Below are positions 1-64,000 of a stretch of DNA of 64,000 nt, in pieces; the first letter of the stretch is position 1; every line of letters begins with the position of its first letter. Both the position numbers and the translations under genes were made by a program. The DNA lies in assembly GCF_000801335.2 (NCBI RefSeq), contig NZ_JSEH01000004.1, positions 1-64,000 of the forward strand. The letters are read 5' to 3'. The notes beneath the pieces are model-generated. The model had not been told where the DNA came from and ran no database searches. It saw only the letters and a list, made by a program, of their open reading frames with translations. The stretch comes from Desulfovibrio sp. TomC. GTDB lineage: Bacteria; Desulfobacterota; Desulfovibrionia; Desulfovibrionales; Desulfovibrionaceae.

Positions 1-1
1 G

Positions 2-2250
2 GGTGGCGTCCAGTCCGGTGGCGGCGGTGGCCGTCAGGGCGGCGATCTGGGTGGCGGTCAGGGCGGCCAGGGTGGTCGTGGACAGCTCGCTGGCGTCCGT
101 GGCGGTTAGGCCTTTTATCTGGGCGGTGGTCAGCGCCGCGATCTGGTTGGCGGACAAGGCGCTGACCTGGGTGCTGGTCAGCCCGCTTACGGCAGTGGCG
201 GTCAGACCCTTGACTTGGGTGGTGGTCAGGGCGGCCAGCTGGGTGGTGGAGAGGGCCTCGACTGCGGTCATGGTCAGGGCGGCGATCTGGGTGGCCGTCA
301 GGGCCTGCAACTGGCTTGCAGTCAGGACCGCGATCTGATCCTCGTTGATCCCGGCAATCTGGGCAGCGGACAAGGCCGCCATCTGGGCGGTGGTCAGGGC
401 GGCGAACTGGGTGGTGGTCAGGCCGTTTATGTCGGTGCTGCTCAGACCTTTGATCTGGGTGGCGGCCAGGGCGGCCAACTGGGTGGTGGAGAGGGCGCTT
501 AACTGGGTATCGGTCAGGGCAGCGCTGGAAAGTCCCTGGATCTGGGTGGCGGTCAGGACACTGATTTGGTCTTCGGAAAGGCCGGCCACGGCCGTGGCGG
601 TCAGGGCGCTCAGCTGGGTGGAGGTAAACGCCGCCAGTTCGTCAGGGGTCAGTTCGCTGACGTCAGTGCTGGTCAGCCCCCGGATCTGGGCCGGGGTCAG
701 GGAAGCGATCTGGGCCGGGCTTAGTTCGGCAAACTGGGTGCTGGTGAGCTGGCTGACCGAGGCGGCGCTCAGGCTCTGGATTTGGGCGTTGGTCATGGCC
801 GCCAGTTCGGTGCTGGTCAGGGCTCCTGCGGCTGTCGTGGTCAGGGCGGCGATTTGGGCAGTGGACAGCCACTTGATCTGGGTCGTGGTCAGGGAGGGGA
901 TCTGATCGGCGGTCAGGCCCTTGATCTGGCTGACGCTCAGTCCGGAAATCTGGGTGGCGGACAGGACTGCGAGCTGACTGGGAGACAGCAGCCCGATGGC
1001 GGTGGCGGAGAGTCCGGACAGGGCCGTCTTGGTCAGGGCGGTGATCTGGTCGGTGGACAGGACAGCCAGCTGGGTGGCGGCCAAAGCGCCTGCCGCGGCG
1101 GCGGTCAATCCGGCGATCTGGGTGGTGGTCAGACCGGCGATCTGGTCCTCGGACAGGCCCTTGATATTGGCAGCGGTCAGGGCCGCGATCTGGGTGGCGC
1201 CAAGCGCTGCCAGTTCCGTGGTCGTCAGATCGCCAAGGTCCGTGGCGGTCAGGCCCCTGATTTGGGTGGTGGTCAGGGCCGTGATCTGGTCCGTGGTCAG
1301 GGCGGCGGACTGGGAGGCATTCAAGGCGTTGATCCAGGAACTGGCCAGGCTCTTGACCTGGGTGGTCGAGAGCGAAGCAAGCTGGGTCCCGCGCAAGGCG
1401 TCGATGGCCGTGGTGGTCATGGCTGAAAGCTGGGTCCCGGTCAGGGCGGCCAGCTGGGCCGTGGTCAGGGCGTTGATCTGTCCGCCGTCCAGGGCCTTTA
1501 TCTGGGTAACGGTCAGGGCCGCCACTTGCGTTCCGGTCAAGGCGGCCAGCTGTTCGGGGGTCAGAGCGCCCACCGAGGCAGCGGCCAGGGCGGCCACCTG
1601 GGTGGGGGCCAATCCGGCCAACTGGGCGGCGCTGAGCTGTCTGGCCTGGGTGGTGGTCAGGGCGGCCAGACCGGCGGACGTCAGACTGACAACCTGGGTC
1701 GGTTCCAGGCCGGCGACCTGCTCTTCGGTGAGGTTTTTGACCTGGGCGGCGGTCAGGGCGCTCATCTGGGTGGTGCTCAGGGCGTCCATCTGGCTGGGGC
1801 TGAGACTGGCCAGGGCGGTGCCGGCGAGGCTTTTCACCTGGGTGGCGGACAGGGCGTTTATCTGGCCCGTGGAGAGTCCGGCCATCTGGGTGTCTCTGAG
1901 CGCCGCCATCTGGGTGGCGGTCAGGGCGGAAATCTGCGTGGTGGACAGGGCCGCAATCTGGGTCGTGGTCAGTTCGGCAATCTGGGTGGTGGTCAGTTCG
2001 CCAATGTCGGTGGCGGTCAGTCCTGCCAGCTGGGTGGTGGACAAGGCGGCAATTTCGTCCGCACCAAAGACAGCAATCTGGTTCTTGGTGAGGGCGGAAA
2101 ATTGGACGGCGCTGAAATAAGCGATCTGGTCGATGGTCAGGGCGGCGGCCTGTCCGGTGGTCAGGGCGGCGACCTGGGAGGCGGAGAGCGCTTCGACCTG
2201 GGATTCCATCAGAACGGCGAAATCCGTGGCGTCCAGGCTTCGCAACGTGG
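2..2250 (-). repeat. 24-bp tandem repeat array encoding the octapeptides
   Basis: The DNA repeats with a 24-bp period across the whole stretch; the commonest plus-strand unit resembles gggcggcgatctgggtggtg followed by gtca. Units differ from each other by several bases, so this is an old, selected protein repeat and not a recent DNA expansion. One unit near 520 has lost 9 bp without breaking the frame. Confidence 0.9.
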
Positions 2251-2308
2251 TCGTCGACAGGCTGGCAATGGCCTCGGGGGTGTACGTCGCGATTGAGGAT
2301 GCAAGCAT
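2..2308 (-). CDS. Giant octapeptide-repeat protein (N-terminal part, partial)
   Basis: One reading frame stays open on the minus strand from an ATG at 2308 to the left edge, 769 codons with no stop. A good ribosome site (AAGGAG, 7 nt before the ATG) fixes the start. The N-terminus (MLASSIATYTPEAIASL) has no signal peptide or membrane segment. From about residue 10 on, the protein is almost entirely an 8-residue repeat, L-[TS]-x-[TSA]-Q-[ILVM]-x-[AG], about 95 copies, for example LTTTQIAA and LSATQISG. One unit near base 520 is 3 residues short, so the phase shifts in frame. Long Thr/Gln/Ala repeat proteins of this kind occur in proteobacteria and are often named haem-utilisation or adhesion proteins without experimental proof. 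Surface display by type I secretion is possible, but the C-terminus that would show it is outside the window. The long plus-strand frames over this region are by-products of the repeat. Confidence 0.85.
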   Translation of the reverse strand, partial: MLASSIATYTPEAIASLSTTTLRSLDATDFAVLMESQVEALSASQVAALTTGQAAALTIDQIAYFSAVQFSALTKNQIAVFGADEIAALSTTQLAGLTATDIGELTTTQIAELTTTQIAALSTTQISALTATQMAALRDTQMAGLSTGQINALSATQVKSLAGTALASLSPSQMDALSTTQMSALTAAQVKNLTEEQVAGLEPTQVVSLTSAGLAALTTTQARQLSAAQLAGLAPTQVAALAAASVGALTPEQLAALTGTQVAALTVTQIKALDGGQINALTTAQLAALTGTQLSAMTTTAIDALRGTQLASLSTTQVKSLASSWINALNASQSAALTTDQITALTTTQIRGLTATDLGDLTTTELAALGATQIAALTAANIKGLSEDQIAGLTTTQIAGLTAAAAGALAATQLAVLSTDQITALTKTALSGLSATAIGLLSPSQLAVLSATQISGLSVSQIKGLTADQIPSLTTTQIKWLSTAQIAALTTTAAGALTSTELAAMTNAQIQSLSAASVSQLTSTQFAELSPAQIASLTPAQIRGLTSTDVSELTPDELAAFTSTQLSALTATAVAGLSEDQISVLTATQIQGLSSAALTDTQLSALSTTQLAALAATQIKGLSSTDINGLTTTQFAALTTAQMAALSAAQIAGINEDQIAVLTASQLQALTATQIAALTMTAVEALSTTQLAALTTTQVKGLTATAVSGLTSTQVSALSANQIAALTTAQIKGLTATDASELSTTTLAALTATQIAALTATAATGLDAT

Positions 2309-2696
2309 GTTCCGACTCCTTGCGCTTGGGACCTGGCAGGCGTCCGGTACGGCTCTGGGACGCGGGAAATTATTGCCTACTACGGCAACTTTCAGTTCAT
2401 AAGGCAAGATTAGCGCCAATGATAACGACTTTGGGCCAGTGCGTTCGTATTGCATCCGTTTCGGGACGGACCGGGGGCGACGACGGGGAATGGCCTGGGA
2501 GCCGGGCGCAGACTGCACGGGCTGTGCGGCCGCGCGGACGGCCTTTCATGGGCACGGGACACACTCGGTTGCCCAGGGGGAAAGCTTTCGGTGGACAGGG
2601 GGCCGGGCCGGCCGATACCTTTTGCCGATGCCGGCATGTTCCAAATCCCTGGAAAGGGATCCGTTCGATAACCACCGACAATAACTAGGTAGAGAG
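2309..2696. other. Intergenic region between divergent genes
   Basis: 388 bp between the start of the minus-strand repeat protein and the start of the plus-strand DUF4125 gene. It must hold both promoters, but no convincing -35/-10 pair was found. The several short frames that cross it overlap each other on both strands and have no ribosome sites. The only supported element is the AAGGAG at about 2316-2321 belonging to the repeat protein. Confidence 0.6.
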
Positions 2697-3263
2697 ATGC
2701 CGATGCGAGTTACAAACGAAACCCGGGAAGCCCTGCTGACAAGCATCATCGAAAAGGAACTGTCCATGTTCCTGGCGATCCAAAACGAAGAGGAGCCGGC
2801 CTCCGGCCGGCACAATCCGGACGCTTTCCGGCTCACGCGCTGGATGGCCCACGCCGTGCATACCGACGCGGTCCTGGCCTCCTATCTGGAGGACCTTTTG
2901 CTGGCCGAAGCCGCCGGGCGCAATTGCATCGCCGAGAAATACGGCCGCCTGTCGGGTGAGATCCCGTCGGGAGCGGACAGCCCGCACATCGCCCTGATTG
3001 CCGATGCCGAGGCCGAGTGGCTGGAGGAGGCTGCGGCCCGCTACCCGGTGGCCATCAAAAGCACCGGCGGCGTCCTGTTTCGCCGCTATGTCGCCTGTGA
3101 ACTGGAAGGTCTGTCCGGGCGGACGCTGGCCCTGTACGCCGAGGAGGTCCAGGCGGCCCGGGAGGCGGGGCGCAATATGGTGGAAGAGCGCCATGAACTG
3201 TTGTGCCGGCGCATGGGCTATGCCTCCCTGGCGGCGCGGGAGGCGGCTTTGGGCCAGGAGTAG
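2697..3263 (+). CDS. DUF4125 family protein
   Basis: 188-residue soluble protein of unknown function. The N-terminal segment (IIEKELSMFLAIQNEEEP), the RLTRWM segment at about residue 46, the SYLEDL segment, two GRN motifs and the C-terminal MGYASL pattern match my recollection of DUF4125 proteins, which are frequent in Desulfovibrio and anaerobic Firmicutes. No signal peptide or membrane helix is present. The ribosome site is weak (AGGTAGAGAG), and a second ATG at 2703 is an alternative start. It stands alone: the next gene starts 144 bp downstream behind its own ribosome site. Family assignment is from pattern memory; no function is known. Confidence 0.75.
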   Translation: MPMRVTNETREALLTSIIEKELSMFLAIQNEEEPASGRHNPDAFRLTRWMAHAVHTDAVLASYLEDLLLAEAAGRNCIAEKYGRLSGEIPSGADSPHIALIADAEAEWLEEAAARYPVAIKSTGGVLFRRYVACELEGLSGRTLALYAEEVQAAREAGRNMVEERHELLCRRMGYASLAAREAALGQE

Positions 3264-3407
3264 GGCCGCCGGTCGCGCGCCTGGCTGCGCAGGAGGCAAC
3301 GCGCCGCGAACGCTTCCTGGCCGCAGTCAGTACGGCTCCACGAGTCTTTGGGGGATGGACGAACCAAGCCGTTGCCAACGACCGGCGACGGGCGAAAGGG
3401 GAAACAC

Positions 3408-4502
3408 ATGATCACGACGACGCTGTTTCCTGGACGCTATGTCCAGGGCAACGGGGCCTTGTCCCGTTTGGGCCGGGAGCTGTCCCGCCTGGGCACCCGC
3501 CATTTTCTGATTTGCTCCCCGCATCCGCTGGAGCATCTGCTGCCGCCCGTCCTGCCGCAGCTTGAGCAGGCCGGGACAGTGCATATCGAGCGTTTCGGCC
3601 GGGAATGCACGGACCAGGAAATTGCCCGGCTGCTGGCTGCGGCCAAGGCGTTTGGCGCACAGACCATAACCGCCCTTGGCGGCGGCAAGACCCTGGACAC
3701 GGCCAAGGCCGTGGCTGCCCAGGCCGGACTCCCTGTGGCCGTGGTCCCCACCATCGCCTCCACGGATGCGCCTTGCAGTTCGGTCTGCATCATCTACACA
3801 GCGCAAGGGGTGTTTGAGCGGGTGGACATCCTGCCCCGCAATCCCGATCTGGTGCTGGTCGATACCGCCATCATGGCCGCGGCTCCGGCCCGGTTCCTGG
3901 TGGCCGGCATGGGCGACGCGCTGGCCACCTGGTTTGAGGCGGAGTCCTGCCGTATCAGCCGGGGGGCCAATATCGCCGGGGACGTCGGGTCCATGACCGC
4001 CCATGCCCTGGCCCGGCTGTGCTATGAGACGGTGCGGGACTGGGGGCTTTTGGCGCGCACGGCCTGCCAGGCCGGCGTAGTCACACCGGCCCTGGAGCGC
4101 GTTGTCGAGGCCAACACGCTGTTAAGCGGCCTGGGGTTCGAGAGCGGCGGCCTGGGCGCGGCTCATTCCATCCACAACGGCCTGACTGCCCTGGCTGGGG
4201 TCCACGGCCGCAGCCATGGCGAGAAAGTGGCCTTTGGCGTACTGGCTTCGCTCTTTCTGACAGACAAGCCCGTGGCCTGCATTAATGAGGTCTACGACCT
4301 GTGCCTGTCCCTTGGCCTGCCGACCACCCTGGCCGATCTGGGGCTGGCCGGCGTGTCTGACGCTGATCTGCTCCTGGTGGCGCAAAAGGCTTGCGCCGCC
4401 GGAGAAAGCATCCACAACGAGCCGGTGGAGATCTCCCCGGGCGTGGTCCTGGCCGCCCTCAAGGCGGCCGATGCCGAGGGTCGCCGTCGCCGGCCGGCCT
4501 AG
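3408..4502 (+). CDS. gldA: Glycerol dehydrogenase (iron-containing ADH family)
   Basis: 364-residue NAD-dependent metal alcohol dehydrogenase, close to the usual 367 for GldA; it oxidises glycerol to dihydroxyacetone in the cytoplasm. Seen: the nucleotide-binding GGGKTLDTAK motif near residue 92, the metal ligand Asp in MGDALATWFEA, and the two metal-binding His residues in AAHSIHNGL and GRSHGEKV. An upstream GTG at 3348 would lengthen the frame, but AAGGGG lies 7 nt before the ATG at 3408, and protein similarity begins there (MITTTLFPGRY). No glycerol kinase or dihydroxyacetone kinase lies beside it. Related enzymes with other alcohol substrates cannot be excluded. Confidence 0.88.
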   Translation: MITTTLFPGRYVQGNGALSRLGRELSRLGTRHFLICSPHPLEHLLPPVLPQLEQAGTVHIERFGRECTDQEIARLLAAAKAFGAQTITALGGGKTLDTAKAVAAQAGLPVAVVPTIASTDAPCSSVCIIYTAQGVFERVDILPRNPDLVLVDTAIMAAAPARFLVAGMGDALATWFEAESCRISRGANIAGDVGSMTAHALARLCYETVRDWGLLARTACQAGVVTPALERVVEANTLLSGLGFESGGLGAAHSIHNGLTALAGVHGRSHGEKVAFGVLASLFLTDKPVACINEVYDLCLSLGLPTTLADLGLAGVSDADLLLVAQKACAAGESIHNEPVEISPGVVLAALKAADAEGRRRRPA

Positions 4503-4772
4503 GACGGTGTTTCGGATTAATGGTGCATTTTTTCCGTGAATGCGGCATGTTATGGCTTTATTCCGTGCCCCGGCCCAGATGTGCATTGCCCAGAGGCGAC
4601 GCCTGGGCCGGGGCTGGATCGCGCCGTTGTCGGAGCCGATAGGCGGGGCAGACGGGGAGTGTGTCCCGCCTTGCGCTTCAGGCCTGGGGGCCATGCTGGA
4701 AGGCTCGGGAATTGACTTTCATCGCATTCGATGGAAGAGAATAGAGGAACGTCTGGACTCGGAGGAAGCGCT

Positions 4773-5375
4773 ATGAAAGGCAATGCGTTGACTACTTTTT
4801 TTATAAAGCATTCACTGGCTATTTTTGTGATTGCTACGGCGTGTTGCCTGTCGCTGATCGTCTATTTCACGAATAGTTTCAAGCCAAATGTCCTTGGAAC
4901 ATGGATGATTGTTGGAATCCTGACGTCATTGCTGTTTTCAGGAGTCGCCCTGGTCGTTATCCTGGCGGTCGCTGCAGTCGAGAAGGCGCGTAAATACATT
5001 ATTGCGTACCAGCCGCAGGAAGGGGTCACGTTAAAAGGACGCTATGAAAAAGAGCGGATACGGGTCTCGGATTTTTTCTCGGCCTTCCTTCTGGTCAATG
5101 AGAACATCACCTTTGAGAATTGTGAAATTCAAGGTCCTGGATCAATCTATCTGCTCGAAAACAGCGATCTCGATAACTGCACATTCAAATTATGCGATTG
5201 GATCGTGGTCAAGGGCGAGGTGACGGTCAATACGGCGGCGCATTTCCGAAATACCGATTTTTTGAATTGCAACTTTTTCAATGTCGCCATCTATATGTCG
5301 CAGGAGACAGCGAACAGGCTGTGCGAAAAGCAAAAGGCCTGTTCCCGCGAAGAACTGTCCATTATCGGTCGCTAG
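4773..5375 (+). CDS. Small membrane protein with a pentapeptide-like soluble domain
   Basis: Unrecognised 200-residue protein. Two membrane helices (about residues 12-31 and 45-72) are followed by a Lys/Arg-rich segment and then about 120 residues of short strands rich in Asn, Phe and Cys (NITFENCEIQ, NSDLDNCTFK, NTDFLNCNFF). These resemble loosely spaced pentapeptide repeats and could fold as a short beta-helix. The ATG at 4773 is preferred because GAGGAAG lies just upstream; the frame could begin 14 codons earlier. Codon use is more AT-rich than in neighbouring genes, suggesting acquisition. It ends 30 bp from the convergent cyoE. No function can be assigned. Confidence 0.7.
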   Translation: MKGNALTTFFIKHSLAIFVIATACCLSLIVYFTNSFKPNVLGTWMIVGILTSLLFSGVALVVILAVAAVEKARKYIIAYQPQEGVTLKGRYEKERIRVSDFFSAFLLVNENITFENCEIQGPGSIYLLENSDLDNCTFKLCDWIVVKGEVTVNTAAHFRNTDFLNCNFFNVAIYMSQETANRLCEKQKACSREELSIIGR

Positions 5376-5405
5376 TGTCGCGTTCGCAACTGACGCCGCC
5401 GTTGC

Positions 5406-6275
5406 TCAGGGGAGTGGAACCGTCGCGGTATAGTCCACGGACATCATGACGCTTACAACGACAATGGTCAGGATGGAAAGGATATATAATTTTCTGGCCC
5501 AGAGCAGTTCTGTCTGAAGTTTGGGGCCGGTCCAGGCCACGGTCAACCAATACAGACTCAGCATCGCGACGACGCCGGAGTAGGCATACCCGGCATAACC
5601 GCAAACGGTCAACAACTGCGCTGCCAGCGTGAACGCAATGATATGGACCACCATGTCTTTTTTGGTGGCCGCAACGCCATGTCGGACCGGCATGACCGGC
5701 AGCGAGGCGGCGGCGTAGTCCTTGAACCGGTAAATCGTGATGGCGTAGGAGTGGGGTATCTGCCACAGGCTGAAGATGGCCAGTACGATCAGGCCGCCCA
5801 GGTCGAGCCTGCCGGTCACGGCGCAGTAGGCCGCCAGCGGCGGGGCCGCGCCGGCCAGACTGCCCACAACCGTGCTGTAGGCCGAAGTGCGCTTCATGAC
5901 GAGGCTGTAGACGCCCACATACACGGCGAAGCCGGCGACAACGATCGCCAGCGTCAACAGGTTCGTGCCTAGCCCAAGAATAGCCAGACCGATCACCCCT
6001 AAAATCAAGGCGTAGAGCAGACTGCCCACGGTCGAGATGGACTGCCGGGCCAAGGGGCGCGTTGCGGTGCGCGCCATGAGCGCGTCGATGTCCCGATCAA
6101 TATAGTTGTTGCAGACGCATCCCGAGGCGACAACAGCGGAAATGCCCACGAGGACGGCCAGAAAAAGGCCAACGTCGATACGTCCCTGGGCGGCCAGAAA
6201 AAAGCCGCCGGCGGCCGAAAGGACATTGGCAAACACAATCCAGGGCTTGGCCACCCGCAAATAGTCTTTCAGCAC
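5406..6275 (-). CDS. cyoE: Protohaem IX farnesyltransferase (haem O synthase)
   Basis: 289-residue UbiA-family prenyltransferase that adds a farnesyl group to haem B to make haem O for the oxidase encoded upstream. The first Asp-rich motif is complete (NNYIDRDID, about residues 56-64), as is the second conserved region (YRFKDYAAASLPVMPVRHG). About nine membrane helices are visible. The start codon is GTG. It is the last gene of the leftward cyo operon, 10 bp after cyoD, so oxidase and haem O supply are co-expressed. Confidence 0.95.
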   Translation of the reverse strand: MLKDYLRVAKPWIVFANVLSAAGGFFLAAQGRIDVGLFLAVLVGISAVVASGCVCNNYIDRDIDALMARTATRPLARQSISTVGSLLYALILGVIGLAILGLGTNLLTLAIVVAGFAVYVGVYSLVMKRTSAYSTVVGSLAGAAPPLAAYCAVTGRLDLGGLIVLAIFSLWQIPHSYAITIYRFKDYAAASLPVMPVRHGVAATKKDMVVHIIAFTLAAQLLTVCGYAGYAYSGVVAMLSLYWLTVAWTGPKLQTELLWARKLYILSILTIVVVSVMMSVDYTATVPLP

Positions 6276-6285
6276 GTATCAGGTC

Positions 6286-6609
6286 TCACATCCGGTAATG
6301 CAGGCTGTGCATGATCCAGATGGATCCGCCAACGAAGAGGAAAATGATAAAGAAGGTGAACAGGAGCGACATGAGATTCCAGTACATGGCGGAAGATGTG
6401 TCGAGATGGAGAAAATAATGCAGTTGCACAATGATCTGGGCGACGGCAGCGGCAAATATGCAGAATATGGTGGCCGAGTGGGGCAGCGCGCCGGTCATGA
6501 CCAGGACAAAGGGGATGGCTGTCAGCAGGACTGAAAGGCCAAACCCTGTGGCGTAGGATCTGATCGAACCGGTGTTGGCCCCGGCCGCGTCGTGGTGTGT
6601 CTGATGCAT
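6286..6609 (-). CDS. cyoD: Cytochrome bo3 quinol oxidase subunit IV
   Basis: 107 residues with three predicted membrane helices, matching CyoD in length (109 in E. coli). The QLHYFLHLD segment between helices 2 and 3 is typical of the family. It starts one base after the cyoC stop codon, so the two are translated in tandem. Subunit IV is thought to assist assembly of the CuB site in subunit I. Confidence 0.93.
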   Translation of the reverse strand: MHQTHHDAAGANTGSIRSYATGFGLSVLLTAIPFVLVMTGALPHSATIFCIFAAAVAQIIVQLHYFLHLDTSSAMYWNLMSLLFTFFIIFLFVGGSIWIMHSLHYRM

Positions 6610-6610
6610 C

Positions 6611-7228
6611 TTACAAGACCCCCATCAGGTAGACGACCGTAAAGAGACCGATCCAGACAATATCGAGAAAGTGCCAGAACATGCCGAGTCGCAGGAGTCG
6701 GCTTTGCACCGGCGCGGTCAGGCCCTTGGTCGCCAGCTGGACCAGCATCACCGCCATCCAGAGCAGGCCGCAGGCCACGTGGGCGCCGTGGGTGCCGACA
6801 AGCGCGAAAAACGCCGAAAGAAAACCGCTGCGCTGCGGTCCGGCCCCTTCGTGGATGAGCTGGCTGAATTCGTGGATTTCCATGGACACGAAGCCCAGCC
6901 CCAACAGGAAGGTGACGACCAGCCCCAGCCTGATCGGCCGTGTGTCGCCTTTGCGCATGGTCAGCATGGTCAGGCCGAAGGTCGCGCTGCTAACGAGCAG
7001 CAGGGCCGTTTCCCCCAGCACGTAGGGCAGATTGAAGAGCTCTTTGCCTGTCGGTCCCCCGGCATAATTCTGGGAAAGGACCACATAGGTCGCAAAGAGA
7101 CCGGCAAAGAGGATGAGGTCGCTCATCAGATAGATCCAAAACCCAAGCGCCGCAATGGACGCCGTGTCGTGGACCTCGCCGCGGGTCTCAAGGCTGGTGT
7201 TTGGAAGTGTTGCTTCGGTCGCCGTCAT
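6611..7228 (-). CDS. cyoC: Cytochrome bo3 quinol oxidase subunit III
   Basis: 205 residues with five membrane helices, the same size and topology as E. coli CyoC (204). The FWHFLDIVWIGLF segment near the C-terminus is the haem-copper oxidase subunit III signature. AAGGAG lies 6 nt before the ATG. It follows cyoB after 75 bp and abuts cyoD. Confidence 0.95.
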   Translation of the reverse strand: MTATEATLPNTSLETRGEVHDTASIAALGFWIYLMSDLILFAGLFATYVVLSQNYAGGPTGKELFNLPYVLGETALLLVSSATFGLTMLTMRKGDTRPIRLGLVVTFLLGLGFVSMEIHEFSQLIHEGAGPQRSGFLSAFFALVGTHGAHVACGLLWMAVMLVQLATKGLTAPVQSRLLRLGMFWHFLDIVWIGLFTVVYLMGVL

Positions 7229-7303
7229 ATATCTCTCCTTTGAAGCGTCTGCCCAGTTTTGGCTGTGCTTGCCATCCGTCGCTTGCCTGGCGCGCAGGCG
7301 ACG

Positions 7304-9271
7304 TTAGCCCATGTTCTGATAGCGCAGGTTCTCGATGCGCGCGACTTCGGCCGCCGGAATGATGTAATGGATGTCATCGAGGCTGGCCCGGGCGACCACC
7401 ACGGCGATAAGGCCCAGGAAACTCGCGGCGGCCAGCCACCAGATGTACCAGATCATGGAAAAGCCGAAGACAAAGGCCAGGACGCCGATCGCCAGGCCAT
7501 GCCAGGAATTTTTGGGCATTTCGATCGGCTCATACTTGGCCGGGCGCTTGGCGGCGAGGCCCTTTTCCTTCATGTCCCAGAAGGCGTCGCGGTCCTCAAC
7601 GACGGGAATAATGGCGAAGTTGTAGACCGGGGGCGGCGAGGTGGTCGCCCATTCGAGAGTCCGGCCATCCCAGGGGTCGCCAGTGACGTCACGGTTGGCG
7701 TGGCGGTCTTTGATGCTGACCAGGAGTTGGATGATGGTGCAGCCGATGCCCAGGGCAATGACGCCCGTACCGAGGAAGGCAATGATGAGATAGGGCTGCC
7801 AGGCCGGATTGTCGAAATGCTGCATCCGCCGGGGCATGCCCATGAATCCGAGGATATACAGAGGGATAAAGGCCATATAAAAGCCGATCAGCCAGCACCA
7901 GAAGGCCCGCTTGCCCCAGGTTTCGTCCAGGCGAAAGCCGATGGCCTTGGGAAACCAGTAGGCGTAGCCGGCAAAGAAACCGAACAGCGTGCCGGGAACC
8001 AGCATATTGTGGAAATGGGCAATGAGAAACAGGCTGTTGTGCAGCACGAAATCGGCCGGCGGGATGGACAGAAGGACGCCGGCCAGACCGCCCACGGCAA
8101 AGGTGGAAAGAAAGCCGAGGGTCCAATACATCGGCGTGGTAAAGCTCACCCGGCCGCGATACATCGTAAAGAGCCAGTTGAACACTTTGACGCCCGTGGG
8201 GATGGCGATCAGCATGGTCGAGATGCCAAAGACGATATTGACGTTGGCGCTGGACCCCATCGTAAAGAAGTGGTGGACCCAGACGGCAAAGGACAGAAAC
8301 ATGATGGCGGCCGTGGCGTACACCAGGGAGCCATAGCCAAAGAGTTTCTTTCTGGAAAAGGTGCTGACGACCTCGGAGAAGATGCCGAAGGCCGGCAGGA
8401 TGACGATGTAGACCTCGGGATGGCCCCAGGTCCAGAACAGATTGGCGTACATCATCATGTTGCCGCCCAGGTCGTTGCTGAAGAAATGCATCCCGAGATA
8501 GCGATCCAGGGTCAAAAGGGCCAGGGCGACGGTTAAGACCGGAAACGAGAAGATGATGAGCACGTTGGTAAAGACGGCGGTCCAGGTGAAAAGCGGCATC
8601 CGCATGAGGGTCATGCCCGGAGCGCGCATTTTCAAGATGGTGACCAGGAAATTGACCCCGGTCAGCAGGGTCCCCAGGCCGGCTATCTGGATGGACCACA
8701 TCCAGTAATCCACGCCGGTGTCCGGGCTGTAGGCAAGTTCGGTCAGGGGGGCATAGCCGGACCAGCCGGCCCGGGAGAATTCCCCGACGCCAAGGGAAAC
8801 CATGACCAGCATGGTGCCGGCCACGGTCAGCCAGAAGCTCACCGAGTTCAGGAACGGGAAGGCCACGTCGCGCGCGCCGATCTGGAGCGGGATGATGATG
8901 TTCATGAGTCCCGAGAGAAAGGGCATGGCCATAAAAAGGATCATGATCGTGCCGTGGGCGCTGAAAATCTGGTTGAAGTGATCCGGCGGCAGAAAGCCTT
9001 GCGCAGCGCCCAGGGCAATGGCCTGGTGCGTGCGCATCATGATGGCGTCGGAAAAGCCGCGCAGCAGCATGATCAGCGACAAGATGACGTACATGATGCC
9101 GATCTTCTTGTGGTCGAAGCTGGTGAGCCATTCCTTCCAGAGGTAGGTCCACTTCTTGAAGTAGGTAATAAGGACGAGAATGCCAAATCCGGCCAGCAGG
9201 GAGCCGACAACCGCCCCCATGACGATCGGATCATGGTACGGTATGGCAGAGAGGCTCAGTTTTCCGAACAT
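7304..9271 (-). CDS. cyoB: Cytochrome bo3 quinol oxidase subunit I
   Basis: 655-residue catalytic subunit that oxidises quinol, reduces oxygen to water and pumps protons. Counting from the ATG at 9271 (GGAGG upstream), key residues fall on the same numbers as in E. coli CyoB: haem b ligands His106 and His421, haem o3 ligand His419, CuB ligands His284, His333 and His334, D-channel Asp135, and Glu286. The high-affinity quinone-site residues Arg71, Asp75, His98 and Gln101 are all present, so the electron donor is a quinol and not cytochrome c. The frame can be extended to 9505, but that part overlaps cyoA and is not homologous. Confidence 0.97.
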
Positions 9272-9293
9272 TGCAGCGGTCCTCCGTATGGCC

Positions 9294-10193
9294 CTATTGT
9301 CCGTGGCCGGAATGGGGCATGTCGCCTGTGGCTGGCGCGTCCATGGGCATGGGATTGTATTGGCGGATGATCGACTCGAACAGATCAGGATCGACCGATG
9401 AGAAATAGAGGACTGGCACACTGGAGCTTGGCTTTTGAAGTTCCTTGAAGCGGGCCAGGTCAAGCCGCTGCGGCGACTGTTTGACTTGCCGCACCCAGGC
9501 CTCAAAGTGTTCCTTGGAGTCGGCCAGGGCCTTGAATGTCATGGCCGGGTAGCCGGCGCCGCTGAACTGCTGGTTTTGGCCGATGTATTCGCCCGGTTCG
9601 TCAGCCATGAGGTGCAGCTTGGTTTCCATGCCGGCCATGGCGTAGATCTGGCTGCCGAGCTGGGGGATGAAAAAAGAGGTCATGACGGTGTCGGAGGTGA
9701 TCTGGAAGCTGAGCGGGACTTTGGCCGGGAAAACGAATTCATTGACCACGGCGATATTTTGTTCCGGATAAATGAAAAGCCATTTCCAATCGAGGCTCAC
9801 CACTTTGACCTGAAGCGGCGCAGCATCGGATTTGAGCGGGAGATACGGGTCCAGACGATGGGTGTCGCGCCAAGCCAAAAACGAAAGCACCGACACAATG
9901 ACAATCGGAATGAGCCACATGGCTATTTCTATTTTTTTGGAGTAGCACCAATTCGGGTCATACGGTGCATTCTTGTTTGTCGATCTGTACTTGAGAGGAA
10001 ACCAGAGGGACATGATGATGACTGGAAGGACAACCAGCAGCATAAGAACGAAAGATACGATAATGAGAAAGCGCTCAGAGTGCCCGATCGGCCCTTTTGG
10101 ATTCAAGACAATGAGTTCGCTACAGCCCTGGAGAAGGACAACAGCACAGAGCAGCAGCAAAATTGTGAATGCGTAATGCCATTTTCTTTTCAT
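9294..10193 (-). CDS. cyoA: Cytochrome bo3 quinol oxidase subunit II
   Basis: 299-residue lipoprotein subunit II. The signal peptide ends in a lipobox (LLQGC, Cys24), followed by two membrane helices (about 42-65 and 86-106) and a periplasmic cupredoxin-like domain. The paired Cys/His/Met ligands of a CuA centre are absent, as expected for a quinol oxidase. A COX_ARM-like segment follows ([16 protein letters not shown]). GAGGT lies 6 nt before the ATG at 10193; an in-frame start at 10211 is less likely. First gene of the operon, 22 bp before cyoB, directly behind a sigma-70 promoter. Confidence 0.95.
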
Positions 10194-10242
10194 ATGCCTA
10201 CCTCGACGCATTGAGGGACGTGTCTGGTCTCAACCTTGCCGA

Positions 10243-10273
10243 ATTATCTACTTTTTTCATAACTTGCTGTCAA
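10243..10273 (-). promoter_or_regulatory. Sigma-70 promoter of the cyoABCDE operon
   Basis: On the minus strand a perfect TTGACA (10273-10268) is followed after 17 nt by TAGATA, or after 19 nt by GATAAT. The AT-rich spacer contains gaaaaaag. It lies about 50 bp before the cyoA start. No FNR-like or ArcA-like box was recognised around it. Confidence 0.7.
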
Positions 10274-10710
10274 CGACGCCGACCCGTGGGGCACGACCCC
10301 AAGCCTTCCCGGGTCGAGACCGATTCGGTCAATGCGTCGAAGAATCCCTGTGGGGCGATGCGGCCGCGATCTTCCCGGCCATGGAAAGTCCGATCAAACC
10401 GCACGTGGCGTCGGGGCGGTGGCGTGCAAGGCGCGCTTCCCTGGTCAGTGGCGGGGGCATACGATGCCCGGTCCGAAACGAGGGTTGTGATCCCGGAAGC
10501 CTGCAAAAGCGCCTGGAGCCTTAGGCCCGGGCGTTTGCGGCAACGGCGGCCAGCCCCAGCAGCCCGACGCCCTGCGGAACTTAGGGCCGGGCGTTTGCGG
10601 CGATGGCGCAGACAGGGCCTGCTGCGGCAACGGAGCGACGCAGCAGGCCCCTTGAGGGCAGATCAATGGGCTTTCTCCCGGCGACCAGGAGCGCCCGCTT
10701 CTTGCGGTTT
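10274..10710. other. Gene-free region upstream of cyoA
   Basis: No supported gene. Its right part (from about 10440) resembles the sequence just downstream of the intact NHL-repeat gene near 27230-27430, for example ggcatacgatgcccggtccg against ggcatgcgatgtccggtccg. The segmental duplication described at the NHL stub therefore extends into this region. It also holds the 27-bp repeat pair listed separately. Confidence 0.55.
10521..10607. repeat. Pair of ~27-bp direct repeats 60 bp apart
   Basis: Two near-identical units, ttaggcccgggcgtttgcgg plus 7 nt at 10521-10547 and ttagggccgggcgtttgcgg plus 7 nt at 10581-10607, differing at about three positions. No coding role and no protein match recognised. 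Confidence 0.6.
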
Positions 10711-10917
10711 TTACTGCAACAGCAATAACCCAGGGGCCGCCGGGGAAGCTGTGGCGGTTTCGATCTTGCCCCCTTCAATGCGATTATTGTTGGCGTCGGC
10801 CACGTACAGCATGCCGGCTTTGCTTACGGCAAGGCCTTGCGGAAAGTTGAATTGCCCGTCGTCCCTGCCGGCGTCGGAGCCGGAAGCGCCGCCGCCGTAG
10901 CGTGTCCAGTTGCCGGC
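10711..10917 (-). pseudogene. 3' stub of an NHL-repeat protein gene
   Basis: An open frame of 90 codons (start 10983) whose last ~68 residues match the C-terminus of the intact NHL-repeat protein at 27438-29216. Compare YGGGASGSDAGRDDGQF with YGGGASGTAAGGDDGQF, then GMLYVADANNNRIE with GMLYVVDTINNRIE, and the same LLLQ ending. The signal peptide and all other repeats are missing, so this is the residue of a deleted paralogue and not a functional gene. It lies downstream of the response regulator at 11165, mirroring the layout at the other locus. Confidence 0.8.
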
Positions 10918-11164
10918 GGCGAGGGAAAATGCGTCCTTTTCCGATTTTCCTGACTCCATCCCTCTCCAGGGGACAGCGAGCACGAATACAACGGGAGGCT
11001 TGTCAGGGATTTTCCTGGTTTTGGTGTAACAGAATTCAGGGACATCCTGCGTCGCGCGAGGACAAGCGGGGAGCGTGGCGCAGGGCGTCAGCGGGAAGGG
11101 CGTAGAAACGCTCGGAACAGGGCCTTCGCGGCCCGATCCGGCAAGGGGGAAAGAGGCTGGTTGG

Positions 11165-11806
11165 TCAGTCGTGCCGTCGGATGGCGAACTTGCGCAGTTC
11201 CTTCATGCTGGCAAGCCCGAGCTTGCGCAGAAGGCGGCCGTAATACGTTTCCACGGTATGAAAGCTGATGTTGAGCGCCCGTCCCATCTCGGCGCTCGTT
11301 TCGCCGCGTCCGAGTCCGGTCAGGATCTGCTCCTCGCGCTGGCTCAAGGTGGTCTCGCCGGCTTCGTCCGGCGCGAGAAACCGGTCGGCCAGACGGCGCA
11401 TGACCTCGGGGCTGGCGTAGCGCTCTCCGGCGGCAACCTTCGCGATGGCCTCAAGCAGGACATCTTCGACCTCGCGCTTGGTGACATAGCCCCGGGCTCC
11501 CCGGGAAAAGGCCCCTTCGATGCTCTTGCGGTCCTCGTGCATGGAATAGATGAGCGTCGGAATGCCCCGGGCCGTCAGGTCGTCAATGAGATCCAGCCCG
11601 GATTCCTTGGCCAGGGACAGGTCCACCAGGGCCACGGCCGCCCCTGAGCCGTCGACGCAGGCCAGAAGCTCCTCCCGGCTCCCGGCCAGGCCGCATATGG
11701 CATGGCCGCTCATTTGCAACAGCACCGACAGGCCGTTGCGCATAACGGGATGGTCGTCGACCAGAAAGACGCGCACCCCGGATGGCGCAGCCTTATCCAT
11801 CGGCAT
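11165..11806 (-). CDS. NarL/LuxR-type response regulator
   Basis: 213 residues. An N-terminal receiver domain has the acidic pair in FLVDDHP and phospho-acceptor Asp62 (VALVDLSL); the C-terminal LuxR-type helix-turn-helix reads LSQREEQIL...GETSAEMGRALNISFHTVETY. Its start lies inside the 3' end of the kinase gene upstream (14-bp overlap), so the two are probably translationally coupled partners. A decayed, internally deleted copy is found at 29718-29863. Target genes are unknown. Confidence 0.92.
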   Translation of the reverse strand: MPMDKAAPSGVRVFLVDDHPVMRNGLSVLLQMSGHAICGLAGSREELLACVDGSGAAVALVDLSLAKESGLDLIDDLTARGIPTLIYSMHEDRKSIEGAFSRGARGYVTKREVEDVLLEAIAKVAAGERYASPEVMRRLADRFLAPDEAGETTLSQREEQILTGLGRGETSAEMGRALNISFHTVETYYGRLLRKLGLASMKELRKFAIRRHD

Positions 11807-13757
11807 CCTCCTGTGTTGTCTTGACTGCGGCGCACGAGAGGGAACAGGTCACGCTGGTCCCGCCGCCGGCCGCGTCGTCTATGGTAAGCGTCGCCCCGAT
11901 CATCCTGGCCCGGTGGGCCATGATGCGCAGGCCAAGTCCGCCTGTGGCAGGGGCCGCGCCCAGACGGCCGATGCCGTCGTCGCACACGGCCAGCGTCAGC
12001 CGCTGGTCCGGCCCACAACGCAGAGAGACGCTGATCCGGCCGGGGTTGGCATGCTTGACGGCGTTGGTCACGGCCTCCTGGGCAATGCGAAAGAGTTGGA
12101 CAAGTTGCTCGCTGTGGCACGGCGCACAGGCCAGATCTTCCCCATACGTGATCTCGACGCCGCTCGAAACACCCATGCGCCGGGCCAACTCGGCCAGGGA
12201 CGCCCCGACGTCGCCGGAGTCGTGCTCCACCGGCCAAAGCCCCCGGGAGAGGTTGTAAGCTTGGCTGACCGAGTCCTGCAGCAGCGCGGCAATCTCCGAG
12301 ACTTCTGCGGCCACGTTCGGCTCGGCGATGGGCCGGCGGGCAAGGGCCGAGCAGCGCAACCGGGTGCCGGCCAGTTGCTGGCACAGGCCGTCATGCAGGT
12401 CGTGGCTCAGGCGGCGGCGTTCCTCCTCGCTGACGTTCACGATTTCCCATTCCAGCCGGCTGCGCTCGTCCATTTCCGTCTGCAGAACGGCGGAGAGATT
12501 TTCCACGGCCGTAAATGCGTTGGAAAAACGCTGGGCCATGGCCAACGCCTGGGAAATGACGAAGGCGAGCAAGCCGAAAGGCATGAGGTTTTCGCCGTTG
12601 AGGCTGAAAACATGCCCGTATATGTCGTTTAAGGATGTGGCCGAAAGAATAAAATACCCAATGAGAAGCACCGACGCACCGGAGCGACGATGTCGCAGGC
12701 AAAGCAACAGCATGACAAGAAAGCAGGCGTTGAGGGCGAAGGCAGTGACCGCGAGCCAGGGGAGTGCATCATAGATGACAGGCTGGGGTTGCGTCAGAAT
12801 TATGCATACGAATACAATGCTTCGTATGTCGCAAATATATTGGATACAAGGAATGAATTCTTTCGGATACAGTGACCAGTAAAATCTGTAGAGAACCGAC
12901 CCTAATACGGAAAATCCGACAAGACAGATTTGGGCGAGAATTTCCGGGTCAGCTTTTGGAACAAACAAGGTAATCAACCAATCCGAAGAATCCATTGTGC
13001 TGTATATGCCAATGAAGAGGATGCAGCCCAGGCCGAAATAGAGGGTGGAAACTTCCTTTTTCCGCAGAGAATAGAGGACGAAATGGTAACTGGCCATGAT
13101 GAGCAGGCTGCCGGCAAAAAACATGGCCCAGGCCCAGGTGCGGATGTGCGCCTGTTCCAATTGACCCGGTAGGCCCAGCCCGATGGGATTGAGCACGCCG
13201 CCGCGGCGGAAGGTATGGTTGGACACCTGCAACACCAGGTCGATGGGGGCTCCGTGGCTCTCAAGGATGACCAGGACCAGGGAGCGATGCGCGGATTCGG
13301 TCGCGGCGCTTGTCCCCGCCACGCCGCTTGCGGCGAGGAGCTTGCCGTCGGCCCACAACCGGTAGGCGGCGTGGATGCCAAAAAGCCGCATTTCCAGTCG
13401 GCGCTCGCCAGGACCCGGCGCCAGACGCAGGCGCAATGTGGCCTGCCCCCGGCCGGGCAAGGGGCGGCCATGGAGCAAAACCCCTTTCCATGTGTGGGGA
13501 AGCGCCATGAAGCCGGAAGGCTGCGGCGGTGGGGCGTCGGGCGCGAAATCATCGGGAGTGAGCAGGCGGTCCCAGTAATACTGCCATTGGCCGCTTAAGG
13601 AGACCGGCCCGTCCCGGGCCATGTCCCAGCCGGAAAGATCAAACACGCCGTCCCTGGCGATGGGCATGGGGCTGTCCTTTCTGACGCAGCCATAGCCTGA
13701 CAGGAGGAGCAGCAGCCCAAAGACGGCAGCGGCCATCGGGTGCACAGGCGCTCTCAT
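11793..13757 (-). CDS. 7TMR-DISM sensor histidine kinase (HisKA_3 type)
   Basis: About 654 residues. The N-terminal signal sequence ends near a Cys (LLLLLSGYGC), possibly a lipobox. A periplasmic jelly-roll domain of the 7TMR-DISM extracellular type follows (GQWQYYWDRLL, LPHTWKG), then seven membrane helices (about 215-400) and a short coiled coil. The HisKA_3 phosphorylation box EEERRRLSHDLHDGLCQQL lies near residue 440, and an HATPase domain (NAVKHA, DDGIG, GGLGLRIM) ends the protein. This is the NarX/LiaS-like kinase type that pairs with NarL regulators. The start at 13757 lacks a strong ribosome site; the frame stays open to 13901. Confidence 0.88.
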   Translation of the reverse strand: MRAPVHPMAAAVFGLLLLLSGYGCVRKDSPMPIARDGVFDLSGWDMARDGPVSLSGQWQYYWDRLLTPDDFAPDAPPPQPSGFMALPHTWKGVLLHGRPLPGRGQATLRLRLAPGPGERRLEMRLFGIHAAYRLWADGKLLAASGVAGTSAATESAHRSLVLVILESHGAPIDLVLQVSNHTFRRGGVLNPIGLGLPGQLEQAHIRTWAWAMFFAGSLLIMASYHFVLYSLRKKEVSTLYFGLGCILFIGIYSTMDSSDWLITLFVPKADPEILAQICLVGFSVLGSVLYRFYWSLYPKEFIPCIQYICDIRSIVFVCIILTQPQPVIYDALPWLAVTAFALNACFLVMLLLCLRHRRSGASVLLIGYFILSATSLNDIYGHVFSLNGENLMPFGLLAFVISQALAMAQRFSNAFTAVENLSAVLQTEMDERSRLEWEIVNVSEEERRRLSHDLHDGLCQQLAGTRLRCSALARRPIAEPNVAAEVSEIAALLQDSVSQAYNLSRGLWPVEHDSGDVGASLAELARRMGVSSGVEITYGEDLACAPCHSEQLVQLFRIAQEAVTNAVKHANPGRISVSLRCGPDQRLTLAVCDDGIGRLGAAPATGGLGLRIMAHRARMIGATLTIDDAAGGGTSVTCSLSCAAVKTTQEDADG

Positions 13758-14041
13758 GCGCCAGCCGTCAGCTGCCGTTTGCGACCGTGATCGGGAGGCA
13801 TGGCGTTCCCACTGTCCCGGTCGTACAACAAAAGGGAAGACGCCGTTGTAACGGACATGCCTGGTCCCTCTTCCTCCTGGTTGGCAGGCACAAAAGCGCA
13901 TGCTTCGTCCGACATGGGTAGGCCGCTACGCCGGGCAGCGCAGGACACGTTGTGCGCAGCGGTTTTGGGCAACGCTGGGGATTTTTTATCGGTGTTTTTT
14001 CTTGAAGGCAAATTTCTCCGGACAAGGGACAGGCACGAAAT

Positions 14042-15427
14042 TCATTTGGCGTCCAGGAGGATTCTCAGTCGGACATAGTCTTGCAGGAGGCGTTGTTCGT
14101 CCGGCTCGATGCCGGCCGGCATCTGGGCCTTGCGACAATAAAAACCCGGAGCCCCGCACTGTTCGGCCAGGTTCAGCCGATCCACGCGACGGGCGCGCAG
14201 CAGCAGGCCCAGCCAGGTCTCGCCAGGGTCGCATTGGATGTCGCGGATTTTGGGTTGCCAGTAGTCGCCCGGCGTGACCGCAACGGCTTGGCTGAGCAGC
14301 AGGGCCAGGCTGGCAGCGCAGGCGACCCGGGCCGCCCGGCCCCAGCCGATGCGTTCGAGCCAAGCCAGTCCGGCCGCGGCCAGACACAGAATCAACGGGA
14401 AGTAATACCAGGAAAAACGGGCCTCTTCGCTCTGGTAAAAAAAGAGCAGTCCGATGAGCAGACCGGTTATGGTCGCCAGGAAGCCGGTGGCCGGGGAGAA
14501 CGGTCCTGGCCTATGCTTGGCAGCGGCCACGGCCAGGACCAGGGCGATCGGCACGAGAAAGCTGTAATACCACGTCCAGACGTTGGCGTAGAACCCGGCC
14601 ATGTCCAGGGACAGCCGCAACAAGGGGAACTGGACAGGCACCTGCTCGTGGGGGATGGCTGCATTCCAAATGAAAAGGAGCAGCCCGGCCAGGCCGACCA
14701 CGGCGGCGGAGAACAAAACCCGTGACCAGCCGGGCCGGCCGGTCCGCCGGTCATGCGCCCAGCTCAGGACAGCGCCGGCCAGAAACGGCAGGATGCCATA
14801 CAGCTGGGTCAGGCCGGCGAGGAGGCCCACGGCTCCGGCCGCCCGGAACTGGCGTGCATCATCCGTGAGGAACCATTCGAGCATCAACCGGGTCGAGACA
14901 AGTGCGCCGGCGATGGCCAGGGGGTCGGCCAGAATGAAGCTCCGGAAAAAGGCGTAGGGGGACAAAACGGCCATGGCGAACAAGGCTGCCTGGGTGCTGC
15001 CCGAAACACGAAACCGCCGCCAGATGGACAACAAGGCGGCCAGGGACAGGAAATGGGCCAGGCAAAGAGAGCCCACCACCACGAGCCCGCTGGAGCCAAG
15101 GAAAGCGTCCAGGGTCGTCACCAGGACGAAGACCGGTGAGCGTAAAAAAAACAATGGGCCGTCAACAGCGCCATGAACGAAGGCGCGGATATAAAGCCCC
15201 TCCAGGACCCAGTCGTAGCCATCGTATTCGATGTCTGGATAACTCGACACGAGGCCTGGCCCGATGAGTCCGGCCATGCAGAGCAATTGGACGAGCGCGA
15301 CCAGCCCGGCCGCAATGAGCCCGAGGCGCTTGGCGGTAAAAAACGGGCCGGGGATCTGGGGAAGCGCTCCGGGCCGGGTGCCGTCGAGGCCAGTGGGGGC
15401 TGTTGCATCAGTCGTTGAACATACCAT
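14042..15427 (-). CDS. Polytopic membrane protein, possible GT-C glycosyltransferase
   Basis: About 461 residues with around ten membrane helices. A first periplasmic loop rich in acidic and aromatic residues (SSYPDIEYDGYDWVLEG) follows helix 1, where GT-C mannosyltransferase-like proteins carry their acidic motif. The C-terminal ~70 residues are soluble and contain four Cys. No family was recognised with confidence. The frame also allows a TTG start at 15448; neither start has a clear ribosome site. It lies 284 bp upstream of the kinase gene in the same direction, with no gene in between. Confidence 0.6.
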   Translation of the reverse strand: MVCSTTDATAPTGLDGTRPGALPQIPGPFFTAKRLGLIAAGLVALVQLLCMAGLIGPGLVSSYPDIEYDGYDWVLEGLYIRAFVHGAVDGPLFFLRSPVFVLVTTLDAFLGSSGLVVVGSLCLAHFLSLAALLSIWRRFRVSGSTQAALFAMAVLSPYAFFRSFILADPLAIAGALVSTRLMLEWFLTDDARQFRAAGAVGLLAGLTQLYGILPFLAGAVLSWAHDRRTGRPGWSRVLFSAAVVGLAGLLLFIWNAAIPHEQVPVQFPLLRLSLDMAGFYANVWTWYYSFLVPIALVLAVAAAKHRPGPFSPATGFLATITGLLIGLLFFYQSEEARFSWYYFPLILCLAAAGLAWLERIGWGRAARVACAASLALLLSQAVAVTPGDYWQPKIRDIQCDPGETWLGLLLRARRVDRLNLAEQCGAPGFYCRKAQMPAGIEPDEQRLLQDYVRLRILLDAK

Positions 15428-15608
15428 GGTGACGCTCGAGTCTTTCAAAATGAAGTGTCGTTATTTACAAATCTTCCTGTCACACAGCAAGCACGACCTG
15501 AAACTCGTGCTTAAAATCCGCACTTTTTGGTCCCCAATTTGCCTCCAGAGAAATTTTTCAACAAAAAAATGGCTTCCAGTTTTCATCGCAATCCATTGAA
15601 TTTGCCGA

Positions 15609-15651
15609 TCGGCGCGAAGCGATTCGAACGCTCGGCATCCTGTTCCCAAAG
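15609..15651 (-). repeat. Degenerate tRNA-Pro 3'-half remnant (att-like), oldest copy
   Basis: 43 nt aligning without gaps to the anticodon-loop-to-acceptor part of the intact tRNA-Pro at 29998-30074, with about 7 mismatches by eye. The match stops at cccaaag, the anticodon loop. Read as a displaced attachment-site half left by integration at the tRNA. The 423-bp gap 15449-15871 otherwise holds only the conserved arm at 15717-15795. Confidence 0.65.
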
Positions 15652-15716
15652 CCTTCCTGCTCGGTTGTATCCATAGAAAGAGTGGGATAGTTCTTGAAGT
15701 CCGACAAGTCAGACCA

Positions 15717-15795
15717 GACAAAATCGATCTTCTCCGGACATTCCCGGTTCTCCTGGGGATATCCAACGCCTCGGTTTTCCTCCGTTGGAGCACCA
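15717..15795. repeat. Conserved ~80-bp arm sequence, copy 1
   Basis: Starts gacaaaatcgatcttctccg and continues through a conserved ttcccggttctcc block. Related copies are at 17728-17804 and 27056-27135. Each begins 65-68 bp after a tRNA-Pro remnant. Copies 1 and 3 also share ggttgtatcc in the spacer (15663-15672, 27002-27011). Best read as the element-side arm of an attachment site. Confidence 0.65.
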
Positions 15796-15871
15796 CATCT
15801 CTGGGTTCAATCGGAATCCATCGGCCCAGAGGAGAAACACAGGGGACATGTTTGTGCATCACCTGCAACAT

Positions 15872-16855
15872 TTATTTTTTCGAGCGACAACACGCCTTGT
15901 CGTTGCCGTCATCTTCTTGTTGAGAGAGCTTGTCTCCCAAATCTATTGCTAAAAACGGCAAAGAGCCAACCATCAGTTCTGCGCGCATCAAGGCCATGAA
16001 TGACGCAAGAGGCGGAGAAATCCACTTGTTCTTGTGGTGCAGCATCAGCACGGCCACTTCCAAAGCGGGGCTGTCCCAGGGGAGAACCGCCAGGTTGCCT
16101 GCAGCAATGTCCTCACGGACCGCCGATGTCGGCAAGATGCTCACCCCGAGCCCGTTTCGAAGACATCCCCGGAGCGACGCTGCGCTGGAGAACTCCAGAC
16201 AGGCTGCCGTGCGCACCCCGGCTTCGGCCAGCATGTTTTCAAATACCTTGCGATAGGCGCAATCCGCCGTACAAAGCAGCAATGTCTCGCCGGCCAAGGC
16301 TTCCAGCCCGAAGAGCGCCCCGCCTCGCGCCAGCCGATGCTCCGGTGCGGCCACCAAAACCAGCTCCTCCATGCCAAGAGCTTCCACAATGAGGTCGCCG
16401 GCCCGAACGCTGTCTGCCATGAGAAAGGCGAGATCGGTGATGCCCTGGCGTAAATCATTCTCCAACCCCTCGACGGTGCAAGAGATAAAGCGCAGTTGCA
16501 AATGGGGATACGCCTCTCGAAACTGTCGGATCACGCGTCCCATCCGCCAGGCGCAAAGGGACTCGGGCACTCGAATGGTGAGCACCCCCCGCGCTTCCGA
16601 AGCTCCGGCCACCCAGGCCCTGGCTTCGTCTTCCAGGTCCAGGAGTTTGACAGCCATTTGCTGCAGGCGTTTGCCGGCTTCGGTGAGGGCCACGCTCCGG
16701 CCGAGGCGTTCGAAGAGACGGACCTGCAATTCGTCCTCCAAGGAAGCGATTCGCGCTGAAACCGTCGATTGAGCTGCGTGCACCTCCAGCGCAGCACGAT
16801 GAAAACTGAGATGGCGCGCCACAGCCGCAAAGGTTCGGACATCCCGCAATTCCAC
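15872..16855 (-). CDS. LysR-family transcriptional regulator
   Basis: 327 residues: N-terminal winged helix-turn-helix (residues 1-60, with AAQSTVSARIASLEDELQ and LFERLGRSVALTEAG), then a periplasmic-binding-protein-like effector domain (VLTIRVPESL to about residue 290). It is divergent from the C_GCAxxG gene at 17013 with a 157-bp gap, the classic layout for a LysR regulator and its target. The C-terminus has a short Cys/Lys-rich tail (DDGNDKACCRSKK) beyond the usual family end. Confidence 0.92.
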   Translation of the reverse strand: MELRDVRTFAAVARHLSFHRAALEVHAAQSTVSARIASLEDELQVRLFERLGRSVALTEAGKRLQQMAVKLLDLEDEARAWVAGASEARGVLTIRVPESLCAWRMGRVIRQFREAYPHLQLRFISCTVEGLENDLRQGITDLAFLMADSVRAGDLIVEALGMEELVLVAAPEHRLARGGALFGLEALAGETLLLCTADCAYRKVFENMLAEAGVRTAACLEFSSAASLRGCLRNGLGVSILPTSAVREDIAAGNLAVLPWDSPALEVAVLMLHHKNKWISPPLASFMALMRAELMVGSLPFLAIDLGDKLSQQEDDGNDKACCRSKK

Positions 16856-16879
16856 AAGCGTCTCCTGGGCAGGGTTTGT

Positions 16880-16892
16880 TCGGAATTTCCGA
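16880..16892. promoter_or_regulatory. Candidate LysR operator between divergent genes
   Basis: TCGGAA-T-TTCCGA, a perfect 6-bp inverted repeat with a 1-bp centre, 25 bp from the LysR start codon inside the 16856-17012 divergent region. LysR sites usually contain T-N11-A with dyad symmetry; TCGGAATTTCCGA fits. Position and symmetry are the only evidence. Confidence 0.35.
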
Positions 16893-17012
16893 TCAACCCC
16901 TTCGGATATATTCGCTAGATTCGATCAGAGACCATGATTAAACAGAAATAAAGATCGAAGCAACCGTCGCGCCGACCGTGTTTCGGCACGACGCAACCGG
17001 AGGGCGAAAGCC

Positions 17013-17513
17013 ATGGAAACGCGAGAAGTGGAGCAACGGGCGCAGGAACTGTTTGAAAGCGGCATGAATTGTGCGGAAGCGGTGTTGACGGCTGTCCTGG
17101 CCGGCCAGGGAGTCGAGGCATGCGAACAGGCCGCGCGGCTGGGGACGGCTTTTGGGGCAGGGGTGGGCCGCAGTAAGGAGGAAATATGCGGGGCGCTTTC
17201 AGGCGGGCTCATTGCCCTGGGCTATCTTCAGGGGCGTCGCTGTGGAGACGAAGCCTGGGACGGGTTGGCGGCCCTGGCGGCTGGTGTTCGAAATCGTTTC
17301 AAGGCAGCCCACGGCTGTACCTCCTGCGCCGCCTTGTTGGCCGGGTTCGGAGCACAGGAAGGCATGGACAAGTGTATCCGGCTGTCAGCCCGGACAGCCG
17401 GTCTTTTCCACGACGCTCTCCGAAACCCCGAAGCCGTTGAAACCTCTGGCCCGGCTTGCGGCTGCGCGGCGCGACAGGCCAAGCCGGCCGCAACCGGGCG
17501 TTGTTGCGGGTAA
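17013..17513 (+). CDS. C_GCAxxG_C_C family (putative redox) protein
   Basis: 166 residues. The family pattern is present: GMNCAEAVL (Cys20), a glycine-rich GTAFGAGVGRSKEEICGALSG region (in parts, about residues 46-66), and a later paired Cys (GCTSCAALL). These proteins are common in anaerobes and presumed redox-active, but their reaction is unknown. The Cys-rich C-terminus (CGCAARQAKP...CCG) is unusual. GGAGGG lies about 10 nt before the ATG. Probably controlled by the divergent LysR protein. Confidence 0.85.
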   Translation: METREVEQRAQELFESGMNCAEAVLTAVLAGQGVEACEQAARLGTAFGAGVGRSKEEICGALSGGLIALGYLQGRRCGDEAWDGLAALAAGVRNRFKAAHGCTSCAALLAGFGAQEGMDKCIRLSARTAGLFHDALRNPEAVETSGPACGCAARQAKPAATGRCCG

Positions 17514-17579
17514 CTGTCGTTTTGCATCGTATGCGTGCGGTCGGTTGGCCTCCAGGTTGCCAGCCGCCCGCAAAAGATA

Positions 17580-17611
17580 AAGGGGATAGGCCAACGGTGG
17601 TTTATCCCCTT
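17580..17611 (-). terminator. Hairpin next to the second tRNA-Pro remnant
   Basis: Stem AAGGGGATA / TATCCCCTT with a 14-nt loop; on the minus strand it is followed by a T-rich TTTATCTTTT. It sits just beyond the remnant, where the intact tRNA has its own terminator, so it may be the old terminator of this tRNA end. It could also serve the end of the C_GCAxxG gene. The 17514-18173 gap contains no gene, only this hairpin, the tRNA remnant and the arm repeat. Confidence 0.55.
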
Positions 17612-17617
17612 GAAATT

Positions 17618-17663
17618 TGGTCGCGGCGAGGGGATTTGGACACCCGGGGTCCTGCGCCCTAAG
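17618..17663 (-). repeat. Degenerate tRNA-Pro 3'-half remnant (att-like)
   Basis: Starts with TGG (the CCA end on the minus strand) and aligns without gaps over 43 nt to the intact tRNA-Pro 3' half, with about 7 mismatches, ending at the anticodon loop (cgccctaag). T-loop bases that a functional tRNA needs are altered, so it is not a tRNA gene. Confidence 0.65.
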
Positions 17664-17727
17664 CCTTGCCGTCTTGTCGCATCGAGTTGATAGCCAATAA
17701 TCAATTGAAGATACGTATGGCTGTCCG

Positions 17728-17804
17728 GACACAATCGATCTTCTTTGGGCATTTTCGGTTTCCCATTGGTTCTCCAAAATCCCGGTTATCCAAGACTGGA
17801 GAAC
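17728..17804. repeat. Conserved ~80-bp arm sequence, copy 2
   Basis: Starts gacacaatcgatcttctttg, 65 bp after the tRNA remnant at 17621-17663. More diverged than copies 1 and 3 but collinear over its length (…ttttcggttt…, …cccggttatccaag…tggagaacc). Confidence 0.55.
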
Positions 17805-18173
17805 CATAGTTCAGCGCCATCCGGGAGGTAATTTGAGCCACTCCCAGAGACGAAAGGGACGTATGGACTGCATTGGCGGCGCATGAAGAAGTGTAAACCC
17901 TTGCCGATTGCGCCTCAGCCCGCACAGTGTCACGCCATTCTGTTGACTGTCGCCGCAAGCCATGCGATATTTTTACAAAATGGTATCGTAGCCCACGTTT
18001 GGCCAGCGCTGCGGAAGCATGCACTCTGAGATTTCAGCTGGAGTCATACTTTCCACTTGGAGACGTCTGTCTGTATATTGTTCTGGGACAGTTCTGAAAG
18101 GATATTGATTGCAGGAGTCATTTGTTACGCAGGATGTATGACTTTATTCAGTCCAACAAACAATGGAGGGGTT

Positions 18174-18677
18174 ATGCGTACGTTCATTTTTGTTGCGGTA
18201 TTCGTTTTCACGGCTCTGTGTTCTCAACCTGCGCAGGCTTTTGAGTGCGGTAAACTTGATTTCGGGGCTAAACTGAGCGACATAGACGATGGCAATTTCG
18301 TGTTTTATACGGAGAAAGAAGGCGTTTCATACTATAATTATGTGGGAATTTGCCGTCTCCCGGTGCATCAGAAAGCATCGCCTGCCATCGCCTATGCTTT
18401 CATCGACGGACAATACTATGCCAGAATTATCCGCGTTGTCGGTAGGGATAAAGAAGATATCCTCGCCGATATGAAGAAAAGTCTATGTACCCCAAGCGCT
18501 GCAAAAAACGAAGGGGAATGGAGCTTGTATACATGTGATTTGCCAAACGAAATTGAGTTCAAGTTCAAATATAACAACAAGACTGGCGAGGCGAAGACTG
18601 CTGCCTACAGCAAGTCCTTGCGTGAAAAGATTGGGAAAAGCGGCAAAACCGATCCGGCCGCGTTCTTGGAGAAGTAG
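18174..18677 (+). CDS. Small secreted protein of unknown function
   Basis: 167 residues with a clear signal peptide (MRTFIFVAVFVFTALCSQPAQA, cleaved before FECG). The mature part has four Cys, including CRLPVH, LCTPS and YTCDLP. No family recognised. GGAGGGG directly precedes the ATG at 18174, so the longer frame from 18057 is rejected. Base composition is AT-rich compared with neighbours, consistent with transfer. The hairpin at 18733-18773 follows its stop codon and could terminate its transcript. Confidence 0.72.
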   Translation: MRTFIFVAVFVFTALCSQPAQAFECGKLDFGAKLSDIDDGNFVFYTEKEGVSYYNYVGICRLPVHQKASPAIAYAFIDGQYYARIIRVVGRDKEDILADMKKSLCTPSAAKNEGEWSLYTCDLPNEIEFKFKYNNKTGEAKTAAYSKSLREKIGKSGKTDPAAFLEK

Positions 18678-18732
18678 CCTTTCGGCGAAATCGTCGTGAG
18701 GGCTTTTGAGGTGAAAGCCGACGGCGGCACAA

Positions 18733-18773
18733 GGGCATGGGAACATGCCAAGGAGTGTCCCATGCCCCTTTTT
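18733..18773 (+). promoter_or_regulatory. Hairpin plus U-run covering the ribosome site and start of the ligase gene
   Basis: A perfect 10-bp stem, GGGCATGGGA (18733-18742) with TCCCATGCCC (18758-18767), is followed by CTTTTT. The 15-nt loop holds the AAGGAG of the next gene, and its ATG (18762) lies in the 3' arm. As RNA it looks like an intrinsic terminator for the secreted-protein gene, and it would also hide the start codon of the ligase gene. Confidence 0.6.
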
Positions 18774-20294
18774 CGCATGGTCGCCGCCACGGCAGCGCAG
18801 CGGCCCGAGGCCGTGGCCCTTTGTTGCGGGCCTCGTCACGTCACCTACGCCCAACTGGTTGCAGACGCAGGCCAGCTGGCCGCTTGGCTTTCAAGCCGTG
18901 GTCTTGCCCCCGGCGACCGGCTTGCCGTTCTCCTCCCGAACACCATCGAGCTTGTCGTCGTCATCCTGGCTGCCTGCCGGGCTGAGCTCGTCCTTGTTCC
19001 TCTTTCGCAGGACGCGCCGCCGGCCCGGCAAGCCGAGGTTATCGGGCAGACTGGGGCCAGGGGTCTTGTTTTGGCCGCCGGTTTGGGCGCGGCCATCCCG
19101 GCCGAGGCGCGGGAGCGGCTGGCGGTAACGGTCTGCCTCGGTCGGCCCGAACCGGGAACAGTCGGATATGACGCCTGTCTCGCCCATGCCCCAACCGACC
19201 CTGCGCCCCGGAGCAACGTTGCGGACCCGATCTGCCTTCTGGTTTTTACCTCCGGCTCAACCGGCCGGCCCAAGGCCGTCGCACACAGCCAGGAACGGCT
19301 GGCGCGACGTGTGGAAGCCTTTGTCCAGGCCCTTGGCGTCACGGCCGAGGATACGACCTTGGCCGTATTTTCGGCCTACCGGCCAGTGGTCCTGGTGTTC
19401 CAGGTGCTGGCCATGCTGCGCCAGGGCGGGACCGTCGTGCTGGCCGAACAGCCGGCCCCGGCCCCGGCCGCGTTCTGGCGTCTCTATGGCGAGGTCCGCC
19501 CGGGGTATTGCCTCGTGATGCCCAGTTACGCCCGGATGCTTTTTGCCGATCCGGCCGCCGCCCACGTTGACCATTCACGGCTGCGGTTTTGGCTCAGCGG
19601 CGGCGACTCGCCGGGACAAGCCCTTTATGAGGCGGCCCGGCGAATCACCGGCCGGCCGTATTGCAACCTGTATGGCCTCACCGAAACAGGCCTTGTGGCT
19701 GTGGTCGCGCCAAGCGAAACGGACAAACCCGGCTGCGTCGGCAGGCCCGTCGGGGATGTGTCCGTGCGGCTTGTGGACGACGCCGGGCGGGACGTTCCCG
19801 AGGGGAGTCCCGGACGCCTTCTCGTCACCTCGGCGAACATGATGGTCGGCTATTTCAACGACACCATGGCCACGCATCGGGCCATCGGAACCGGCTGGTA
19901 CGATACGGGCGATTGCATGCGCCGCGACGCCGCGGGCGACTACTGGTTTCTCGGCCGCAGCGGAGACGTCATCGTGCGCCATGCCGTCCAGGTGGTCGCC
20001 GCCCTGGTGGCCGACGTCCTAGCCGGGTATCCTGGCCTGGCCGAGGCCGTGGTGGTAGGGGTGGCCGATGCCGAGGCCGGGCAGGTACCGGTGGCCTTTT
20101 ATCGAACGACCGGCCCTGATCCCGGCCCCGAAGCGCTGCTCCGGTACCTCGCCGACCGGGTGGACGCCTTGTCTGTGCCCGTGGCTTGCCTGCCTCTTGA
20201 GCAGTGGCCGGTGACGCCCCGGGGCAAGACCGACCGACCGAAGCTGACGGCTTTGGCTGTGGCGTCCCTTGGCCGGATGCGCGGGGATGGTTGA
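18762..20294 (+). CDS. AMP-dependent acyl/aryl-CoA ligase family enzyme
   Basis: 510-residue adenylate-forming enzyme (ANL superfamily) that would activate a carboxylic acid with ATP, usually then forming a CoA thioester. Seen: the phosphate-binding FTSGSTGRPKAV motif (about residue 165), the YGLTE aromatic/ATP motif, the hinge region GWYDTGD, and the C-terminal catalytic-lysine region TPRGKTDRPKL. AAGGAG 6 nt upstream sets the ATG at 18762; the frame begins earlier with a GTG at 18696. The substrate is unknown. No carrier protein, thioesterase or other acyl-CoA gene lies nearby; the convergent MFS carrier could move the acid or its product. Confidence 0.85.
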   Translation: MPLFRMVAATAAQRPEAVALCCGPRHVTYAQLVADAGQLAAWLSSRGLAPGDRLAVLLPNTIELVVVILAACRAELVLVPLSQDAPPARQAEVIGQTGARGLVLAAGLGAAIPAEARERLAVTVCLGRPEPGTVGYDACLAHAPTDPAPRSNVADPICLLVFTSGSTGRPKAVAHSQERLARRVEAFVQALGVTAEDTTLAVFSAYRPVVLVFQVLAMLRQGGTVVLAEQPAPAPAAFWRLYGEVRPGYCLVMPSYARMLFADPAAAHVDHSRLRFWLSGGDSPGQALYEAARRITGRPYCNLYGLTETGLVAVVAPSETDKPGCVGRPVGDVSVRLVDDAGRDVPEGSPGRLLVTSANMMVGYFNDTMATHRAIGTGWYDTGDCMRRDAAGDYWFLGRSGDVIVRHAVQVVAALVADVLAGYPGLAEAVVVGVADAEAGQVPVAFYRTTGPDPGPEALLRYLADRVDALSVPVACLPLEQWPVTPRGKTDRPKLTALAVASLGRMRGDG

Positions 20295-20349
20295 GCGAGG
20301 CCGGCCAAGGGATGCCCCGTGTTTTTCCGAATGTGCCGTTGCGCGGTGC

Positions 20350-21987
20350 TCAAAGGTCTTGCGTGTCCTCGGGCAGGAGCCCTGAGGCGGGCTCGGGCAG
20401 CCAGCGCGAGGCAATCAGATTGACGAGGGTGACCAGGAAGGCGATCCCGGCAGCGGCGTAGGCCACTTGGGCGGGGTGGGCGGCGGCGACGGGCAGGACG
20501 GCGGCGAGCCATTGGGTCAGGGCGGCGAAGCATGATCCGAGCATGCGTCCGCCGACGTTGGCCGCGAAGCTTTCCCCTGTGCCCCGCAAGTGCAGTGGAT
20601 AGACACGGGGGAGATAATTCCCCCAGAAGCTGAACTGGCCGATAATAAAAAATCCCGCCAGAAAAAGGCCGCTTTCAAAGGCGGGCAGGCTCGTGGTTCC
20701 GGCCCAGGCGAAGGTCACTGGCAAAATAACCGTCGCCGGAATCAGAAAAAACCGCAGAAGCCTCCTGCGGCTGACAATCCACACCGCCAGCACTGCCAGG
20801 GCGCACCGCCCGCCAATTCCCCCCATCTCCTGGAATGTGGTCACGCGCGCCGCGATTCTCTGTTCCACCGGACCGGCGATGCGGCGTTTTTCCGAGAATA
20901 GCCTCTGCTCGATTTCGCCCTCGGGGCATCCTGCCGCCGTCAACTGGGTCCGAAGCGACGCCTGATCTTCTTCGGACAAAAGCGCGCCCTGGGCCTCGGC
21001 CACGGCGGCCCGGGTCTCGGGCAGCCCGGGCACGATTTGCGGCGCTTGCAGCAAGGCCCCAAAGGAGGCGGCGAAACTCAGCGTGAACATGCCGGTGACC
21101 AGACAGGTGGTGCGCCAAAGCCTGGGGGAGAACAGGGCGGCCACACTTGGCCGACCAAGGCGGCCGGTACGGCGTTTTTCCAGCCAAGGCGGAGATTCCG
21201 GCAGAAAAGGCCGCACCAGGAGAAGCGGCAGGGCCGGCAACAGGCCGGACATGAGCGTATAGCGCCAATCCGCGTGCGGATTGGCGATGTGCCCGAGAAA
21301 GGACAGGAAATGCGGGAGGCCGATCGGCGGCAAGGCCATCGGCGGCAAGGTGAACCAGCCCAATATCTCTATCGGACGGCCGGCAGCCCATGCTGCCGCA
21401 ATGCCGCCGGCCAGGGCCACAAGCAGTCCCCCCACGGAAGAGAAGGCTTGCGTGGTTCCAAGTACGGCCTCGCGCCGGCGTGGTTCGGGAAAAATTTCGG
21501 CCAGCCAGGCCACCGCAGCCACGAATTCCACGCATACTCCGATGAAAACAAGGCAGCGCAGGACAAGCAGCATGGGCAGGTTCGCAGCAAACCCGCTCAA
21601 GAACGAGGAGCACGCATACAGCATGATGCTTGCAGTCAGTATGCGTTGCCGGCCAAAGCGGTCAGCGAGGTAGCCGCCAAGAAGTCCGAAGGCTCCGCCG
21701 GCTATGGCGGGGATATAAAAGAGCAGACCAAACCAGAACGTGAATTCTGGCGAGCCGGGAACAATGCCGCCGAGTTCCATGAGCGCCGGGCGCACGATGA
21801 GCGGAAGCATAAGCAGTTCGTAGCTGTCAAAGAGAAAGCCGCAGGCGGCAACTGCACAAACAAGCCACTCCCTGGCCGTCAGCCGGAGTGGCCGAAGAGG
21901 GGCGGTCACAGATGGGCCGGACACGCCCGGCGGCGACGCAGCGCGCGGAACATCGTTTTTGGTATCAGAGCAGCTGACCAGCAGCAA
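20350..21987 (-). CDS. Major facilitator superfamily transporter
   Basis: About 545 residues with twelve predicted helices. The loop 2-3 signature is GGYLADRFGRQRI and the sugar/acid-porter motif EIFPEPRRREAVLG follows helix 4. A hydrophilic stretch of about 65 residues is inserted between helices 7 and 8 (rich in Glu, Arg and Ala, with one Cys) and is predicted to face the periplasm; that is long for this family. The first codon used here is TTG with a weak ribosome site; internal GTG starts ahead of the first helix are equally possible. Convergent with the ligase gene (55 bp between stops). Confidence 0.82.
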   Translation of the reverse strand: MLLVSCSDTKNDVPRAASPPGVSGPSVTAPLRPLRLTAREWLVCAVAACGFLFDSYELLMLPLIVRPALMELGGIVPGSPEFTFWFGLLFYIPAIAGGAFGLLGGYLADRFGRQRILTASIMLYACSSFLSGFAANLPMLLVLRCLVFIGVCVEFVAAVAWLAEIFPEPRRREAVLGTTQAFSSVGGLLVALAGGIAAAWAAGRPIEILGWFTLPPMALPPIGLPHFLSFLGHIANPHADWRYTLMSGLLPALPLLLVRPFLPESPPWLEKRRTGRLGRPSVAALFSPRLWRTTCLVTGMFTLSFAASFGALLQAPQIVPGLPETRAAVAEAQGALLSEEDQASLRTQLTAAGCPEGEIEQRLFSEKRRIAGPVEQRIAARVTTFQEMGGIGGRCALAVLAVWIVSRRRLLRFFLIPATVILPVTFAWAGTTSLPAFESGLFLAGFFIIGQFSFWGNYLPRVYPLHLRGTGESFAANVGGRMLGSCFAALTQWLAAVLPVAAAHPAQVAYAAAGIAFLVTLVNLIASRWLPEPASGLLPEDTQDL

Positions 21988-22069
21988 GAGATGCAGACGT
22001 ATGCCGAGGTGTTGCGGGCCGCTTGGCCGGTGGGCCAGCGTTCACTTGCGGCATCCCGAAAGGTGTGCC

Positions 22070-22330
22070 CTATTTTGTTGCGCACAAGGCCTGTTGTTGT
22101 CCGTGGGCCTCGTTGGCGTACGGCACAGCCAGCCAGCGGTATCCTGGATCGGCCTTGCCGACAGGACCGATGCCCGGAAAAGAAATATGCGCCCCGGCCA
22201 CAAGGTGCCCGTGGCTTGCCGCCTCAGAAAAAGCCCGTTCCCGTTGCTTGATCGCCGCATCGGGATCGAGGTCGTACTCGATAGCCACGTCGGGGCGGGG
22301 AAATCGGATGATGAGAAAGGCATTCACCGA
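22070..22330 (-). pseudogene. 3' remnant of an MBL-fold metallo-hydrolase gene
   Basis: Open frame extending to 22495, of which the last ~85 residues match the C-terminal part of MBL-fold hydrolases: RFPRPDVAIEYDLDPDAA, RERAF, then HLVAGAHISFPGIGP and GYRWLAVPY. The metal-binding HxHxDH region and the rest of the N-terminal domain are missing, and the upstream frame shows no similarity. The 22331-22853 stretch beyond it holds no other gene; it turns AT-rich toward the next gene and should contain that gene's promoter. Confidence 0.65.
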
Positions 22331-22853
22331 GGTGATTCGAGGGGACGGGACATACGATGCCTGAAGAAGCGCCTCGACCAGAGCGCCACACGGCGGCAGG
22401 AACTCAAATCCAGATTTGGGGCCATGATAGACGCCATCCTGACCGCCTCCGCCGAGGATTTCAAAAAGAGCTCCCCGAGGAGGAAGGGTGCGCATTTTAT
22501 ACTGAGGCCATAGCCAAAAGACGTGGGCTGTGATAACGGCCTTGTCAAATGGGGCCTGCGCGACTTGTGTCGAGAGGCGGCGGAGTACTGAATTGGTTTA
22601 TATTACAGGGATAAGATATTTATCAAACAATAACCATCTCTTTTGAAAATGCACCCTGTCGAAACTTCATCGGATATGGCTTCGCGTTCAGGAGCGTGTT
22701 GCTGGCGCTCCATCTCTCCGCTTTTGCTGCGACGGACCAGATTTTACATGCGTTTTTTTGGCGGAAGGGTTTTAACCTGCAATCATTAGCTGCATCTGAA
22801 GAATGACGCACAGGTCAAAGCGCGCATCAGTCAACCTTTAGTCGGAGGTTACT

Positions 22854-24284
22854 ATGGTCAGTGTGTTAATCAAAGAAGCAAGGCTTTTTTGTCTTTCGAT
22901 TGTTGTCTTGGCGGCTCTCTGTGTCAACGCACAGGCTAAAGAAAATGTTTTTGCTGCTATTCCACTTGGTGTTGAGGCGTATGTTTATGGATATCCACTC
23001 GTGACCATGGAAATGACGCGACGCGTGATGACAAACGTAACGACGCCTGAGGGGACACGCGCCCCAATGGGGCAGTTTGTTCGGATGCGTGCGTATCCCT
23101 CGGCGGAGTTTCGTGACGTGACCGCGCCAAACGCAGATACGCTGTACACAACGGCCTGGATAAACGTGAGTCAGGAACCGTATGTACTCACTCTGCCGGA
23201 TGCCAAAGACCGCTACTACCTCTTCCCCATGCTTGACGGCTGGACGAATGTCTTTCAGGTGCCTGGAAAACGCACCACCGGAACCAAGGCGCAGGTATAT
23301 GCCATCACCGGTCCAGGCTGGAAAGGCAAGCTGCCCGAAGGAGTGAAAGAGTATAAGTCGCCTACCAATCTCGTCTGGCTGCTGGGACGCATATACTGCA
23401 CGGGAACGCCTGAGGATTACTCGGCTGTGCACGCGATGCAGGACGAAATTTCCCTTGTTCCTCTTAGCTCTTATGGCAAGCCTTACACGCCTGCGGCAGG
23501 CAAGGTCGACCCAGCGATCGATATGAAGACTGCCGTGCGTGAGCAAGTCAATGCGCTGAGCGTGTATGACTACTTCAGTCTGCTGGCAAAGTTGATGCAA
23601 GACAACCCGCCTTCCCCGGCTGACAAGCCGATGCTTGCGAAACTGGCGAAGCTCGGGATCGCGCCGGGCCAGCCCTTCGACGGGAGCAAGCTTAACCCCT
23701 TGGCGCGCGAAGCATTCTCCATGGTCCCGAAGATTGCCTTTGAAAAGATCATGCTTTGGATGAAGGAGGGGATCGTCGCTGGGGACATGAAGCTGGAGCA
23801 CGGTTGGCTCTTCACGACCAAGACGGGAGCCTACGGCGTCAACTACATCCAGCGAGCGCTCATCACTGCGATCGGTCTTGGCGCGAACCTCCCCCAGGAT
23901 GCGGTCTATCCAACTTCGGAAGGGCCGAACGTGTTTGAGTCGTATAACGGGGGGAAGAACTACGTGATGCACTTCGATAAAGGCCAACTCCCTCCTGCAA
24001 AAGGTTTCTGGTCGCTGACCATGTACGACAAGGATTACTTCTTTGTAAAGAATCCGATCAATCGGCAAAGTATCAGTGCCCGCCAGAATCTGAAGCAAAA
24101 TGCGGATGGTTCCGTGGATCTTTACATCCAGAACGAAAATCCAGGCCCAGACAAGGAATCCAACTGGCTGCCGGCGCCGAAAGATACGTTTGTCCTGATG
24201 CTGCGTCTCTATTGGCCACAGGAAACCAAGCCCTCAATTCTCAATGGAACCTGGACCATCCCGGCGGTTAAGGCGGTAAACTAG
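22854..24284 (+). CDS. Secreted DUF1254/DUF1214 protein
   Basis: 476 residues with a signal peptide (about residues 1-29, cut after NAQA). An N-terminal DUF1254 domain (AYVYGYPLVTMEMTRR, APNADTLYTTAWINVSQEP in parts) is followed by a C-terminal DUF1214 domain (KGFWSLTMYDKDYFFVKNP, LYIQNENPG, NWLPAP). The two domains commonly occur together in periplasmic proteins of unknown function. GGAGG lies 5 nt before the ATG. A strong terminator follows at 24461-24495, so it is probably transcribed alone. Confidence 0.9.
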   Translation: MVSVLIKEARLFCLSIVVLAALCVNAQAKENVFAAIPLGVEAYVYGYPLVTMEMTRRVMTNVTTPEGTRAPMGQFVRMRAYPSAEFRDVTAPNADTLYTTAWINVSQEPYVLTLPDAKDRYYLFPMLDGWTNVFQVPGKRTTGTKAQVYAITGPGWKGKLPEGVKEYKSPTNLVWLLGRIYCTGTPEDYSAVHAMQDEISLVPLSSYGKPYTPAAGKVDPAIDMKTAVREQVNALSVYDYFSLLAKLMQDNPPSPADKPMLAKLAKLGIAPGQPFDGSKLNPLAREAFSMVPKIAFEKIMLWMKEGIVAGDMKLEHGWLFTTKTGAYGVNYIQRALITAIGLGANLPQDAVYPTSEGPNVFESYNGGKNYVMHFDKGQLPPAKGFWSLTMYDKDYFFVKNPINRQSISARQNLKQNADGSVDLYIQNENPGPDKESNWLPAPKDTFVLMLRLYWPQETKPSILNGTWTIPAVKAVN

Positions 24285-24460
24285 TCCGCACGGGCGAGAG
24301 GAGTGCAGCGAAGACCACGTTCGCCCGTCCAGGCTTCATCGCGTGGTCGCAAACTTGTTGGCTCCGGTTGACCTGCGGCTGCGCGATGATCAGGGGATGA
24401 GACGCAGGCAAGCCAACGGTCGGGTGCTCAAGGAGTGGTCGCTGATGCGGTACAGACGTG

Positions 24461-24495
24461 GGCGGCGCGGTCGTTTCAGGCCGCGCCGCCTTTTT
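24461..24495 (+). terminator. Rho-independent terminator
   Basis: Perfect 10-bp stem GGCGGCGCGG / CCGCGCCGCC with a 10-nt loop and TTTTT directly after. It would end the DUF1254 transcript, 177 bp beyond its stop codon. The rest of 24285-24903 contains no gene that could be supported, only the tRNA remnant at 24664. Confidence 0.85.
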
Positions 24496-24663
24496 CACGT
24501 TTGCCGGGATCGATGATGCCTGCAGAGTGGGCAGGGGTCGCAGAAGGGGGACAGTTGTTCTCCCGGGAGAACCTTCGCCGGGCCACCGGCGTCAGTTCCG
24601 GCAGTTGTGCCACGCGCTGTTCTTGAAGCAGCCCTGGCGCAAACACCTCCGTTCGAATCTATC

Positions 24664-24709
24664 TGGTCGGGGCGAGGTGATTTGAACACCCGACATCCTG
24701 CTCCCAAAG
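24664..24709 (-). repeat. tRNA-Pro 3'-half remnant (att-like), nearly intact
   Basis: TGG followed by 43 nt differing at one position from the 3' half of the tRNA-Pro at 29998-30074; identity ends exactly at the anticodon loop (ctcccaaag), beyond which the sequence is unrelated. No D-arm or 5' acceptor strand is present, so it cannot be a working tRNA gene. Confidence 0.75.
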
Positions 24710-24903
24710 CCGCACAGCCGGCGAGCTCTATGGGAGCATTGTCGATCGATCGCAGGTAGGTGCAACCGCCTCACGGCTCTTCCTGGCTCTCTACGTCAGT
24801 AAACTCCTGGCCTGGTGGACGGGCAGCGTATCGCCCTCCAAGGTTCGGTCCGCTTCACGCCACGCAGTGAAGAGCCAACAACAAACCTGTCCCCAAGGAG
24901 AGG

Positions 24904-26625
24904 TCAAGAACGCACCGGGATGCCAACGTTGTTGAGCTTCGCCCGCATTGACGGACTCAAGGGAATGACAAGCTCCGCATTGTATGAACCGGTGGGGGGA
25001 TAGCCCCTGGGATTGTGGAAAATCTGCTGGACGGCCACGGCATAGGCGCGCGAGGTCGAGGCTGGCGACCCCTCCTGAACGTCCGGATTGAAGTCGGCGG
25101 CCAGGATGGACAAAGTGCCGTCGCTGTTGCGCAGGATCTCGAAGGTGCGAAATTGCTGGGGGAAGTCCCGGAGCGAGGAGGTTTCGATCTGCCAGAACCC
25201 CAGTTCCGGGCGGGAGCCATCGGGCGAGGCAAAAGCGGTAATGGCGTTGCAGTGCCGGTGTCCCGCGATCCAGGCGATGAGATTGGGATAGGTCTGCAGT
25301 TTGGCGATCAGTTCCGGCTCGGAGATGGCGGCGGCGGCGTACCAGCCGACCGGGGAGGTTGGCGGCTCGACGCCGATGGGAGCATGGGCGGCGATGATCA
25401 TGAGCCTGCCCTCGGCCTGGCCCCGGTCCAGTTCGCCCACAAGCCAGTCCAGGCGCGCCTTGTCCAGGGAGCCATGTCCGTAGCCGGGGGAACTCGTCCG
25501 GGACATGGGTTGATCGACATCGTCTTCCCGCTGGGTGTCGTCGACCACAATCACCGTCAGCGGGATATCCGGCCTCGGCTCGAAGCTGTAGCAGGCAAAG
25601 TTGTTCTCGGTATTGGCCTGGCTGAAGCCGTGACCGACCGGAGTCGAAGTGGTGTGAAAAAATTCGGCCATCCACTCCTTGGGCGTCAGGGAGCGGCGGT
25701 TCGGATCGGCCACGACCTTGGGCGGGCTGGGAAAGTCCGCCACCGGACCCATGCCGACGATATCGCCGTAGGGCGTCCGGCCGTCGATGACCCCCTGGTA
25801 GGTTCCCCGGCTGTCAATCCCCTTGGGATCAGCCAGGAAATCGCCGAGATTCAGGACATGTTCACCGGTATAGACCTGTCGAAAATATTCCGTCACCGGG
25901 AAGGAACCAATGAAAAAATGATCGTGGTTGCCGCGCGCCTGATACCAAGGGATGGACTTGTTCAGCCCGGCCGCCTGGAACGGTTTTTGGTAGTCGATGC
26001 TGTCGACGCCGACATGCGCCCCGGAACTGGGGGTGATGGCCTTTCCGTCCAGGACGTCAAGATACCAGCGCAGTTCGTTGTACTGGGTATTGTTGCAGGT
26101 ATCCCCCAGGGAGATGCCGAAATCCAGGGGATCCTGTTTGTGGATGGCGTTTATCGTTCGCACCGCCGCATCCAGGACCTGGGTCGTGTACAGCATGGCC
26201 GGGGAATAGGCTGCGGAAATGTGGTGTTTGAGGCCAAGGGCGAAGAGCTGGGCCGGGCTTTCCTTGTCGGCGATATGGATGTCGGAGATGGTAAAAAACC
26301 GCACCAGCCGGGCAACCGGTTTCCCGGCCGGGGCGCCATGGTTGGCGGGCATGAGGTCCAATCTCTTGGGAACGGCGAGGGGCTCGCCGAAGCTCCAGAA
26401 GCCATAGCCTGACTCGGCGTATTTGGCGACATCCGTGGGCCGCAACTTGGGCGAGGTGGCGGGCACGGGAACGGGGACGACGCTGCGCGCCAGTGTCGCC
26501 AGCGACTGGGCGGCGGCATTCACCGGGGAAAGGATCCATTCGACACCGGCCGCCAGCCCGCCGCAAGCAACCAGAGCGGCTCCGGAGAGGCTGGTATTGA
26601 GAAAATTCCGCCGGGAAAATTTCAT
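24904..26625 (-). CDS. Tat-exported metallophosphoesterase (TIGR03768-like)
   Basis: 573 residues. The twin-arginine signal SRRNFL (residues 4-9) is followed by a hydrophobic segment, so the protein is probably exported folded with its metals. All calcineurin-like metallophosphatase motifs appear in order: SDIHIAD, GDTCNN, GNHDH, AHAP and GHRHCN. Length and the stretch between GNHDH and AHAP fit the PPA1498/TIGR03768 family, whose substrate is unknown. It stands alone in island B. The 319-bp gap upstream to 26944 has no gene that could be supported. Confidence 0.88.
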   Translation of the reverse strand: MKFSRRNFLNTSLSGAALVACGGLAAGVEWILSPVNAAAQSLATLARSVVPVPVPATSPKLRPTDVAKYAESGYGFWSFGEPLAVPKRLDLMPANHGAPAGKPVARLVRFFTISDIHIADKESPAQLFALGLKHHISAAYSPAMLYTTQVLDAAVRTINAIHKQDPLDFGISLGDTCNNTQYNELRWYLDVLDGKAITPSSGAHVGVDSIDYQKPFQAAGLNKSIPWYQARGNHDHFFIGSFPVTEYFRQVYTGEHVLNLGDFLADPKGIDSRGTYQGVIDGRTPYGDIVGMGPVADFPSPPKVVADPNRRSLTPKEWMAEFFHTTSTPVGHGFSQANTENNFACYSFEPRPDIPLTVIVVDDTQREDDVDQPMSRTSSPGYGHGSLDKARLDWLVGELDRGQAEGRLMIIAAHAPIGVEPPTSPVGWYAAAAISEPELIAKLQTYPNLIAWIAGHRHCNAITAFASPDGSRPELGFWQIETSSLRDFPQQFRTFEILRNSDGTLSILAADFNPDVQEGSPASTSRAYAVAVQQIFHNPRGYPPTGSYNAELVIPLSPSMRAKLNNVGIPVRS

Positions 26626-26891
26626 GATGCGCCCTCCTGTTTTCTGTCCTGGCGACGATTGCGATCATGCGGCCCGTTGACTGGCCGACGCGTCCAGGCG
26701 TCCTGCCGATGGTCCGGCCGCAGCGCCCTTTCCATGCATCGGGCTTGCACCCCTGCCAGACTGTGAGTGATCAGTGCCGCATCTTCGGGATTGGGGCAAG
26801 AGAATCGGCAAGGCAGCTCCGTTTCCCCAGACGGCATGGCATTGGACCGCCATGTCCGGCGGCCTTTTTATACTCCATATCGTATCCAGCC

Positions 26892-26988
26892 AATTTTCCA
26901 CGAAAAAGGGCCTACGAAATATTCGTAAGCCCTTGAAATATAACTGGTCGGGGCGAGGTGATTTGAACACCCGGCATCCTGCTCCAAA
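26892..26988 (-). repeat. Copy of the tRNA-Pro 3' half with its terminator
   Basis: About 95 bp nearly identical to 29948-30044 at the intact tRNA. It includes the terminator hairpin (gggcctacgaaatattcg and taagccctt, about 26908-26935), TGG and the tRNA 3' half. Identity breaks near the anticodon loop (gctcc then aaaaa). This is the least diverged remnant and the one nearest the intact gene. Confidence 0.8.
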
Positions 26989-27055
26989 AAACCTCATGGT
27001 TGGTTGTATCCTTTGAAATAATTTAATATTTATCGTCGGCGGATAAGCCCGGATG

Positions 27056-27135
27056 GACAAAATCAATCATCTCCAGGACATTCCCGGTTCTCCGGTTGTT
27101 ATCCTAAATCCCTGGTTCCCAAGTGCTGGAGAAGC
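27056..27135. repeat. Conserved ~80-bp arm sequence, copy 3
   Basis: Starts gacaaaatcaatcatctcca, 68 bp beyond the tRNA remnant, and runs through ggacattcccggttctcc to tggagaagcc. Collinear with copies at 15717 and 17728. The stretch 27136-27437 that follows holds no gene; from about 27230 it matches the region left of the NHL stub (10440-10710). Confidence 0.65.
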
Positions 27136-27437
27136 CGATCGCAGCGCCGGCCGCGAGACAATTCCCAGGTTCCTCGGGTTGTAGTCCTGTTTTGCTCCCC
27201 TTGGGATAAACAGGGCAGAGTTTACGCGTCTGCGGGATTGGGCATGCGATGTCCGGTCCGCAAGGAGCGTTTGCGGTCCCGGGAATCGCCAGAATCCCCT
27301 GAAGCGTTACGCCAGGGAGGCTGTTGTTGAGGTCGAGGACAATGCCTGCCCCGGGAACGGATCAACGCGCCGCCCCCCCGTGCGACAGGCGGTCGGGGAA
27401 CCTCCGTGATGGCGGATAACGCTTCCCCTGCCTGCGC

Positions 27438-29216
27438 CTACTGCAACAGTAACGACGCGATGGGGGCTGGCGAAACCGTCGTGGTCGCGACCTCGGCCGC
27501 TTCGATGCGATTGTTGATCGTGTCGACCACGTAGAGCATGCCGGCCGTGCTCACGACCAAGCCTTGGGGAGCGTGGAATTGCCCGTCATCGCCGCCGGCG
27601 GCCGTGCCGGAAGCGCCGCCCCCGTAGACACTCCAGTGGCCGGATGCGTCGCGGACCTGGATGCGGTTGTTGTCGGTATCGGCCACATAGAGGTTTCTCA
27701 ACGCATCCACGAACACGCCCGACGGGGCCTGAAACTGGCCTGGGCCGGTGCCGCTGGAGCCGATGACCGTCCAATTGCCGCCGGTGTCGCGGACCTGGAT
27801 GCGGTTGTTGTCGGTATCGGCCACATAGAGGTTGCTGGAACTGTCCACGGCCACGGCCTTGGGGCTGGAAAACTGCCCGAGGCCGCTGCCAAGTGTGCCG
27901 ACGGAAGTCCAGTTGCCGGAGGTATCGCGGATATGGATGGCATGGTCCATTTCGGCCACATAGAGGGTGTCGGCTTTGTCCACGGCCATGCCCAAGGGAT
28001 GGTACATCGTGGAGTCCTCGTAGCTCGACCAATGGCCGGAGGGGTCACGTATCTGGATGCGGTTGTTATACGTGTCGGAGATGTAGACGTTGCCGGAGGC
28101 GTCGACCGCCACGCCCGACGGGTATGCGAATTGTCCGAGGCCGTCGCCGGGCCCGCCGATGAGCGACCAGGTTCCGGCGGTGTCGCGCGCCACGACGCGT
28201 GAGTTGAACGTATCAGCGACATAGATCGTGCCGGAGCCGTCCACGGCCACGGCCAGGGGCCAGCCGATAAATCCCAATTCCGAACCCGCGCTGCCCCAGA
28301 TCATCGTCCAGGCGCCTGTGGCTACGGATGTGCCCGTGACAACGCAATTGTTGTCGGTGACATAGATGTGGCCTGAGCCGTCCACGGCCACCGCCGTGGG
28401 GTTCGCGAAGGTGCCGTTGCCCGAAGACGTCCAGGTGCCGGCCGTGTCGCGCATCTGGATGCAGTTGTTGTCATCGATCACGTATATGTTGCCCGATCCA
28501 TCCACCGCCACGTCCCGGGGCCAGAGGAACTGCCCGGGACCCGAGCCAGAGGTGCCGTAACTGGTCCAGTTGCCGGAGGTGTCCCGGACCTGAATGCGGT
28601 AGTTGTCGCCATCGGTCACGTACAGGTTGCCCGAGCTGTCCAGGGCGATGCCGCCCGGGGATGCAAACTGGCCGACAGCGCTGCCATGCGAGCCGATGGC
28701 CGTCCAGTTGCCGGACGTATCCCGGATCTGGATACGGTAGTTTTGGGAATCAGCCACGTACAGTTTTCCGGAGCCATCCACGGCGATGCCCCACGGGTAT
28801 GCAAACTGGCCGACAGCGCTGCCGCTTGTGCCCATTGTGGTCCAGTTTCCGGCGGTGTCGCGCACGAGGATTTTATTGTTTTCCGTGTCAGTGACGTATA
28901 TTGTACCGGAGTTATCGACGGCAACCGCCTTGCCAAACGTTCCAACGGAAGCGTCCGGACCCTGTATTTTCGTCCATTTTCCGGCATTGTCGCGCCGTTC
29001 TATCTCGTTTAACTCTGTATTGAGAATGTACATCGTTCCGTTACTGGCGAAAGTTACATTCACAGGCTTTCCAGTTCCGTAAGTGAACTGGCTGGTGTCG
29101 ACCGGCGCTATTCTGGTAAAATCCAGTGTTTTCGCCGCAAAGACCGCCCCTGCCCACATGGTGAAAGCCAGGATGAGCAGGGTGTGAACAAGTTGGCGTC
29201 TCATAACGTGTCCCAT
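27438..29216 (-). CDS. Secreted NHL-repeat (beta-propeller) protein
   Basis: 592 residues. A signal peptide (about residues 1-27, ending GAVFA) is followed by roughly a dozen NHL-type repeats of about 45 residues, each with a core like GIAVDGSGKLYVADS then YRIQIRDTSGNW. The folded product should be one or two beta-propellers outside the cytoplasmic membrane, usually a binding surface. Repeats are also alike in DNA: a ~45-bp stretch at about 27652 recurs almost exactly at about 27792. AGGAG lies 6 nt before the ATG at 29216. The same C-terminus survives as a stub at 10711-10917. Confidence 0.88.
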   Translation of the reverse strand: MGHVMRRQLVHTLLILAFTMWAGAVFAAKTLDFTRIAPVDTSQFTYGTGKPVNVTFASNGTMYILNTELNEIERRDNAGKWTKIQGPDASVGTFGKAVAVDNSGTIYVTDTENNKILVRDTAGNWTTMGTSGSAVGQFAYPWGIAVDGSGKLYVADSQNYRIQIRDTSGNWTAIGSHGSAVGQFASPGGIALDSSGNLYVTDGDNYRIQVRDTSGNWTSYGTSGSGPGQFLWPRDVAVDGSGNIYVIDDNNCIQMRDTAGTWTSSGNGTFANPTAVAVDGSGHIYVTDNNCVVTGTSVATGAWTMIWGSAGSELGFIGWPLAVAVDGSGTIYVADTFNSRVVARDTAGTWSLIGGPGDGLGQFAYPSGVAVDASGNVYISDTYNNRIQIRDPSGHWSSYEDSTMYHPLGMAVDKADTLYVAEMDHAIHIRDTSGNWTSVGTLGSGLGQFSSPKAVAVDSSSNLYVADTDNNRIQVRDTGGNWTVIGSSGTGPGQFQAPSGVFVDALRNLYVADTDNNRIQVRDASGHWSVYGGGASGTAAGGDDGQFHAPQGLVVSTAGMLYVVDTINNRIEAAEVATTTVSPAPIASLLLQ

Positions 29217-29717
29217 GGTTTGCTCCTGTGCAATTGCCGCGTGACTGCTTTATTATGCGGATACGCCGGACGGCCGATGGTGTAGATCATCCTTCTTGAC
29301 CGTTCAGGAAGCTTTTTCGAGAGGCCGCAGTGCATAAAATGGTCAGTTTCGTCCGGGAAGCGATCCTTGCGCGTGCCATGGGCAACAACCCCATCGGCCC
29401 TGCCAGGTCTCCTGGAACGACACCCGCCCACGATCACCTCCACCGCCTTCGATGGGGATTTCGTAGCGTAACTCTCTAAAATTAAGGCTTATTACCCCAT
29501 TTATCCGGGCATTGGCTTCGAAACGGATAGCGCGAAAACGGCAAGAGGTCTGTCGGGGATTCCCGTGATTCTGTGTAGCGGAATTTGGGGACAGCCTCGC
29601 CGCGCCCGGCCAAGGTGGAAGAGGAGCCGGATTGTCCCGGCGGTAAGGCGGGCAGTGTTGCCCGGGCTGGGGATGTCCCCGGCCGGGCCTCGGAAAGGCA
29701 GGAGGCGGACTCGGCCG

Positions 29718-29863
29718 GTCAGCCGTGCTGCCGGATGGCCAACTTGCGCCGTTTCTTCATGCAGGAAAACCCGAGTTTGCGTATCAAGCGGCCGTAATAG
29801 GTCTCTTGACGGGATGGTCGTCGACCAGAAAGACGCGCACACCGGATGTCGCAACCTAATCCA
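29718..29863 (-). pseudogene. Decayed copy of the NarL-type response regulator
   Basis: The C-terminal ~28 codons (ETYYGRLIRKLGF, KLAIRQHG) match the regulator at 11165-11806 (ETYYGRLLRKLGL, KFAIRRHD). They are joined to the first ~20 codons (gggatggtcgtcgaccagaa is shared), with about 530 bp of the middle missing. The upstream 3'-flanking sequence (about 29530-29717) also matches 10985-11164. No partner kinase is present; the tRNA begins 135 bp away. The rest of 29217-29717 contains no supported gene. Confidence 0.75.
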
Positions 29864-29963
29864 GACAACTTCCCGGAATATTGTATGTGTACATTAAGGG
29901 CCAAGCCTAACGGCATCCCTTTTGTCCCACAGGACGGCCCACAGGAGAATTTTCCACGAGAAA

Positions 29964-29990
29964 AGGGCCTACGAAATATTCGCAAGCCCT
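29964..29990 (-). terminator. tRNA-Pro terminator
   Basis: On the minus strand, AGGGCTTGCGAATATTTCGTAGGCCCT in parts: outer stem AGGGC/GCCCT, inner CGAA/TTCG, then TTTTCTC. It lies 8 bp after the CCA end. The same hairpin is duplicated at about 26906-26935. Confidence 0.75.
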
Positions 29991-29997
29991 TGAAATA

Positions 29998-30074
29998 TGG
30001 TCGGGGCGAGGTGATTTGAACACCCGGCATCCTGCTCCCAAAGCAGGCGCGCTACCAGTCTGCGCCACGCCCCG
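29998..30074 (-). tRNA. tRNA-Pro (anticodon UGG)
   Basis: 77 nt including an encoded CCA. Acceptor stem CGGGGCG/CGCCCCG, D-stem GCGC/GCGC, anticodon stem CCTGC/GCAGG with loop TTTGGGA (anticodon TGG), T-stem GGGTG/CACCT with loop TTCAAAT. It is the only complete copy in the window. It lies 62 bp downstream of amrS in the same direction, and its 3' half has served as an integration site several times. Confidence 0.95.
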
Positions 30075-30135
30075 ACGCAAGAGGGGATTGGTTACTGCAA
30101 CTTCCCGGTCCTGGCAAGGGTTACGAGCCGGCTTG

Positions 30136-31152
30136 TCACGGCAGGCCGATGCCGGCGATGGACACGCCGCACGAAGAACACCGGCCACCGACCGTTCGCG
30201 CCGCCAGAAGCCCTATGCCCTCGCGCTCGATGAGCCGCTCGCCGCAGCCTGGACAGAAGGTGGCGTTACGGTCCGCATCCAGGATGTTGCCGACATAGAC
30301 GTAGCGCAGTCCGGCCTCACGGCCGATGGCGTAGGCGCGCTCAAGGTCCTCGGGCGACGTCGGCGGCCGGTCGCGCATGGCGAAATCGGGATGGAAACGC
30401 GAAATGTGCCAGGGCGTGTTCGCCCCAAGCTCTTTGGCCAGGAAGCCGGCCAGATCCGTCAATTCCCCGGTGCTGTCGTTGCCGCCCGGAATGAGCAGTG
30501 TCGTCACTTCCAGCCACCAGCCAAGCTCCCGGATACGCACGAGATTTTTCAGCACAGGCGTAAGCTTCGCGCCGCAGATGCGCTCGTAGAAATCCGGGCG
30601 CATGGCTTTCAAATCGATGTTGGCCGCGTCGATGCGCCCGGCCAGGGCATCGAGGCACTGCCGGCTCTGGAATCCGTTGGAAACCAGGATGTTTTTGAGG
30701 CCGGCCCCATGGGCCAGATCGGCCGTATCGGCCATCAGCTCAAAAAAAATGGTCGGTTCGGAATAGGTGTAGGACACCGAGGCTGCGCCGCTGCGTCGGG
30801 CGGCGGCCACCAGATCGGCCGGGCTGACCTGTTCGCCGGTAATCGGCTTGCCCTGACGGGGCGGTTGGGACAGGGAAAAATTCTGGCAAAAGGAGCAGGA
30901 GAGGTTGCAGCCCATGGTGCCAAAGGAAAAGGTCGTGGTGCCGGGGAGGAAGTGATAAAGCGGCTTTTTCTCCACCGGATCGAGATTGGCGGCGGCCACC
31001 CGGTCGTAGACCAGGGTAAAAAGTGCGCCGTCCCGGTTTTCCCGCACCCCGCAAAGCCCCCGGCGGCCAACGTCGATACGGCAGAAATGCGAGCACAGCC
31101 GGCAGGACACGCGCCCGTCAGGCAGGGCTTTCCACAATGCGGCAGGATGCAT
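30136..31152 (-). CDS. amrS: AmmeMemoRadiSam system radical SAM enzyme
   Basis: 338 residues, PflA-like radical SAM fold. The [4Fe-4S]/SAM motif is CNLSCSFC (Cys82, Cys86, Cys89). N-terminal Cys residues at 17, 20, 24 and 34 and a C-terminal zinc-ribbon-like pair (CPGCGERL, CSSCGVS) are characteristic of AmrS. The AmrA and AmrB partners are not next to it. The exact reaction in vivo is unsettled. Upstream it abuts a secreted-protein gene read in the same direction (21 bp). Confidence 0.9.
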   Translation of the reverse strand: MHPAALWKALPDGRVSCRLCSHFCRIDVGRRGLCGVRENRDGALFTLVYDRVAAANLDPVEKKPLYHFLPGTTTFSFGTMGCNLSCSFCQNFSLSQPPRQGKPITGEQVSPADLVAAARRSGAASVSYTYSEPTIFFELMADTADLAHGAGLKNILVSNGFQSRQCLDALAGRIDAANIDLKAMRPDFYERICGAKLTPVLKNLVRIRELGWWLEVTTLLIPGGNDSTGELTDLAGFLAKELGANTPWHISRFHPDFAMRDRPPTSPEDLERAYAIGREAGLRYVYVGNILDADRNATFCPGCGERLIEREGIGLLAARTVGGRCSSCGVSIAGIGLP

Positions 31153-31173
31153 GGCGGCCTCCTTGGCTTGGAG

Positions 31174-31860
31174 CTAGGAACCGGAGCCGGTCGTCCCTTG
31201 CCCGGTCGGTAGTCTTTGGCCGGACGGCGAACCAGGGGACTGGCCGAAGCCGGACGTGTTGCCGGTCGGGCCGAAATTTCCCGGATTCCCCTGGTTGCCG
31301 GGAGCGGTCTGGGACTGGCCCGGCGGTTGGCCCAATGGACTGGATTGGCCCGACGGGCCGCCGGCCATGCCCCGCCCCTGGCTGGGTTGTCCTGGCTGGG
31401 GCATGGAGCCTGGCTGTCCGATTTGCCCCCGCGGTTGACCGGATTGTGGGCCGGATGGCGAGCCGGCTTGTTGGCCGGTCTGCTGGCCGGGCATGTTGCC
31501 GATTTGCGGATAGACATAGATGGGGCCGGTCTGGGACTGGTCCTGGGTCGGTTTGGGGCGCGGCCGTATTTCCATGATGACGCTGCCGTCCTCTTCGCGG
31601 CCAAGGCGCATGTGGTCCACGTTGCCCAGGCGCACGTCGCGGCGCGGCTCGTCATTGTTGTCCCAGGCAGAATCCGAGGGCGCAGCCGGCGGCGGACCGT
31701 ACTCGACCGAGGGCGAACTCATGCCGTCAGCCGAAGCCGGCCTCGGAGCGAGCAGGGCGGTCGCCACGAGCAGGGCCAAAGCAATGGCCGCAACCCGGCG
31801 AGAGGCGGCGGGCTTCCCTTGAACTTCGCGGACAAAACGGCTAGCATGACGTGTTTTCAT
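31174..31860 (-). CDS. Secreted Gly/Pro/Gln-rich low-complexity protein
   Basis: About 228 residues. An N-terminal signal peptide (RRVAAIALALLVATALLA, cut near PASA) and a short ordered part (RRDVRLGNVDHMRLG) are followed by about 110 residues dominated by Gly, Pro, Gln and Ser (PGQPSQGRGMAGGPSGQ). Probably disordered in the periplasm or cell envelope. Three possible Met starts (31875, 31866, 31860) have weak ribosome sites. It is divergent from purM with only 26 bp between the starts, so the promoters must overlap the coding ends. Confidence 0.65.
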   Translation of the reverse strand: MKTRHASRFVREVQGKPAASRRVAAIALALLVATALLAPRPASADGMSSPSVEYGPPPAAPSDSAWDNNDEPRRDVRLGNVDHMRLGREEDGSVIMEIRPRPKPTQDQSQTGPIYVYPQIGNMPGQQTGQQAGSPSGPQSGQPRGQIGQPGSMPQPGQPSQGRGMAGGPSGQSSPLGQPPGQSQTAPGNQGNPGNFGPTGNTSGFGQSPGSPSGQRLPTGQGTTGSGS

Positions 31861-31886
31861 TTGCATTTCTCGCAAGGAGCCACCCC

Positions 31887-32933
31887 ATGGCCGACAGATC
31901 GGCAGCCTACAAAGCCGCAGGCGTTGACATCGACGCCGGCAACTCCCTGGTTTCGCGCATCAAGTCCATTGTGGCCGGAACCTACAGCAAGGGCGTGCTC
32001 TCCGACATCGGCGGCTTCGGAGGCCTTTTCAAACTCGACTCCGGGGCCATGGCCGACCCGGTGCTCGTGGCCTCCACCGACGGCGTGGGCACCAAACTCA
32101 AACTCGCCCACGACATGGAAAAGCACGATACCATCGGTATCGACCTTGTGGCCATGTGTGTCAACGACATATTGGTTCAGGGGGCAAAGCCGCTCTTTTT
32201 CCTGGATTATTTCGCCACCGGCAAACTTTCGGTAGACTTGGCCGCCCAGGTCGTCTCCGGCATTGCCGACGGCTGCAAAGAGTCGTCCTGCGCCCTGCTT
32301 GGCGGCGAGACGGCCGAGATGCCGGGCTTTTATCCTGACGGCGTCTACGATCTGGCCGGCTTTTGCGTGGGCCTCGTGGACAACGCCAAGATCGTCGACG
32401 GATCGAGTATTGGCGTCGACGACGTCATTATCGGCATCGAGGCCTCGGGACCGCACTCCAACGGCTATTCGCTGATCCGCAAGATCCTGGCCGACTCCGG
32501 GCTGGCCCCGACCGACCCCCTGCCCAATTCCACCCAGACCGTGGGCGAGGCCCTGCTTGCGCCGACGCGCATTTACGTCAAAACCGTGCTCAATTTGCTG
32601 CGCGATTTCGACATCAAGGGCATGGTCCACATCACCGGCGGCGGGTTCTACGACAACGTCAACCGCATCCTGCCCAAGGGCGTGGCCGCCCAGATCAAAT
32701 TCGGTTCCTGGCATGTGCTGCCGGTCTTTGACTGGCTCAAGGAGCAGGGGAACCTCACCTGGCCGGAGATGCTCCAGATTTTCAACTGCGGCATCGGCTA
32801 CATGCTGGTGGTTGCCCCGGAGATCGCCGACGACGTCATGCAGCGCTTAAAGGCCCTGCACGAATACGCCCGGGTCATCGGCCGGGTTGGTATCCGCCAG
32901 GAAGGGGCCGAGCAGGTCGAGGTGATTTTTTAG
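31887..32933 (+). CDS. purM: Phosphoribosylformylglycinamidine cyclo-ligase (AIR synthase)
   Basis: 348 residues, the usual length. It catalyses ATP-dependent ring closure of FGAM to AIR in purine synthesis. Seen: the Gly-rich GGFGGLFKL region, STDGVGTKLKLA, MCVNDILVQGAKPLFFLDY (in parts), LLGGETAEMPGFY, and ITGGGFYDNVNRILP. AAGGAG 7 nt upstream supports the ATG at 31887, not the frame start at 31851. No other pur gene is nearby. Confidence 0.96.
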   Translation: MADRSAAYKAAGVDIDAGNSLVSRIKSIVAGTYSKGVLSDIGGFGGLFKLDSGAMADPVLVASTDGVGTKLKLAHDMEKHDTIGIDLVAMCVNDILVQGAKPLFFLDYFATGKLSVDLAAQVVSGIADGCKESSCALLGGETAEMPGFYPDGVYDLAGFCVGLVDNAKIVDGSSIGVDDVIIGIEASGPHSNGYSLIRKILADSGLAPTDPLPNSTQTVGEALLAPTRIYVKTVLNLLRDFDIKGMVHITGGGFYDNVNRILPKGVAAQIKFGSWHVLPVFDWLKEQGNLTWPEMLQIFNCGIGYMLVVAPEIADDVMQRLKALHEYARVIGRVGIRQEGAEQVEVIF

Positions 32934-32971
32934 GGGAAGTGGGGGAAGAGAAGAGAAGAATGCCCCGGCGG

Positions 32972-32996
32972 CCGGGAGGGGGTAACCCCCTCCCGG
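32972..32996. repeat. Dispersed intergenic palindrome, copy A
   Basis: CCGGGAGGGGG-TAA-CCCCCTCCCGG preceded by aatgccccggcgg and followed by accctccctgcc. Same plan as copies B and C (33268, 60411). It lies 38 bp after the purM stop and may act as its terminator. The 394-bp gap 32934-33327 holds copies A and B and the 23-bp hairpin, and no gene. Confidence 0.7.
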
Positions 32997-33016
32997 ACCC
33001 TCCCTGCCAAAAGAGA

Positions 33017-33067
33017 ACGTCGCCCCTGGGTTGGACCGGATAGACCGGTCCAACCCAGGGGCGACGT
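33017..33067. repeat. Perfect 23-bp inverted repeat with 5-nt loop
   Basis: acgtcgcccctgggttggac plus cgg (33017-33039), loop ataga, then its exact reverse complement (33045-33067). No T-run follows on either strand. It lies between purM and the convergent radical SAM gene. It could be a transcription barrier, an RNA duplex or a protein site. Confidence 0.8.
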
Positions 33068-33267
33068 CAGTATTGGGGCGTGCGGTCTTTCCCGCATCGC
33101 TTCATTCCGTCGCGACGACGCCGCCCCGGGCGGCGGGGAAGCTTCCACCGGCCGCTGGAGCCACGGGGATTCCTGTCAAGCGTTGGCTTCTTCTGTCCTG
33201 GTCCACAGCCGACCCGATTCCCCGTAGTCCCCAAAACCCCTTTACAAACTTCTCCAATTGCAGGGGT

Positions 33268-33288
33268 CCGGGGGGATCATCCCCCCGG
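33268..33288. repeat. Dispersed intergenic palindrome, copy B
   Basis: CCGGGGGGA-TCA-TCCCCCCGG, flanked by caggggt and ccgccggaggcattctttc. In reverse complement about 60 bp matches copy C at 60390-60455, including the trailing gaagttt. It lies 40 bp after the end of the leftward radical SAM gene. Confidence 0.8.
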
Positions 33289-33327
33289 CCGCCGGAGGCA
33301 TTCTTTCTCTTTATCCCCTTGTCCCCA

Positions 33328-34617
33328 TTACTCTACCCTCTCTTCCAGATACGGATTGAAATAGCCGAATTTCAGCCAGGGGCAGGCCTTGCGCAGGCGT
33401 TTGCGGAAATTGGCCAGTCCCATGGAGGCGTGCCGGGCCGGATCGGCCAGTGCGCCGCTGCCGGCCGCCACCTGCAGGTAGAGTTGGGGGTCGAGGTTTA
33501 GGTTGCGCAGCTGGATGAAATCCACCTTGTATTCGGTGACCAGCTCGGTCAGGGCGGCAAGCTCGGCCTCGGTGTCGGAGATGCCGGGGAAAAAGAGGAA
33601 ATTGAGCGACACAAAAAGTCCGCCGGCCTTGGCCCGGGCTATGGACTCGCGCACGGCGGCAAAGCCGTAGCCGACCGGCCGGTAGTAGGCTTCATACAGG
33701 GCCGCCTCGGCGCTCGACAGGCTCACCCGGATCGACGACCCGCCGGCGGCGGCAAAAGCCTCCACACCGTCGGGCAGGCTGGCGTTGGTGTTGATGTTGA
33801 CCGTGCCTTTGCCGCCGTTCTGGCGGAAGCGGGCCACGGCCTCGCAGATGACCTTGGCTTCGGTCAGCGGTTCGCCTTCGCAGCCCTGGCCAAAGGAATA
33901 GACCGGCCGTTTTTCCCGGCGGCCGTGTTCGGTCATGACTTCCACGATCTCTTGGGCTGTTGGCCGGAAGCTGATGCGCGTCTGGGTGGAGGGAAAGCCC
34001 GAGCCTTCCTCCTGGAGCGACAGGCAGCCTACGCACCGGGCGTTGCAGGTGCGCGAGGTGGGCAGGGGGGCCTCGAAGCGGCCAAGGGCCAGGTTGCGGG
34101 CGGCCGGGCAGCAGGAGGTCAGGGCGCAGCCGGTCAGGTGTTCGAGCAAGCGGTTTTTGGGGAACTTGGCCCGAAGCGCCTTGGCGCCCTTGATGATGCG
34201 GTCGCGGCTGATGCCGGTGAAGATCTGGCGTTTGTCCTCGTCCACCCGGGCGGCGGCTACGTAGAAGCGGTCGCCGGAAAAGCCCACTGCGCCGTAGGCG
34301 AACAGGGGCAGGGTCGGGGCGTTAGCGCGGGCGGCGTAGGCGGCTGTGGCCGAGAGGGTGTAGCCGGGGCAGACAAAGGCGGCCACGGCCTGTTCGTCGA
34401 GCTGTTCGATCTCGCCGGATTCCGGGTCAAAGCCCAGGGCATGACGGCCGGGCAGGAGGAACAGTTCGCTTTCCGGCGGCAGGGCGATGATCTCGTCCGG
34501 GCGCGGCGGCTCCAGGCGATCGCCCCGGCGCACCAGCATTTCGAGCTCGGGATGGTCGTAGATATTGCCGTCGTTGTCGGCGAAAACGAGCTTGGGGCGG
34601 GGTTTGTGTTCGGCCAT
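33328..34617 (-). CDS. Radical SAM protein of unknown function
   Basis: 429 residues. An N-terminal ~150-residue domain without recognised similarity is followed by a Cys-containing stretch (LTGCALTSCCP) and a radical SAM core with CNARCVGC (Cys191, Cys195, Cys198). Further core motifs are YSFGQGCEGEPL and NINTNASLPDG. The early Cys pair just before the SAM motif may hold a second cluster. It lies downstream of rpsI on the same strand, but a strong terminator (34641-34671) separates them. Substrate unknown. Confidence 0.82.
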   Translation of the reverse strand: MAEHKPRPKLVFADNDGNIYDHPELEMLVRRGDRLEPPRPDEIIALPPESELFLLPGRHALGFDPESGEIEQLDEQAVAAFVCPGYTLSATAAYAARANAPTLPLFAYGAVGFSGDRFYVAAARVDEDKRQIFTGISRDRIIKGAKALRAKFPKNRLLEHLTGCALTSCCPAARNLALGRFEAPLPTSRTCNARCVGCLSLQEEGSGFPSTQTRISFRPTAQEIVEVMTEHGRREKRPVYSFGQGCEGEPLTEAKVICEAVARFRQNGGKGTVNINTNASLPDGVEAFAAAGGSSIRVSLSSAEAALYEAYYRPVGYGFAAVRESIARAKAGGLFVSLNFLFFPGISDTEAELAALTELVTEYKVDFIQLRNLNLDPQLYLQVAAGSGALADPARHASMGLANFRKRLRKACPWLKFGYFNPYLEERVE

Positions 34618-34640
34618 GGGAGCCTCCTTGGGGCCAACGC

Positions 34641-34671
34641 CAAAAGGCGGAACCGCTTTCGCGGTTCCGCC
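34641..34671 (-). terminator. Terminator after rpsI
   Basis: On the minus strand a perfect 11-bp stem, GGCGGAACCGC / GCGGTTCCGCC, with a GAAA tetraloop is followed by TTTTGG. It ends the rplM-rpsI transcript 29 bp beyond the stop of rpsI. Confidence 0.85.
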
Positions 34672-34699
34672 CTGGGATACTGTGTAATCGCCGCGCGGT

Positions 34700-35092
34700 T
34701 TAACGCTTCGAGTACTGGAACCGGGCGCGGGCGCCGCGCTGGCCGTACTTTTTACGCTCTTTCTCGCGGGAGTCGCGGGTCAGCAGGCCGGCTTTCTTGA
34801 GCACGCCGCGCAGCTCGGGGTCGAGCGTGATAAGCGCGCGGGAGATGCCGTGGCGCACAGCCTCGGCCTGGCCGGTCATGCCGCCGCCGGCGACGTTGAC
34901 CTTCACGTCCAGGCGGCCTTCCAGCTTGGTCAGGGCCAGGGCCTGACGCACAATGGCGTGCAGGGTGGGACGGGGAAAGTATTCCTCGAAGGGCCGATCA
35001 TTAATGAGGATGCGGCCATTGCCTTTGTAGAGGCGGGTACGGGCCGTGGCGCGTTTGCGGCGGCCGGTGGCGTAGTAGAATTCGTCGCTCAT
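34700..35092 (-). CDS. rpsI: 30S ribosomal protein S9
   Basis: 130 residues, full length. Typical start ([19 protein letters not shown] in parts), the [19 protein letters not shown] region, and the conserved C-terminal SKR that reaches toward the P-site tRNA. It follows rplM by 22 bp, the usual bacterial pairing. Confidence 0.98.
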
Positions 35093-35114
35093 GTGGATTC
35101 TCCGGAGGCCGGGT

Positions 35115-35543
35115 TTAGACGTCCAGGGTTTCGGGCTTTTGGGCCTCGTGGGGGTGGGCTTCGCCGGAGTAGACCTTGAGCTTTTTCAGCATGGCCCGAC
35201 CGAGGCGGTTTTTGGGCAGCATGCCGCGCACAGCCTTACGGATAACATCTTCCGGCTTTTTGGCCAGCATGTCGCGCAGGGAAGTTTCCTTCAGGCCACC
35301 GATCCACCCGGAATGGCGGTAGTATTTTTTCTGGTCCAGCTTGCGGCCGGTGGTGCGCACCTTGCCGGCGTTGACCACGATGATGAAATCGCCGGTATCC
35401 ATGTGGGGGGCGAATTCCACCTTGTGCTTGCCGCGCAGGCGAATGGCCACGGCAGAGGCCAAGCGGCCGAGGATCTTGTCCGAGGCGTCGACCACGAACC
35501 AGTTGTGGGAAATATCTTTGGGCGTCGGGCTAAACGTTTTCAT
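35115..35543 (-). CDS. rplM: 50S ribosomal protein L13
   Basis: 142 residues, full length. Conserved motifs include [31 protein letters not shown] and [21 protein letters not shown] lies 6 nt before the ATG at 35543. First gene of the rplM-rpsI operon, behind a promoter with a consensus -35. Confidence 0.98.
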
Positions 35544-35575
35544 GGCGGCTCCTCTGAGTTGCTCGAAAGACGAAT

Positions 35576-35604
35576 CCTGTATTCCCGCAGACCGTGGTTG
35601 TCAA
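35576..35604 (-). promoter_or_regulatory. Sigma-70 promoter of rplM-rpsI
   Basis: TTGACA (35604-35599, minus strand), 17-nt spacer, then TACAGG (35581-35576). The -35 is perfect and the -10 is poor. It lies 33 bp upstream of the rplM start. Confidence 0.6.
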
Positions 35605-35705
35605 CAGCATTTTTTGCAGGAACCGTCCGGCGCAGGAAGGGAGGTTGCCCTTTATCCCCGGCAGGGCTAGGCTTGCGTCCGATCGAGGAATTTAAAGGAG
35701 AAGGC

Positions 35706-36965
35706 ATGGTCAGCGTCCGCAAAAGCCTTTTGCAGTTCCTGTTTGCCGGGTCGTTCATGAAGCGGTGGAACGACAAACACCGCAGTATGGAATTGGTGGA
35801 GGTCGACAAACAGGCCCATAAGATGATGGTGGCCTGGATGCTCTACGAACTCAATTCCCGCCATCTGCCCGAACCGAAGCGGCTGGCCCTGGGGCTGGAG
35901 ATCGTCGAGGGCGGATTGTTTGAATATCTCTACCGGTTGGTCATCACCGACATCAAGCCGCCGGTCTTTTATAAAATCAAGGCCAATCCGGCCCATTACC
36001 GGCAGCTCACCAACTGGGTGTTCGAGCAGCTCGAACCCCGGGTGCGCGAACTGGGCGAGGACTTCTGGGGGCGGCTTCGGGCCTATCTGTCCGTGCCGGA
36101 AAGCGACGCCCCGGCCCGGCGCATCCTGGACGCGGCCCATCTCTATGCCAGCGGCTGGGAATATTCCCTGATCAAGCGCGACAATCCCTGGGACGACGAG
36201 TTGCTTGAAATCGAGTCGTCGTTTACCGGCGGTCTGGCCCGGTTTGCCGATCTGCGCGGGGTGCGCGATCTGGCCGACGGGCTCTTTGCCGGCAAGAAGA
36301 CGCCGCTGGGGCATTTCGGCCGGCTGCTTGGGCAGCTGCGGTTCCAGACCCGTTGGTCCCAGACCCCGCGCATCCCGGAGACCTCGGTGCTGGGCCACAT
36401 GTTCCTCGTGGCCGCCTACGGCTATTTTTTCAGTCTGGCGGTGGACGCCTGCCCGGCCAGGCGGCTGAACAATTTCTTTGCCGGCCTGGTCCACGACATG
36501 CCCGAACTCCTCACCCGCGACATCATCTCCCCGGTCAAGCAGTCGGTCGCGCCGCTTGGAGATATGATAAAGGAATATGAAAACCAGGAACTGGAGCGAC
36601 GGGTCTTTTCGGTCCTGACCGGCGGCGGCTACGGCGATCTGGCCGACCGGCTGGCCTATTTCCTGGGCATCGAGGTGGGCTCGGAATTTTACGAATCCAT
36701 CCGCGACGAGACCGGGAAAGCGGTGCGGGTGACGCCCGACGAACTGGAGCACCGCTGCAACCTGGACAGCTTCGATCCCAAGGACGGGCAGCTCCTAAAG
36801 GTCTGCGATTCGCTGGCCGCCTTTATTGAGGCCTACACCGCCCTTCGAAACGGCATCACCTCCGATCAGCTGCAACAGGCGGTGTGGCGGCTGCGTACCC
36901 GCTATTCGCCGGTGGTCCTTTTTGGTAAGGTCCATGTCGGAGCCTTGCTGGCGGATTTCGATTGA
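35706..36965 (+). CDS. HD-domain phosphohydrolase
   Basis: 419 residues. The HD signature is split as in YfbR-like enzymes: a His in SVLGHMFLVAAYGYF (about residue 230), then FAGLVHDMPELLTRDI with the HD pair, and a distal Asp in LLKVCDSLAAFIEAY. These proteins hydrolyse nucleotides or other phosphate esters using a metal ion. AAAGGAG lies 5 nt before the ATG at 35706; an upstream extension to 35091 overlaps rplM and is rejected. A CBS-domain gene follows after 67 bp and may be co-transcribed. Substrate unknown. Confidence 0.8.
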   Translation: MVSVRKSLLQFLFAGSFMKRWNDKHRSMELVEVDKQAHKMMVAWMLYELNSRHLPEPKRLALGLEIVEGGLFEYLYRLVITDIKPPVFYKIKANPAHYRQLTNWVFEQLEPRVRELGEDFWGRLRAYLSVPESDAPARRILDAAHLYASGWEYSLIKRDNPWDDELLEIESSFTGGLARFADLRGVRDLADGLFAGKKTPLGHFGRLLGQLRFQTRWSQTPRIPETSVLGHMFLVAAYGYFFSLAVDACPARRLNNFFAGLVHDMPELLTRDIISPVKQSVAPLGDMIKEYENQELERRVFSVLTGGGYGDLADRLAYFLGIEVGSEFYESIRDETGKAVRVTPDELEHRCNLDSFDPKDGQLLKVCDSLAAFIEAYTALRNGITSDQLQQAVWRLRTRYSPVVLFGKVHVGALLADFD

Positions 36966-37032
36966 CCAGCCCTTCACAAGCCTGGGCAAACCGGGTTAGG
37001 CTGGCGCACCGCCACGCCATCGGAGAAAGAGA

Positions 37033-37509
37033 ATGCTACGCAAACGCGCCTTCGACGCCTTGCGCACCGACGTGCTTGCCGTCGACGCCGGCGAGCCCCT
37101 GGAACTTGTTGCCAGCAAATTGCAGCAACATCTGGAGAAATGCCCGGAACTGGATGCCGCCGTGGTCATGCGCCAGGGGCGCTACGTGGGTATCGTGAGT
37201 CTTCGGACGCTCCTGTCGGACTTAAACGACTGCGCCCTGGACGCAAGCCTGCGCACCAGTCTTGGCGATGATGATTTTGAGGAAACCTATCGCGCCGCCT
37301 GTCGCCACTGCATGGGGCGCAAAGCGGCCGACGCCGCCCGGCGCGACATCCCCAAGGTGTCGGCCGCCGATCCCCTGCATCTGGTCCTGGACGCCATGAT
37401 CAAGGCGGACAGCCGCTTTGCCGTGGTCTTGGAAGGCGAGCGGCTGCTTGGACTGGTGCCCTTGGGCGAGATCTTCCGCGAGATGCGCCGCGAGTGCGCC
37501 CAGCTGTAA
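37033..37509 (+). CDS. CBS-domain pair protein
   Basis: 158 residues forming two CBS repeats: one around VVMRQGRYVGIVSLRTLL and one around AVVLEGERLLGLVPLGEI. Between them lies a Cys/His segment (YRAACRHCMGRKAAD) not typical of CBS modules. Such stand-alone pairs usually bind adenine nucleotides and regulate a partner; the HD phosphohydrolase just upstream is a candidate. Confidence 0.82.
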   Translation: MLRKRAFDALRTDVLAVDAGEPLELVASKLQQHLEKCPELDAAVVMRQGRYVGIVSLRTLLSDLNDCALDASLRTSLGDDDFEETYRAACRHCMGRKAADAARRDIPKVSAADPLHLVLDAMIKADSRFAVVLEGERLLGLVPLGEIFREMRRECAQL

Positions 37510-37680
37510 CCCCTTGCCTGACCACGCTGCCACGGCCCCGGGGCAACGTGCGCCGCACTGCCCCTGGCCGAAGGAGAGGCGACGTCCGCACCGTTGGATT
37601 GGGAGGGGAACGCTTGGCCCGGCAATCCGGCGCTCGCCCCGCTGACCCAACACCGCGCGTATCCCGTCGATGCAGTCATT

Positions 37681-38568
37681 TCATGCGTTGGCGTGCTGTG
37701 TCTGCTCCGAAATAGCGCTGACTATTTTCGCCCAGGTCCCTTTTGGCATGTCATGGCCCATACCGGGAATAATCAATAACCGGGCCCCCGGTATCGTCTG
37801 GGCTGTGTCTTTCCCTGCCTCGACGGGCAGCAGCGGATCTTTTGCCCCATGTATCACAAGTGTTGGCGCTTTGATGGATGCAAGCGACGGTCTTCTGTCT
37901 CCACTGACCATAAGGGCCGCATTTTGGCGCGCCATTCCCTGCGGATAATAGGACCGATCATAGCTCGTTTCTAAGAATGCTCGGGCTCGTTCTTCCTCAA
38001 ATGGAAATCCAGGACTCCAGATTTTTCGCCATGTCTGCACATTGTGCTCAATATAGGCTTCGCGTTCCTCCGGCGGCGGCGCGACAACAGCAGCTATTGC
38101 CTCTGGTTTCCCTTGCGGAAGGCCGGGGTTGCCTGTGCTCGACATGATGGACGTCAGGCTCAGGACATGTCCCTGGTGTCTGGAGGCGATGACCTGAGCG
38201 ATCATGCCGCCCATTGAAGCGCCGCAGATGTGGGCTTTCTCTATGCCTAACGCAGCCAGGAGGCCAACGGAGTCGTCGGCCATATCTTCAAGAGTATAGG
38301 CTGACTGCACGGCCTTGCCTTCCATGGCGGCTTGTATTGTCGCCATAATATCCGGGATGCCCGCTTCCTCAAATTTTGTCGAGAGGCCGGCGTCACGGTT
38401 GTCAAAACGAATGACGAAGAGCCCTGTTTGGGCCAAGTGTTCACAGAACTCAATATCCCAGAATGTTAGTTGGGCTCCATTCCCTGCGATTAATAAGAGT
38501 GCAGGAAAATGCTTCTCGCCAAACGTGTCGTACGCAATCTGAATCCCATTGGCTGTTACAGTTGGCAT
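37681..38568 (-). CDS. Alpha/beta hydrolase
   Basis: 295 residues, full length. Nucleophile elbow GASMGG (Ser118), acid in HGAKDPLLP, and His in GMGHDMP complete the catalytic triad; the oxyanion region is AGNGAQ, and FDNRDAGLS is typical of the esterase/haloperoxidase-like subgroup. AGGAG lies 6 nt before the ATG. Convergent with the CBS gene. Substrate cannot be predicted. Confidence 0.9.
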   Translation of the reverse strand: MPTVTANGIQIAYDTFGEKHFPALLLIAGNGAQLTFWDIEFCEHLAQTGLFVIRFDNRDAGLSTKFEEAGIPDIMATIQAAMEGKAVQSAYTLEDMADDSVGLLAALGIEKAHICGASMGGMIAQVIASRHQGHVLSLTSIMSSTGNPGLPQGKPEAIAAVVAPPPEEREAYIEHNVQTWRKIWSPGFPFEEERARAFLETSYDRSYYPQGMARQNAALMVSGDRRPSLASIKAPTLVIHGAKDPLLPVEAGKDTAQTIPGARLLIIPGMGHDMPKGTWAKIVSAISEQTQHANA

Positions 38569-38940
38569 TGGCTACTCCTGCCCCGCTAGGGGCACTTCGA
38601 GGCATCTGGCCATTCAATTTAGTTTATACAGTAACGACAAGCAGAGGCAAGTTCAACCTGTCCGGCAGCCGACCTGGGGAGTGAATACGCGCAAGCGCCC
38701 AGATTCGGGCGAAGTGGCCTCGGTCGACAGACCGCGCCGTTCGTGCCGGCGGTTGCCGGCAGAGAAGCCGGGCGAGTCGCAAGCGCAATGCCCGGCGCGA
38801 CGTTTCGTGGGCAGGGTCCGGCCTGGGTTTGACTCCAGGGGCTTTGCCTCGGAAATGGCGGGAACCGGCCACGCACCTCGGGAGCGCCGTCTCTGGGCGG
38901 GAGGATGTGGGGGAAACGGGTCCGGAGTGGGAAATCGTCC
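38569..38940. other. Gene-free region
   Basis: 372 bp between the hydrolase start and the end of the HD-GYP gene, both on the minus strand. It must hold the hydrolase promoter and the HD-GYP transcript end. No conserved frame, hairpin with a T-run or repeat was recognised. Confidence 0.5.
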
Positions 38941-39954
38941 CTATTTTTGATTGGCCAGCATGGCGATCAACCGTTTGACAATGTCGCTGGGGTAGCGGCG
39001 GCTGTCGTCGAAGAGTTTTTTGGCCGCCGCCAGCGGTTCCATGGCCGGGGCGTAAGCCCGCTTGGCAATCATGGCGCAAAACGAATCCACCACACCGGCC
39101 AAGAGTCCCAATTCCGAGATATTGCCCATGGTCAGTTTCTGCGGGTAGCCCGAGCCGTCGAGGCGCTCGTGGTGTTCCGACACGCAGCGCTCCATTTCCG
39201 CAAACTTGATGTCGATGCGCGTGAGCATCTCATATCCGGCCATGGTATGGTTGCGGATTTTTTGCATTTCATCGGGCAGCAACGTCTTGGTCTTGTCGCG
39301 GATCATGGCCGGCACCCGGGTCATGCCAAGATCGTGCAGAAACAGGCCAAGGATGGTGCGATCCAGGATGGCGCGCGCATTTCTGCTGTCGCGAAACGTC
39401 TCGGACTGGCCGGCCAGAAACAGGTGCAGGCCGAGCAGGCCGCAGTTGACGGCGTGGTTGGGCAGGCTGTGGGTGGTGTGCATCCGCTTGGCCAGGGCCT
39501 TGGTGCGGTTGAAATCCTCCCACACGTACTCGGTCAGCACCAAAACGTCCTCGCGCACCTTGTCGTAGACGATGCGCACCGGCTGATCGAAGAAGGCTTC
39601 CATGCGCCGGGTGAGCGCAATCTGGAAAATATCGGCAATCTCCGCTTCGGTGAGATGCTTGTCGAGGAGCACCAGATCGAGCTGGTAGCTGATGTGCTTG
39701 ACGTAGACCGAATGATCTTCGCGGGAGACGAAGATCGTGCCCCCGGCCACCAGATCGGCCAACTCCTGGGATTGCTCCTTGGAAAGTCGGTCCCCAACCT
39801 TATAATACGGCGTGATGCGGGAAACCGGCTCCAGGAACCGGTAGATATTGAGCGGCGGGCGGAACTTGCTAAAACTCTGGAGAATATCCGGATTGATCTG
39901 GTAATATTCTTCTTCAAGTCCTACCGGAATTTCCAGTGTCGACCTCTCGCGCAT
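38941..39954 (-). CDS. HD-GYP domain protein (putative c-di-GMP phosphodiesterase)
   Basis: 337 residues. The N-terminal ~130 residues are a sensor-like region without recognised family (YYQINPDILQSFSKF, PYYKVGDRLS). The HD-GYP half has LFLHDLGMTRVPAMI, the NHTMAGYEML helix and HHERLDGSGYP, so catalytic HD and GYP motifs are intact. The start at 39954 is supported by GGAAGGG upstream; extension to 40188 crosses into the mraZ control region and is unlikely. Transcribed away from the dcw cluster. Confidence 0.85.
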   Translation of the reverse strand: MRERSTLEIPVGLEEEYYQINPDILQSFSKFRPPLNIYRFLEPVSRITPYYKVGDRLSKEQSQELADLVAGGTIFVSREDHSVYVKHISYQLDLVLLDKHLTEAEIADIFQIALTRRMEAFFDQPVRIVYDKVREDVLVLTEYVWEDFNRTKALAKRMHTTHSLPNHAVNCGLLGLHLFLAGQSETFRDSRNARAILDRTILGLFLHDLGMTRVPAMIRDKTKTLLPDEMQKIRNHTMAGYEMLTRIDIKFAEMERCVSEHHERLDGSGYPQKLTMGNISELGLLAGVVDSFCAMIAKRAYAPAMEPLAAAKKLFDDSRRYPSDIVKRLIAMLANQK

Positions 39955-40254
39955 GATGCCCTTCCATGGGTCGTGTGACGTCGGGGTTTCCTTCCGGCCA
40001 GCGGAAGGGGGCGAGCATTCGCCATGACTTCCATCCCTTAACGGGTTCTGCAACATTCTGGCAAGGCTTGCAGCCCCGCGACCTTTTTCCCAGGCTTTGC
40101 CGCTTGTTTTCAGGTGGTTAGCAAAACCGCTGGAAAATGTCCTGAAATCCCACTCGCTTTGCTGAAACATCCCGATATACCGGCCCATTTCCCACCTTGG
40201 CCCCGGAAAGGCGGGGATGGATGTGGCATTTCCCTGTCAAGAGGTGGTTTGCCC

Positions 40255-40315
40255 TTGACACCAATAAGCGATTGGTGGAGAGAATGTGGGAAATGGTGGT
40301 AAGAAGTGGTGAGCC
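40255..40315 (+). promoter_or_regulatory. dcw promoter with MraZ-type operator
   Basis: TTGACA at 40255-40260 and a weak -10 (GAGAAT, 40280-40285). Four GTGG direct repeats start at 40275, 40286, 40296 and 40306, spaced 11, 10 and 10 bp; this matches the direct-repeat boxes bound by MraZ in other bacteria. The boxes cover the -10 and start region, so bound MraZ would repress its own operon. They lie 17-57 bp before the mraZ start. The remaining 39955-40254 shows no gene. Confidence 0.75.
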
Positions 40316-40331
40316 ATCTGTGTGAGGGACC

Positions 40332-40790
40332 GTGTTCAGAGGGCATTCCAATCGCAGCCTCGACCCCAAGGGTCGCTTGATGCTGCCTCCGGAGTTTCGG
40401 GAGGAGATCTTTCGACTCGTCCCTGATGGCCGGATCATGCTCACCAATAACTTCGATGGGGCCATAAGCGGCTATCCCATGCCGGAATGGGAGCAGGTGG
40501 AAGCCAGTTTTCGGTCCGGCAACACACTGATTCCGGGCTTCCGGGACATCGAACGGTTTTTTATTGCCGGGGCCACCGAGGTGACGCTGGATAAGCAGGG
40601 GCGGGTGCTCATTCCGCCGTATCTGCGCACCTACGCCGCTCTGGACAAGGATTTGGTGCTGGCCGGGGTGGGGACGAAGTTCGAAATCTGGGACCAGAGC
40701 CGCTTCGAGGAGCGCCTGCGCCAGACCGCCGCCAATTTCAACGCGCATATGGACACGCTGGCCGCGTCCGGAATCGCGCTGCGGTTTTAA
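40332..40790 (+). CDS. mraZ: Transcriptional regulator MraZ
   Basis: 152 residues with two SpoVT/AbrB-like swapped-hairpin repeats: FRGHSNRSLDPKGRLMLP (1-18) and the later GATEVTLDKQGRVLIPPYLR region. It is a DNA-binding regulator of the dcw operon and starts with GTG. It is the first gene of the cluster and lies directly behind four MraZ-type boxes. Confidence 0.95.
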   Translation: MFRGHSNRSLDPKGRLMLPPEFREEIFRLVPDGRIMLTNNFDGAISGYPMPEWEQVEASFRSGNTLIPGFRDIERFFIAGATEVTLDKQGRVLIPPYLRTYAALDKDLVLAGVGTKFEIWDQSRFEERLRQTAANFNAHMDTLAASGIALRF

Positions 40791-40798
40791 GGACAGGC

Positions 40799-41773
40799 GT
40801 GGACAACCAACCCGTGCATATACCGGTCCTTTTACAGGAAGTGATCGAATACCTCGGCATCAAGCCGGGGATGAAAATTCTGGACGCCACGGTCGGGCTT
40901 GGCGGGCATTCTAGGGGGATGCTCGATGCGGCCGGGGGAGAGGGGCAGGTGCTCGGTTTGGACAGGGATAGGGAAGCCCTGTCCGAGGCCGGGCGACGAC
41001 TTGCCCCCTACGGCGAGCGGGTGCGCCTGGTGCGCTCGCGTTTAAGCCGGTTCCCGGCCATCCTGGCCGAGGCGGGGTGGGAGAAGGTCGATGCTGCACT
41101 CCTGGACGCAGGGATGTCCTCGTTGCAGCTCGACGACCCGGAGCGGGGCTTCGGGTTTTTAAACGACGGCCCCCTGGACATGCGCATGGGGGCCGAGGAC
41201 GGCGGGGAGAGCGCCGAGGCGCTGATCAATCTGGCCCCGTTTGCCAGATTGGCCGAGATCATCCGGGAGTACGGCGAAGATCCGCAGGCCGGGCGCATTG
41301 CCCGGGCCATCGTGGCGGCCAGGGAACAGGCGCCCATCACCACCACGGCCCGGTTGGCCGAGGTGGTCTGGCAGGCCTACCCGGCCAAATGGCGGGCCAC
41401 GGCCCGGCAGCACCCGGCCACGCGGACCTTCCAGGCCCTGCGGATGGCCGTCAATGAAGAGTTGGCCGAACTGGCCGCCTTTTTGGAGGCCATCCCGGAC
41501 CATCTTGCCCCGGGGGGGCGGGTGGCCGTGATCTCGTTTCACTCCCTGGAGGACCGGCTGGTCAAGCGGGCGTTTCGCCACGAGGCCACCGATTGTCTGT
41601 GCCCCAGGGAACAGATGGTCTGTATTTGCGGGCATCGGGCCAGGTTTCGGATCCTGACCAAAAAGCCCGTCATGGCAGGGGAAGAGGAAGTTCGGGGCAA
41701 CTCGCGCGCGCGCAGCGCCAAGCTGCGGGTGGCCGAGCGGTTGCCAGACGCCGGGGATAGGGCCGCATACTAG
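40799..41773 (+). CDS. rsmH: 16S rRNA (cytosine-1402-N4)-methyltransferase
   Basis: 324 residues. SAM-binding motif I reads ATVGLGGHSRGML; motif IV region LDAGMSSLQLDDPERGFGF (family usually DLGVSS, here Ala-Gly-Met replaces Leu-Gly-Val); CPREQMVCICGHRARFRILTK in the C-terminus. It starts with GTG 8 bp after mraZ. Second gene of the dcw cluster in most bacteria. Confidence 0.96.
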   Translation: MDNQPVHIPVLLQEVIEYLGIKPGMKILDATVGLGGHSRGMLDAAGGEGQVLGLDRDREALSEAGRRLAPYGERVRLVRSRLSRFPAILAEAGWEKVDAALLDAGMSSLQLDDPERGFGFLNDGPLDMRMGAEDGGESAEALINLAPFARLAEIIREYGEDPQAGRIARAIVAAREQAPITTTARLAEVVWQAYPAKWRATARQHPATRTFQALRMAVNEELAELAAFLEAIPDHLAPGGRVAVISFHSLEDRLVKRAFRHEATDCLCPREQMVCICGHRARFRILTKKPVMAGEEEVRGNSRARSAKLRVAERLPDAGDRAAY

Positions 41774-41781
41774 GAGTGGGA

Positions 41782-42264
41782 ATGGGCGCGTTGTCGAAAG
41801 AATGGGCCATTTCCATGGCCTTTAGCCTGGCATTGCTGCTGATTTTCGGCCTGGGACTGGTGTGGGTCAACATTGAGCGGGTCGATCTGGCCTACGAGCT
41901 CAACAAGATCCAGCACCAGATCGACGAACGGGAAGTCCTCTCGTCCAAGCTCGAAGTGGAACGCAATACCCTGATCACGCCTTCCCGGCTGCGCGAACTG
42001 GCCAAGGAGCGGGGGCTGGGACCGGCCCGTCCGGGCCAGATCCGGCGTGTGGCCGCAAGCGGCGAGATCGAGGCTTCCCCGTTGCTGCCCGTGACCGCCG
42101 AACCCGCCAAAAAAGCGACCAAGGTCGCCGCCGAACCGGTCAAGCCCGTGGCCAAGGTCACGGCCGAAGCCGGCGGCAAGGCCGCGGCCAAGGCTTCCGC
42201 TCGGGCCGCCCGGGCCGTTGCCGCGCCCAAACCTTTTGAACCCGCCCCGGCGGGTGGGCAGTAG
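41782..42264 (+). CDS. ftsL: Cell division protein FtsL
   Basis: 160 residues. A short cytoplasmic N-terminus, one membrane helix (about residues 10-32), a coiled-coil segment (YELNKIQHQIDERE) and a TPSRLRELAKERGLG motif typical of FtsL are followed by an Ala/Lys/Pro-rich tail of about 70 residues absent from most FtsL. AGGAG 5 nt upstream favours ATG 41782. Position between rsmH and ftsI supports the call. Confidence 0.88.
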   Translation: MGALSKEWAISMAFSLALLLIFGLGLVWVNIERVDLAYELNKIQHQIDEREVLSSKLEVERNTLITPSRLRELAKERGLGPARPGQIRRVAASGEIEASPLLPVTAEPAKKATKVAAEPVKPVAKVTAEAGGKAAAKASARAARAVAAPKPFEPAPAGGQ

Positions 42265-42373
42265 ATCGGTTATGGCCATGAACCATTCCAACGTCACCTT
42301 TTCAGGCAGCCTGTCCCCGGATGCGCCGTGGCGTATCGCGGGATTGTGGCGGTAACGGGCCTCGGGACCGGAC

Positions 42374-44410
42374 ATGCGCAAACCGCCCAAAGAACGCCAG
42401 CACACGACCGTACGGGACTGGAGCCGGGTCAAGCTCACCTGTGTGGGTGTCCTGCTGGGACTGGCCTGGCTTGGCCTGTGGAGCCGGGCTGGCTATCTGC
42501 AGATCGTGGCCGGTCCGGAGTTGGCCCAATTGGCCGTTCGCCAGCATGTGGCCTCGGAAGTGGACAAGGGGGCGCGCGGCGAAATTTATGACCGCTCTGG
42601 TCGCCTGCTGGCCAAAAGCGTCGAGATCGAAGGCCTGTTTGTCCGGCCCAAGGAAATTGTCGATCCGGACAAGACGGCGGCCTTCCTGGCCAAGGTGCTC
42701 CACATGAAGGAGCAGCGGGTCAGGAAGAAGCTGCAAAGTTCGTCGGGCATGGTCTACCTGTCCTGGCGGGTCGGGGACCGCACCGCTGCGCGCATCCGGG
42801 AAGCGGCCCTGCCGGGTGTGCATTTCACCAAGGAATTTGGGCGGTTTTATCCCAATGGCCATCTGGCCAGCCAGTTGATGGGCTTTGTCGGCGTGGGGGA
42901 TGTGGGCCTTGAGGGCCTGGAGAAGTCCTTCGACGGCCAACTCTCGGGCCGGCAGGCCAAATACGTGGTCCAACGCGACGCCTCGGGCCGTCGCTTTTAT
43001 TTCGATTCCCAAGGCCGGGAGCTGGCCGACATCAACGGCCACGACGTGCGTCTGACCATCGACGCCCAGATTCAGTTTTTCGCCGAAGAGGAACTCGAGA
43101 AAGCCGTTACCACCAACAACGCCAAGGCCGGCACCTGCCTCGTGGTCCACGTGCCCACGGGCGAAGTTCTGGCCATGGCCAACTATCCCTTTTTCAATCC
43201 CAACGTCGGGCGCGGCATCAGTCCGCGCATTGCCCGCAATCACGCCGCCCTGGATGTGTTCGAACCCGGTTCCACCATGAAGCCCCTGCTCGTGGCTGCG
43301 GCTCTGCAGGAACGCACGGTGCGTCCGTCAACGACGTTTAACTGCGAGAACGGCAAGTTCGGACTGGCCGGCCGGGTCATCAAGGATACCCATTCCTACG
43401 GCGTGCTGCCGGTCAATATGATCGTGCGCGTTTCGAGCAACATCGGCGCGGCCAAGATCGGGATGCAGCTCGGCTCGGCCCGACTGCACAACTATTTTGA
43501 AAAACTTGGCTTTGGGAGACAGTCCGGATTGCCCATTTCCGGCGAGGGCAAGGGCCTCTTGCGCCCGGTCAAAGCCTGGTCGATCCTGGATCTGGCCACG
43601 GCTTCTTTCGGTCAGGGCGTGGCCGTCACCCCGGCCCAACTGGCCCAGGCCTATCTCATTTTGGCCAACGACGGGGTGTACAAGCCGCTGAAGATCGTGG
43701 CCGCTCCCGACGACGCCGCAGCCCAACGCCAGCCCTACCGGGTGTTTGATGCCGACGTGGCCCGCACGGTCCAGCAAATGATGCGCGACGTGGTCCATGA
43801 GGAGCACGGCACCGGCCGCTCGGCCATGATCGCCGGCCTGGAAACCGGCGGCAAGACCGGCACGGCCCAGAAGGCCGGTTCGACCGGCGGTTACGGCAAC
43901 AAATATCTTGGCTCCTATGTCTCCTTTATCCCGGCCATCAGCCCCGAATACATCGTCATGGTCATGGTTGACGAACCCGAGCCAAGCCATTACGGCGGCG
44001 TGGTCGCTGCGCCGGCAGTGCGCGAGGTGACCCTGCGGATGCTCTCCTACCTCGGCCGGATGCCTGAAACCGTGCAGGTGGCCAAGGCGGCGGCCTCCGG
44101 CGCTGTTTCCGGCTCCACGGCTGCAGCCGAGACGCCGGCTGCGCCCATGGCGCCGTCCAAGGCGGACAAGGACATCCTGGCCATCGCCCAGTCCAAAACG
44201 GCCGAGACCAAGGCCGTCGAAATCCATGCCGTGCCGGATTTTTCAGGGATGCCGCTGCGGCGGGTGGTGGAGATTCTGGCCGGCAAGGGCATTATGCCGC
44301 GCCTGGAAGGGCAGGGGCTGGTGGTCTCCAAGCAAAGTCCCGGTCCGGGTACGCCCTGGCCCGGGGAAAACAAATCAGAGTTCGTGCTCTGGCTGGCCAG
44401 ACCGTCCTGA
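42374..44410 (+). CDS. ftsI: Septal peptidoglycan transpeptidase FtsI/PBP3
   Basis: 678 residues. One N-terminal membrane helix (about 21-45), a PBP dimerisation domain (ARGEIYDRSGRLLA), and a transpeptidase domain with SxxK (Ser300-Lys303), SSN (354-356) and KTG (494-496). After a ~70-residue Ala-rich linker it ends in a PASTA-like domain (VPDFSGMPLRRVVEIL, about 617-675). A C-terminal PASTA domain is typical of Gram-positive SpoVD-like and delta-proteobacterial enzymes and absent from E. coli FtsI. It cross-links septal peptidoglycan with FtsW. Confidence 0.95.
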   Translation: MRKPPKERQHTTVRDWSRVKLTCVGVLLGLAWLGLWSRAGYLQIVAGPELAQLAVRQHVASEVDKGARGEIYDRSGRLLAKSVEIEGLFVRPKEIVDPDKTAAFLAKVLHMKEQRVRKKLQSSSGMVYLSWRVGDRTAARIREAALPGVHFTKEFGRFYPNGHLASQLMGFVGVGDVGLEGLEKSFDGQLSGRQAKYVVQRDASGRRFYFDSQGRELADINGHDVRLTIDAQIQFFAEEELEKAVTTNNAKAGTCLVVHVPTGEVLAMANYPFFNPNVGRGISPRIARNHAALDVFEPGSTMKPLLVAAALQERTVRPSTTFNCENGKFGLAGRVIKDTHSYGVLPVNMIVRVSSNIGAAKIGMQLGSARLHNYFEKLGFGRQSGLPISGEGKGLLRPVKAWSILDLATASFGQGVAVTPAQLAQAYLILANDGVYKPLKIVAAPDDAAAQRQPYRVFDADVARTVQQMMRDVVHEEHGTGRSAMIAGLETGGKTGTAQKAGSTGGYGNKYLGSYVSFIPAISPEYIVMVMVDEPEPSHYGGVVAAPAVREVTLRMLSYLGRMPETVQVAKAAASGAVSGSTAAAETPAAPMAPSKADKDILAIAQSKTAETKAVEIHAVPDFSGMPLRRVVEILAGKGIMPRLEGQGLVVSKQSPGPGTPWPGENKSEFVLWLARPS

Positions 44411-44421
44411 GTGGCGAGGCG

Positions 44422-45891
44422 ATGACCATGACAGCAACTACCGCAATACCAGCTTTTTCCGCGCTCCTTGACGCCGTGCGCCAGGGGGGTGTGGACGTGG
44501 CCGCCCATTCCGGCAAGACAACGCCGGGGGGCGTGTTTGTGGCTTTGCCCGGTTCCAAGGACGACGGCAGCCGGTTCATTGCCGAGGCCCTGGCCCGGGG
44601 CGCGGCCTTTGTGGTGGCCGGGCCCGGCGTTGTCCTGCCGGCCGGGTCGACGGCCCGGCTGGTCGTTGTGGACGACGCCAAGGCCGCCCTTGGGGCGCTG
44701 GCCGGGGCGCGCTACGGCACCGAGGCCATGACCATGCCGGTCGTTGCCGTTACCGGCACCAACGGCAAGACCACCGTCGCCTATCTGGTCGAGCGCCTGG
44801 GCGCGGCGGCCGGGCGCAAGGTCGGGCTTTTGGGCACCGTCGCCTATCGTTGGCCCGGGTTTTCCCGCGACGCCTCCCTGACCACGCCCGACTGCCTGAC
44901 CATTCACCAGTGCCTGGGCGAAATGGCCGCCGCCGGCTGCACCCTGGCCGTCATGGAAGCCTCCTCCCACGCCCTGGACCAGGATCGCTTGGCCGGCCTG
45001 TCCTTTGCCGCCGCCGCCTATACCAACCTGACCCAGGACCATCTGGACTACCACCACGACATGGCCGCCTATTTCGAGGCCAAGGCCAAGCTTTTTCGCC
45101 GCTACCTCGCGCGCCCGGAAAACGCGGTGCTCAATTTCGACGATCCCTACGGGTTGCGGCTGTTGCGCGAATTCCCCACAGCCATTGGCTACGGCCTGAC
45201 CGTGCCGCCCGCCGGCTTTTCCCGTCTCCTCGTCGGCGGCATCCAGCAGGCCGGCCGCGACGGTCTGACCATCGGGGCCAATTTCGGCGACGACTCCTAC
45301 GTCATCGCCTCGCCCATGCCCGGCCGCCACAACGCCCAGAACATCCTGGCCGCCTTCGGCTTGGCTCTGGCCTTGGGCCTGCCCACGGAAACCCTGGCCT
45401 CCCTGGCTGATTGTAATGGCGCGCCGGGGCGTCTGGAACGCATCCCCAACCCGGCCGGGCTGACCATCCTGGTGGACTATGCCCATACCCCGGACGCCCT
45501 GGAGAATGTTCTCACCGCCGCCCGGGAATTTACCACTGGCCGCCTTTTTGTCGTTTTCGGCTGCGGCGGCGACCGCGACCGCACCAAGCGCCCGCTCATG
45601 GGCGCGGCCGTGGCCCGCTTCGCCGACGTGGCTGTTTTGACCTCGGACAATCCCAGGCACGAAGACCCCCTGGCCATTATCGCCGACGTCAAACCGGGGC
45701 TGGCCAAGGCCCGTCGGGCCATCCTCGAACCCGATCGTCGCCGGGCCGTTGAACTGGCCCTGTCGGAAATGCGACCCGAGGACGTGCTGGTCATCGCCGG
45801 CAAAGGACACGAAACCTATCAGCAGATCGGCGACGTGAAGCACCCGTTTTCCGACGCCGCCGTGGTCAGGGAGCTTACCGGATGCGCATGA
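44422..45891 (+). CDS. murE: UDP-MurNAc-tripeptide synthetase
   Basis: 489 residues. P-loop VTGTNGKTTVAYLVE (about residue 112), substrate DNPR motif (TSDNPRHEDPLAI) indicating that meso-diaminopimelate is the amino acid added, and the carbamylated-lysine region. Cytoplasmic third ligase of peptidoglycan precursor synthesis. Its stop overlaps the start of murF by 10 bp. Confidence 0.97.
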   Translation: MTMTATTAIPAFSALLDAVRQGGVDVAAHSGKTTPGGVFVALPGSKDDGSRFIAEALARGAAFVVAGPGVVLPAGSTARLVVVDDAKAALGALAGARYGTEAMTMPVVAVTGTNGKTTVAYLVERLGAAAGRKVGLLGTVAYRWPGFSRDASLTTPDCLTIHQCLGEMAAAGCTLAVMEASSHALDQDRLAGLSFAAAAYTNLTQDHLDYHHDMAAYFEAKAKLFRRYLARPENAVLNFDDPYGLRLLREFPTAIGYGLTVPPAGFSRLLVGGIQQAGRDGLTIGANFGDDSYVIASPMPGRHNAQNILAAFGLALALGLPTETLASLADCNGAPGRLERIPNPAGLTILVDYAHTPDALENVLTAAREFTTGRLFVVFGCGGDRDRTKRPLMGAAVARFADVAVLTSDNPRHEDPLAIIADVKPGLAKARRAILEPDRRRAVELALSEMRPEDVLVIAGKGHETYQQIGDVKHPFSDAAVVRELTGCA

Positions 45892-47282
45892 CCCTGTCTG
45901 ATCTCCTTGTGGCCACCGGGGCTGTGGGCGACGTGGGCGAGCGGGGCAATCCCGTCATCGAGTCCGTGCGCATCGACAGCCGGGCGGCTGCGCCGGCCAG
46001 CCTCTTTGTGTGCATCCCCGGGGAGCGCCTGGACGGCCATAATTTTGCCGCCGAGGCCGTGGCCAAGGGGGCAGCCGCCGTCCTGGCCGACCGCCCGCTT
46101 TCCGGTCTGCCCGAAGGCACGCCCGTTCTCTTGGTGCGCGACACCGTGGCTGCGCTTGGCAAGCTGGCCCGGGCCTGGCGGGAGCGCGTCGGGGCCAAGC
46201 TCGTGGCCGTGTCCGGTTCGGCCGGCAAGACCACGGTCAAGGAACTGACCGCTTCGATTCTCTCGAAAGTGGGTCCGACCGCCAAGAATTACAAGAATTA
46301 CAACAACAAGATCGGCCTGCCCCTGTCGATGCTCGAAGCCGGCGAGGCTGACCGGGCCTGGGTCATGGAGCTTGGCATTTCCGCCCCGGGTGAAATGGAG
46401 CCGTTGGCCGCCATTGCCGAACCCGATGTGGCCGTCATCCACAATGTCGGTCCGGCCCATCTGGAGGCCCTTGGCGACGTGGCCGGGGTGGCTGCCGAGA
46501 AGGTGAAGCTCTTTGCCGCCCTGCGCCCCGGCGGCACAGCCCTGGCCTCGGTGGATTACCCGGAACTCTGGAGCGCGGCCCAAGCCGTTTTTCCGGGGGT
46601 TGTGGCCCTGTCCACCAAGGGCGGCCCGGCGCGTTACCGGGCCAAGTATCTGGGCGCCATTTCCGAAGGACGCGGCCGTTTTTTTCTGCGTCTGGACGAC
46701 TTGGAGCTGGACGTCGTAACGCCGCTGACCGGCGGGCACTTCGCTGAAAACATCCTGGCCGCCGCCGCTGCCGCCCACATCATGGGGGCCGGCGCGGAGC
46801 AGATCAGTTCCGGCTTGGCCACGGCCGTTATGCCCGAACAGCGTTTTTTCTGCCGTCGCCACGGCAACTACACGCTTATTGACGACACCTACAACGCCAA
46901 TCCCCTGTCTATGCGCCGGGCCATTGCCGCTGCCGCCGAATCGGCCCAGGGCAAGCCGCTGGTGCTGGTGCTTGGCGAGATGCGCGAGATGGGCGCCCAT
47001 GCCGAGGTCGAACACCGGCGAATGGGCGAGGCTGCGGCCGAAAGTGGGGCCAAGGCTGTTTTTTACCACGGGGCCTACGCGGATATCGTCGGCGAGGGAC
47101 TCTCCCGCCGGGGGTACGCCGGCCTCTTTGCCGTGGTGGAGAGCCCGGATGCCTTTCTGGAAACCCTGAATGCCGCCGACCTCGGCGGCGGCGTCTATCT
47201 CTTTAAAGGTTCCCGCTCCATGCACATGGAACAATTCCTGGCGGCCCTGACCCAAAGCATCCAGAAGGACGCCAAGGTATGA
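45882..47282 (+). CDS. murF: UDP-MurNAc-pentapeptide synthetase
   Basis: 466 residues. P-loop [29 protein letters not shown] family motif, and [16 protein letters not shown] near residue 330. It adds D-Ala-D-Ala to the tripeptide. Overlaps murE upstream and mraY downstream (ATGA). No ddl gene is found in the cluster, so D-Ala-D-Ala must come from elsewhere. Confidence 0.97.
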
Positions 47283-48355
47283 TCTACGCTTTTTTAGTGC
47301 CGCTCGTGGCGCATTTCAGCGCCTTAAACGTCTTTCGCTACATCACGTTCCGGTCGATTGCGGCACTGTTGACCGCTCTGGTCCTGTCCATTGTCTTTGG
47401 ACCGAAGTTCATCGGGGCCTTGCGGCGGCTGAAGTTCGGCCAGTACATCAACGAGGACGTGGCCGCGCATCAGCAAAAGGCCGGAACGCCAACCATGGGC
47501 GGCCTGCTCCTTGGCTTTTGCATCATTACGAGCGTCCTGTTGTGGGGCGATCTGGCCAACGAATATGTCTGGATGACCTTGTTCGTCTTTCTCGGTTTCG
47601 GGGCGCTGGGCTTTGTGGACGACTACGCCAAGGTGGTGAAAAAGCGCAACAAAGGCCTCACTCCCAAGCAGAAGCTCCTGGGGCAGGTGATCGTGGCCGG
47701 CGTGGCCGCTGCGGTCTTGTTGTCTGATCCCGAATATTCCACCCGGCTGGCCGTGCCCTTTTTCAAGCATCTGACCCCGGATCTGGGCATGTGGTATCTG
47801 CCTTTTGCCATGATCGTCATGATCGGGGCCTCCAACGCCGTCAATTTGACCGACGGTCTGGACGGACTGGCCATCGGACCCATGATCGTCAACGCGGCCA
47901 TGTTCGGGCTTTTCGTCTATGTGGCCGGCCATGCCCAGATGGCCCGCTACCTGCAAGTCATGCCGGTGTCCGGCGTTGGCGAGGTCACGGTCTTTTGCGG
48001 GGCGCTGGTCGGGGCCGGTCTGGGTTTTCTCTGGTTTAACGCCTACCCGGCCCAGATTTTCATGGGCGACGTGGGCTCGCTGTCCCTTGGCGGAGTGCTC
48101 GGGTTTCTGGCCGTCCTCTGCAAGCAGGAACTGCTGCTCATCGTTGTCGGCGGCCTGTACGTGGCCGAGACCGTCTCGGTCATCCTCCAGGTCGGGTACT
48201 TCAAAATGACCGGCGGCAAGCGGATTTTTCGTATGGCCCCGTTGCACCACCATTTCGAGCTGATGGGCGTGCCGGAATCCAAGATCATCATCCGGTTCTG
48301 GATTCTCTCCATTTTACTGGCCCTGGTCGGGCTTTCCACCCTCAAACTGCGGTAG
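47279..48355 (+). CDS. mraY: Phospho-MurNAc-pentapeptide transferase
   Basis: 358 residues with ten membrane helices. Catalytic Asp motifs GFVDDYAKV and [25 protein letters not shown], and the APLHHHFE motif on the last cytoplasmic loop are all present. Makes lipid I at the membrane. Starts within the murF stop (ATGA). Confidence 0.98.
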
Positions 48356-48363
48356 GCTTTCTC

Positions 48364-49692
48364 ATGCGCGATATGCTCCATCCCGATCAGCTGCGCGGCC
48401 ATACGGCTGTTGTCGTCGGGGCCGGCGCGTCCGGCCGCTCGGCGGCCCGGTTGTTGGCCCGTCTGGGGGCGTCGGTGCGCTTTTTGGAGAAAAACGCCGC
48501 GGCCGTGTCGGACGATTTCCGAGCTGAGGCTGCCGCCGCCGGCTATGACCTGCGTACGGGCGAACATGGACCGGCGGATTTCGCCGGCGCGGATCTGGTC
48601 GTCCTTTCCCCGGGCATCCGGGCTGCCAATCTGGCCCCGGCCCTGGCCGAGTGTCCTGGCGTCCAGGTCGTCTCGGAACTGGAGCTGGCCTCCTGGTTCA
48701 CCCCGGAACCGATCATTGCCGTGACCGGTTCCAACGGCAAGACCACCACCGTCATGCTCATCAGCGCCCTGTTGGAAGCAGCCGGCCGACGCGTCTTTAC
48801 CGGCGGCAACATCGGCACGCCGCTCTCCGAGCACGTGCTGTCCAATGAGCCGGCCGACGTGGTGGTGCTTGAGGTCTCAAGCTTCCAGCTCCAGCTGGTC
48901 AGGACCTTTCGCCCGCAGGTGGCCGTGCTGCTCAATTTCGCCGCCAACCACCTCGACTGGCACGCCGACATGGACGAGTACCTGACGGCCAAGCTCAACC
49001 TGTTTGCCGCCCAGCGTCCCGAGGATACGGCCATCGTGTCCGAAGAGCTGCGTCCTCTCCTGGCCGGCCGGCCGTTCACCCGGGCCGCCGTCACCTGGTA
49101 CGACGTCGCCTCCCATTTCCTGTGCCGCCGGCTGGCCGGGGTGCACAACCAGCGCAATATGGAAGCGGCCTATCTGGCCTGCCGGTCCTACGGCGTGGAC
49201 GAGGCCCTGGCCCGCGAGGTCTTTGCCGGCTTTGTGCCCGCTCCCCATCGCCTGCAGATTATTGGCGAGAAGGGCGGGGTGCTCTTTGTCGACGACTCCA
49301 AGGCCACCACCATTACGGCCATGGAAGCGGCCCTTAAAAGCTTTGACCGGCCGGTGCGTCTCTTGTGCGGCGGCGTGTTCAAGGGCGGCGACCTGGAAGC
49401 CCTGGTCCCGCTGCTTCGGGAAAAAGTCTCGGCCGTCGGCCTGTTTGGCGGCAGCCGCGAGGTGTTTGAGGCCGCTTTTACCGGGGTGGCGCCGGTCTTT
49501 TACGAACCCACCCTCAAGGCCGCCATGGTCCGGCTCTACGCCGATGCCCGGCCCGGCGACGCCATCCTGCTTTCGCCGGGCACCTCAAGCTTTGACCTCT
49601 ATCCTAATTATAAGGCCAGGGGACGGGATTTCCAGGACATTTTCGCAGAACTGCCGGCTCGTGACGCCGGCCTGGCAGGGCAGGGCGCATGA
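48364..49692 (+). CDS. murD: UDP-MurNAc-L-alanine--D-glutamate ligase
   Basis: 442 residues. N-terminal Rossmann-like UDP-binding [15 protein letters not shown]-loop [29 protein letters not shown] region, and C-terminal DDSKATT. Second ligase of the pathway. Eight bp after mraY; overlaps ftsW by 4 bp. Confidence 0.97.
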
Positions 49693-50816
49693 GCAAACTG
49701 AGCGTGCAGACGGCCGAGTCCAGAAAGACCGGCACCTTTGATTTCTGGCTGCTTGGAGCGGCCATGCTCCTGGCCGGCCTCGGACTGGTCATGGTTTTTT
49801 CCTCCAGCGGGGTCATGGCCGAGCGGTTAAACGGCAACCGCTATTATTTTTTCGAGCGCCAGGCCCTGTTTGCCCTGGTCAGCCTCGTGCTCATGACCAT
49901 TTGCGCCTGGATGCCGCGCAAGGTCCTGCACGGCCCGGTTTACCTGTGGCTTTTCGCCATCATCGGTCTGCTCGTGCTGACCATGGTGCCGCCTTTTTCG
50001 GTCAAGGCCGGCGGCGCGCGGCGTTGGATGCATCTTGGCCCGATTTCGCTCCAGCCCATGGAACTGGCCAAGGTGGTCCTGGTCATGTACCTGGCCTATT
50101 TTTTCAGCCAGAAGCAGAAACTCGTGCGCTCGTTTTCCGTGGGCTTCATGCCGCCGATCATCGTCACCGGGTTTCTGGGCTTGATTTTGCTGTTGCAGCC
50201 TGATTTCGGCGGCGCGGTCTTTCTGGGCATGCTCTTCTTCCTCATGAGCCTGGTCGGCGGGACCCGGCTGACCTATCTGGCCGTGTCCATGTTGTTCGGC
50301 ATCGGGGCCATGGGCTTGCTCATCGCCTCCTCGCCGTACCGGTTCAAACGCTGGTTCGCCTTTCTTGACCCCTTCAAGGACCCGCAAAACGTCGGCTACC
50401 AGCTGGTGCAGTCTTTTTACGCCTTTGGTTCCGGCGGCGTGGCCGGGGCCGGGTTCGGGGCGGGCAAACAGAAGCTCTTTTATCTCCCCGAGGCCCATAA
50501 CGACTTCATTATGGCCGTCCTTGGCGAGGAACTCGGGTTCATCGGCGTTTCCATTGTCTTTATCTGCATCGGCATCCTCCTGTGGCGGTCCTTCAAGGTG
50601 GCCCTGGCCCAGGACGATCTACGCGACCGTTTCACCGCCTACGGCATGGGACTGGTCCTTGGCATCGGCTTTCTGCTCAACCTGGCTGTGGTGCTCGGCT
50701 GCGTGCCGCCCAAGGGCGTGGCCATGCCGTTTTTAAGCTACGGCGGCTCCAACCTGCTGTCCTGTTTCCTGTGCGTCGGAATCCTGCTCAATCTTTCCCG
50801 GAGCGCCAGGACATGA
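49689..50816 (+). CDS. ftsW: Septal peptidoglycan glycosyltransferase FtsW
   Basis: 375 residues with ten membrane helices (SEDS family). Signature parts: [20 protein letters not shown] in parts, [10 protein letters not shown] with the catalytic Asp context, [15 protein letters not shown], and the C-terminal [11 protein letters not shown]. It polymerises septal glycan with FtsI. ATGA overlaps with murD and murG. Confidence 0.97.
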
Positions 50817-51925
50817 GCCGCATCATTTTGACAACCGGCGGCACCGGCGGCCACATCTTCCCGGCCTTGGCCGTGGCCGAGGCCTTGCGCCGTCTGGAAC
50901 CCGACGTCGATGTGCTCTTCATGGGCGGGGCCGGACCGGAAGGGGAGCTGGCCACCAAGGCCGGGCTGTCCTTTATCGGGTTGCCGGCCAAGGGTGTTTT
51001 CGGACGCGGACTGCGGGCCTTGGCCGCGCCGTTTTGGATGGCCCGGGCTTTTGGCTTGGCCGTGTCCCATATCCGCAGCTTCGCCCCGGACGTGGTGGCC
51101 GGTTTTGGCGGCTATGCCGGGTTTATCCCGGTGGCCGCCGCCCGGATCATGGGCGTGCCCACGGCCATCCACGAGCAAAACAGCGTCCCGGGGGTGACCA
51201 ACAAGGTGCTCGGCCGGGTGGTGGACCGCATCTACGTCACCTATCCCGACACTTCCGGCGCTTTTCCGGCCAAACGCACGGTGCGTCTGGGCAATCCCAT
51301 CCGGACCGGCATCGCAGCAGCTCCGGCGCCAGCCCACCCCGGCACGAAGCATCTGCTCGTTCTGGGCGGCAGCCAGGGGGCGCGAGCCGTAAACGACGCC
51401 GTCATGGCTATTTTGCCAGTGCTTCTTGATGCCGGCGTCAAGGTGCGCCTGCAGGCCGGACGGGCCGATTTTAACCGCGTCGGCGCGCTGGCCGCCGACA
51501 TCCTGGCCGGTCGTCCCCATGTCGACGACGGCGACGGGCCGGCCGTGGTCATTGAAAATTTCATCGATGATATGGCCGCCGCTTACAGCTGGGCCGATCT
51601 GGTCCTGGCCCGGGCCGGGGCCACCACCCTGGCCGAGGTGACGGCTGCCGGCAAACCGTCCTTGCTTATTCCGTTTCCGTTTGCCACCCACGACCACCAG
51701 TCGGTCAACGCCGCCTTTCTGGCCAAGGCCGGGGCGGCCGAGGTGGTGGCCCAAAGCGCCCTTCCCGGTTTCGATCTGGCCGGGACCCTGGCCACGCTTC
51801 TGTCCGATCCGGATCGTCTGGCCGCCATGGGCCGGGCGGCAACGGCCGAGGCTTTGCCCGACGCTGCCGAACGCATTGCCGCCGCCCTGCTCGGGCTGGC
51901 TGGAAAAAAGGGAGAACCGTCGTGA
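50813..51925 (+). CDS. murG: UDP-GlcNAc--MurNAc-(pentapeptide) pyrophosphoryl-undecaprenol GlcNAc transferase
   Basis: 370 residues, GT-B fold. N-terminal [32 protein letters not shown]-terminal [11 protein letters not shown] and the donor-binding [16 protein letters not shown] region are all present. Converts lipid I to lipid II. The ATG at 50813 overlaps the ftsW stop; the longer frame from 50582 is within ftsW. Confidence 0.97.
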
Positions 51926-53334
51926 TGACGCCGCATATTGGGACCGGCGCGCCTGTGGCCATGCGCACCAAGGTCAGAAAGATTCATATGATCGGCATTG
52001 GCGGCTCGGGCATGAGCGGCATTGCCGAAGTCCTGTTAAACCTCGGCTACGAGGTGTCGGGTTCCGATTTGGCCATGAGCCAGACCGTGCGCCGCCTGGG
52101 CAGCCTGGGGGCGGCCATTGCCATTGGCCATGGCCGGGAAAATCTCGGCGACGCCGACGTCGTGGTCAAATCCACTGCGGTGACGGCTGAGAATCCCGAA
52201 GTGGTCGCGGCCCGGGAACGCGGCATTCCGGTCATTCCCCGGGCGGAAATGCTGGCCGAGCTGATGCGCCTTCGCACCGGCATCGCCGTGGCCGGCACCC
52301 ACGGCAAGACCACCACCACCTCGCTTCTGGCCACCATTTTCACCGAGGCCGGTTACGATCCAACGGTCATTATCGGCGGCCGGCTCAATGCCTACGGGGC
52401 CGGGGCGCGGCTGGGCCAGGGCGAATACCTGATCGCCGAGGCCGATGAATCCGATGGATCGTTTCTTTGTCTGGCTCCCATCGCCTCGGTGGTGACCAAC
52501 GTCGACGCCGACCATCTCGATCATTACGACGGGCTTGAAGCCATTGACGAAGCCTTTGTCGCCTTCCTAAACGGCATTCCGTTTTACGGCGTCAACGTGG
52601 TCTGTCTGGACGACCCGGGCGTGGCCCGCCTCATTCCTCGCATCAACCGCCCCTTTATGACTTACGGCTTTGGCGAGGCGGCCCGGCTTCGCGGCCGGAT
52701 CATCGAGACCGGGGCAGTCAGCCGGTTCGAGGTCTTTCTGGACGGGACGAGCCTTGGCGAGCTGCGGCTCAACCATCCCGGCCGCCACAATGTCTTAAAT
52801 GCCCTGGGGGCCATCGGCCTGTCGCTGGAAGCCGGCATCGCCTTTGCCGTCATTGCCGAGGCCCTGGCCAAATTCGGCGGCGTTGGGCGGCGGTTCGAGC
52901 GCAAGGGTGAGGCCGGGGATGTCGTTGTCGTCGATGATTACGGCCACCATCCGGCTGAAATCAAGGCCACCCTGGCCACGGCCAGGACGGTCTATCCCGA
53001 CCGTCGGCTGGTCGTGGCCTTTCAGCCCCACCGGTTTTCGCGCACCAAGGCCCTTTTCGGCGATTTCTGCACCTGTTTCGAAGTCGCCGACCAGCTCCTG
53101 TTGACCGAAATCTATCCGGCCTCGGAAGCGCCCATCCCGGGGGTCAGCGGTGAGAGCCTGGCCCAGGGCATTCGGCAGGTGAGCAAGACCAAGGTGGCCT
53201 ATTATCCTGATTTTGCCGCCATGGAAGCGGCCCTGCCGGATATATTGCAGCCCGGGGACCTGCTTTTGACCCTGGGAGCCGGCAGCATATGGCAGGTCGG
53301 CACGCGCTACCTCGAGGCAGGGCGTGGCGCTTGA
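51922..53334 (+). CDS. murC: UDP-MurNAc--L-alanine ligase
   Basis: 470 residues. [20 protein letters not shown] near the N-terminus in parts, P-loop [25 protein letters not shown], and [14 protein letters not shown]. The start is either GTG 51922 (overlapping the murG stop) or ATG 51925. First amino-acid ligase of the pathway, here placed after murG as is common. Confidence 0.97.
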
Positions 53335-54211
53335 GATTCGGCCGGGGCCGTCCCTGGCCTCGCGCACCACGCTCAAACTCGGCGGGTCGAGCCTGGCCGA
53401 GGTGGTGCTGACCACACCGGAAGACGCCGAGGGCCTTTCCGGGGCGCTTGAAAAACTGGGCGGCCAGCCGCTGATCCTGGGCGGCGGCAGCAACATTCTG
53501 GCCCGGGACGGGGACCTGCCTCTGGTCCTTGTCCGCCCGCAGTTGCGCGCGGAGCCGGCCATCCTGCGCGAGCGCCCGGCCGGAAAAATCCGGGTGCGGG
53601 TCGGGGCCGGGGTCAAGCTCCAGCGGCTGGTGGCCTGGCTGGCCACCCAGGGCCTTTCGGGACTGGCCGGACTGGTCGGCGTCCCGGGAATGGTGGGCGG
53701 GGCCGTGGCCGGCAATGCCGGCTCGTATGGGGATGAAACAGGCCGGCGCCTGGCCCGGGTGCGCTTCTGGACGCCTGGAAGGGGTCTTGTCTGGGTCGGT
53801 CGTGAAGACCTGGACATCGGTTACCGCAGATTGACGCTACGGGGCGAGGCCGGACTATTTTTGGTGGTGGAGGCGGAATTTGACTGCGAGGTGGACGAAC
53901 CCATTGCCATCCGCCAGGAGATGATCGCCAATTTGAAGAAAAAGCGGGCCAGCCAGCCCATCACCGCCGCCACAGCCGGCTGCGTGTTCAAAAACCCGCC
54001 AGGCAAAGCGGCCTGGAAACTGCTGGCCGAGGCCGGGTTTGCCGGAAAGCGGCTGGGCAATATGGAATTTTCCGGGCTGCACGCCAATTTTTTAGTGAAT
54101 CTTGGGGGCGGCACAAGCGATGAGGCGTTGACGCTTGTTGAGAGTGCGCAGGGGGCGGTACGGGAGTTGTGCGGACACGAACTCGAACTGGAAGTGAAGG
54201 TCGTGCCATGA
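53324..54211 (+). CDS. murB: UDP-N-acetylenolpyruvoylglucosamine reductase
   Basis: 295 residues, FAD-dependent. FAD-binding [19 protein letters not shown] (about 49-67), [18 protein letters not shown], and the C-terminal [16 protein letters not shown] followed by [10 protein letters not shown]. Cys-containing SCVF-like site reads [11 protein letters not shown] (Cys in place of Ser in the proton-donor position family motif). It is shorter than type I MurB. GTG start overlapping murC by 11 bp. Confidence 0.95.
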
Positions 54212-55140
54212 ATGTCAGGGCAGGAACATTGACGGGATTTGGGTCCATGGCGGCCAGGAAGAAACGCAATGGGTACGGCGGACCACGCATCACGGTCAAA
54301 AGCCGGGTGGTCAAATCCCATGGCAACAAGAACCGCAATGCCCGGGGAGAGGGCCGCAGCCTCAGTCTGCCCAGCGTGAGTCTGGGCGGCGTGGGCAAGC
54401 TTTTTACCCGGGTCGTGTCCATGGCCTTTATGGGGGCTGCGGTCCTGGCGGTGAGCGTGGTGCTCCTTGCCGGGTATCGCTGGCTGACCACGGTCAATTA
54501 TTTTGCCTTGCAAAACGCCGAGATCGTTGGTTGCACCCGCCTGGCCACCGACCACATCCGGGAAGTGGCCGGGCTTGGCGAAGGGGTCAACATCCTGTCG
54601 CTGTCCATGGACCGGATGCGGGCCGATCTGGCCCGGGAGCCGTGGGTGGAATCGGTGTCCGTGCGCCGGGTCCTGCCCGGGTCGATTCGTATCGAAGTGA
54701 AGGAAAAGTCGCCGTCCTATCTTGTGCAGTATCAGGGAACACTCTATTACGCCGACGAGGTTGGTCGTATCATCGACAAGGTCGAGTCCGGGCAGTTCGT
54801 CTCGTTGCCCCAGATCGAGGTCGAAGCGGGCATGGAAAAGCACCTGCCCCTTTTGGCCGATTTGCGCCGTGCCGTCTCCGAACATCAGGTTCCCTTTGAT
54901 TTCGGCCAGATTGCCTGGCTGCGTCTGAGTTGGGGGCGCGGGCTGGAAATCAGGTTGATGGAGCCGGGTATCGTGTTATGTCTGGGGTCCCAGAACTGGC
55001 ACCGGAATCTGTCGCGCATGAACATGGTCTGGACCGACTTGCGCCGGCGCGGTGAGCTTGACAAAGTTGGGCTCATTACCGCCGAAGGCGACAAGGTCTG
55101 GGTGGAGAAACGCGGCGGGGGGGACTTGCCGCAGGGCTAG
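54208..55140 (+). CDS. ftsQ: Cell division protein FtsQ
   Basis: 310 residues. A basic N-terminal cytoplasmic part of about 65 residues, one membrane helix (about 70-92), a POTRA-like domain (NYFALQNAEIVGCTRL, REPWVESVSVRRVLPGSI) and the FtsQ beta domain. Position between murB and ftsA and the ATGA overlap with murB support the call. Connects the early and late divisome proteins in the periplasm. Confidence 0.92.
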   Translation: MNVRAGTLTGFGSMAARKKRNGYGGPRITVKSRVVKSHGNKNRNARGEGRSLSLPSVSLGGVGKLFTRVVSMAFMGAAVLAVSVVLLAGYRWLTTVNYFALQNAEIVGCTRLATDHIREVAGLGEGVNILSLSMDRMRADLAREPWVESVSVRRVLPGSIRIEVKEKSPSYLVQYQGTLYYADEVGRIIDKVESGQFVSLPQIEVEAGMEKHLPLLADLRRAVSEHQVPFDFGQIAWLRLSWGRGLEIRLMEPGIVLCLGSQNWHRNLSRMNMVWTDLRRRGELDKVGLITAEGDKVWVEKRGGGDLPQG

Positions 55141-55368
55141 AATTTCGCAAAATAAGGCAATCAATTCTCATGGTTGCCGAGATCGTGGAAAGGGACGGAT
55201 TACGAGGCCGCGACGCGAAGGCCGGGGAATCAGGGGCCGCCAGGGGGCACAGGACGGAAAACCTGAGGAACTTGCCATTTTATCAATGAAATTCGCGCGG
55301 GTTTGACGTATAACCGCGCATGGGCGCGGCCAACGCCACGAGAGGAAACGTTCAGGGAGCGGATTTGT

Positions 55369-56595
55369 ATGGCCAGGTCGGAACTTATCGTCGGACTCGA
55401 TATCGGCACCACCAAAATTTGCGTGGTCGTCGGTGAACTCTCGCCCGAGGGCGTGGATGTGGTGGGCATCGGCACCAGCCCCTCCACGGGCCTGCGCAAA
55501 GGCGTGGTGGTCAATATCGAGCAGACCGTCCAGTCGATCAAAAAAGCGCTTGAAGAGGCCGAACTCATGGCCGGGTGTGAAATACGCTCGGTCTACGCCG
55601 GCATTGCCGGCAGCCACATCAAGGGTTTCAACAGCCACGGGGTTATCGCCGTCAAAGGCGGCGAGGTCGGCCCCCGGGACATTGAGCGGGTTATCGACGC
55701 GGCCAAGGCCGTGGCCATACCGCTTGACCGGGAGGTCATCCACATCCTGCCCCAGGAATTTATCGTCGACGATCAGCGCGGCATTGCCGATCCTCTGGGC
55801 ATGGCCGGGGTGCGGCTCGAAGTGCGCGTGCACATCGTCACCGGAGCCGTCACCAGCGCCCAGAACATCATCCGCTCCTGCCACCGGGCCGGGCTTGACG
55901 TCTCGGACATTGTGCTGGAATCTCTGGCCTCGTCCAAGGCCGTGCTGACCGGCGAAGAGCGGGAAATCGGCGTGGCCCTGGTGGATCTTGGCGGCGGCAC
56001 CACCGACTTGGCCATTTTCGCCAACGATTCCATCAAGCACACGGCCGTGTTGGCCCTTGGCGGCACGAATCTGACCAATGACATTGCCTTTGGCCTGCGC
56101 ACGCCCATGGCCTCGGCAGAGAAGATCAAAATCAAGTACGGCTGCGCCCTGGCCGAGATGGTGCCCAAAGACGAGGTCATCGAGGTCATGAGCGTGGGCG
56201 GACGCGAACCGCGCCGGCTTTCGCGCCAGGTTCTGGCCGAAATCTGCGAACCGCGGGTGGAGGAGATGCTGGCCCTGGTTGATCAGGAACTCATCCGCTC
56301 GGGCATGAAAAACCAGATCGGGGCGGGCGTGGTGCTCACAGGGGGAACCGCGCTGATTGAGGGCATCCAGGAACTGGGCGAGCAGATTTTCAATTTGCCC
56401 ACGCGCATTGGCTATCCCGACAAGGTCGGGGGACTCAAGGACGTGGTCAACAGCCCCATGTACGCAACAGCCGTGGGGCTTCTCATGTACGGTGCGGAAA
56501 AGGAAGGCGTGGAACAGCGCTTCCGCATCCGGGATGAGAACGTGTTCAACCGCATTCTGGGGAGGATGCGGAAATGGTTCGTGGACGTGAAATAG
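55369..56595 (+). CDS. ftsA: Cell division protein FtsA
   Basis: 408 residues, actin-like ATPase. Phosphate-1 motif [17 protein letters not shown], phosphate-2 [16 protein letters not shown], adenosine motif [16 protein letters not shown], and a C-terminal amphipathic helix ([14 protein letters not shown]) for membrane binding. It anchors FtsZ. GGGAGCGG lies upstream of the ATG at 55369; the frame start at 55303 is not supported. A 228-bp gap after ftsQ leaves room for an internal promoter. Confidence 0.97.
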
Positions 56596-56650
56596 TCCGC
56601 GAGAGGCTTTTTTGGGGGATAACAGGGAGTCTATGCTAGGGGGAGATCAG

Positions 56651-57970
56651 ATGGAATATTTGGAACTCGATCAAGGATCAAACGCCCGCATCAAGGTCGT
56701 CGGATGCGGCGGCGGCGGCGGCAACGCTGTCGAGAACATGATCACATCGGCCATGTCCGGCGTCACCTTCATTACGGCCAACACCGATATTCAGGCCTTG
56801 CAGCGGTCCCAGGCCGAATACCGCATCCAGCTTGGCGACAAGCTCACCAAGGGCCTTGGGGCCGGAGCCAATCCCGACGTCGGCCGTGACGCCGCCTTGG
56901 AAAGCATCGACACCATCCGCGCCGCCATCGGCGACTGCGACATGGTCTTCGTCACCGCCGGCATGGGCGGCGGCACCGGCACCGGAGCCGCCCCGGTCAT
57001 TGCCCAGGTGGCCAAGGAAGCCGGCGCGCTCACCGTGGCCGTCGTCACCAAACCCTTCTATTTCGAAGGCAAAAAACGCCTGCTCTCGGCCGAAAAAGGC
57101 GTGCAGGCCCTGCGGGACGTGGTGGACTCCATCATCACCATCCCCAACGACCGTCTCCTGTCGCTGGCCTCCAAAAAGGCCACCTTCATCGAGATGCTCA
57201 AAAAGGCCGACGAGGTCCTCTATTATGCCGTCAAAGGCATCTCCGACCTCATCATGGTCCCGGGCCTGATTAACCTCGACTTTGCCGACGTCAAGGCCGT
57301 CATGAGCGAGATGGGACTGGCCATGATGGGCTTTGGCACGGCGCGCGGCGAATCCCGCGCCCGCGAAGCGGCGCTCAAGGCCATCACCAGCCCGCTGCTC
57401 GAAGACGTCACCATCGACGGGGCCAAGGGTGTTCTCATGAACATCACCTGTGGTCCGGACCTGACCATCGAGGAAGTCGACGAGGCTGCCTCCACCGTGA
57501 CCGAGGCCGTCCACGAAGACGCCAAGGTCTTCTTCGGCACGGTCTTCGATCCCGACGCCACCGATGAGATGCGCATCACCGTCATCGCCACCGGCATTGA
57601 ATCGGCCATGCAGCGCGGCATGCCCGTGCAGCAGAAGCGCGAAGAGCAAAAGCCCATCGAGGTCCTGACTTCCTCCATGCTGCCGCGCCAGAAGCCGCCC
57701 CTGCAGACCACGCCGATGCAGCACCAGCCGCAGCACAACCATGGCGCCGGCACGGGCCACGTGCAAAGCCCTCGCAGCGTGCGCGTGTTAAACGGCCAGG
57801 GCAACGACTACAATATCCCGGCCTACCTGCGCAAAGGCACCAAGAAAGGCGGACCTGAGGCGGCCATGTCCCAGCCGCCCATCAAGAGCCAGCCGGTTGG
57901 CGAGGAAGAGTTCATCTTCGATGAGGAAGAGTTCGAGATTCCTTCCTTCATCCGGATGCAGGCGGACTAG
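56651..57970 (+). CDS. ftsZ: Cell division protein FtsZ
   Basis: 439 residues, tubulin-like GTPase. GTP-binding GGGTGTG at 106-112, [14 protein letters not shown] near the N-terminus, a ~90-residue variable Gln/Pro/His linker, and the C-terminal binding peptide [19 protein letters not shown] lies 5 nt before the ATG at 56651; a start 13 codons earlier (56612) is less likely. Last gene of the dcw cluster. Confidence 0.98.
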
Positions 57971-58006
57971 TCGCGCCTGCCCGCAATTGATCCCCCGATC
58001 TCCCCG

Positions 58007-58035
58007 CCGGGGGGAGTGGAAAAAACTCCCCCCGG
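58007..58035. terminator. GC-rich hairpin after ftsZ
   Basis: Perfect 11-bp stem CCGGGGGGAGT / ACTCCCCCCGG with a 7-nt loop, 37 bp after the ftsZ stop. There is no T-run, so termination would be imperfect. The core resembles the dispersed palindromes at 32972, 33268 and 60411. Confidence 0.55.
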
Positions 58036-58062
58036 TCCCCCCAACGGGGGCAGGGATGTGAT

Positions 58063-59730
58063 TTGAGTCAGACTCCTGGGACCACGGTCTATTTTGGCCT
58101 GGACAGACCGGCTGTCCCCGAATGGGGCGGCCGTTTGCCTGTTGCCCTGACCGTGCCCGGCGATGCCGCCATGGCCCTGTCCGCCCTGGGTTGGCAGGCT
58201 GTGTGGCGGGTGCTGGCCGAAAATCCGGCCCTGGCCGTGGAACGGGTCTACACCCGAAGCGCCACGCCGCCCCAGGCCGAAGACTCCGGCCACCTCCTGG
58301 CCGATTTTCCGCTGATCGCCTTTTCGTTGTGCTACGAAGAAGAATACCTCGATGCCGCAGCGGCGCTGACCGCCGCCCAGATCCCGCTGACCCGGGCGGA
58401 AAGAGCCGATTTCCCCATCGTCATGGCCGGCGGACCGCTGGCCTTTTTAAACCCCGCCCCGTTTCTGCCGGCCCTCGATCTGCTCTTTGTCGGCGAGGCC
58501 GAGGCCGGGCTGGCCGCAGTGGTGGCCGCCATCGCTCAGGTGGCCCTGGCCGGCGGGGACAAGGCCGCCTGTCTCGACGCCGTGGCCGGGCTGCCCGGGG
58601 TGTTTCTGCCCGGACGCAGCGATGGCCCCGTGGTCCGGGCCACCGCCCTGACCGAGGGTTCCACCACGCAGCTTGCCGCGCCGGCCCATTCCTGTTTCGT
58701 GTCCGGACACGCCGAATTTCGGGACATGTTTCTGGTCGAGATCAACCGGGGGTGTCCCTACGGCTGCCGCTTCTGTGCCGCCGGCTACGTCTACCGGCCG
58801 CCGCGCCAGTCGCGTCTGGCCGACCTCAAGGCACTCATTGAAAGCGTCTCGCCGCGCAAGATCGGCCTGGTGGGCACGGCGCTGACCGACTGGCCCGACT
58901 TGATTCCGTTTTTGCACTGGCTGCGTGAGCGCGGCACGAAATTCTCCCTCTCCTCGGTGCGCGCCGACGGCATCACCCCGGAACTGCTCACGATCCTTCG
59001 CACCGCCGGTCTTCGCACCCTGACCCTGGCCCTGGAAGCTCCCAGCCATCGCCTGCGCACCGCCGCCAACAAACATCTCTCCGTGGAAGCGCTCCTAAAC
59101 GCGGTCGCCCTGGCCGGGAAGCACGGCGTCAACCATTTGAAATTCTACCTTATCATTGGCTGGCCCGGCGAAACGCCCGAAGATTACGACGAGTTGCGTC
59201 CCCTGCTCGAACAGGTGGCCAAGGCCGCTTCCATTGGCGTTGGCAAGCGCGGCGTGGCCCACGCCACCCTGTCCGTCAACCCGCTGGTGCCCAAACCCTT
59301 TACCCCCATGCAGTGGGCTCCCATGGCCTCCGAAACGGCCATCGAAGCCGGCTACGCCCGCATCAAACAAGCGGCCAAGGGACTCAAAGGCTTTCGCGTC
59401 GAGACCGAAACCGCCTCCATGGCCCGCCTGCAAGGCCTGCTGGCCCGGGGGGACGAGCGCCTTTTCCCCCTGATCCAGGCCGCCGTCACGGCCGGCAGCT
59501 TTCGCCGGGCGCTTAAGACCTGGGACGGCGATCCGGCCGAATACCTCGACCGGCAACGGCCCAAGGACGAACGCCTGCCCTGGGATATGATCGACAACGG
59601 CATCACCCGCGACTTCCTCTGGCAGGAATGGGAGCGCTATCAGGCCGGGATCGGCACCGCCAAATGCCCGCCGGCCGGCTGCGCGAGTTGCCGCCGCTGC
59701 GGTCTTTACGAGGCCAGCCAAGGGGCGTAG
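58063..59730 (+). CDS. Radical SAM protein with B12-binding-like N-terminal domain
   Basis: 555 residues. The N-terminal ~200 residues resemble the cobalamin-binding-like module found in TIGR03960-type radical SAM proteins (AFSLCYEEEYLDAA, VMAGGPLAFLNPAPF). A radical SAM core follows with CPYGCRFC (Cys231, Cys235, Cys238), EAPSHRLRTAANK and WPGETPEDYDEL. A C-terminal Cys cluster (CPPAGCASCRRCGLY) may bind another cluster or zinc. The start appears to be TTG at 58063, as the nearby ATG is followed at once by a stop. Family role uncertain; substrate unknown. Confidence 0.8.
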   Translation: MSQTPGTTVYFGLDRPAVPEWGGRLPVALTVPGDAAMALSALGWQAVWRVLAENPALAVERVYTRSATPPQAEDSGHLLADFPLIAFSLCYEEEYLDAAAALTAAQIPLTRAERADFPIVMAGGPLAFLNPAPFLPALDLLFVGEAEAGLAAVVAAIAQVALAGGDKAACLDAVAGLPGVFLPGRSDGPVVRATALTEGSTTQLAAPAHSCFVSGHAEFRDMFLVEINRGCPYGCRFCAAGYVYRPPRQSRLADLKALIESVSPRKIGLVGTALTDWPDLIPFLHWLRERGTKFSLSSVRADGITPELLTILRTAGLRTLTLALEAPSHRLRTAANKHLSVEALLNAVALAGKHGVNHLKFYLIIGWPGETPEDYDELRPLLEQVAKAASIGVGKRGVAHATLSVNPLVPKPFTPMQWAPMASETAIEAGYARIKQAAKGLKGFRVETETASMARLQGLLARGDERLFPLIQAAVTAGSFRRALKTWDGDPAEYLDRQRPKDERLPWDMIDNGITRDFLWQEWERYQAGIGTAKCPPAGCASCRRCGLYEASQGA

Positions 59731-59753
59731 AAAACCCGGCAAAGGAGTCCTCC

Positions 59754-60365
59754 ATGACCTTGCCGCTCTACTTTGCCTTCATCGCCGCCGCCGTTTTTCT
59801 CCTGCTTATTCCCGGCCCCACCGTGCTCATGGTGGTGGGCTACGGGCTGGCCGAAGGCCGCAAGCACAGCTGGCCGCTCGTCGTCGGCGTAGCCCTGGGC
59901 GATGCCGTGGCCCTGACCTGCTCCGTGGCCGGCCTCGGGGCCGTCCTGGCCGCCTCGGCCTCGGCCTTTACGATCCTTAAATATATCGGGGCCATTTACC
60001 TCGTCTATCTCGGCATCGGCATGATCCGTTCCGGCAACGCCGCCGCGCCGAAACTGACCGCCGTAAGCCCCCGAAAAAAATTCGTCCACGCCTTTGCCGT
60101 CACCGCCGCCAACCCCAAGTGCATCCTCTTTTTCGTCGCCTTCCTGCCCCAGTTCATCAGCCACGACGCCCCGGCCGGTCCGCAACTGCTGCTGCTCGGC
60201 GTCACCTTCGTCATCCTTTCGGCCATAAACGCCACCACCTTCAGCTTCCTCTCCGGCACGGCCGGCAGCCGTATCCAGGACCCGCGCTTCATGCGGAAGT
60301 TAAAGGGCGTCGGGGGGAGCGTGATGGTCGGCGCGGGTGTGCTGACGGCAGCGGCCCGGCAGTGA
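59754..60365 (+). CDS. LysE/RhtB-family amino-acid exporter
   Basis: 203 residues with six membrane helices. The family motif IPGPTVLMVVGYGLAEGRK is present near the N-terminus, followed by GVALGDAVAL and AANPKCILFFVAFLPQF. AAAGGAG lies 6 nt before the ATG at 59754. It starts 23 bp after the radical SAM gene, so the two may be co-transcribed. Substrate not predictable. Confidence 0.9.
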   Translation: MTLPLYFAFIAAAVFLLLIPGPTVLMVVGYGLAEGRKHSWPLVVGVALGDAVALTCSVAGLGAVLAASASAFTILKYIGAIYLVYLGIGMIRSGNAAAPKLTAVSPRKKFVHAFAVTAANPKCILFFVAFLPQFISHDAPAGPQLLLLGVTFVILSAINATTFSFLSGTAGSRIQDPRFMRKLKGVGGSVMVGAGVLTAAARQ

Positions 60366-60410
60366 CGTAGCTGATAATACAGAAGAAAAGAAAGAAGATG
60401 CCTCCGGCGG

Positions 60411-60431
60411 CCGGGGGGATGATCCCCCCGG
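60411..60431. repeat. Dispersed intergenic palindrome, copy C
   Basis: CCGGGGGGA-TGA-TCCCCCCGG within about 60 bp that match the reverse complement of copy B (33240-33310), with gatgcctccggcgg before and acccctgcaa then gaagttttta after. It sits 46 bp after the LysE stop, in the 265-bp gap before the convergent regulator gene. No gene in that gap. Confidence 0.8.
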
Positions 60432-60630
60432 ACCCCTGCAAGGAAAGAAGTTTTTACAGGGTTCTTGGAGGCTGGCTGGCAAACCTGCCCGGCGCACATT
60501 TTTGCACGCTGCGCCGCACGTATCCACCCCCAATCCGCTGATCACCTCCCGCTCCCCCATCGTCGGGGGCCGGGGGAGCATCCCGGTGGGGTTTGGGCAA
60601 CACCCTGGTTCTCTTCGCCTTTCCGCTCCC

Positions 60631-62034
60631 TTACCGAAATCCCTCCGCCGCAATCCCCAGTCTCCGTAAAATCTTTTGCAACGACACCCGTTCCAGTCCC
60701 GACGCCCGCGCCGCTTCCGAGATATTGCCGCGCGTCTGCTTCAAGAGGCGCTCGACGTAGCGACGGGTGAACGCATCCACGACCTGGGCCTTGGCTTCGA
60801 GGTAGGGTGTTGTTGCGCCGTCGTCCTCGTCGTCGCCGGCATTCTTGCCGTGGCCTGGGTCGGCGTTGGCGACGGCGGCGGCGCTGACCACGTCGCCGTG
60901 GGAAAAGACGGTCAGGCGGCGTACGTAATTGAGCAGCTCCCGCACGTTGCCGGGCCAGTCGCGGCCGGCCAGGGCGGCGAGCCCTTCGGGGGAGAATTCC
61001 TTGTCGCCAAGGCCCATTTCGCGGCAGGCGCGCTCCAGGAAGGCGGTAGCCAGGAGCGGGATGTCATCGCGGCGGTCGCGCAAGGGGGGCAGGCGCACGG
61101 TGAGCACATTGAGACGATAATAGAGGTCTTCGCGGAAGGTCTTGTCGGCAATGCGGGCTTCGAGATCCTGGTTGGTGGCGGCCAGGATGCGCACGTCGAC
61201 CGGTATGGATTTGCTGGACCCGACGGGCCGTATTTCGTGTTCCTGGAGGACGCGCAGGAGTTTGGTCTGCACGCTCATGGGGATGTCGCCGATTTCGTCC
61301 AGGACGAGAACGCCGCCGTTGGCGGCGACGAAAAGGCCCCGGCGATCGCGTTCGGCTCCGGTAAAGGCCCCGCGCACATGGCCGAAGAGTTCGCTTTCCA
61401 GAATCTGGTCCGGGATGGCCGGGCAGTTGACGGACAGAAACGGGCCGCCGGCCCGGCGCGACTGGGCGTGGATGGCCCTGGCGGCCAGTTCCTTGCCGGT
61501 GCCGGATTCGCCGCGAATGAGCACGGTGTAGTCCGAGGCAGCCACGGCGGCGAGGGTGTCCTGGACGTGGCGCATGGCCGCAGACTGGCCGAGCAGGCCG
61601 GGATCGACCCCGCAGGCGGCCACGGCGGCCCGCAGCCGACGGTTTTCGTGCAGCAGCGCGGCCCGTTCCAGACCCTTGGCAATGACCCGGGCCAGGTGGT
61701 CGGAGTCCACGGGTTTGGTCAGGAAATCGTAGGCCCCGGCCCGAAGCGCCAGGACGGCGGAATCGATGTCGCCGTGGGCGGTTAGAAGCACGATGCCGAG
61801 GTTGGGGGCCAGGGCCAGGGCCTTGGGCAGCAGATCAAGGCCGCTTAGGCCCGGCATGCGTAGATCGGTGACCATGACGTCGCATGGAAAGATGGCCAGA
61901 TCGGCCAGGGCCGCTTCGCCGGAGAGCACGCAGGCCAGGCTGGCGGCCGGGAGTTTGGGCGCAAGCAGGCGCACGAGACCCTTGGCGAAGTCGGGCTGGT
62001 CGTCGACGATGAGCACGCGGGGGGCGGCGGTCAT
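60631..62034 (-). CDS. Sigma-54-dependent response regulator (NtrC family)
   Basis: 467 residues. Receiver domain (residues 1-115, phospho-acceptor Asp57), AAA+ domain with Walker A GESGTGKE (175-182), sigma-54-contacting GAFTGA (222-227), Walker B VLVLDEIGD, and a C-terminal Fis-type helix-turn-helix (GNISEAARASGLERVSLQKI). Its ATG overlaps the kinase stop codon by 4 bp. It should activate sigma-54 promoters when phosphorylated by that kinase. Targets unknown. Confidence 0.95.
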   Translation of the reverse strand: MTAAPRVLIVDDQPDFAKGLVRLLAPKLPAASLACVLSGEAALADLAIFPCDVMVTDLRMPGLSGLDLLPKALALAPNLGIVLLTAHGDIDSAVLALRAGAYDFLTKPVDSDHLARVIAKGLERAALLHENRRLRAAVAACGVDPGLLGQSAAMRHVQDTLAAVAASDYTVLIRGESGTGKELAARAIHAQSRRAGGPFLSVNCPAIPDQILESELFGHVRGAFTGAERDRRGLFVAANGGVLVLDEIGDIPMSVQTKLLRVLQEHEIRPVGSSKSIPVDVRILAATNQDLEARIADKTFREDLYYRLNVLTVRLPPLRDRRDDIPLLATAFLERACREMGLGDKEFSPEGLAALAGRDWPGNVRELLNYVRRLTVFSHGDVVSAAAVANADPGHGKNAGDDEDDGATTPYLEAKAQVVDAFTRRYVERLLKQTRGNISEAARASGLERVSLQKILRRLGIAAEGFR

Positions 62035-63998
62035 GGGGTTTGCTCCTGGCAGGAACCAACGCAGGCGGGGAGGGCCAGGGTGAAGACCGCGCCGCCGTCG
62101 TTGGCCACTTCAATGGTTCCGTGCATTTCGCGCATGAGGCCATAAGCCACGGCCAGCCCGAGACCCGAGCCGCGCCCGGCGTCCTTGGTGGTGAAAAACG
62201 GGTCGAAGATGTGGGGCAGATCGGCTGGCGGGATGCCGGGACCGTTGTCGGCCACAGTGAGGATCAGGTGCTGGCAGTCGCCGGAGAGGGCGGCGGCCAG
62301 GGTGATCCGGCCCGTACCCGGGGCAACGGCGTCCAGGGCGTTTAAAAGCAGGTTGGAGAGCACCTGTTCCAGGGCGGTGGCGTCGGCCTTGGCCAGCGGC
62401 AGGTCGCCTGGGACGCTGACGGACAGGGACACGCGGCGGGCTTGGCTCTGGACTGCGAAGATGCGGGCCAGGCTTGCGATCAACGCGCCGAGGTCGCAGG
62501 GGCCGGGGTTGGCCGGCCGGGGCCGGGCAAAGTCCAGCAGATCGCGCAGCACCTTCTTGGCCAGGGTGGCGTGGCGTTCGATGACGGCCAGATCGTCCAC
62601 GGCCTGGGGATCAACCAGGCTTTGGCGCAAGAGCTCTGCGTAGCAGGCGATAACGCCAAGGGGGTTGTTGATCTCGTGGGCCAGCCCGGCCGCCAGTTTG
62701 CCCACGGCCACAAGTTTTTCGGTTTGGCGCATCTGCTCAAGCATCCGGCGTTCGGCGGTATTTTCCCGGGCATAGACCACAAAGCGGCGCGACTGGCCGG
62801 CGGGCGCAGCCAGGGGGTAGCGGGTGACGGCAAAGGAACGGCCGCCGTCGAGGCTGACGGTGGTGAAAACGGGTTCGTCGGCAACAGGCGATGACGGGGC
62901 GTCGGAGCTTGGTTCGCCCAGCAATCTGGCCGGCAGGCGCGGCCTCTGACCAGGGAGGGGAGGCGTGTCGGCCAGGGCGCGGGCCAGTTCCCGGGCCGGT
63001 TCGTTGGCCAGGATGATGCCGCTGGCGCTGTCGATCAGGGCCAGCGGGTCGGAGATGCCGTCGAAGATGGAACCGAGCAGGACGTTTTGGGCCAAAAGTG
63101 AATTGATGGCGTCGAGGTTTTCCAGCGCAATGCCGAGCTGCTGGCCGATGGCCCGGTAGAGATCGGCGGCCTCGGGATCAGGACCGGGACCGTCCGCCGG
63201 GAAATAGAGGCGCAGGAGCCCACGGCTGACGTCGGTGGTGCGCACCGGTATAAGGGCCGCCTGATCGGTCAGGCGTAATTCGCCTTCGGCCACCAGTCTG
63301 CGCCAGTCCCCAGGGGGCGGGGGCGGGGTGACGCCCGCCGGCCAGACAATGGAACTGCCGTCGGAAAATTCGCACTCATAGGCGACGGTGTCGGCCCCGA
63401 ATCGGCCGGCAATGCGGGCCAGGGCCGCCGCCAGCAGCTCGGCCCTGGTCTGGGAAAGATTCAAAATATTCAAGAGTTCGACGAAAAGCGACACGTCCGA
63501 GCGGCGTTCGTCTGCTTCCCGGGCCAGATCCAGGGTTCGCTCGGCCACCTTGCGTTCCAGATTCTGGGCATGGTCTTCGATCTTCTCCCGGGCTTCCTTG
63601 AGGCGCGAGGCCAAGGCGTCGATGCCGGCGTAGATCTCCTCGATTTCCCCGGCGTCGGCGGTTTTTTCGGGGGTCTCACCGGCTTCTTTGGGGAAGTACC
63701 GGCGCAAAACCTCCGTTGCCCGGCGCAGGTTGACCACCACCAGCCGGTCGAAAAACACCTGCAGCGTCAGATAAAAAGCGCCCATGCCCAGAGCGAAAAG
63801 CGACAGGAAGCCGACGGTCTTGCCCTTGATCTGCCCCAGCGCTCCGCCCACAGGCATGGTCACCATGTCGAGCCCCACCAGTTCCCCCTCGTGCCGCCAA
63901 AACCCCCTGGTGTCGCCATAGCGCACAATGAGCGCCTTGGGGGCCTTGGCCGGGTCGCCGTGGCAGTGCAGGCACGAGTCCTCAAAGCGTACCGGCCG
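62031..63998 (-). CDS. c-haem (Tll0287-like) sensor histidine kinase, partial
   Basis: The frame is open to the right edge; 656 codons are visible and the start is missing. Before the first internal Met, the edge codons read [18 protein letters not shown], a CxxCH haem-c site in the context of the DUF3365/Tll0287-like domain (then [19 protein letters not shown]). Next come one membrane helix ([19 protein letters not shown]), a HAMP/coiled-coil linker (about 60-130 from the internal Met), a GAF-like and a PAS-like domain, HisKA with [15 protein letters not shown], and HATPase_c with [19 protein letters not shown] and GSGLGLAV. A periplasmic haem suggests redox, NO or CO sensing; that is inference. 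Confidence 0.88.
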
Positions 63999-64000
63999 GG

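Follow-up and report, generated by a model that had tools for sequence, protein, structure and literature searches.

The window, a 64,000-nucleotide stretch of the genome of Desulfovibrio sp. TomC (G000; 5.07 Mb in 84 contigs), holds one tRNA gene recognized by ARAGORN, an intact tRNA-Pro(TGG). On its 5' side lies a host gene, presumably of the radical SAM type, and on its 3' side four further copies of the tRNA 3' half are interspersed with small gene units, designated A to D (Table 1). Within this span the G+C content of 1-kb bins falls to its lowest values of 0.522 to 0.538, compared with 0.58 to 0.69 across most of the window; an earlier note on this DNA had described some of the segments as AT rich, which holds for those parts but not for the rest of the span.

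Table 1. Features of the tRNA-Pro locus (window coordinates)
Feature	Position	Strand	Basis
Displaced 3' half, outermost	15606-15652	-	38/47
Element end E1 adjoining 15609 half	15656-15832	+	nhmmer 127 bits; in training set
Unit A	15653-17664		Conserved block in G013 and G009
LysR regulator, unit A	15872-16855	-	Pfam
C_GCAxxG_C_C protein, unit A	17013-17513	+	Pfam
Displaced 3' half	17618-17664	-	40/47; G009 has a counterpart between its A and B
Element end E1 adjoining 17621 half	17665-17841	+	nhmmer 122 bits; in training set
Unit B	17665-22080		Block found in G013, G006, G009
Small ORF, unit B	18057-18677	+	
AMP-binding enzyme, unit B	18696-20294	+	Pfam
MFS transporter, unit B	20350-21987	-	Pfam
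Deleted-down gene remains	22101-22471		Three separated pieces matching G004
DUF1254/DUF1214 protein gene	22854-24284	+	Pfam; located elsewhere in relatives
Putative relic, phage Mom-like DNA-modification gene	24557-24652	+	Similarity to G013:C28 and UViG protein
Displaced 3' half	24664-24710	-	46/47; terminator region lost, no element-end match
Unit C	24711-26989		Shared horizontally with G001
Metallophosphoesterase gene, unit C	24904-26625	-	Pfam
Terminator region of 26945 half	26904-26944	-	Repeat and profile match
Displaced 3' half	26945-26991	-	44/47; 44/45 before crossover edge
Unit D	26990-29997		
Element end E1 adjoining 26945 half	26995-27163	+	nhmmer 142 bits; sequence in training set
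NHL-repeat-like secreted protein gene, unit D	27438-29216	-	Named by eye, without profile search
tRNA terminator hairpin region	29961-29997	-	97% repeat of 26904-26941; profile match 29959-30043
Intact tRNA-Pro(TGG), proposed integration target	29998-30074	-	ARAGORN; 77/77 identical at 11 congener loci
Host gene, 5' side of tRNA	30136-31152	-	Anchor in relatives

The earlier note had placed remnants of the tRNA at 15609, 17621, 24664 and 26945, facing as the intact gene does and stopping at the anticodon loop. When the 47-nt 3' half of tRNA-Pro(TGG) was compared, ungapped, with both strands, all four were confirmed, on the strand of the intact gene (47/47 at 29998) and with similarity ending at the anticodon loop; those at 17618 and 15606 look older. 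The next best site in the window reaches 27/47 and the maximum in 60 simulated second-order Markov windows was 30, which excludes chance similarity. The differences over 47 nt number 9 at 15606, 7 at 17618, 1 at 24664 and 3 at 26945, close to the 7, 7, 1 and 0 to 2 over 43 nt counted by eye in the note. The outermost half was aligned by BLAST over 44 nt at 84% (about 6 to 7 mismatches in 44), and two of the three mismatches of the 26945 half lie at the crossover edge. Divergence therefore drops toward the intact tRNA in two steps: the proposed age gradient stands insofar as the outer halves are more diverged, but a smooth gradient is unsupported, and the mismatch counts give no order for the 24664 and 26945 halves. 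A profile of the terminator plus 3' half found the terminator region beside the halves at 15609, 17621 and 26945, and not at 24664, a feature that the earlier note does not mention.

Fourteen genomes of the genus (G000 to G013; fetched loci carry L-numbers) were compared, with the tRNA's 5' neighbor gene as the host anchor. A search with the protein of this neighbor gave 587 loci, of which 80 were kept; one of these, from Solidesulfovibrio aerotolerans (L027), was recognized as belonging to the genus. The tRNA and its 5' neighbor were located in 12 of them; G002 and G007, both incomplete, yielded no tRNA locus. At least one displaced half is present in 10 of these 12 genomes, the exceptions being G008 and G010. 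Halves lie on the tRNA contig and in the same orientation in seven (G000, G001, G003, G004, G005, G009, and G011), and on other contigs in G006, G012, and G013. The two halves of G006 and the one of G012 are on contigs without a link to the tRNA contig, and one Pro half of G013 is on contig C28, about 7 kb from an intact tRNA-Met. In G004 and G005, where the matches fall on one chromosome-sized contig, there are one and two strong displaced halves, within 16 kb and 42 kb of the tRNA, respectively, and in its orientation.

That the halves are a dispersed tRNA-derived repeat or a chance likeness, unlinked to the neighboring genes, is almost certainly wrong. Although 3' halves of other tRNAs with terminators do occur elsewhere in G000 (contigs C13 and C17), the Pro matches all exceed the simulated maximum, the unit boundaries coincide with the halves, and a dispersed repeat is unsupported where contigs are chromosome sized, as the strong halves of G004 and G005 are confined to the locus. 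Remnants scattered through the genome, which the earlier note had regarded as potential counterevidence, were thus not seen in these two genomes, and one half of G013 does lie off the locus. The half of another tRNA at G000:C17 103254-103332 (L006, L010) has a similar terminator, and no intact tRNA was found in the 16-kb stretch around it.

Past the crossover at 15609, 17621, and 26945 lies a shared element end of ~170 bp, termed E, likewise not mentioned in the earlier note. Fetched loci were scanned by nhmmer with an E profile built from 14 sequences, including these three window sites, and an E match adjoins 13 of 17 displaced Pro halves. Seven of these 13 are in the training set and six are outside it (L133:12795, L137, L139, L142, L146:11639, and L156); the latter all represent a diverged form, E2, with weak matches at L142 (E value, 0.012) and L156 (E value, 0.038). 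The same scan of 17 halves gave no E match at window position 24664, L127:4496, L130:17963, or L144:6115. Of the 99 genomes covered by a DNA search, 6 contain E; all six belong to the 14 genus genomes, and the 85 others gave no match. GTTATCC-like repeats, noticed by eye within E and to the left of the terminator in several relatives, are as would be expected of arm sites.

The element end E also adjoins 3' halves of tRNA-Arg, as found by BLAST in G000, G003, and G005 and by eye in G001 and G006. Local duplication, in which the tRNA 3' end was copied in tandem and the intervening genes came by other routes, is consistent with the single orientation and single locus of all copies; it is nevertheless highly improbable, as the flank past the core is the shared element end rather than tRNA-adjacent host DNA, and this end recurs beside the tRNA-Arg halves.

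Four further sites (L127:11500, L133:1185, and L147:9408 and 16108) have element ends that are preceded not by a tRNA half but by only the ~17- to 20-nt anticodon-loop core and a shared motif containing GTTAGGY, which was recognized by eye. This arrangement would fit small passengers that entered an attachment site already in place.

Units A and B resemble long-standing residents that were passed on mainly by vertical descent. For unit A, identity is 86.8% over 1,972 bp in G013 and 83.8% over 1,745 bp in G009; for unit B the values are 86.7% (G013), 85.8% (G006), and 84.1% (G009). Compared with the host background identity to G000 (90.6%, 85.0%, and 81.5% in G013, G006, and G009), these values fall short in G013, are on a par in G006, and are somewhat higher in G009, and identity of A and B at fourfold sites overlaps the host range. 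The order of unit A, a half with its terminator, and unit B is retained in G009, which suggests that the 17621 half predates that split. On its right, B is followed by the intact tRNA in G013, by a half and then E1 in G006, by different sequence in G009, and by the gene remains and the DUF1254 gene in the window. The arrangement in G013, with B directly beside the intact tRNA, is the state that would be expected before the right-hand units came. The earlier note had suggested looking for empty sites and for relatives that lack a segment, and G013 is a relative without the younger segments.

A counterpart of the 15609 half to the left of unit A was not found in G009 (score of 24, against a shuffle mean of 23 and maximum of 36) or in G013, and near position 22080 of the window B's own right-hand half is missing where relatives have it. 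In G013, unit A is found on contig C28 with a tRNA-Pro half and E2 (L146:9665-11624, L159:39-115), near tRNA-Met and off the tRNA-Pro contig, so a rearrangement would be needed. To the left of the outermost half, window positions 10711-10983 contain a fragment that resembles the NHL-type gene of unit D in its C-terminal part (76% identity over 205 bp), with no half or element end beside it in the profile scan, which is perhaps an older, lost layer. The repetitive coding DNA at positions 1-2300 probably encodes a portion of a large repetitive protein; it aligns many times to tandem repeats that lie left of unit B in G006.

Unit C has a different history. Its protein is 92% identical in G001, and the five other homologues in the 59 genomes searched have 48 to 63% identity. 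At the DNA level, identity to G001 is 92.1% over 1,902 bp, compared with a host background of 80.7%, and fourfold-site identity is 0.852, compared with 0.566, 0.719, 0.716, and 0.746 in four host genes. Along the block, the gene shows 0.90 to 0.94 identity to G001, one 128-bp bin 0.81, and the half 0.956; past the core, identity drops to 0.667 over 64 bp, is 0.86 where E is conserved, and lies near 0.6 farther out. The neighbors differ on both sides: the unit D gene was not found in G001, and left of C there are only distant kinase matches. Because identity is well above the host level and similarity falls at the tRNA core, unit C is, on sequence evidence, an att-bounded unit without an integrase that was transferred horizontally. 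Besides the two-step age signal, the ordered accumulation proposed in the earlier note has to be corrected in that unit C passed between species and that the half expected right of B is absent from the position it has in relatives.

A second unit of this kind is present in G003, where a 46/47 half and E1 are followed, without an integrase in 3.2 kb, by the intact tRNA; in G012, a half adjoins a counterpart of 2.5 kb of this unit, with 89.1% identity, compared with 81.2% for the host (G003 is listed with 8% contamination, and the contig in question carries its tRNA-Pro and host gene).

Other parts of the window show decay. Positions 22101-22471 match G004 as three separated pieces (88, 88, and 81%) of a gene that is whole in G004. 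The Mom-like relic of ~96 bp, which abuts the 24664 half and is single copy in G000, is 85.6% identical to G013:C28 over 97 bp, and 22 amino acids match a UViG protein at 73% (E value, 6e-4); the UViG protein matches PHROG 1384, and the window ORF alone gave no PHROG match. In G013, the Mom-like gene adjoins tRNA-Met. On an IMG/VR contig, it adjoins a small and a large integrase of the integrase family described below, so one layer of the stack is probably phage derived. As a separate observation, a short sequence at about 33140-33325 has about 20 more matches in G000 contigs and many in G013 and G006, and is a putative dispersed repeat of the clade.

Such decay, together with the integrase fragment of G009 described below, the vertically inherited appearance of A and B, and flanking repeats long enough for homologous exchange, would also be compatible with integrase-less units that were never mobile themselves: large islands would have decayed in place, and blocks like C would have been swapped between species by homologous recombination across halves and element ends. 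We give this explanation slightly less than an even chance, as the right edge of the similarity of C lies at the att core and not in flanking sequence, and the integrase-less G003 unit has a counterpart in G012 with identity above the host level.

Integrases were not found in the window and are present in congeners. A profile made from five integrases of one family, which distant integrases would escape, detected no integrase relic in positions 1-31000 (hmmsearch, frames of ≥40 amino acids, E value of ≤1e-3), and tblastn with ten integrases at E values of ≤5 gave only weak matches (best E value, 0.06), in agreement with the earlier note that no recombinase gene survives. The profile likewise found none in the stretches from G003, G008, G010, G011, G012, and G013. 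Among the matches listed, PF00589 is represented in all 14 genomes of the genus. By the five-integrase profile, G005 and G006 both have a full-length integrase adjoining tRNA-Pro, and G005 also has one adjoining a displaced half; shorter ones lie at tRNA-Pro in G001 (317 amino acids) and at a half in G006:C122, and G009 retains a 73-amino-acid fragment at tRNA-Pro; two weaker matches occur in the G004 segment. These are Phage_int_M plus Phage_integrase proteins, i.e., PF00589 tyrosine recombinases. The other check proposed earlier, for integrases adjoining tRNA-Pro(TGG) in relatives, was thus also favorable, and serial integration at one tRNA-Pro is supported.

No integrase match on plasmids was found at E values of ≤1e-30, and an IMG/VR search with the integrase returned four loci, one close (90%) and three at 27 to 30%. 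Pairs of a small (about 190 to 240 amino acids) and a large (about 350 to 380 amino acids) tyrosine recombinase recur in element loci of the genus (L133:10474-12471, L245:14753-16927, L246:17548-19535, L248 to L252, and L254) and on one IMG/VR contig. Phage records, 119 of which matched the 301-bp stretch around the tRNA, were set aside as evidence on the element, as most of the 20 listed are annotated as tRNA-Pro.

The tRNA-Arg arrays share more than the element end. In G005, the array extends from about 3,398 kb to an intact tRNA-Arg(TCT) near 3,451.5 kb. It includes two pairs of a small and a large integrase and, between two E copies, a homologue of the phosphoesterase. In G000:C13 and G003:C10, Arg halves are adjoined by homologues of the NHL type. 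Counting against a strict link of cargo to E, the scanned stretches around the phosphoesterase homologues G000:C9 and G006:C98 and the NHL homologue G013:C25 contained no E or Arg-half match.

The Pro integrase of the E1 element in G005 (L133:11416-12471, compared with L134 and L245/L246) agrees in its N-terminal part with two Arg integrases (48 and 49 of 50 residues), compared with 33 of 49 for the other Pro integrase, while its catalytic part is 83% identical to the other Pro and 70 and 69% to the Arg integrases. The two G005 Arg integrases are 98% alike and were counted as one. A single breakpoint accounts for 72 of the 85 informative sites, a fit which 0 of 10,000 permutations reached; the sites are nonindependent, and this overstates the certainty. 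The protein looks like a mosaic of an Arg-like arm-binding part and a Pro-like catalytic part.

The stack is best explained as the remains of mobile elements that integrated serially at one tRNA-Pro(TGG) via a tyrosine recombinase, with a probability of roughly 0.87. This reading is well supported by halves that exceed the simulated maximum, their single orientation, E beside most halves, integrases in congeners, the recurrence there of the window's segments as discrete units, the retained order in G009, the arrangement of B in G013, and the transfer of C with its edge at the core. A tyrosine recombinase would cross over at the anticodon loop, and each arrival would supply its own tRNA 3' half and terminator, keeping the tRNA whole and displacing the previous half. 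Units A and B would be old layers, mostly inherited vertically; the younger unit C arrived horizontally as, or was cut down to, a single-gene unit lacking an integrase; and unit D would be the layer adjoining the tRNA. Integrases and most element genes would since have been lost from the window, with live versions kept in congeners. We infer that integrases of the relatives' family made the insertions in the window, and that the integrase-less units were moved by a helper's integrase.

Taken further, this would amount to a cassette system in Solidesulfovibrio: integrases of resident islands would act in trans to insert units of one or a few genes that carry conserved integrase arm sites and a tRNA 3' half, cargo would circulate between the tRNA-Pro and tRNA-Arg arrays, and the G005 mosaic would represent natural retargeting. 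Arms that stay constant while the tRNA half and catalytic part change would lead to the cargo families common to both arrays. We regard this extension as unlikely.

The serial-integration stack has parallels in several known systems. CIMEs of the ICESt1-related elements reportedly keep att sites at both ends after losing integration and transfer genes and accrete in tandem. The window units similarly keep att sites, lack integration and transfer genes, and are accreted in tandem; unit D is bounded by a half with E1 at one end and by the intact tRNA at the opposite end, and unit C has no E match on its left. Integron gene cassettes consist of one or a few genes with a recombination site and are stacked with the newest nearest the site, the integrase being encoded outside the unit. 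Few-gene units stacked at a fixed locus with the integrase outside the unit are common to both, but the site here is a tRNA half with arm-like repeats and the integrases are of the Phage_int_M plus Phage_integrase type.

The Islander description (PMC4383910) requires an integrase within a tDNA island; it counts 125 tandems with two or more members and 4 with at least three, and credits Desulfovibrio magneticus RS-1 with 19 islands, apparently its maximum. The window resembles those tandems in its intact tDNA with displaced 3' fragments on the right side and in the right orientation, in its anticodon-loop attachment site, and in the tyrosine integrase of live relatives. Unlike them, it has at least four stacked fragments, and whereas a tandem there has an integrase and a fragment for each member, here the fragments are present but the integrases are not, so the Islander filter would reject the units (PMC4383910). 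The window units are integrase-less remains and not Islander islands. The ssrA islands of Dehalococcoides (PMC3146451) also comprise tandem units bounded by repeats of the 3' end of one RNA gene; 16 of them carry an integration module, and 15 that lack it are read there as possible cis-mobilizable elements. The ssrA islands differ in their tmRNA target, T-loop crossover, and serine recombinase (PMC3146451), compared with tRNA-Pro, the anticodon loop, and tyrosine integrases here. The window fits a known kind, that of tandem tDNA islands and integrase-less units. Literature searches brought up neither an account of this locus nor a naturally occurring mosaic of Pro and Arg integrases.

Notable features are how deep the stack is, the transfer of a single gene with an edge at the core, and the sharing of arms and cargo across two tRNA targets. 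With four halves, at least one of them of sufficient age to be shared with another species, the order of gene gain can be read and checked in relatives, and tools that require an integrase miss such stacks. The genus is also a natural test of tRNA-target change by integrases, since the element arms are alike between the Pro and Arg arrays while the tRNA halves and catalytic parts differ. If helper integrases do move the units, single genes would spread via tRNA sites as cassettes do via integrons.
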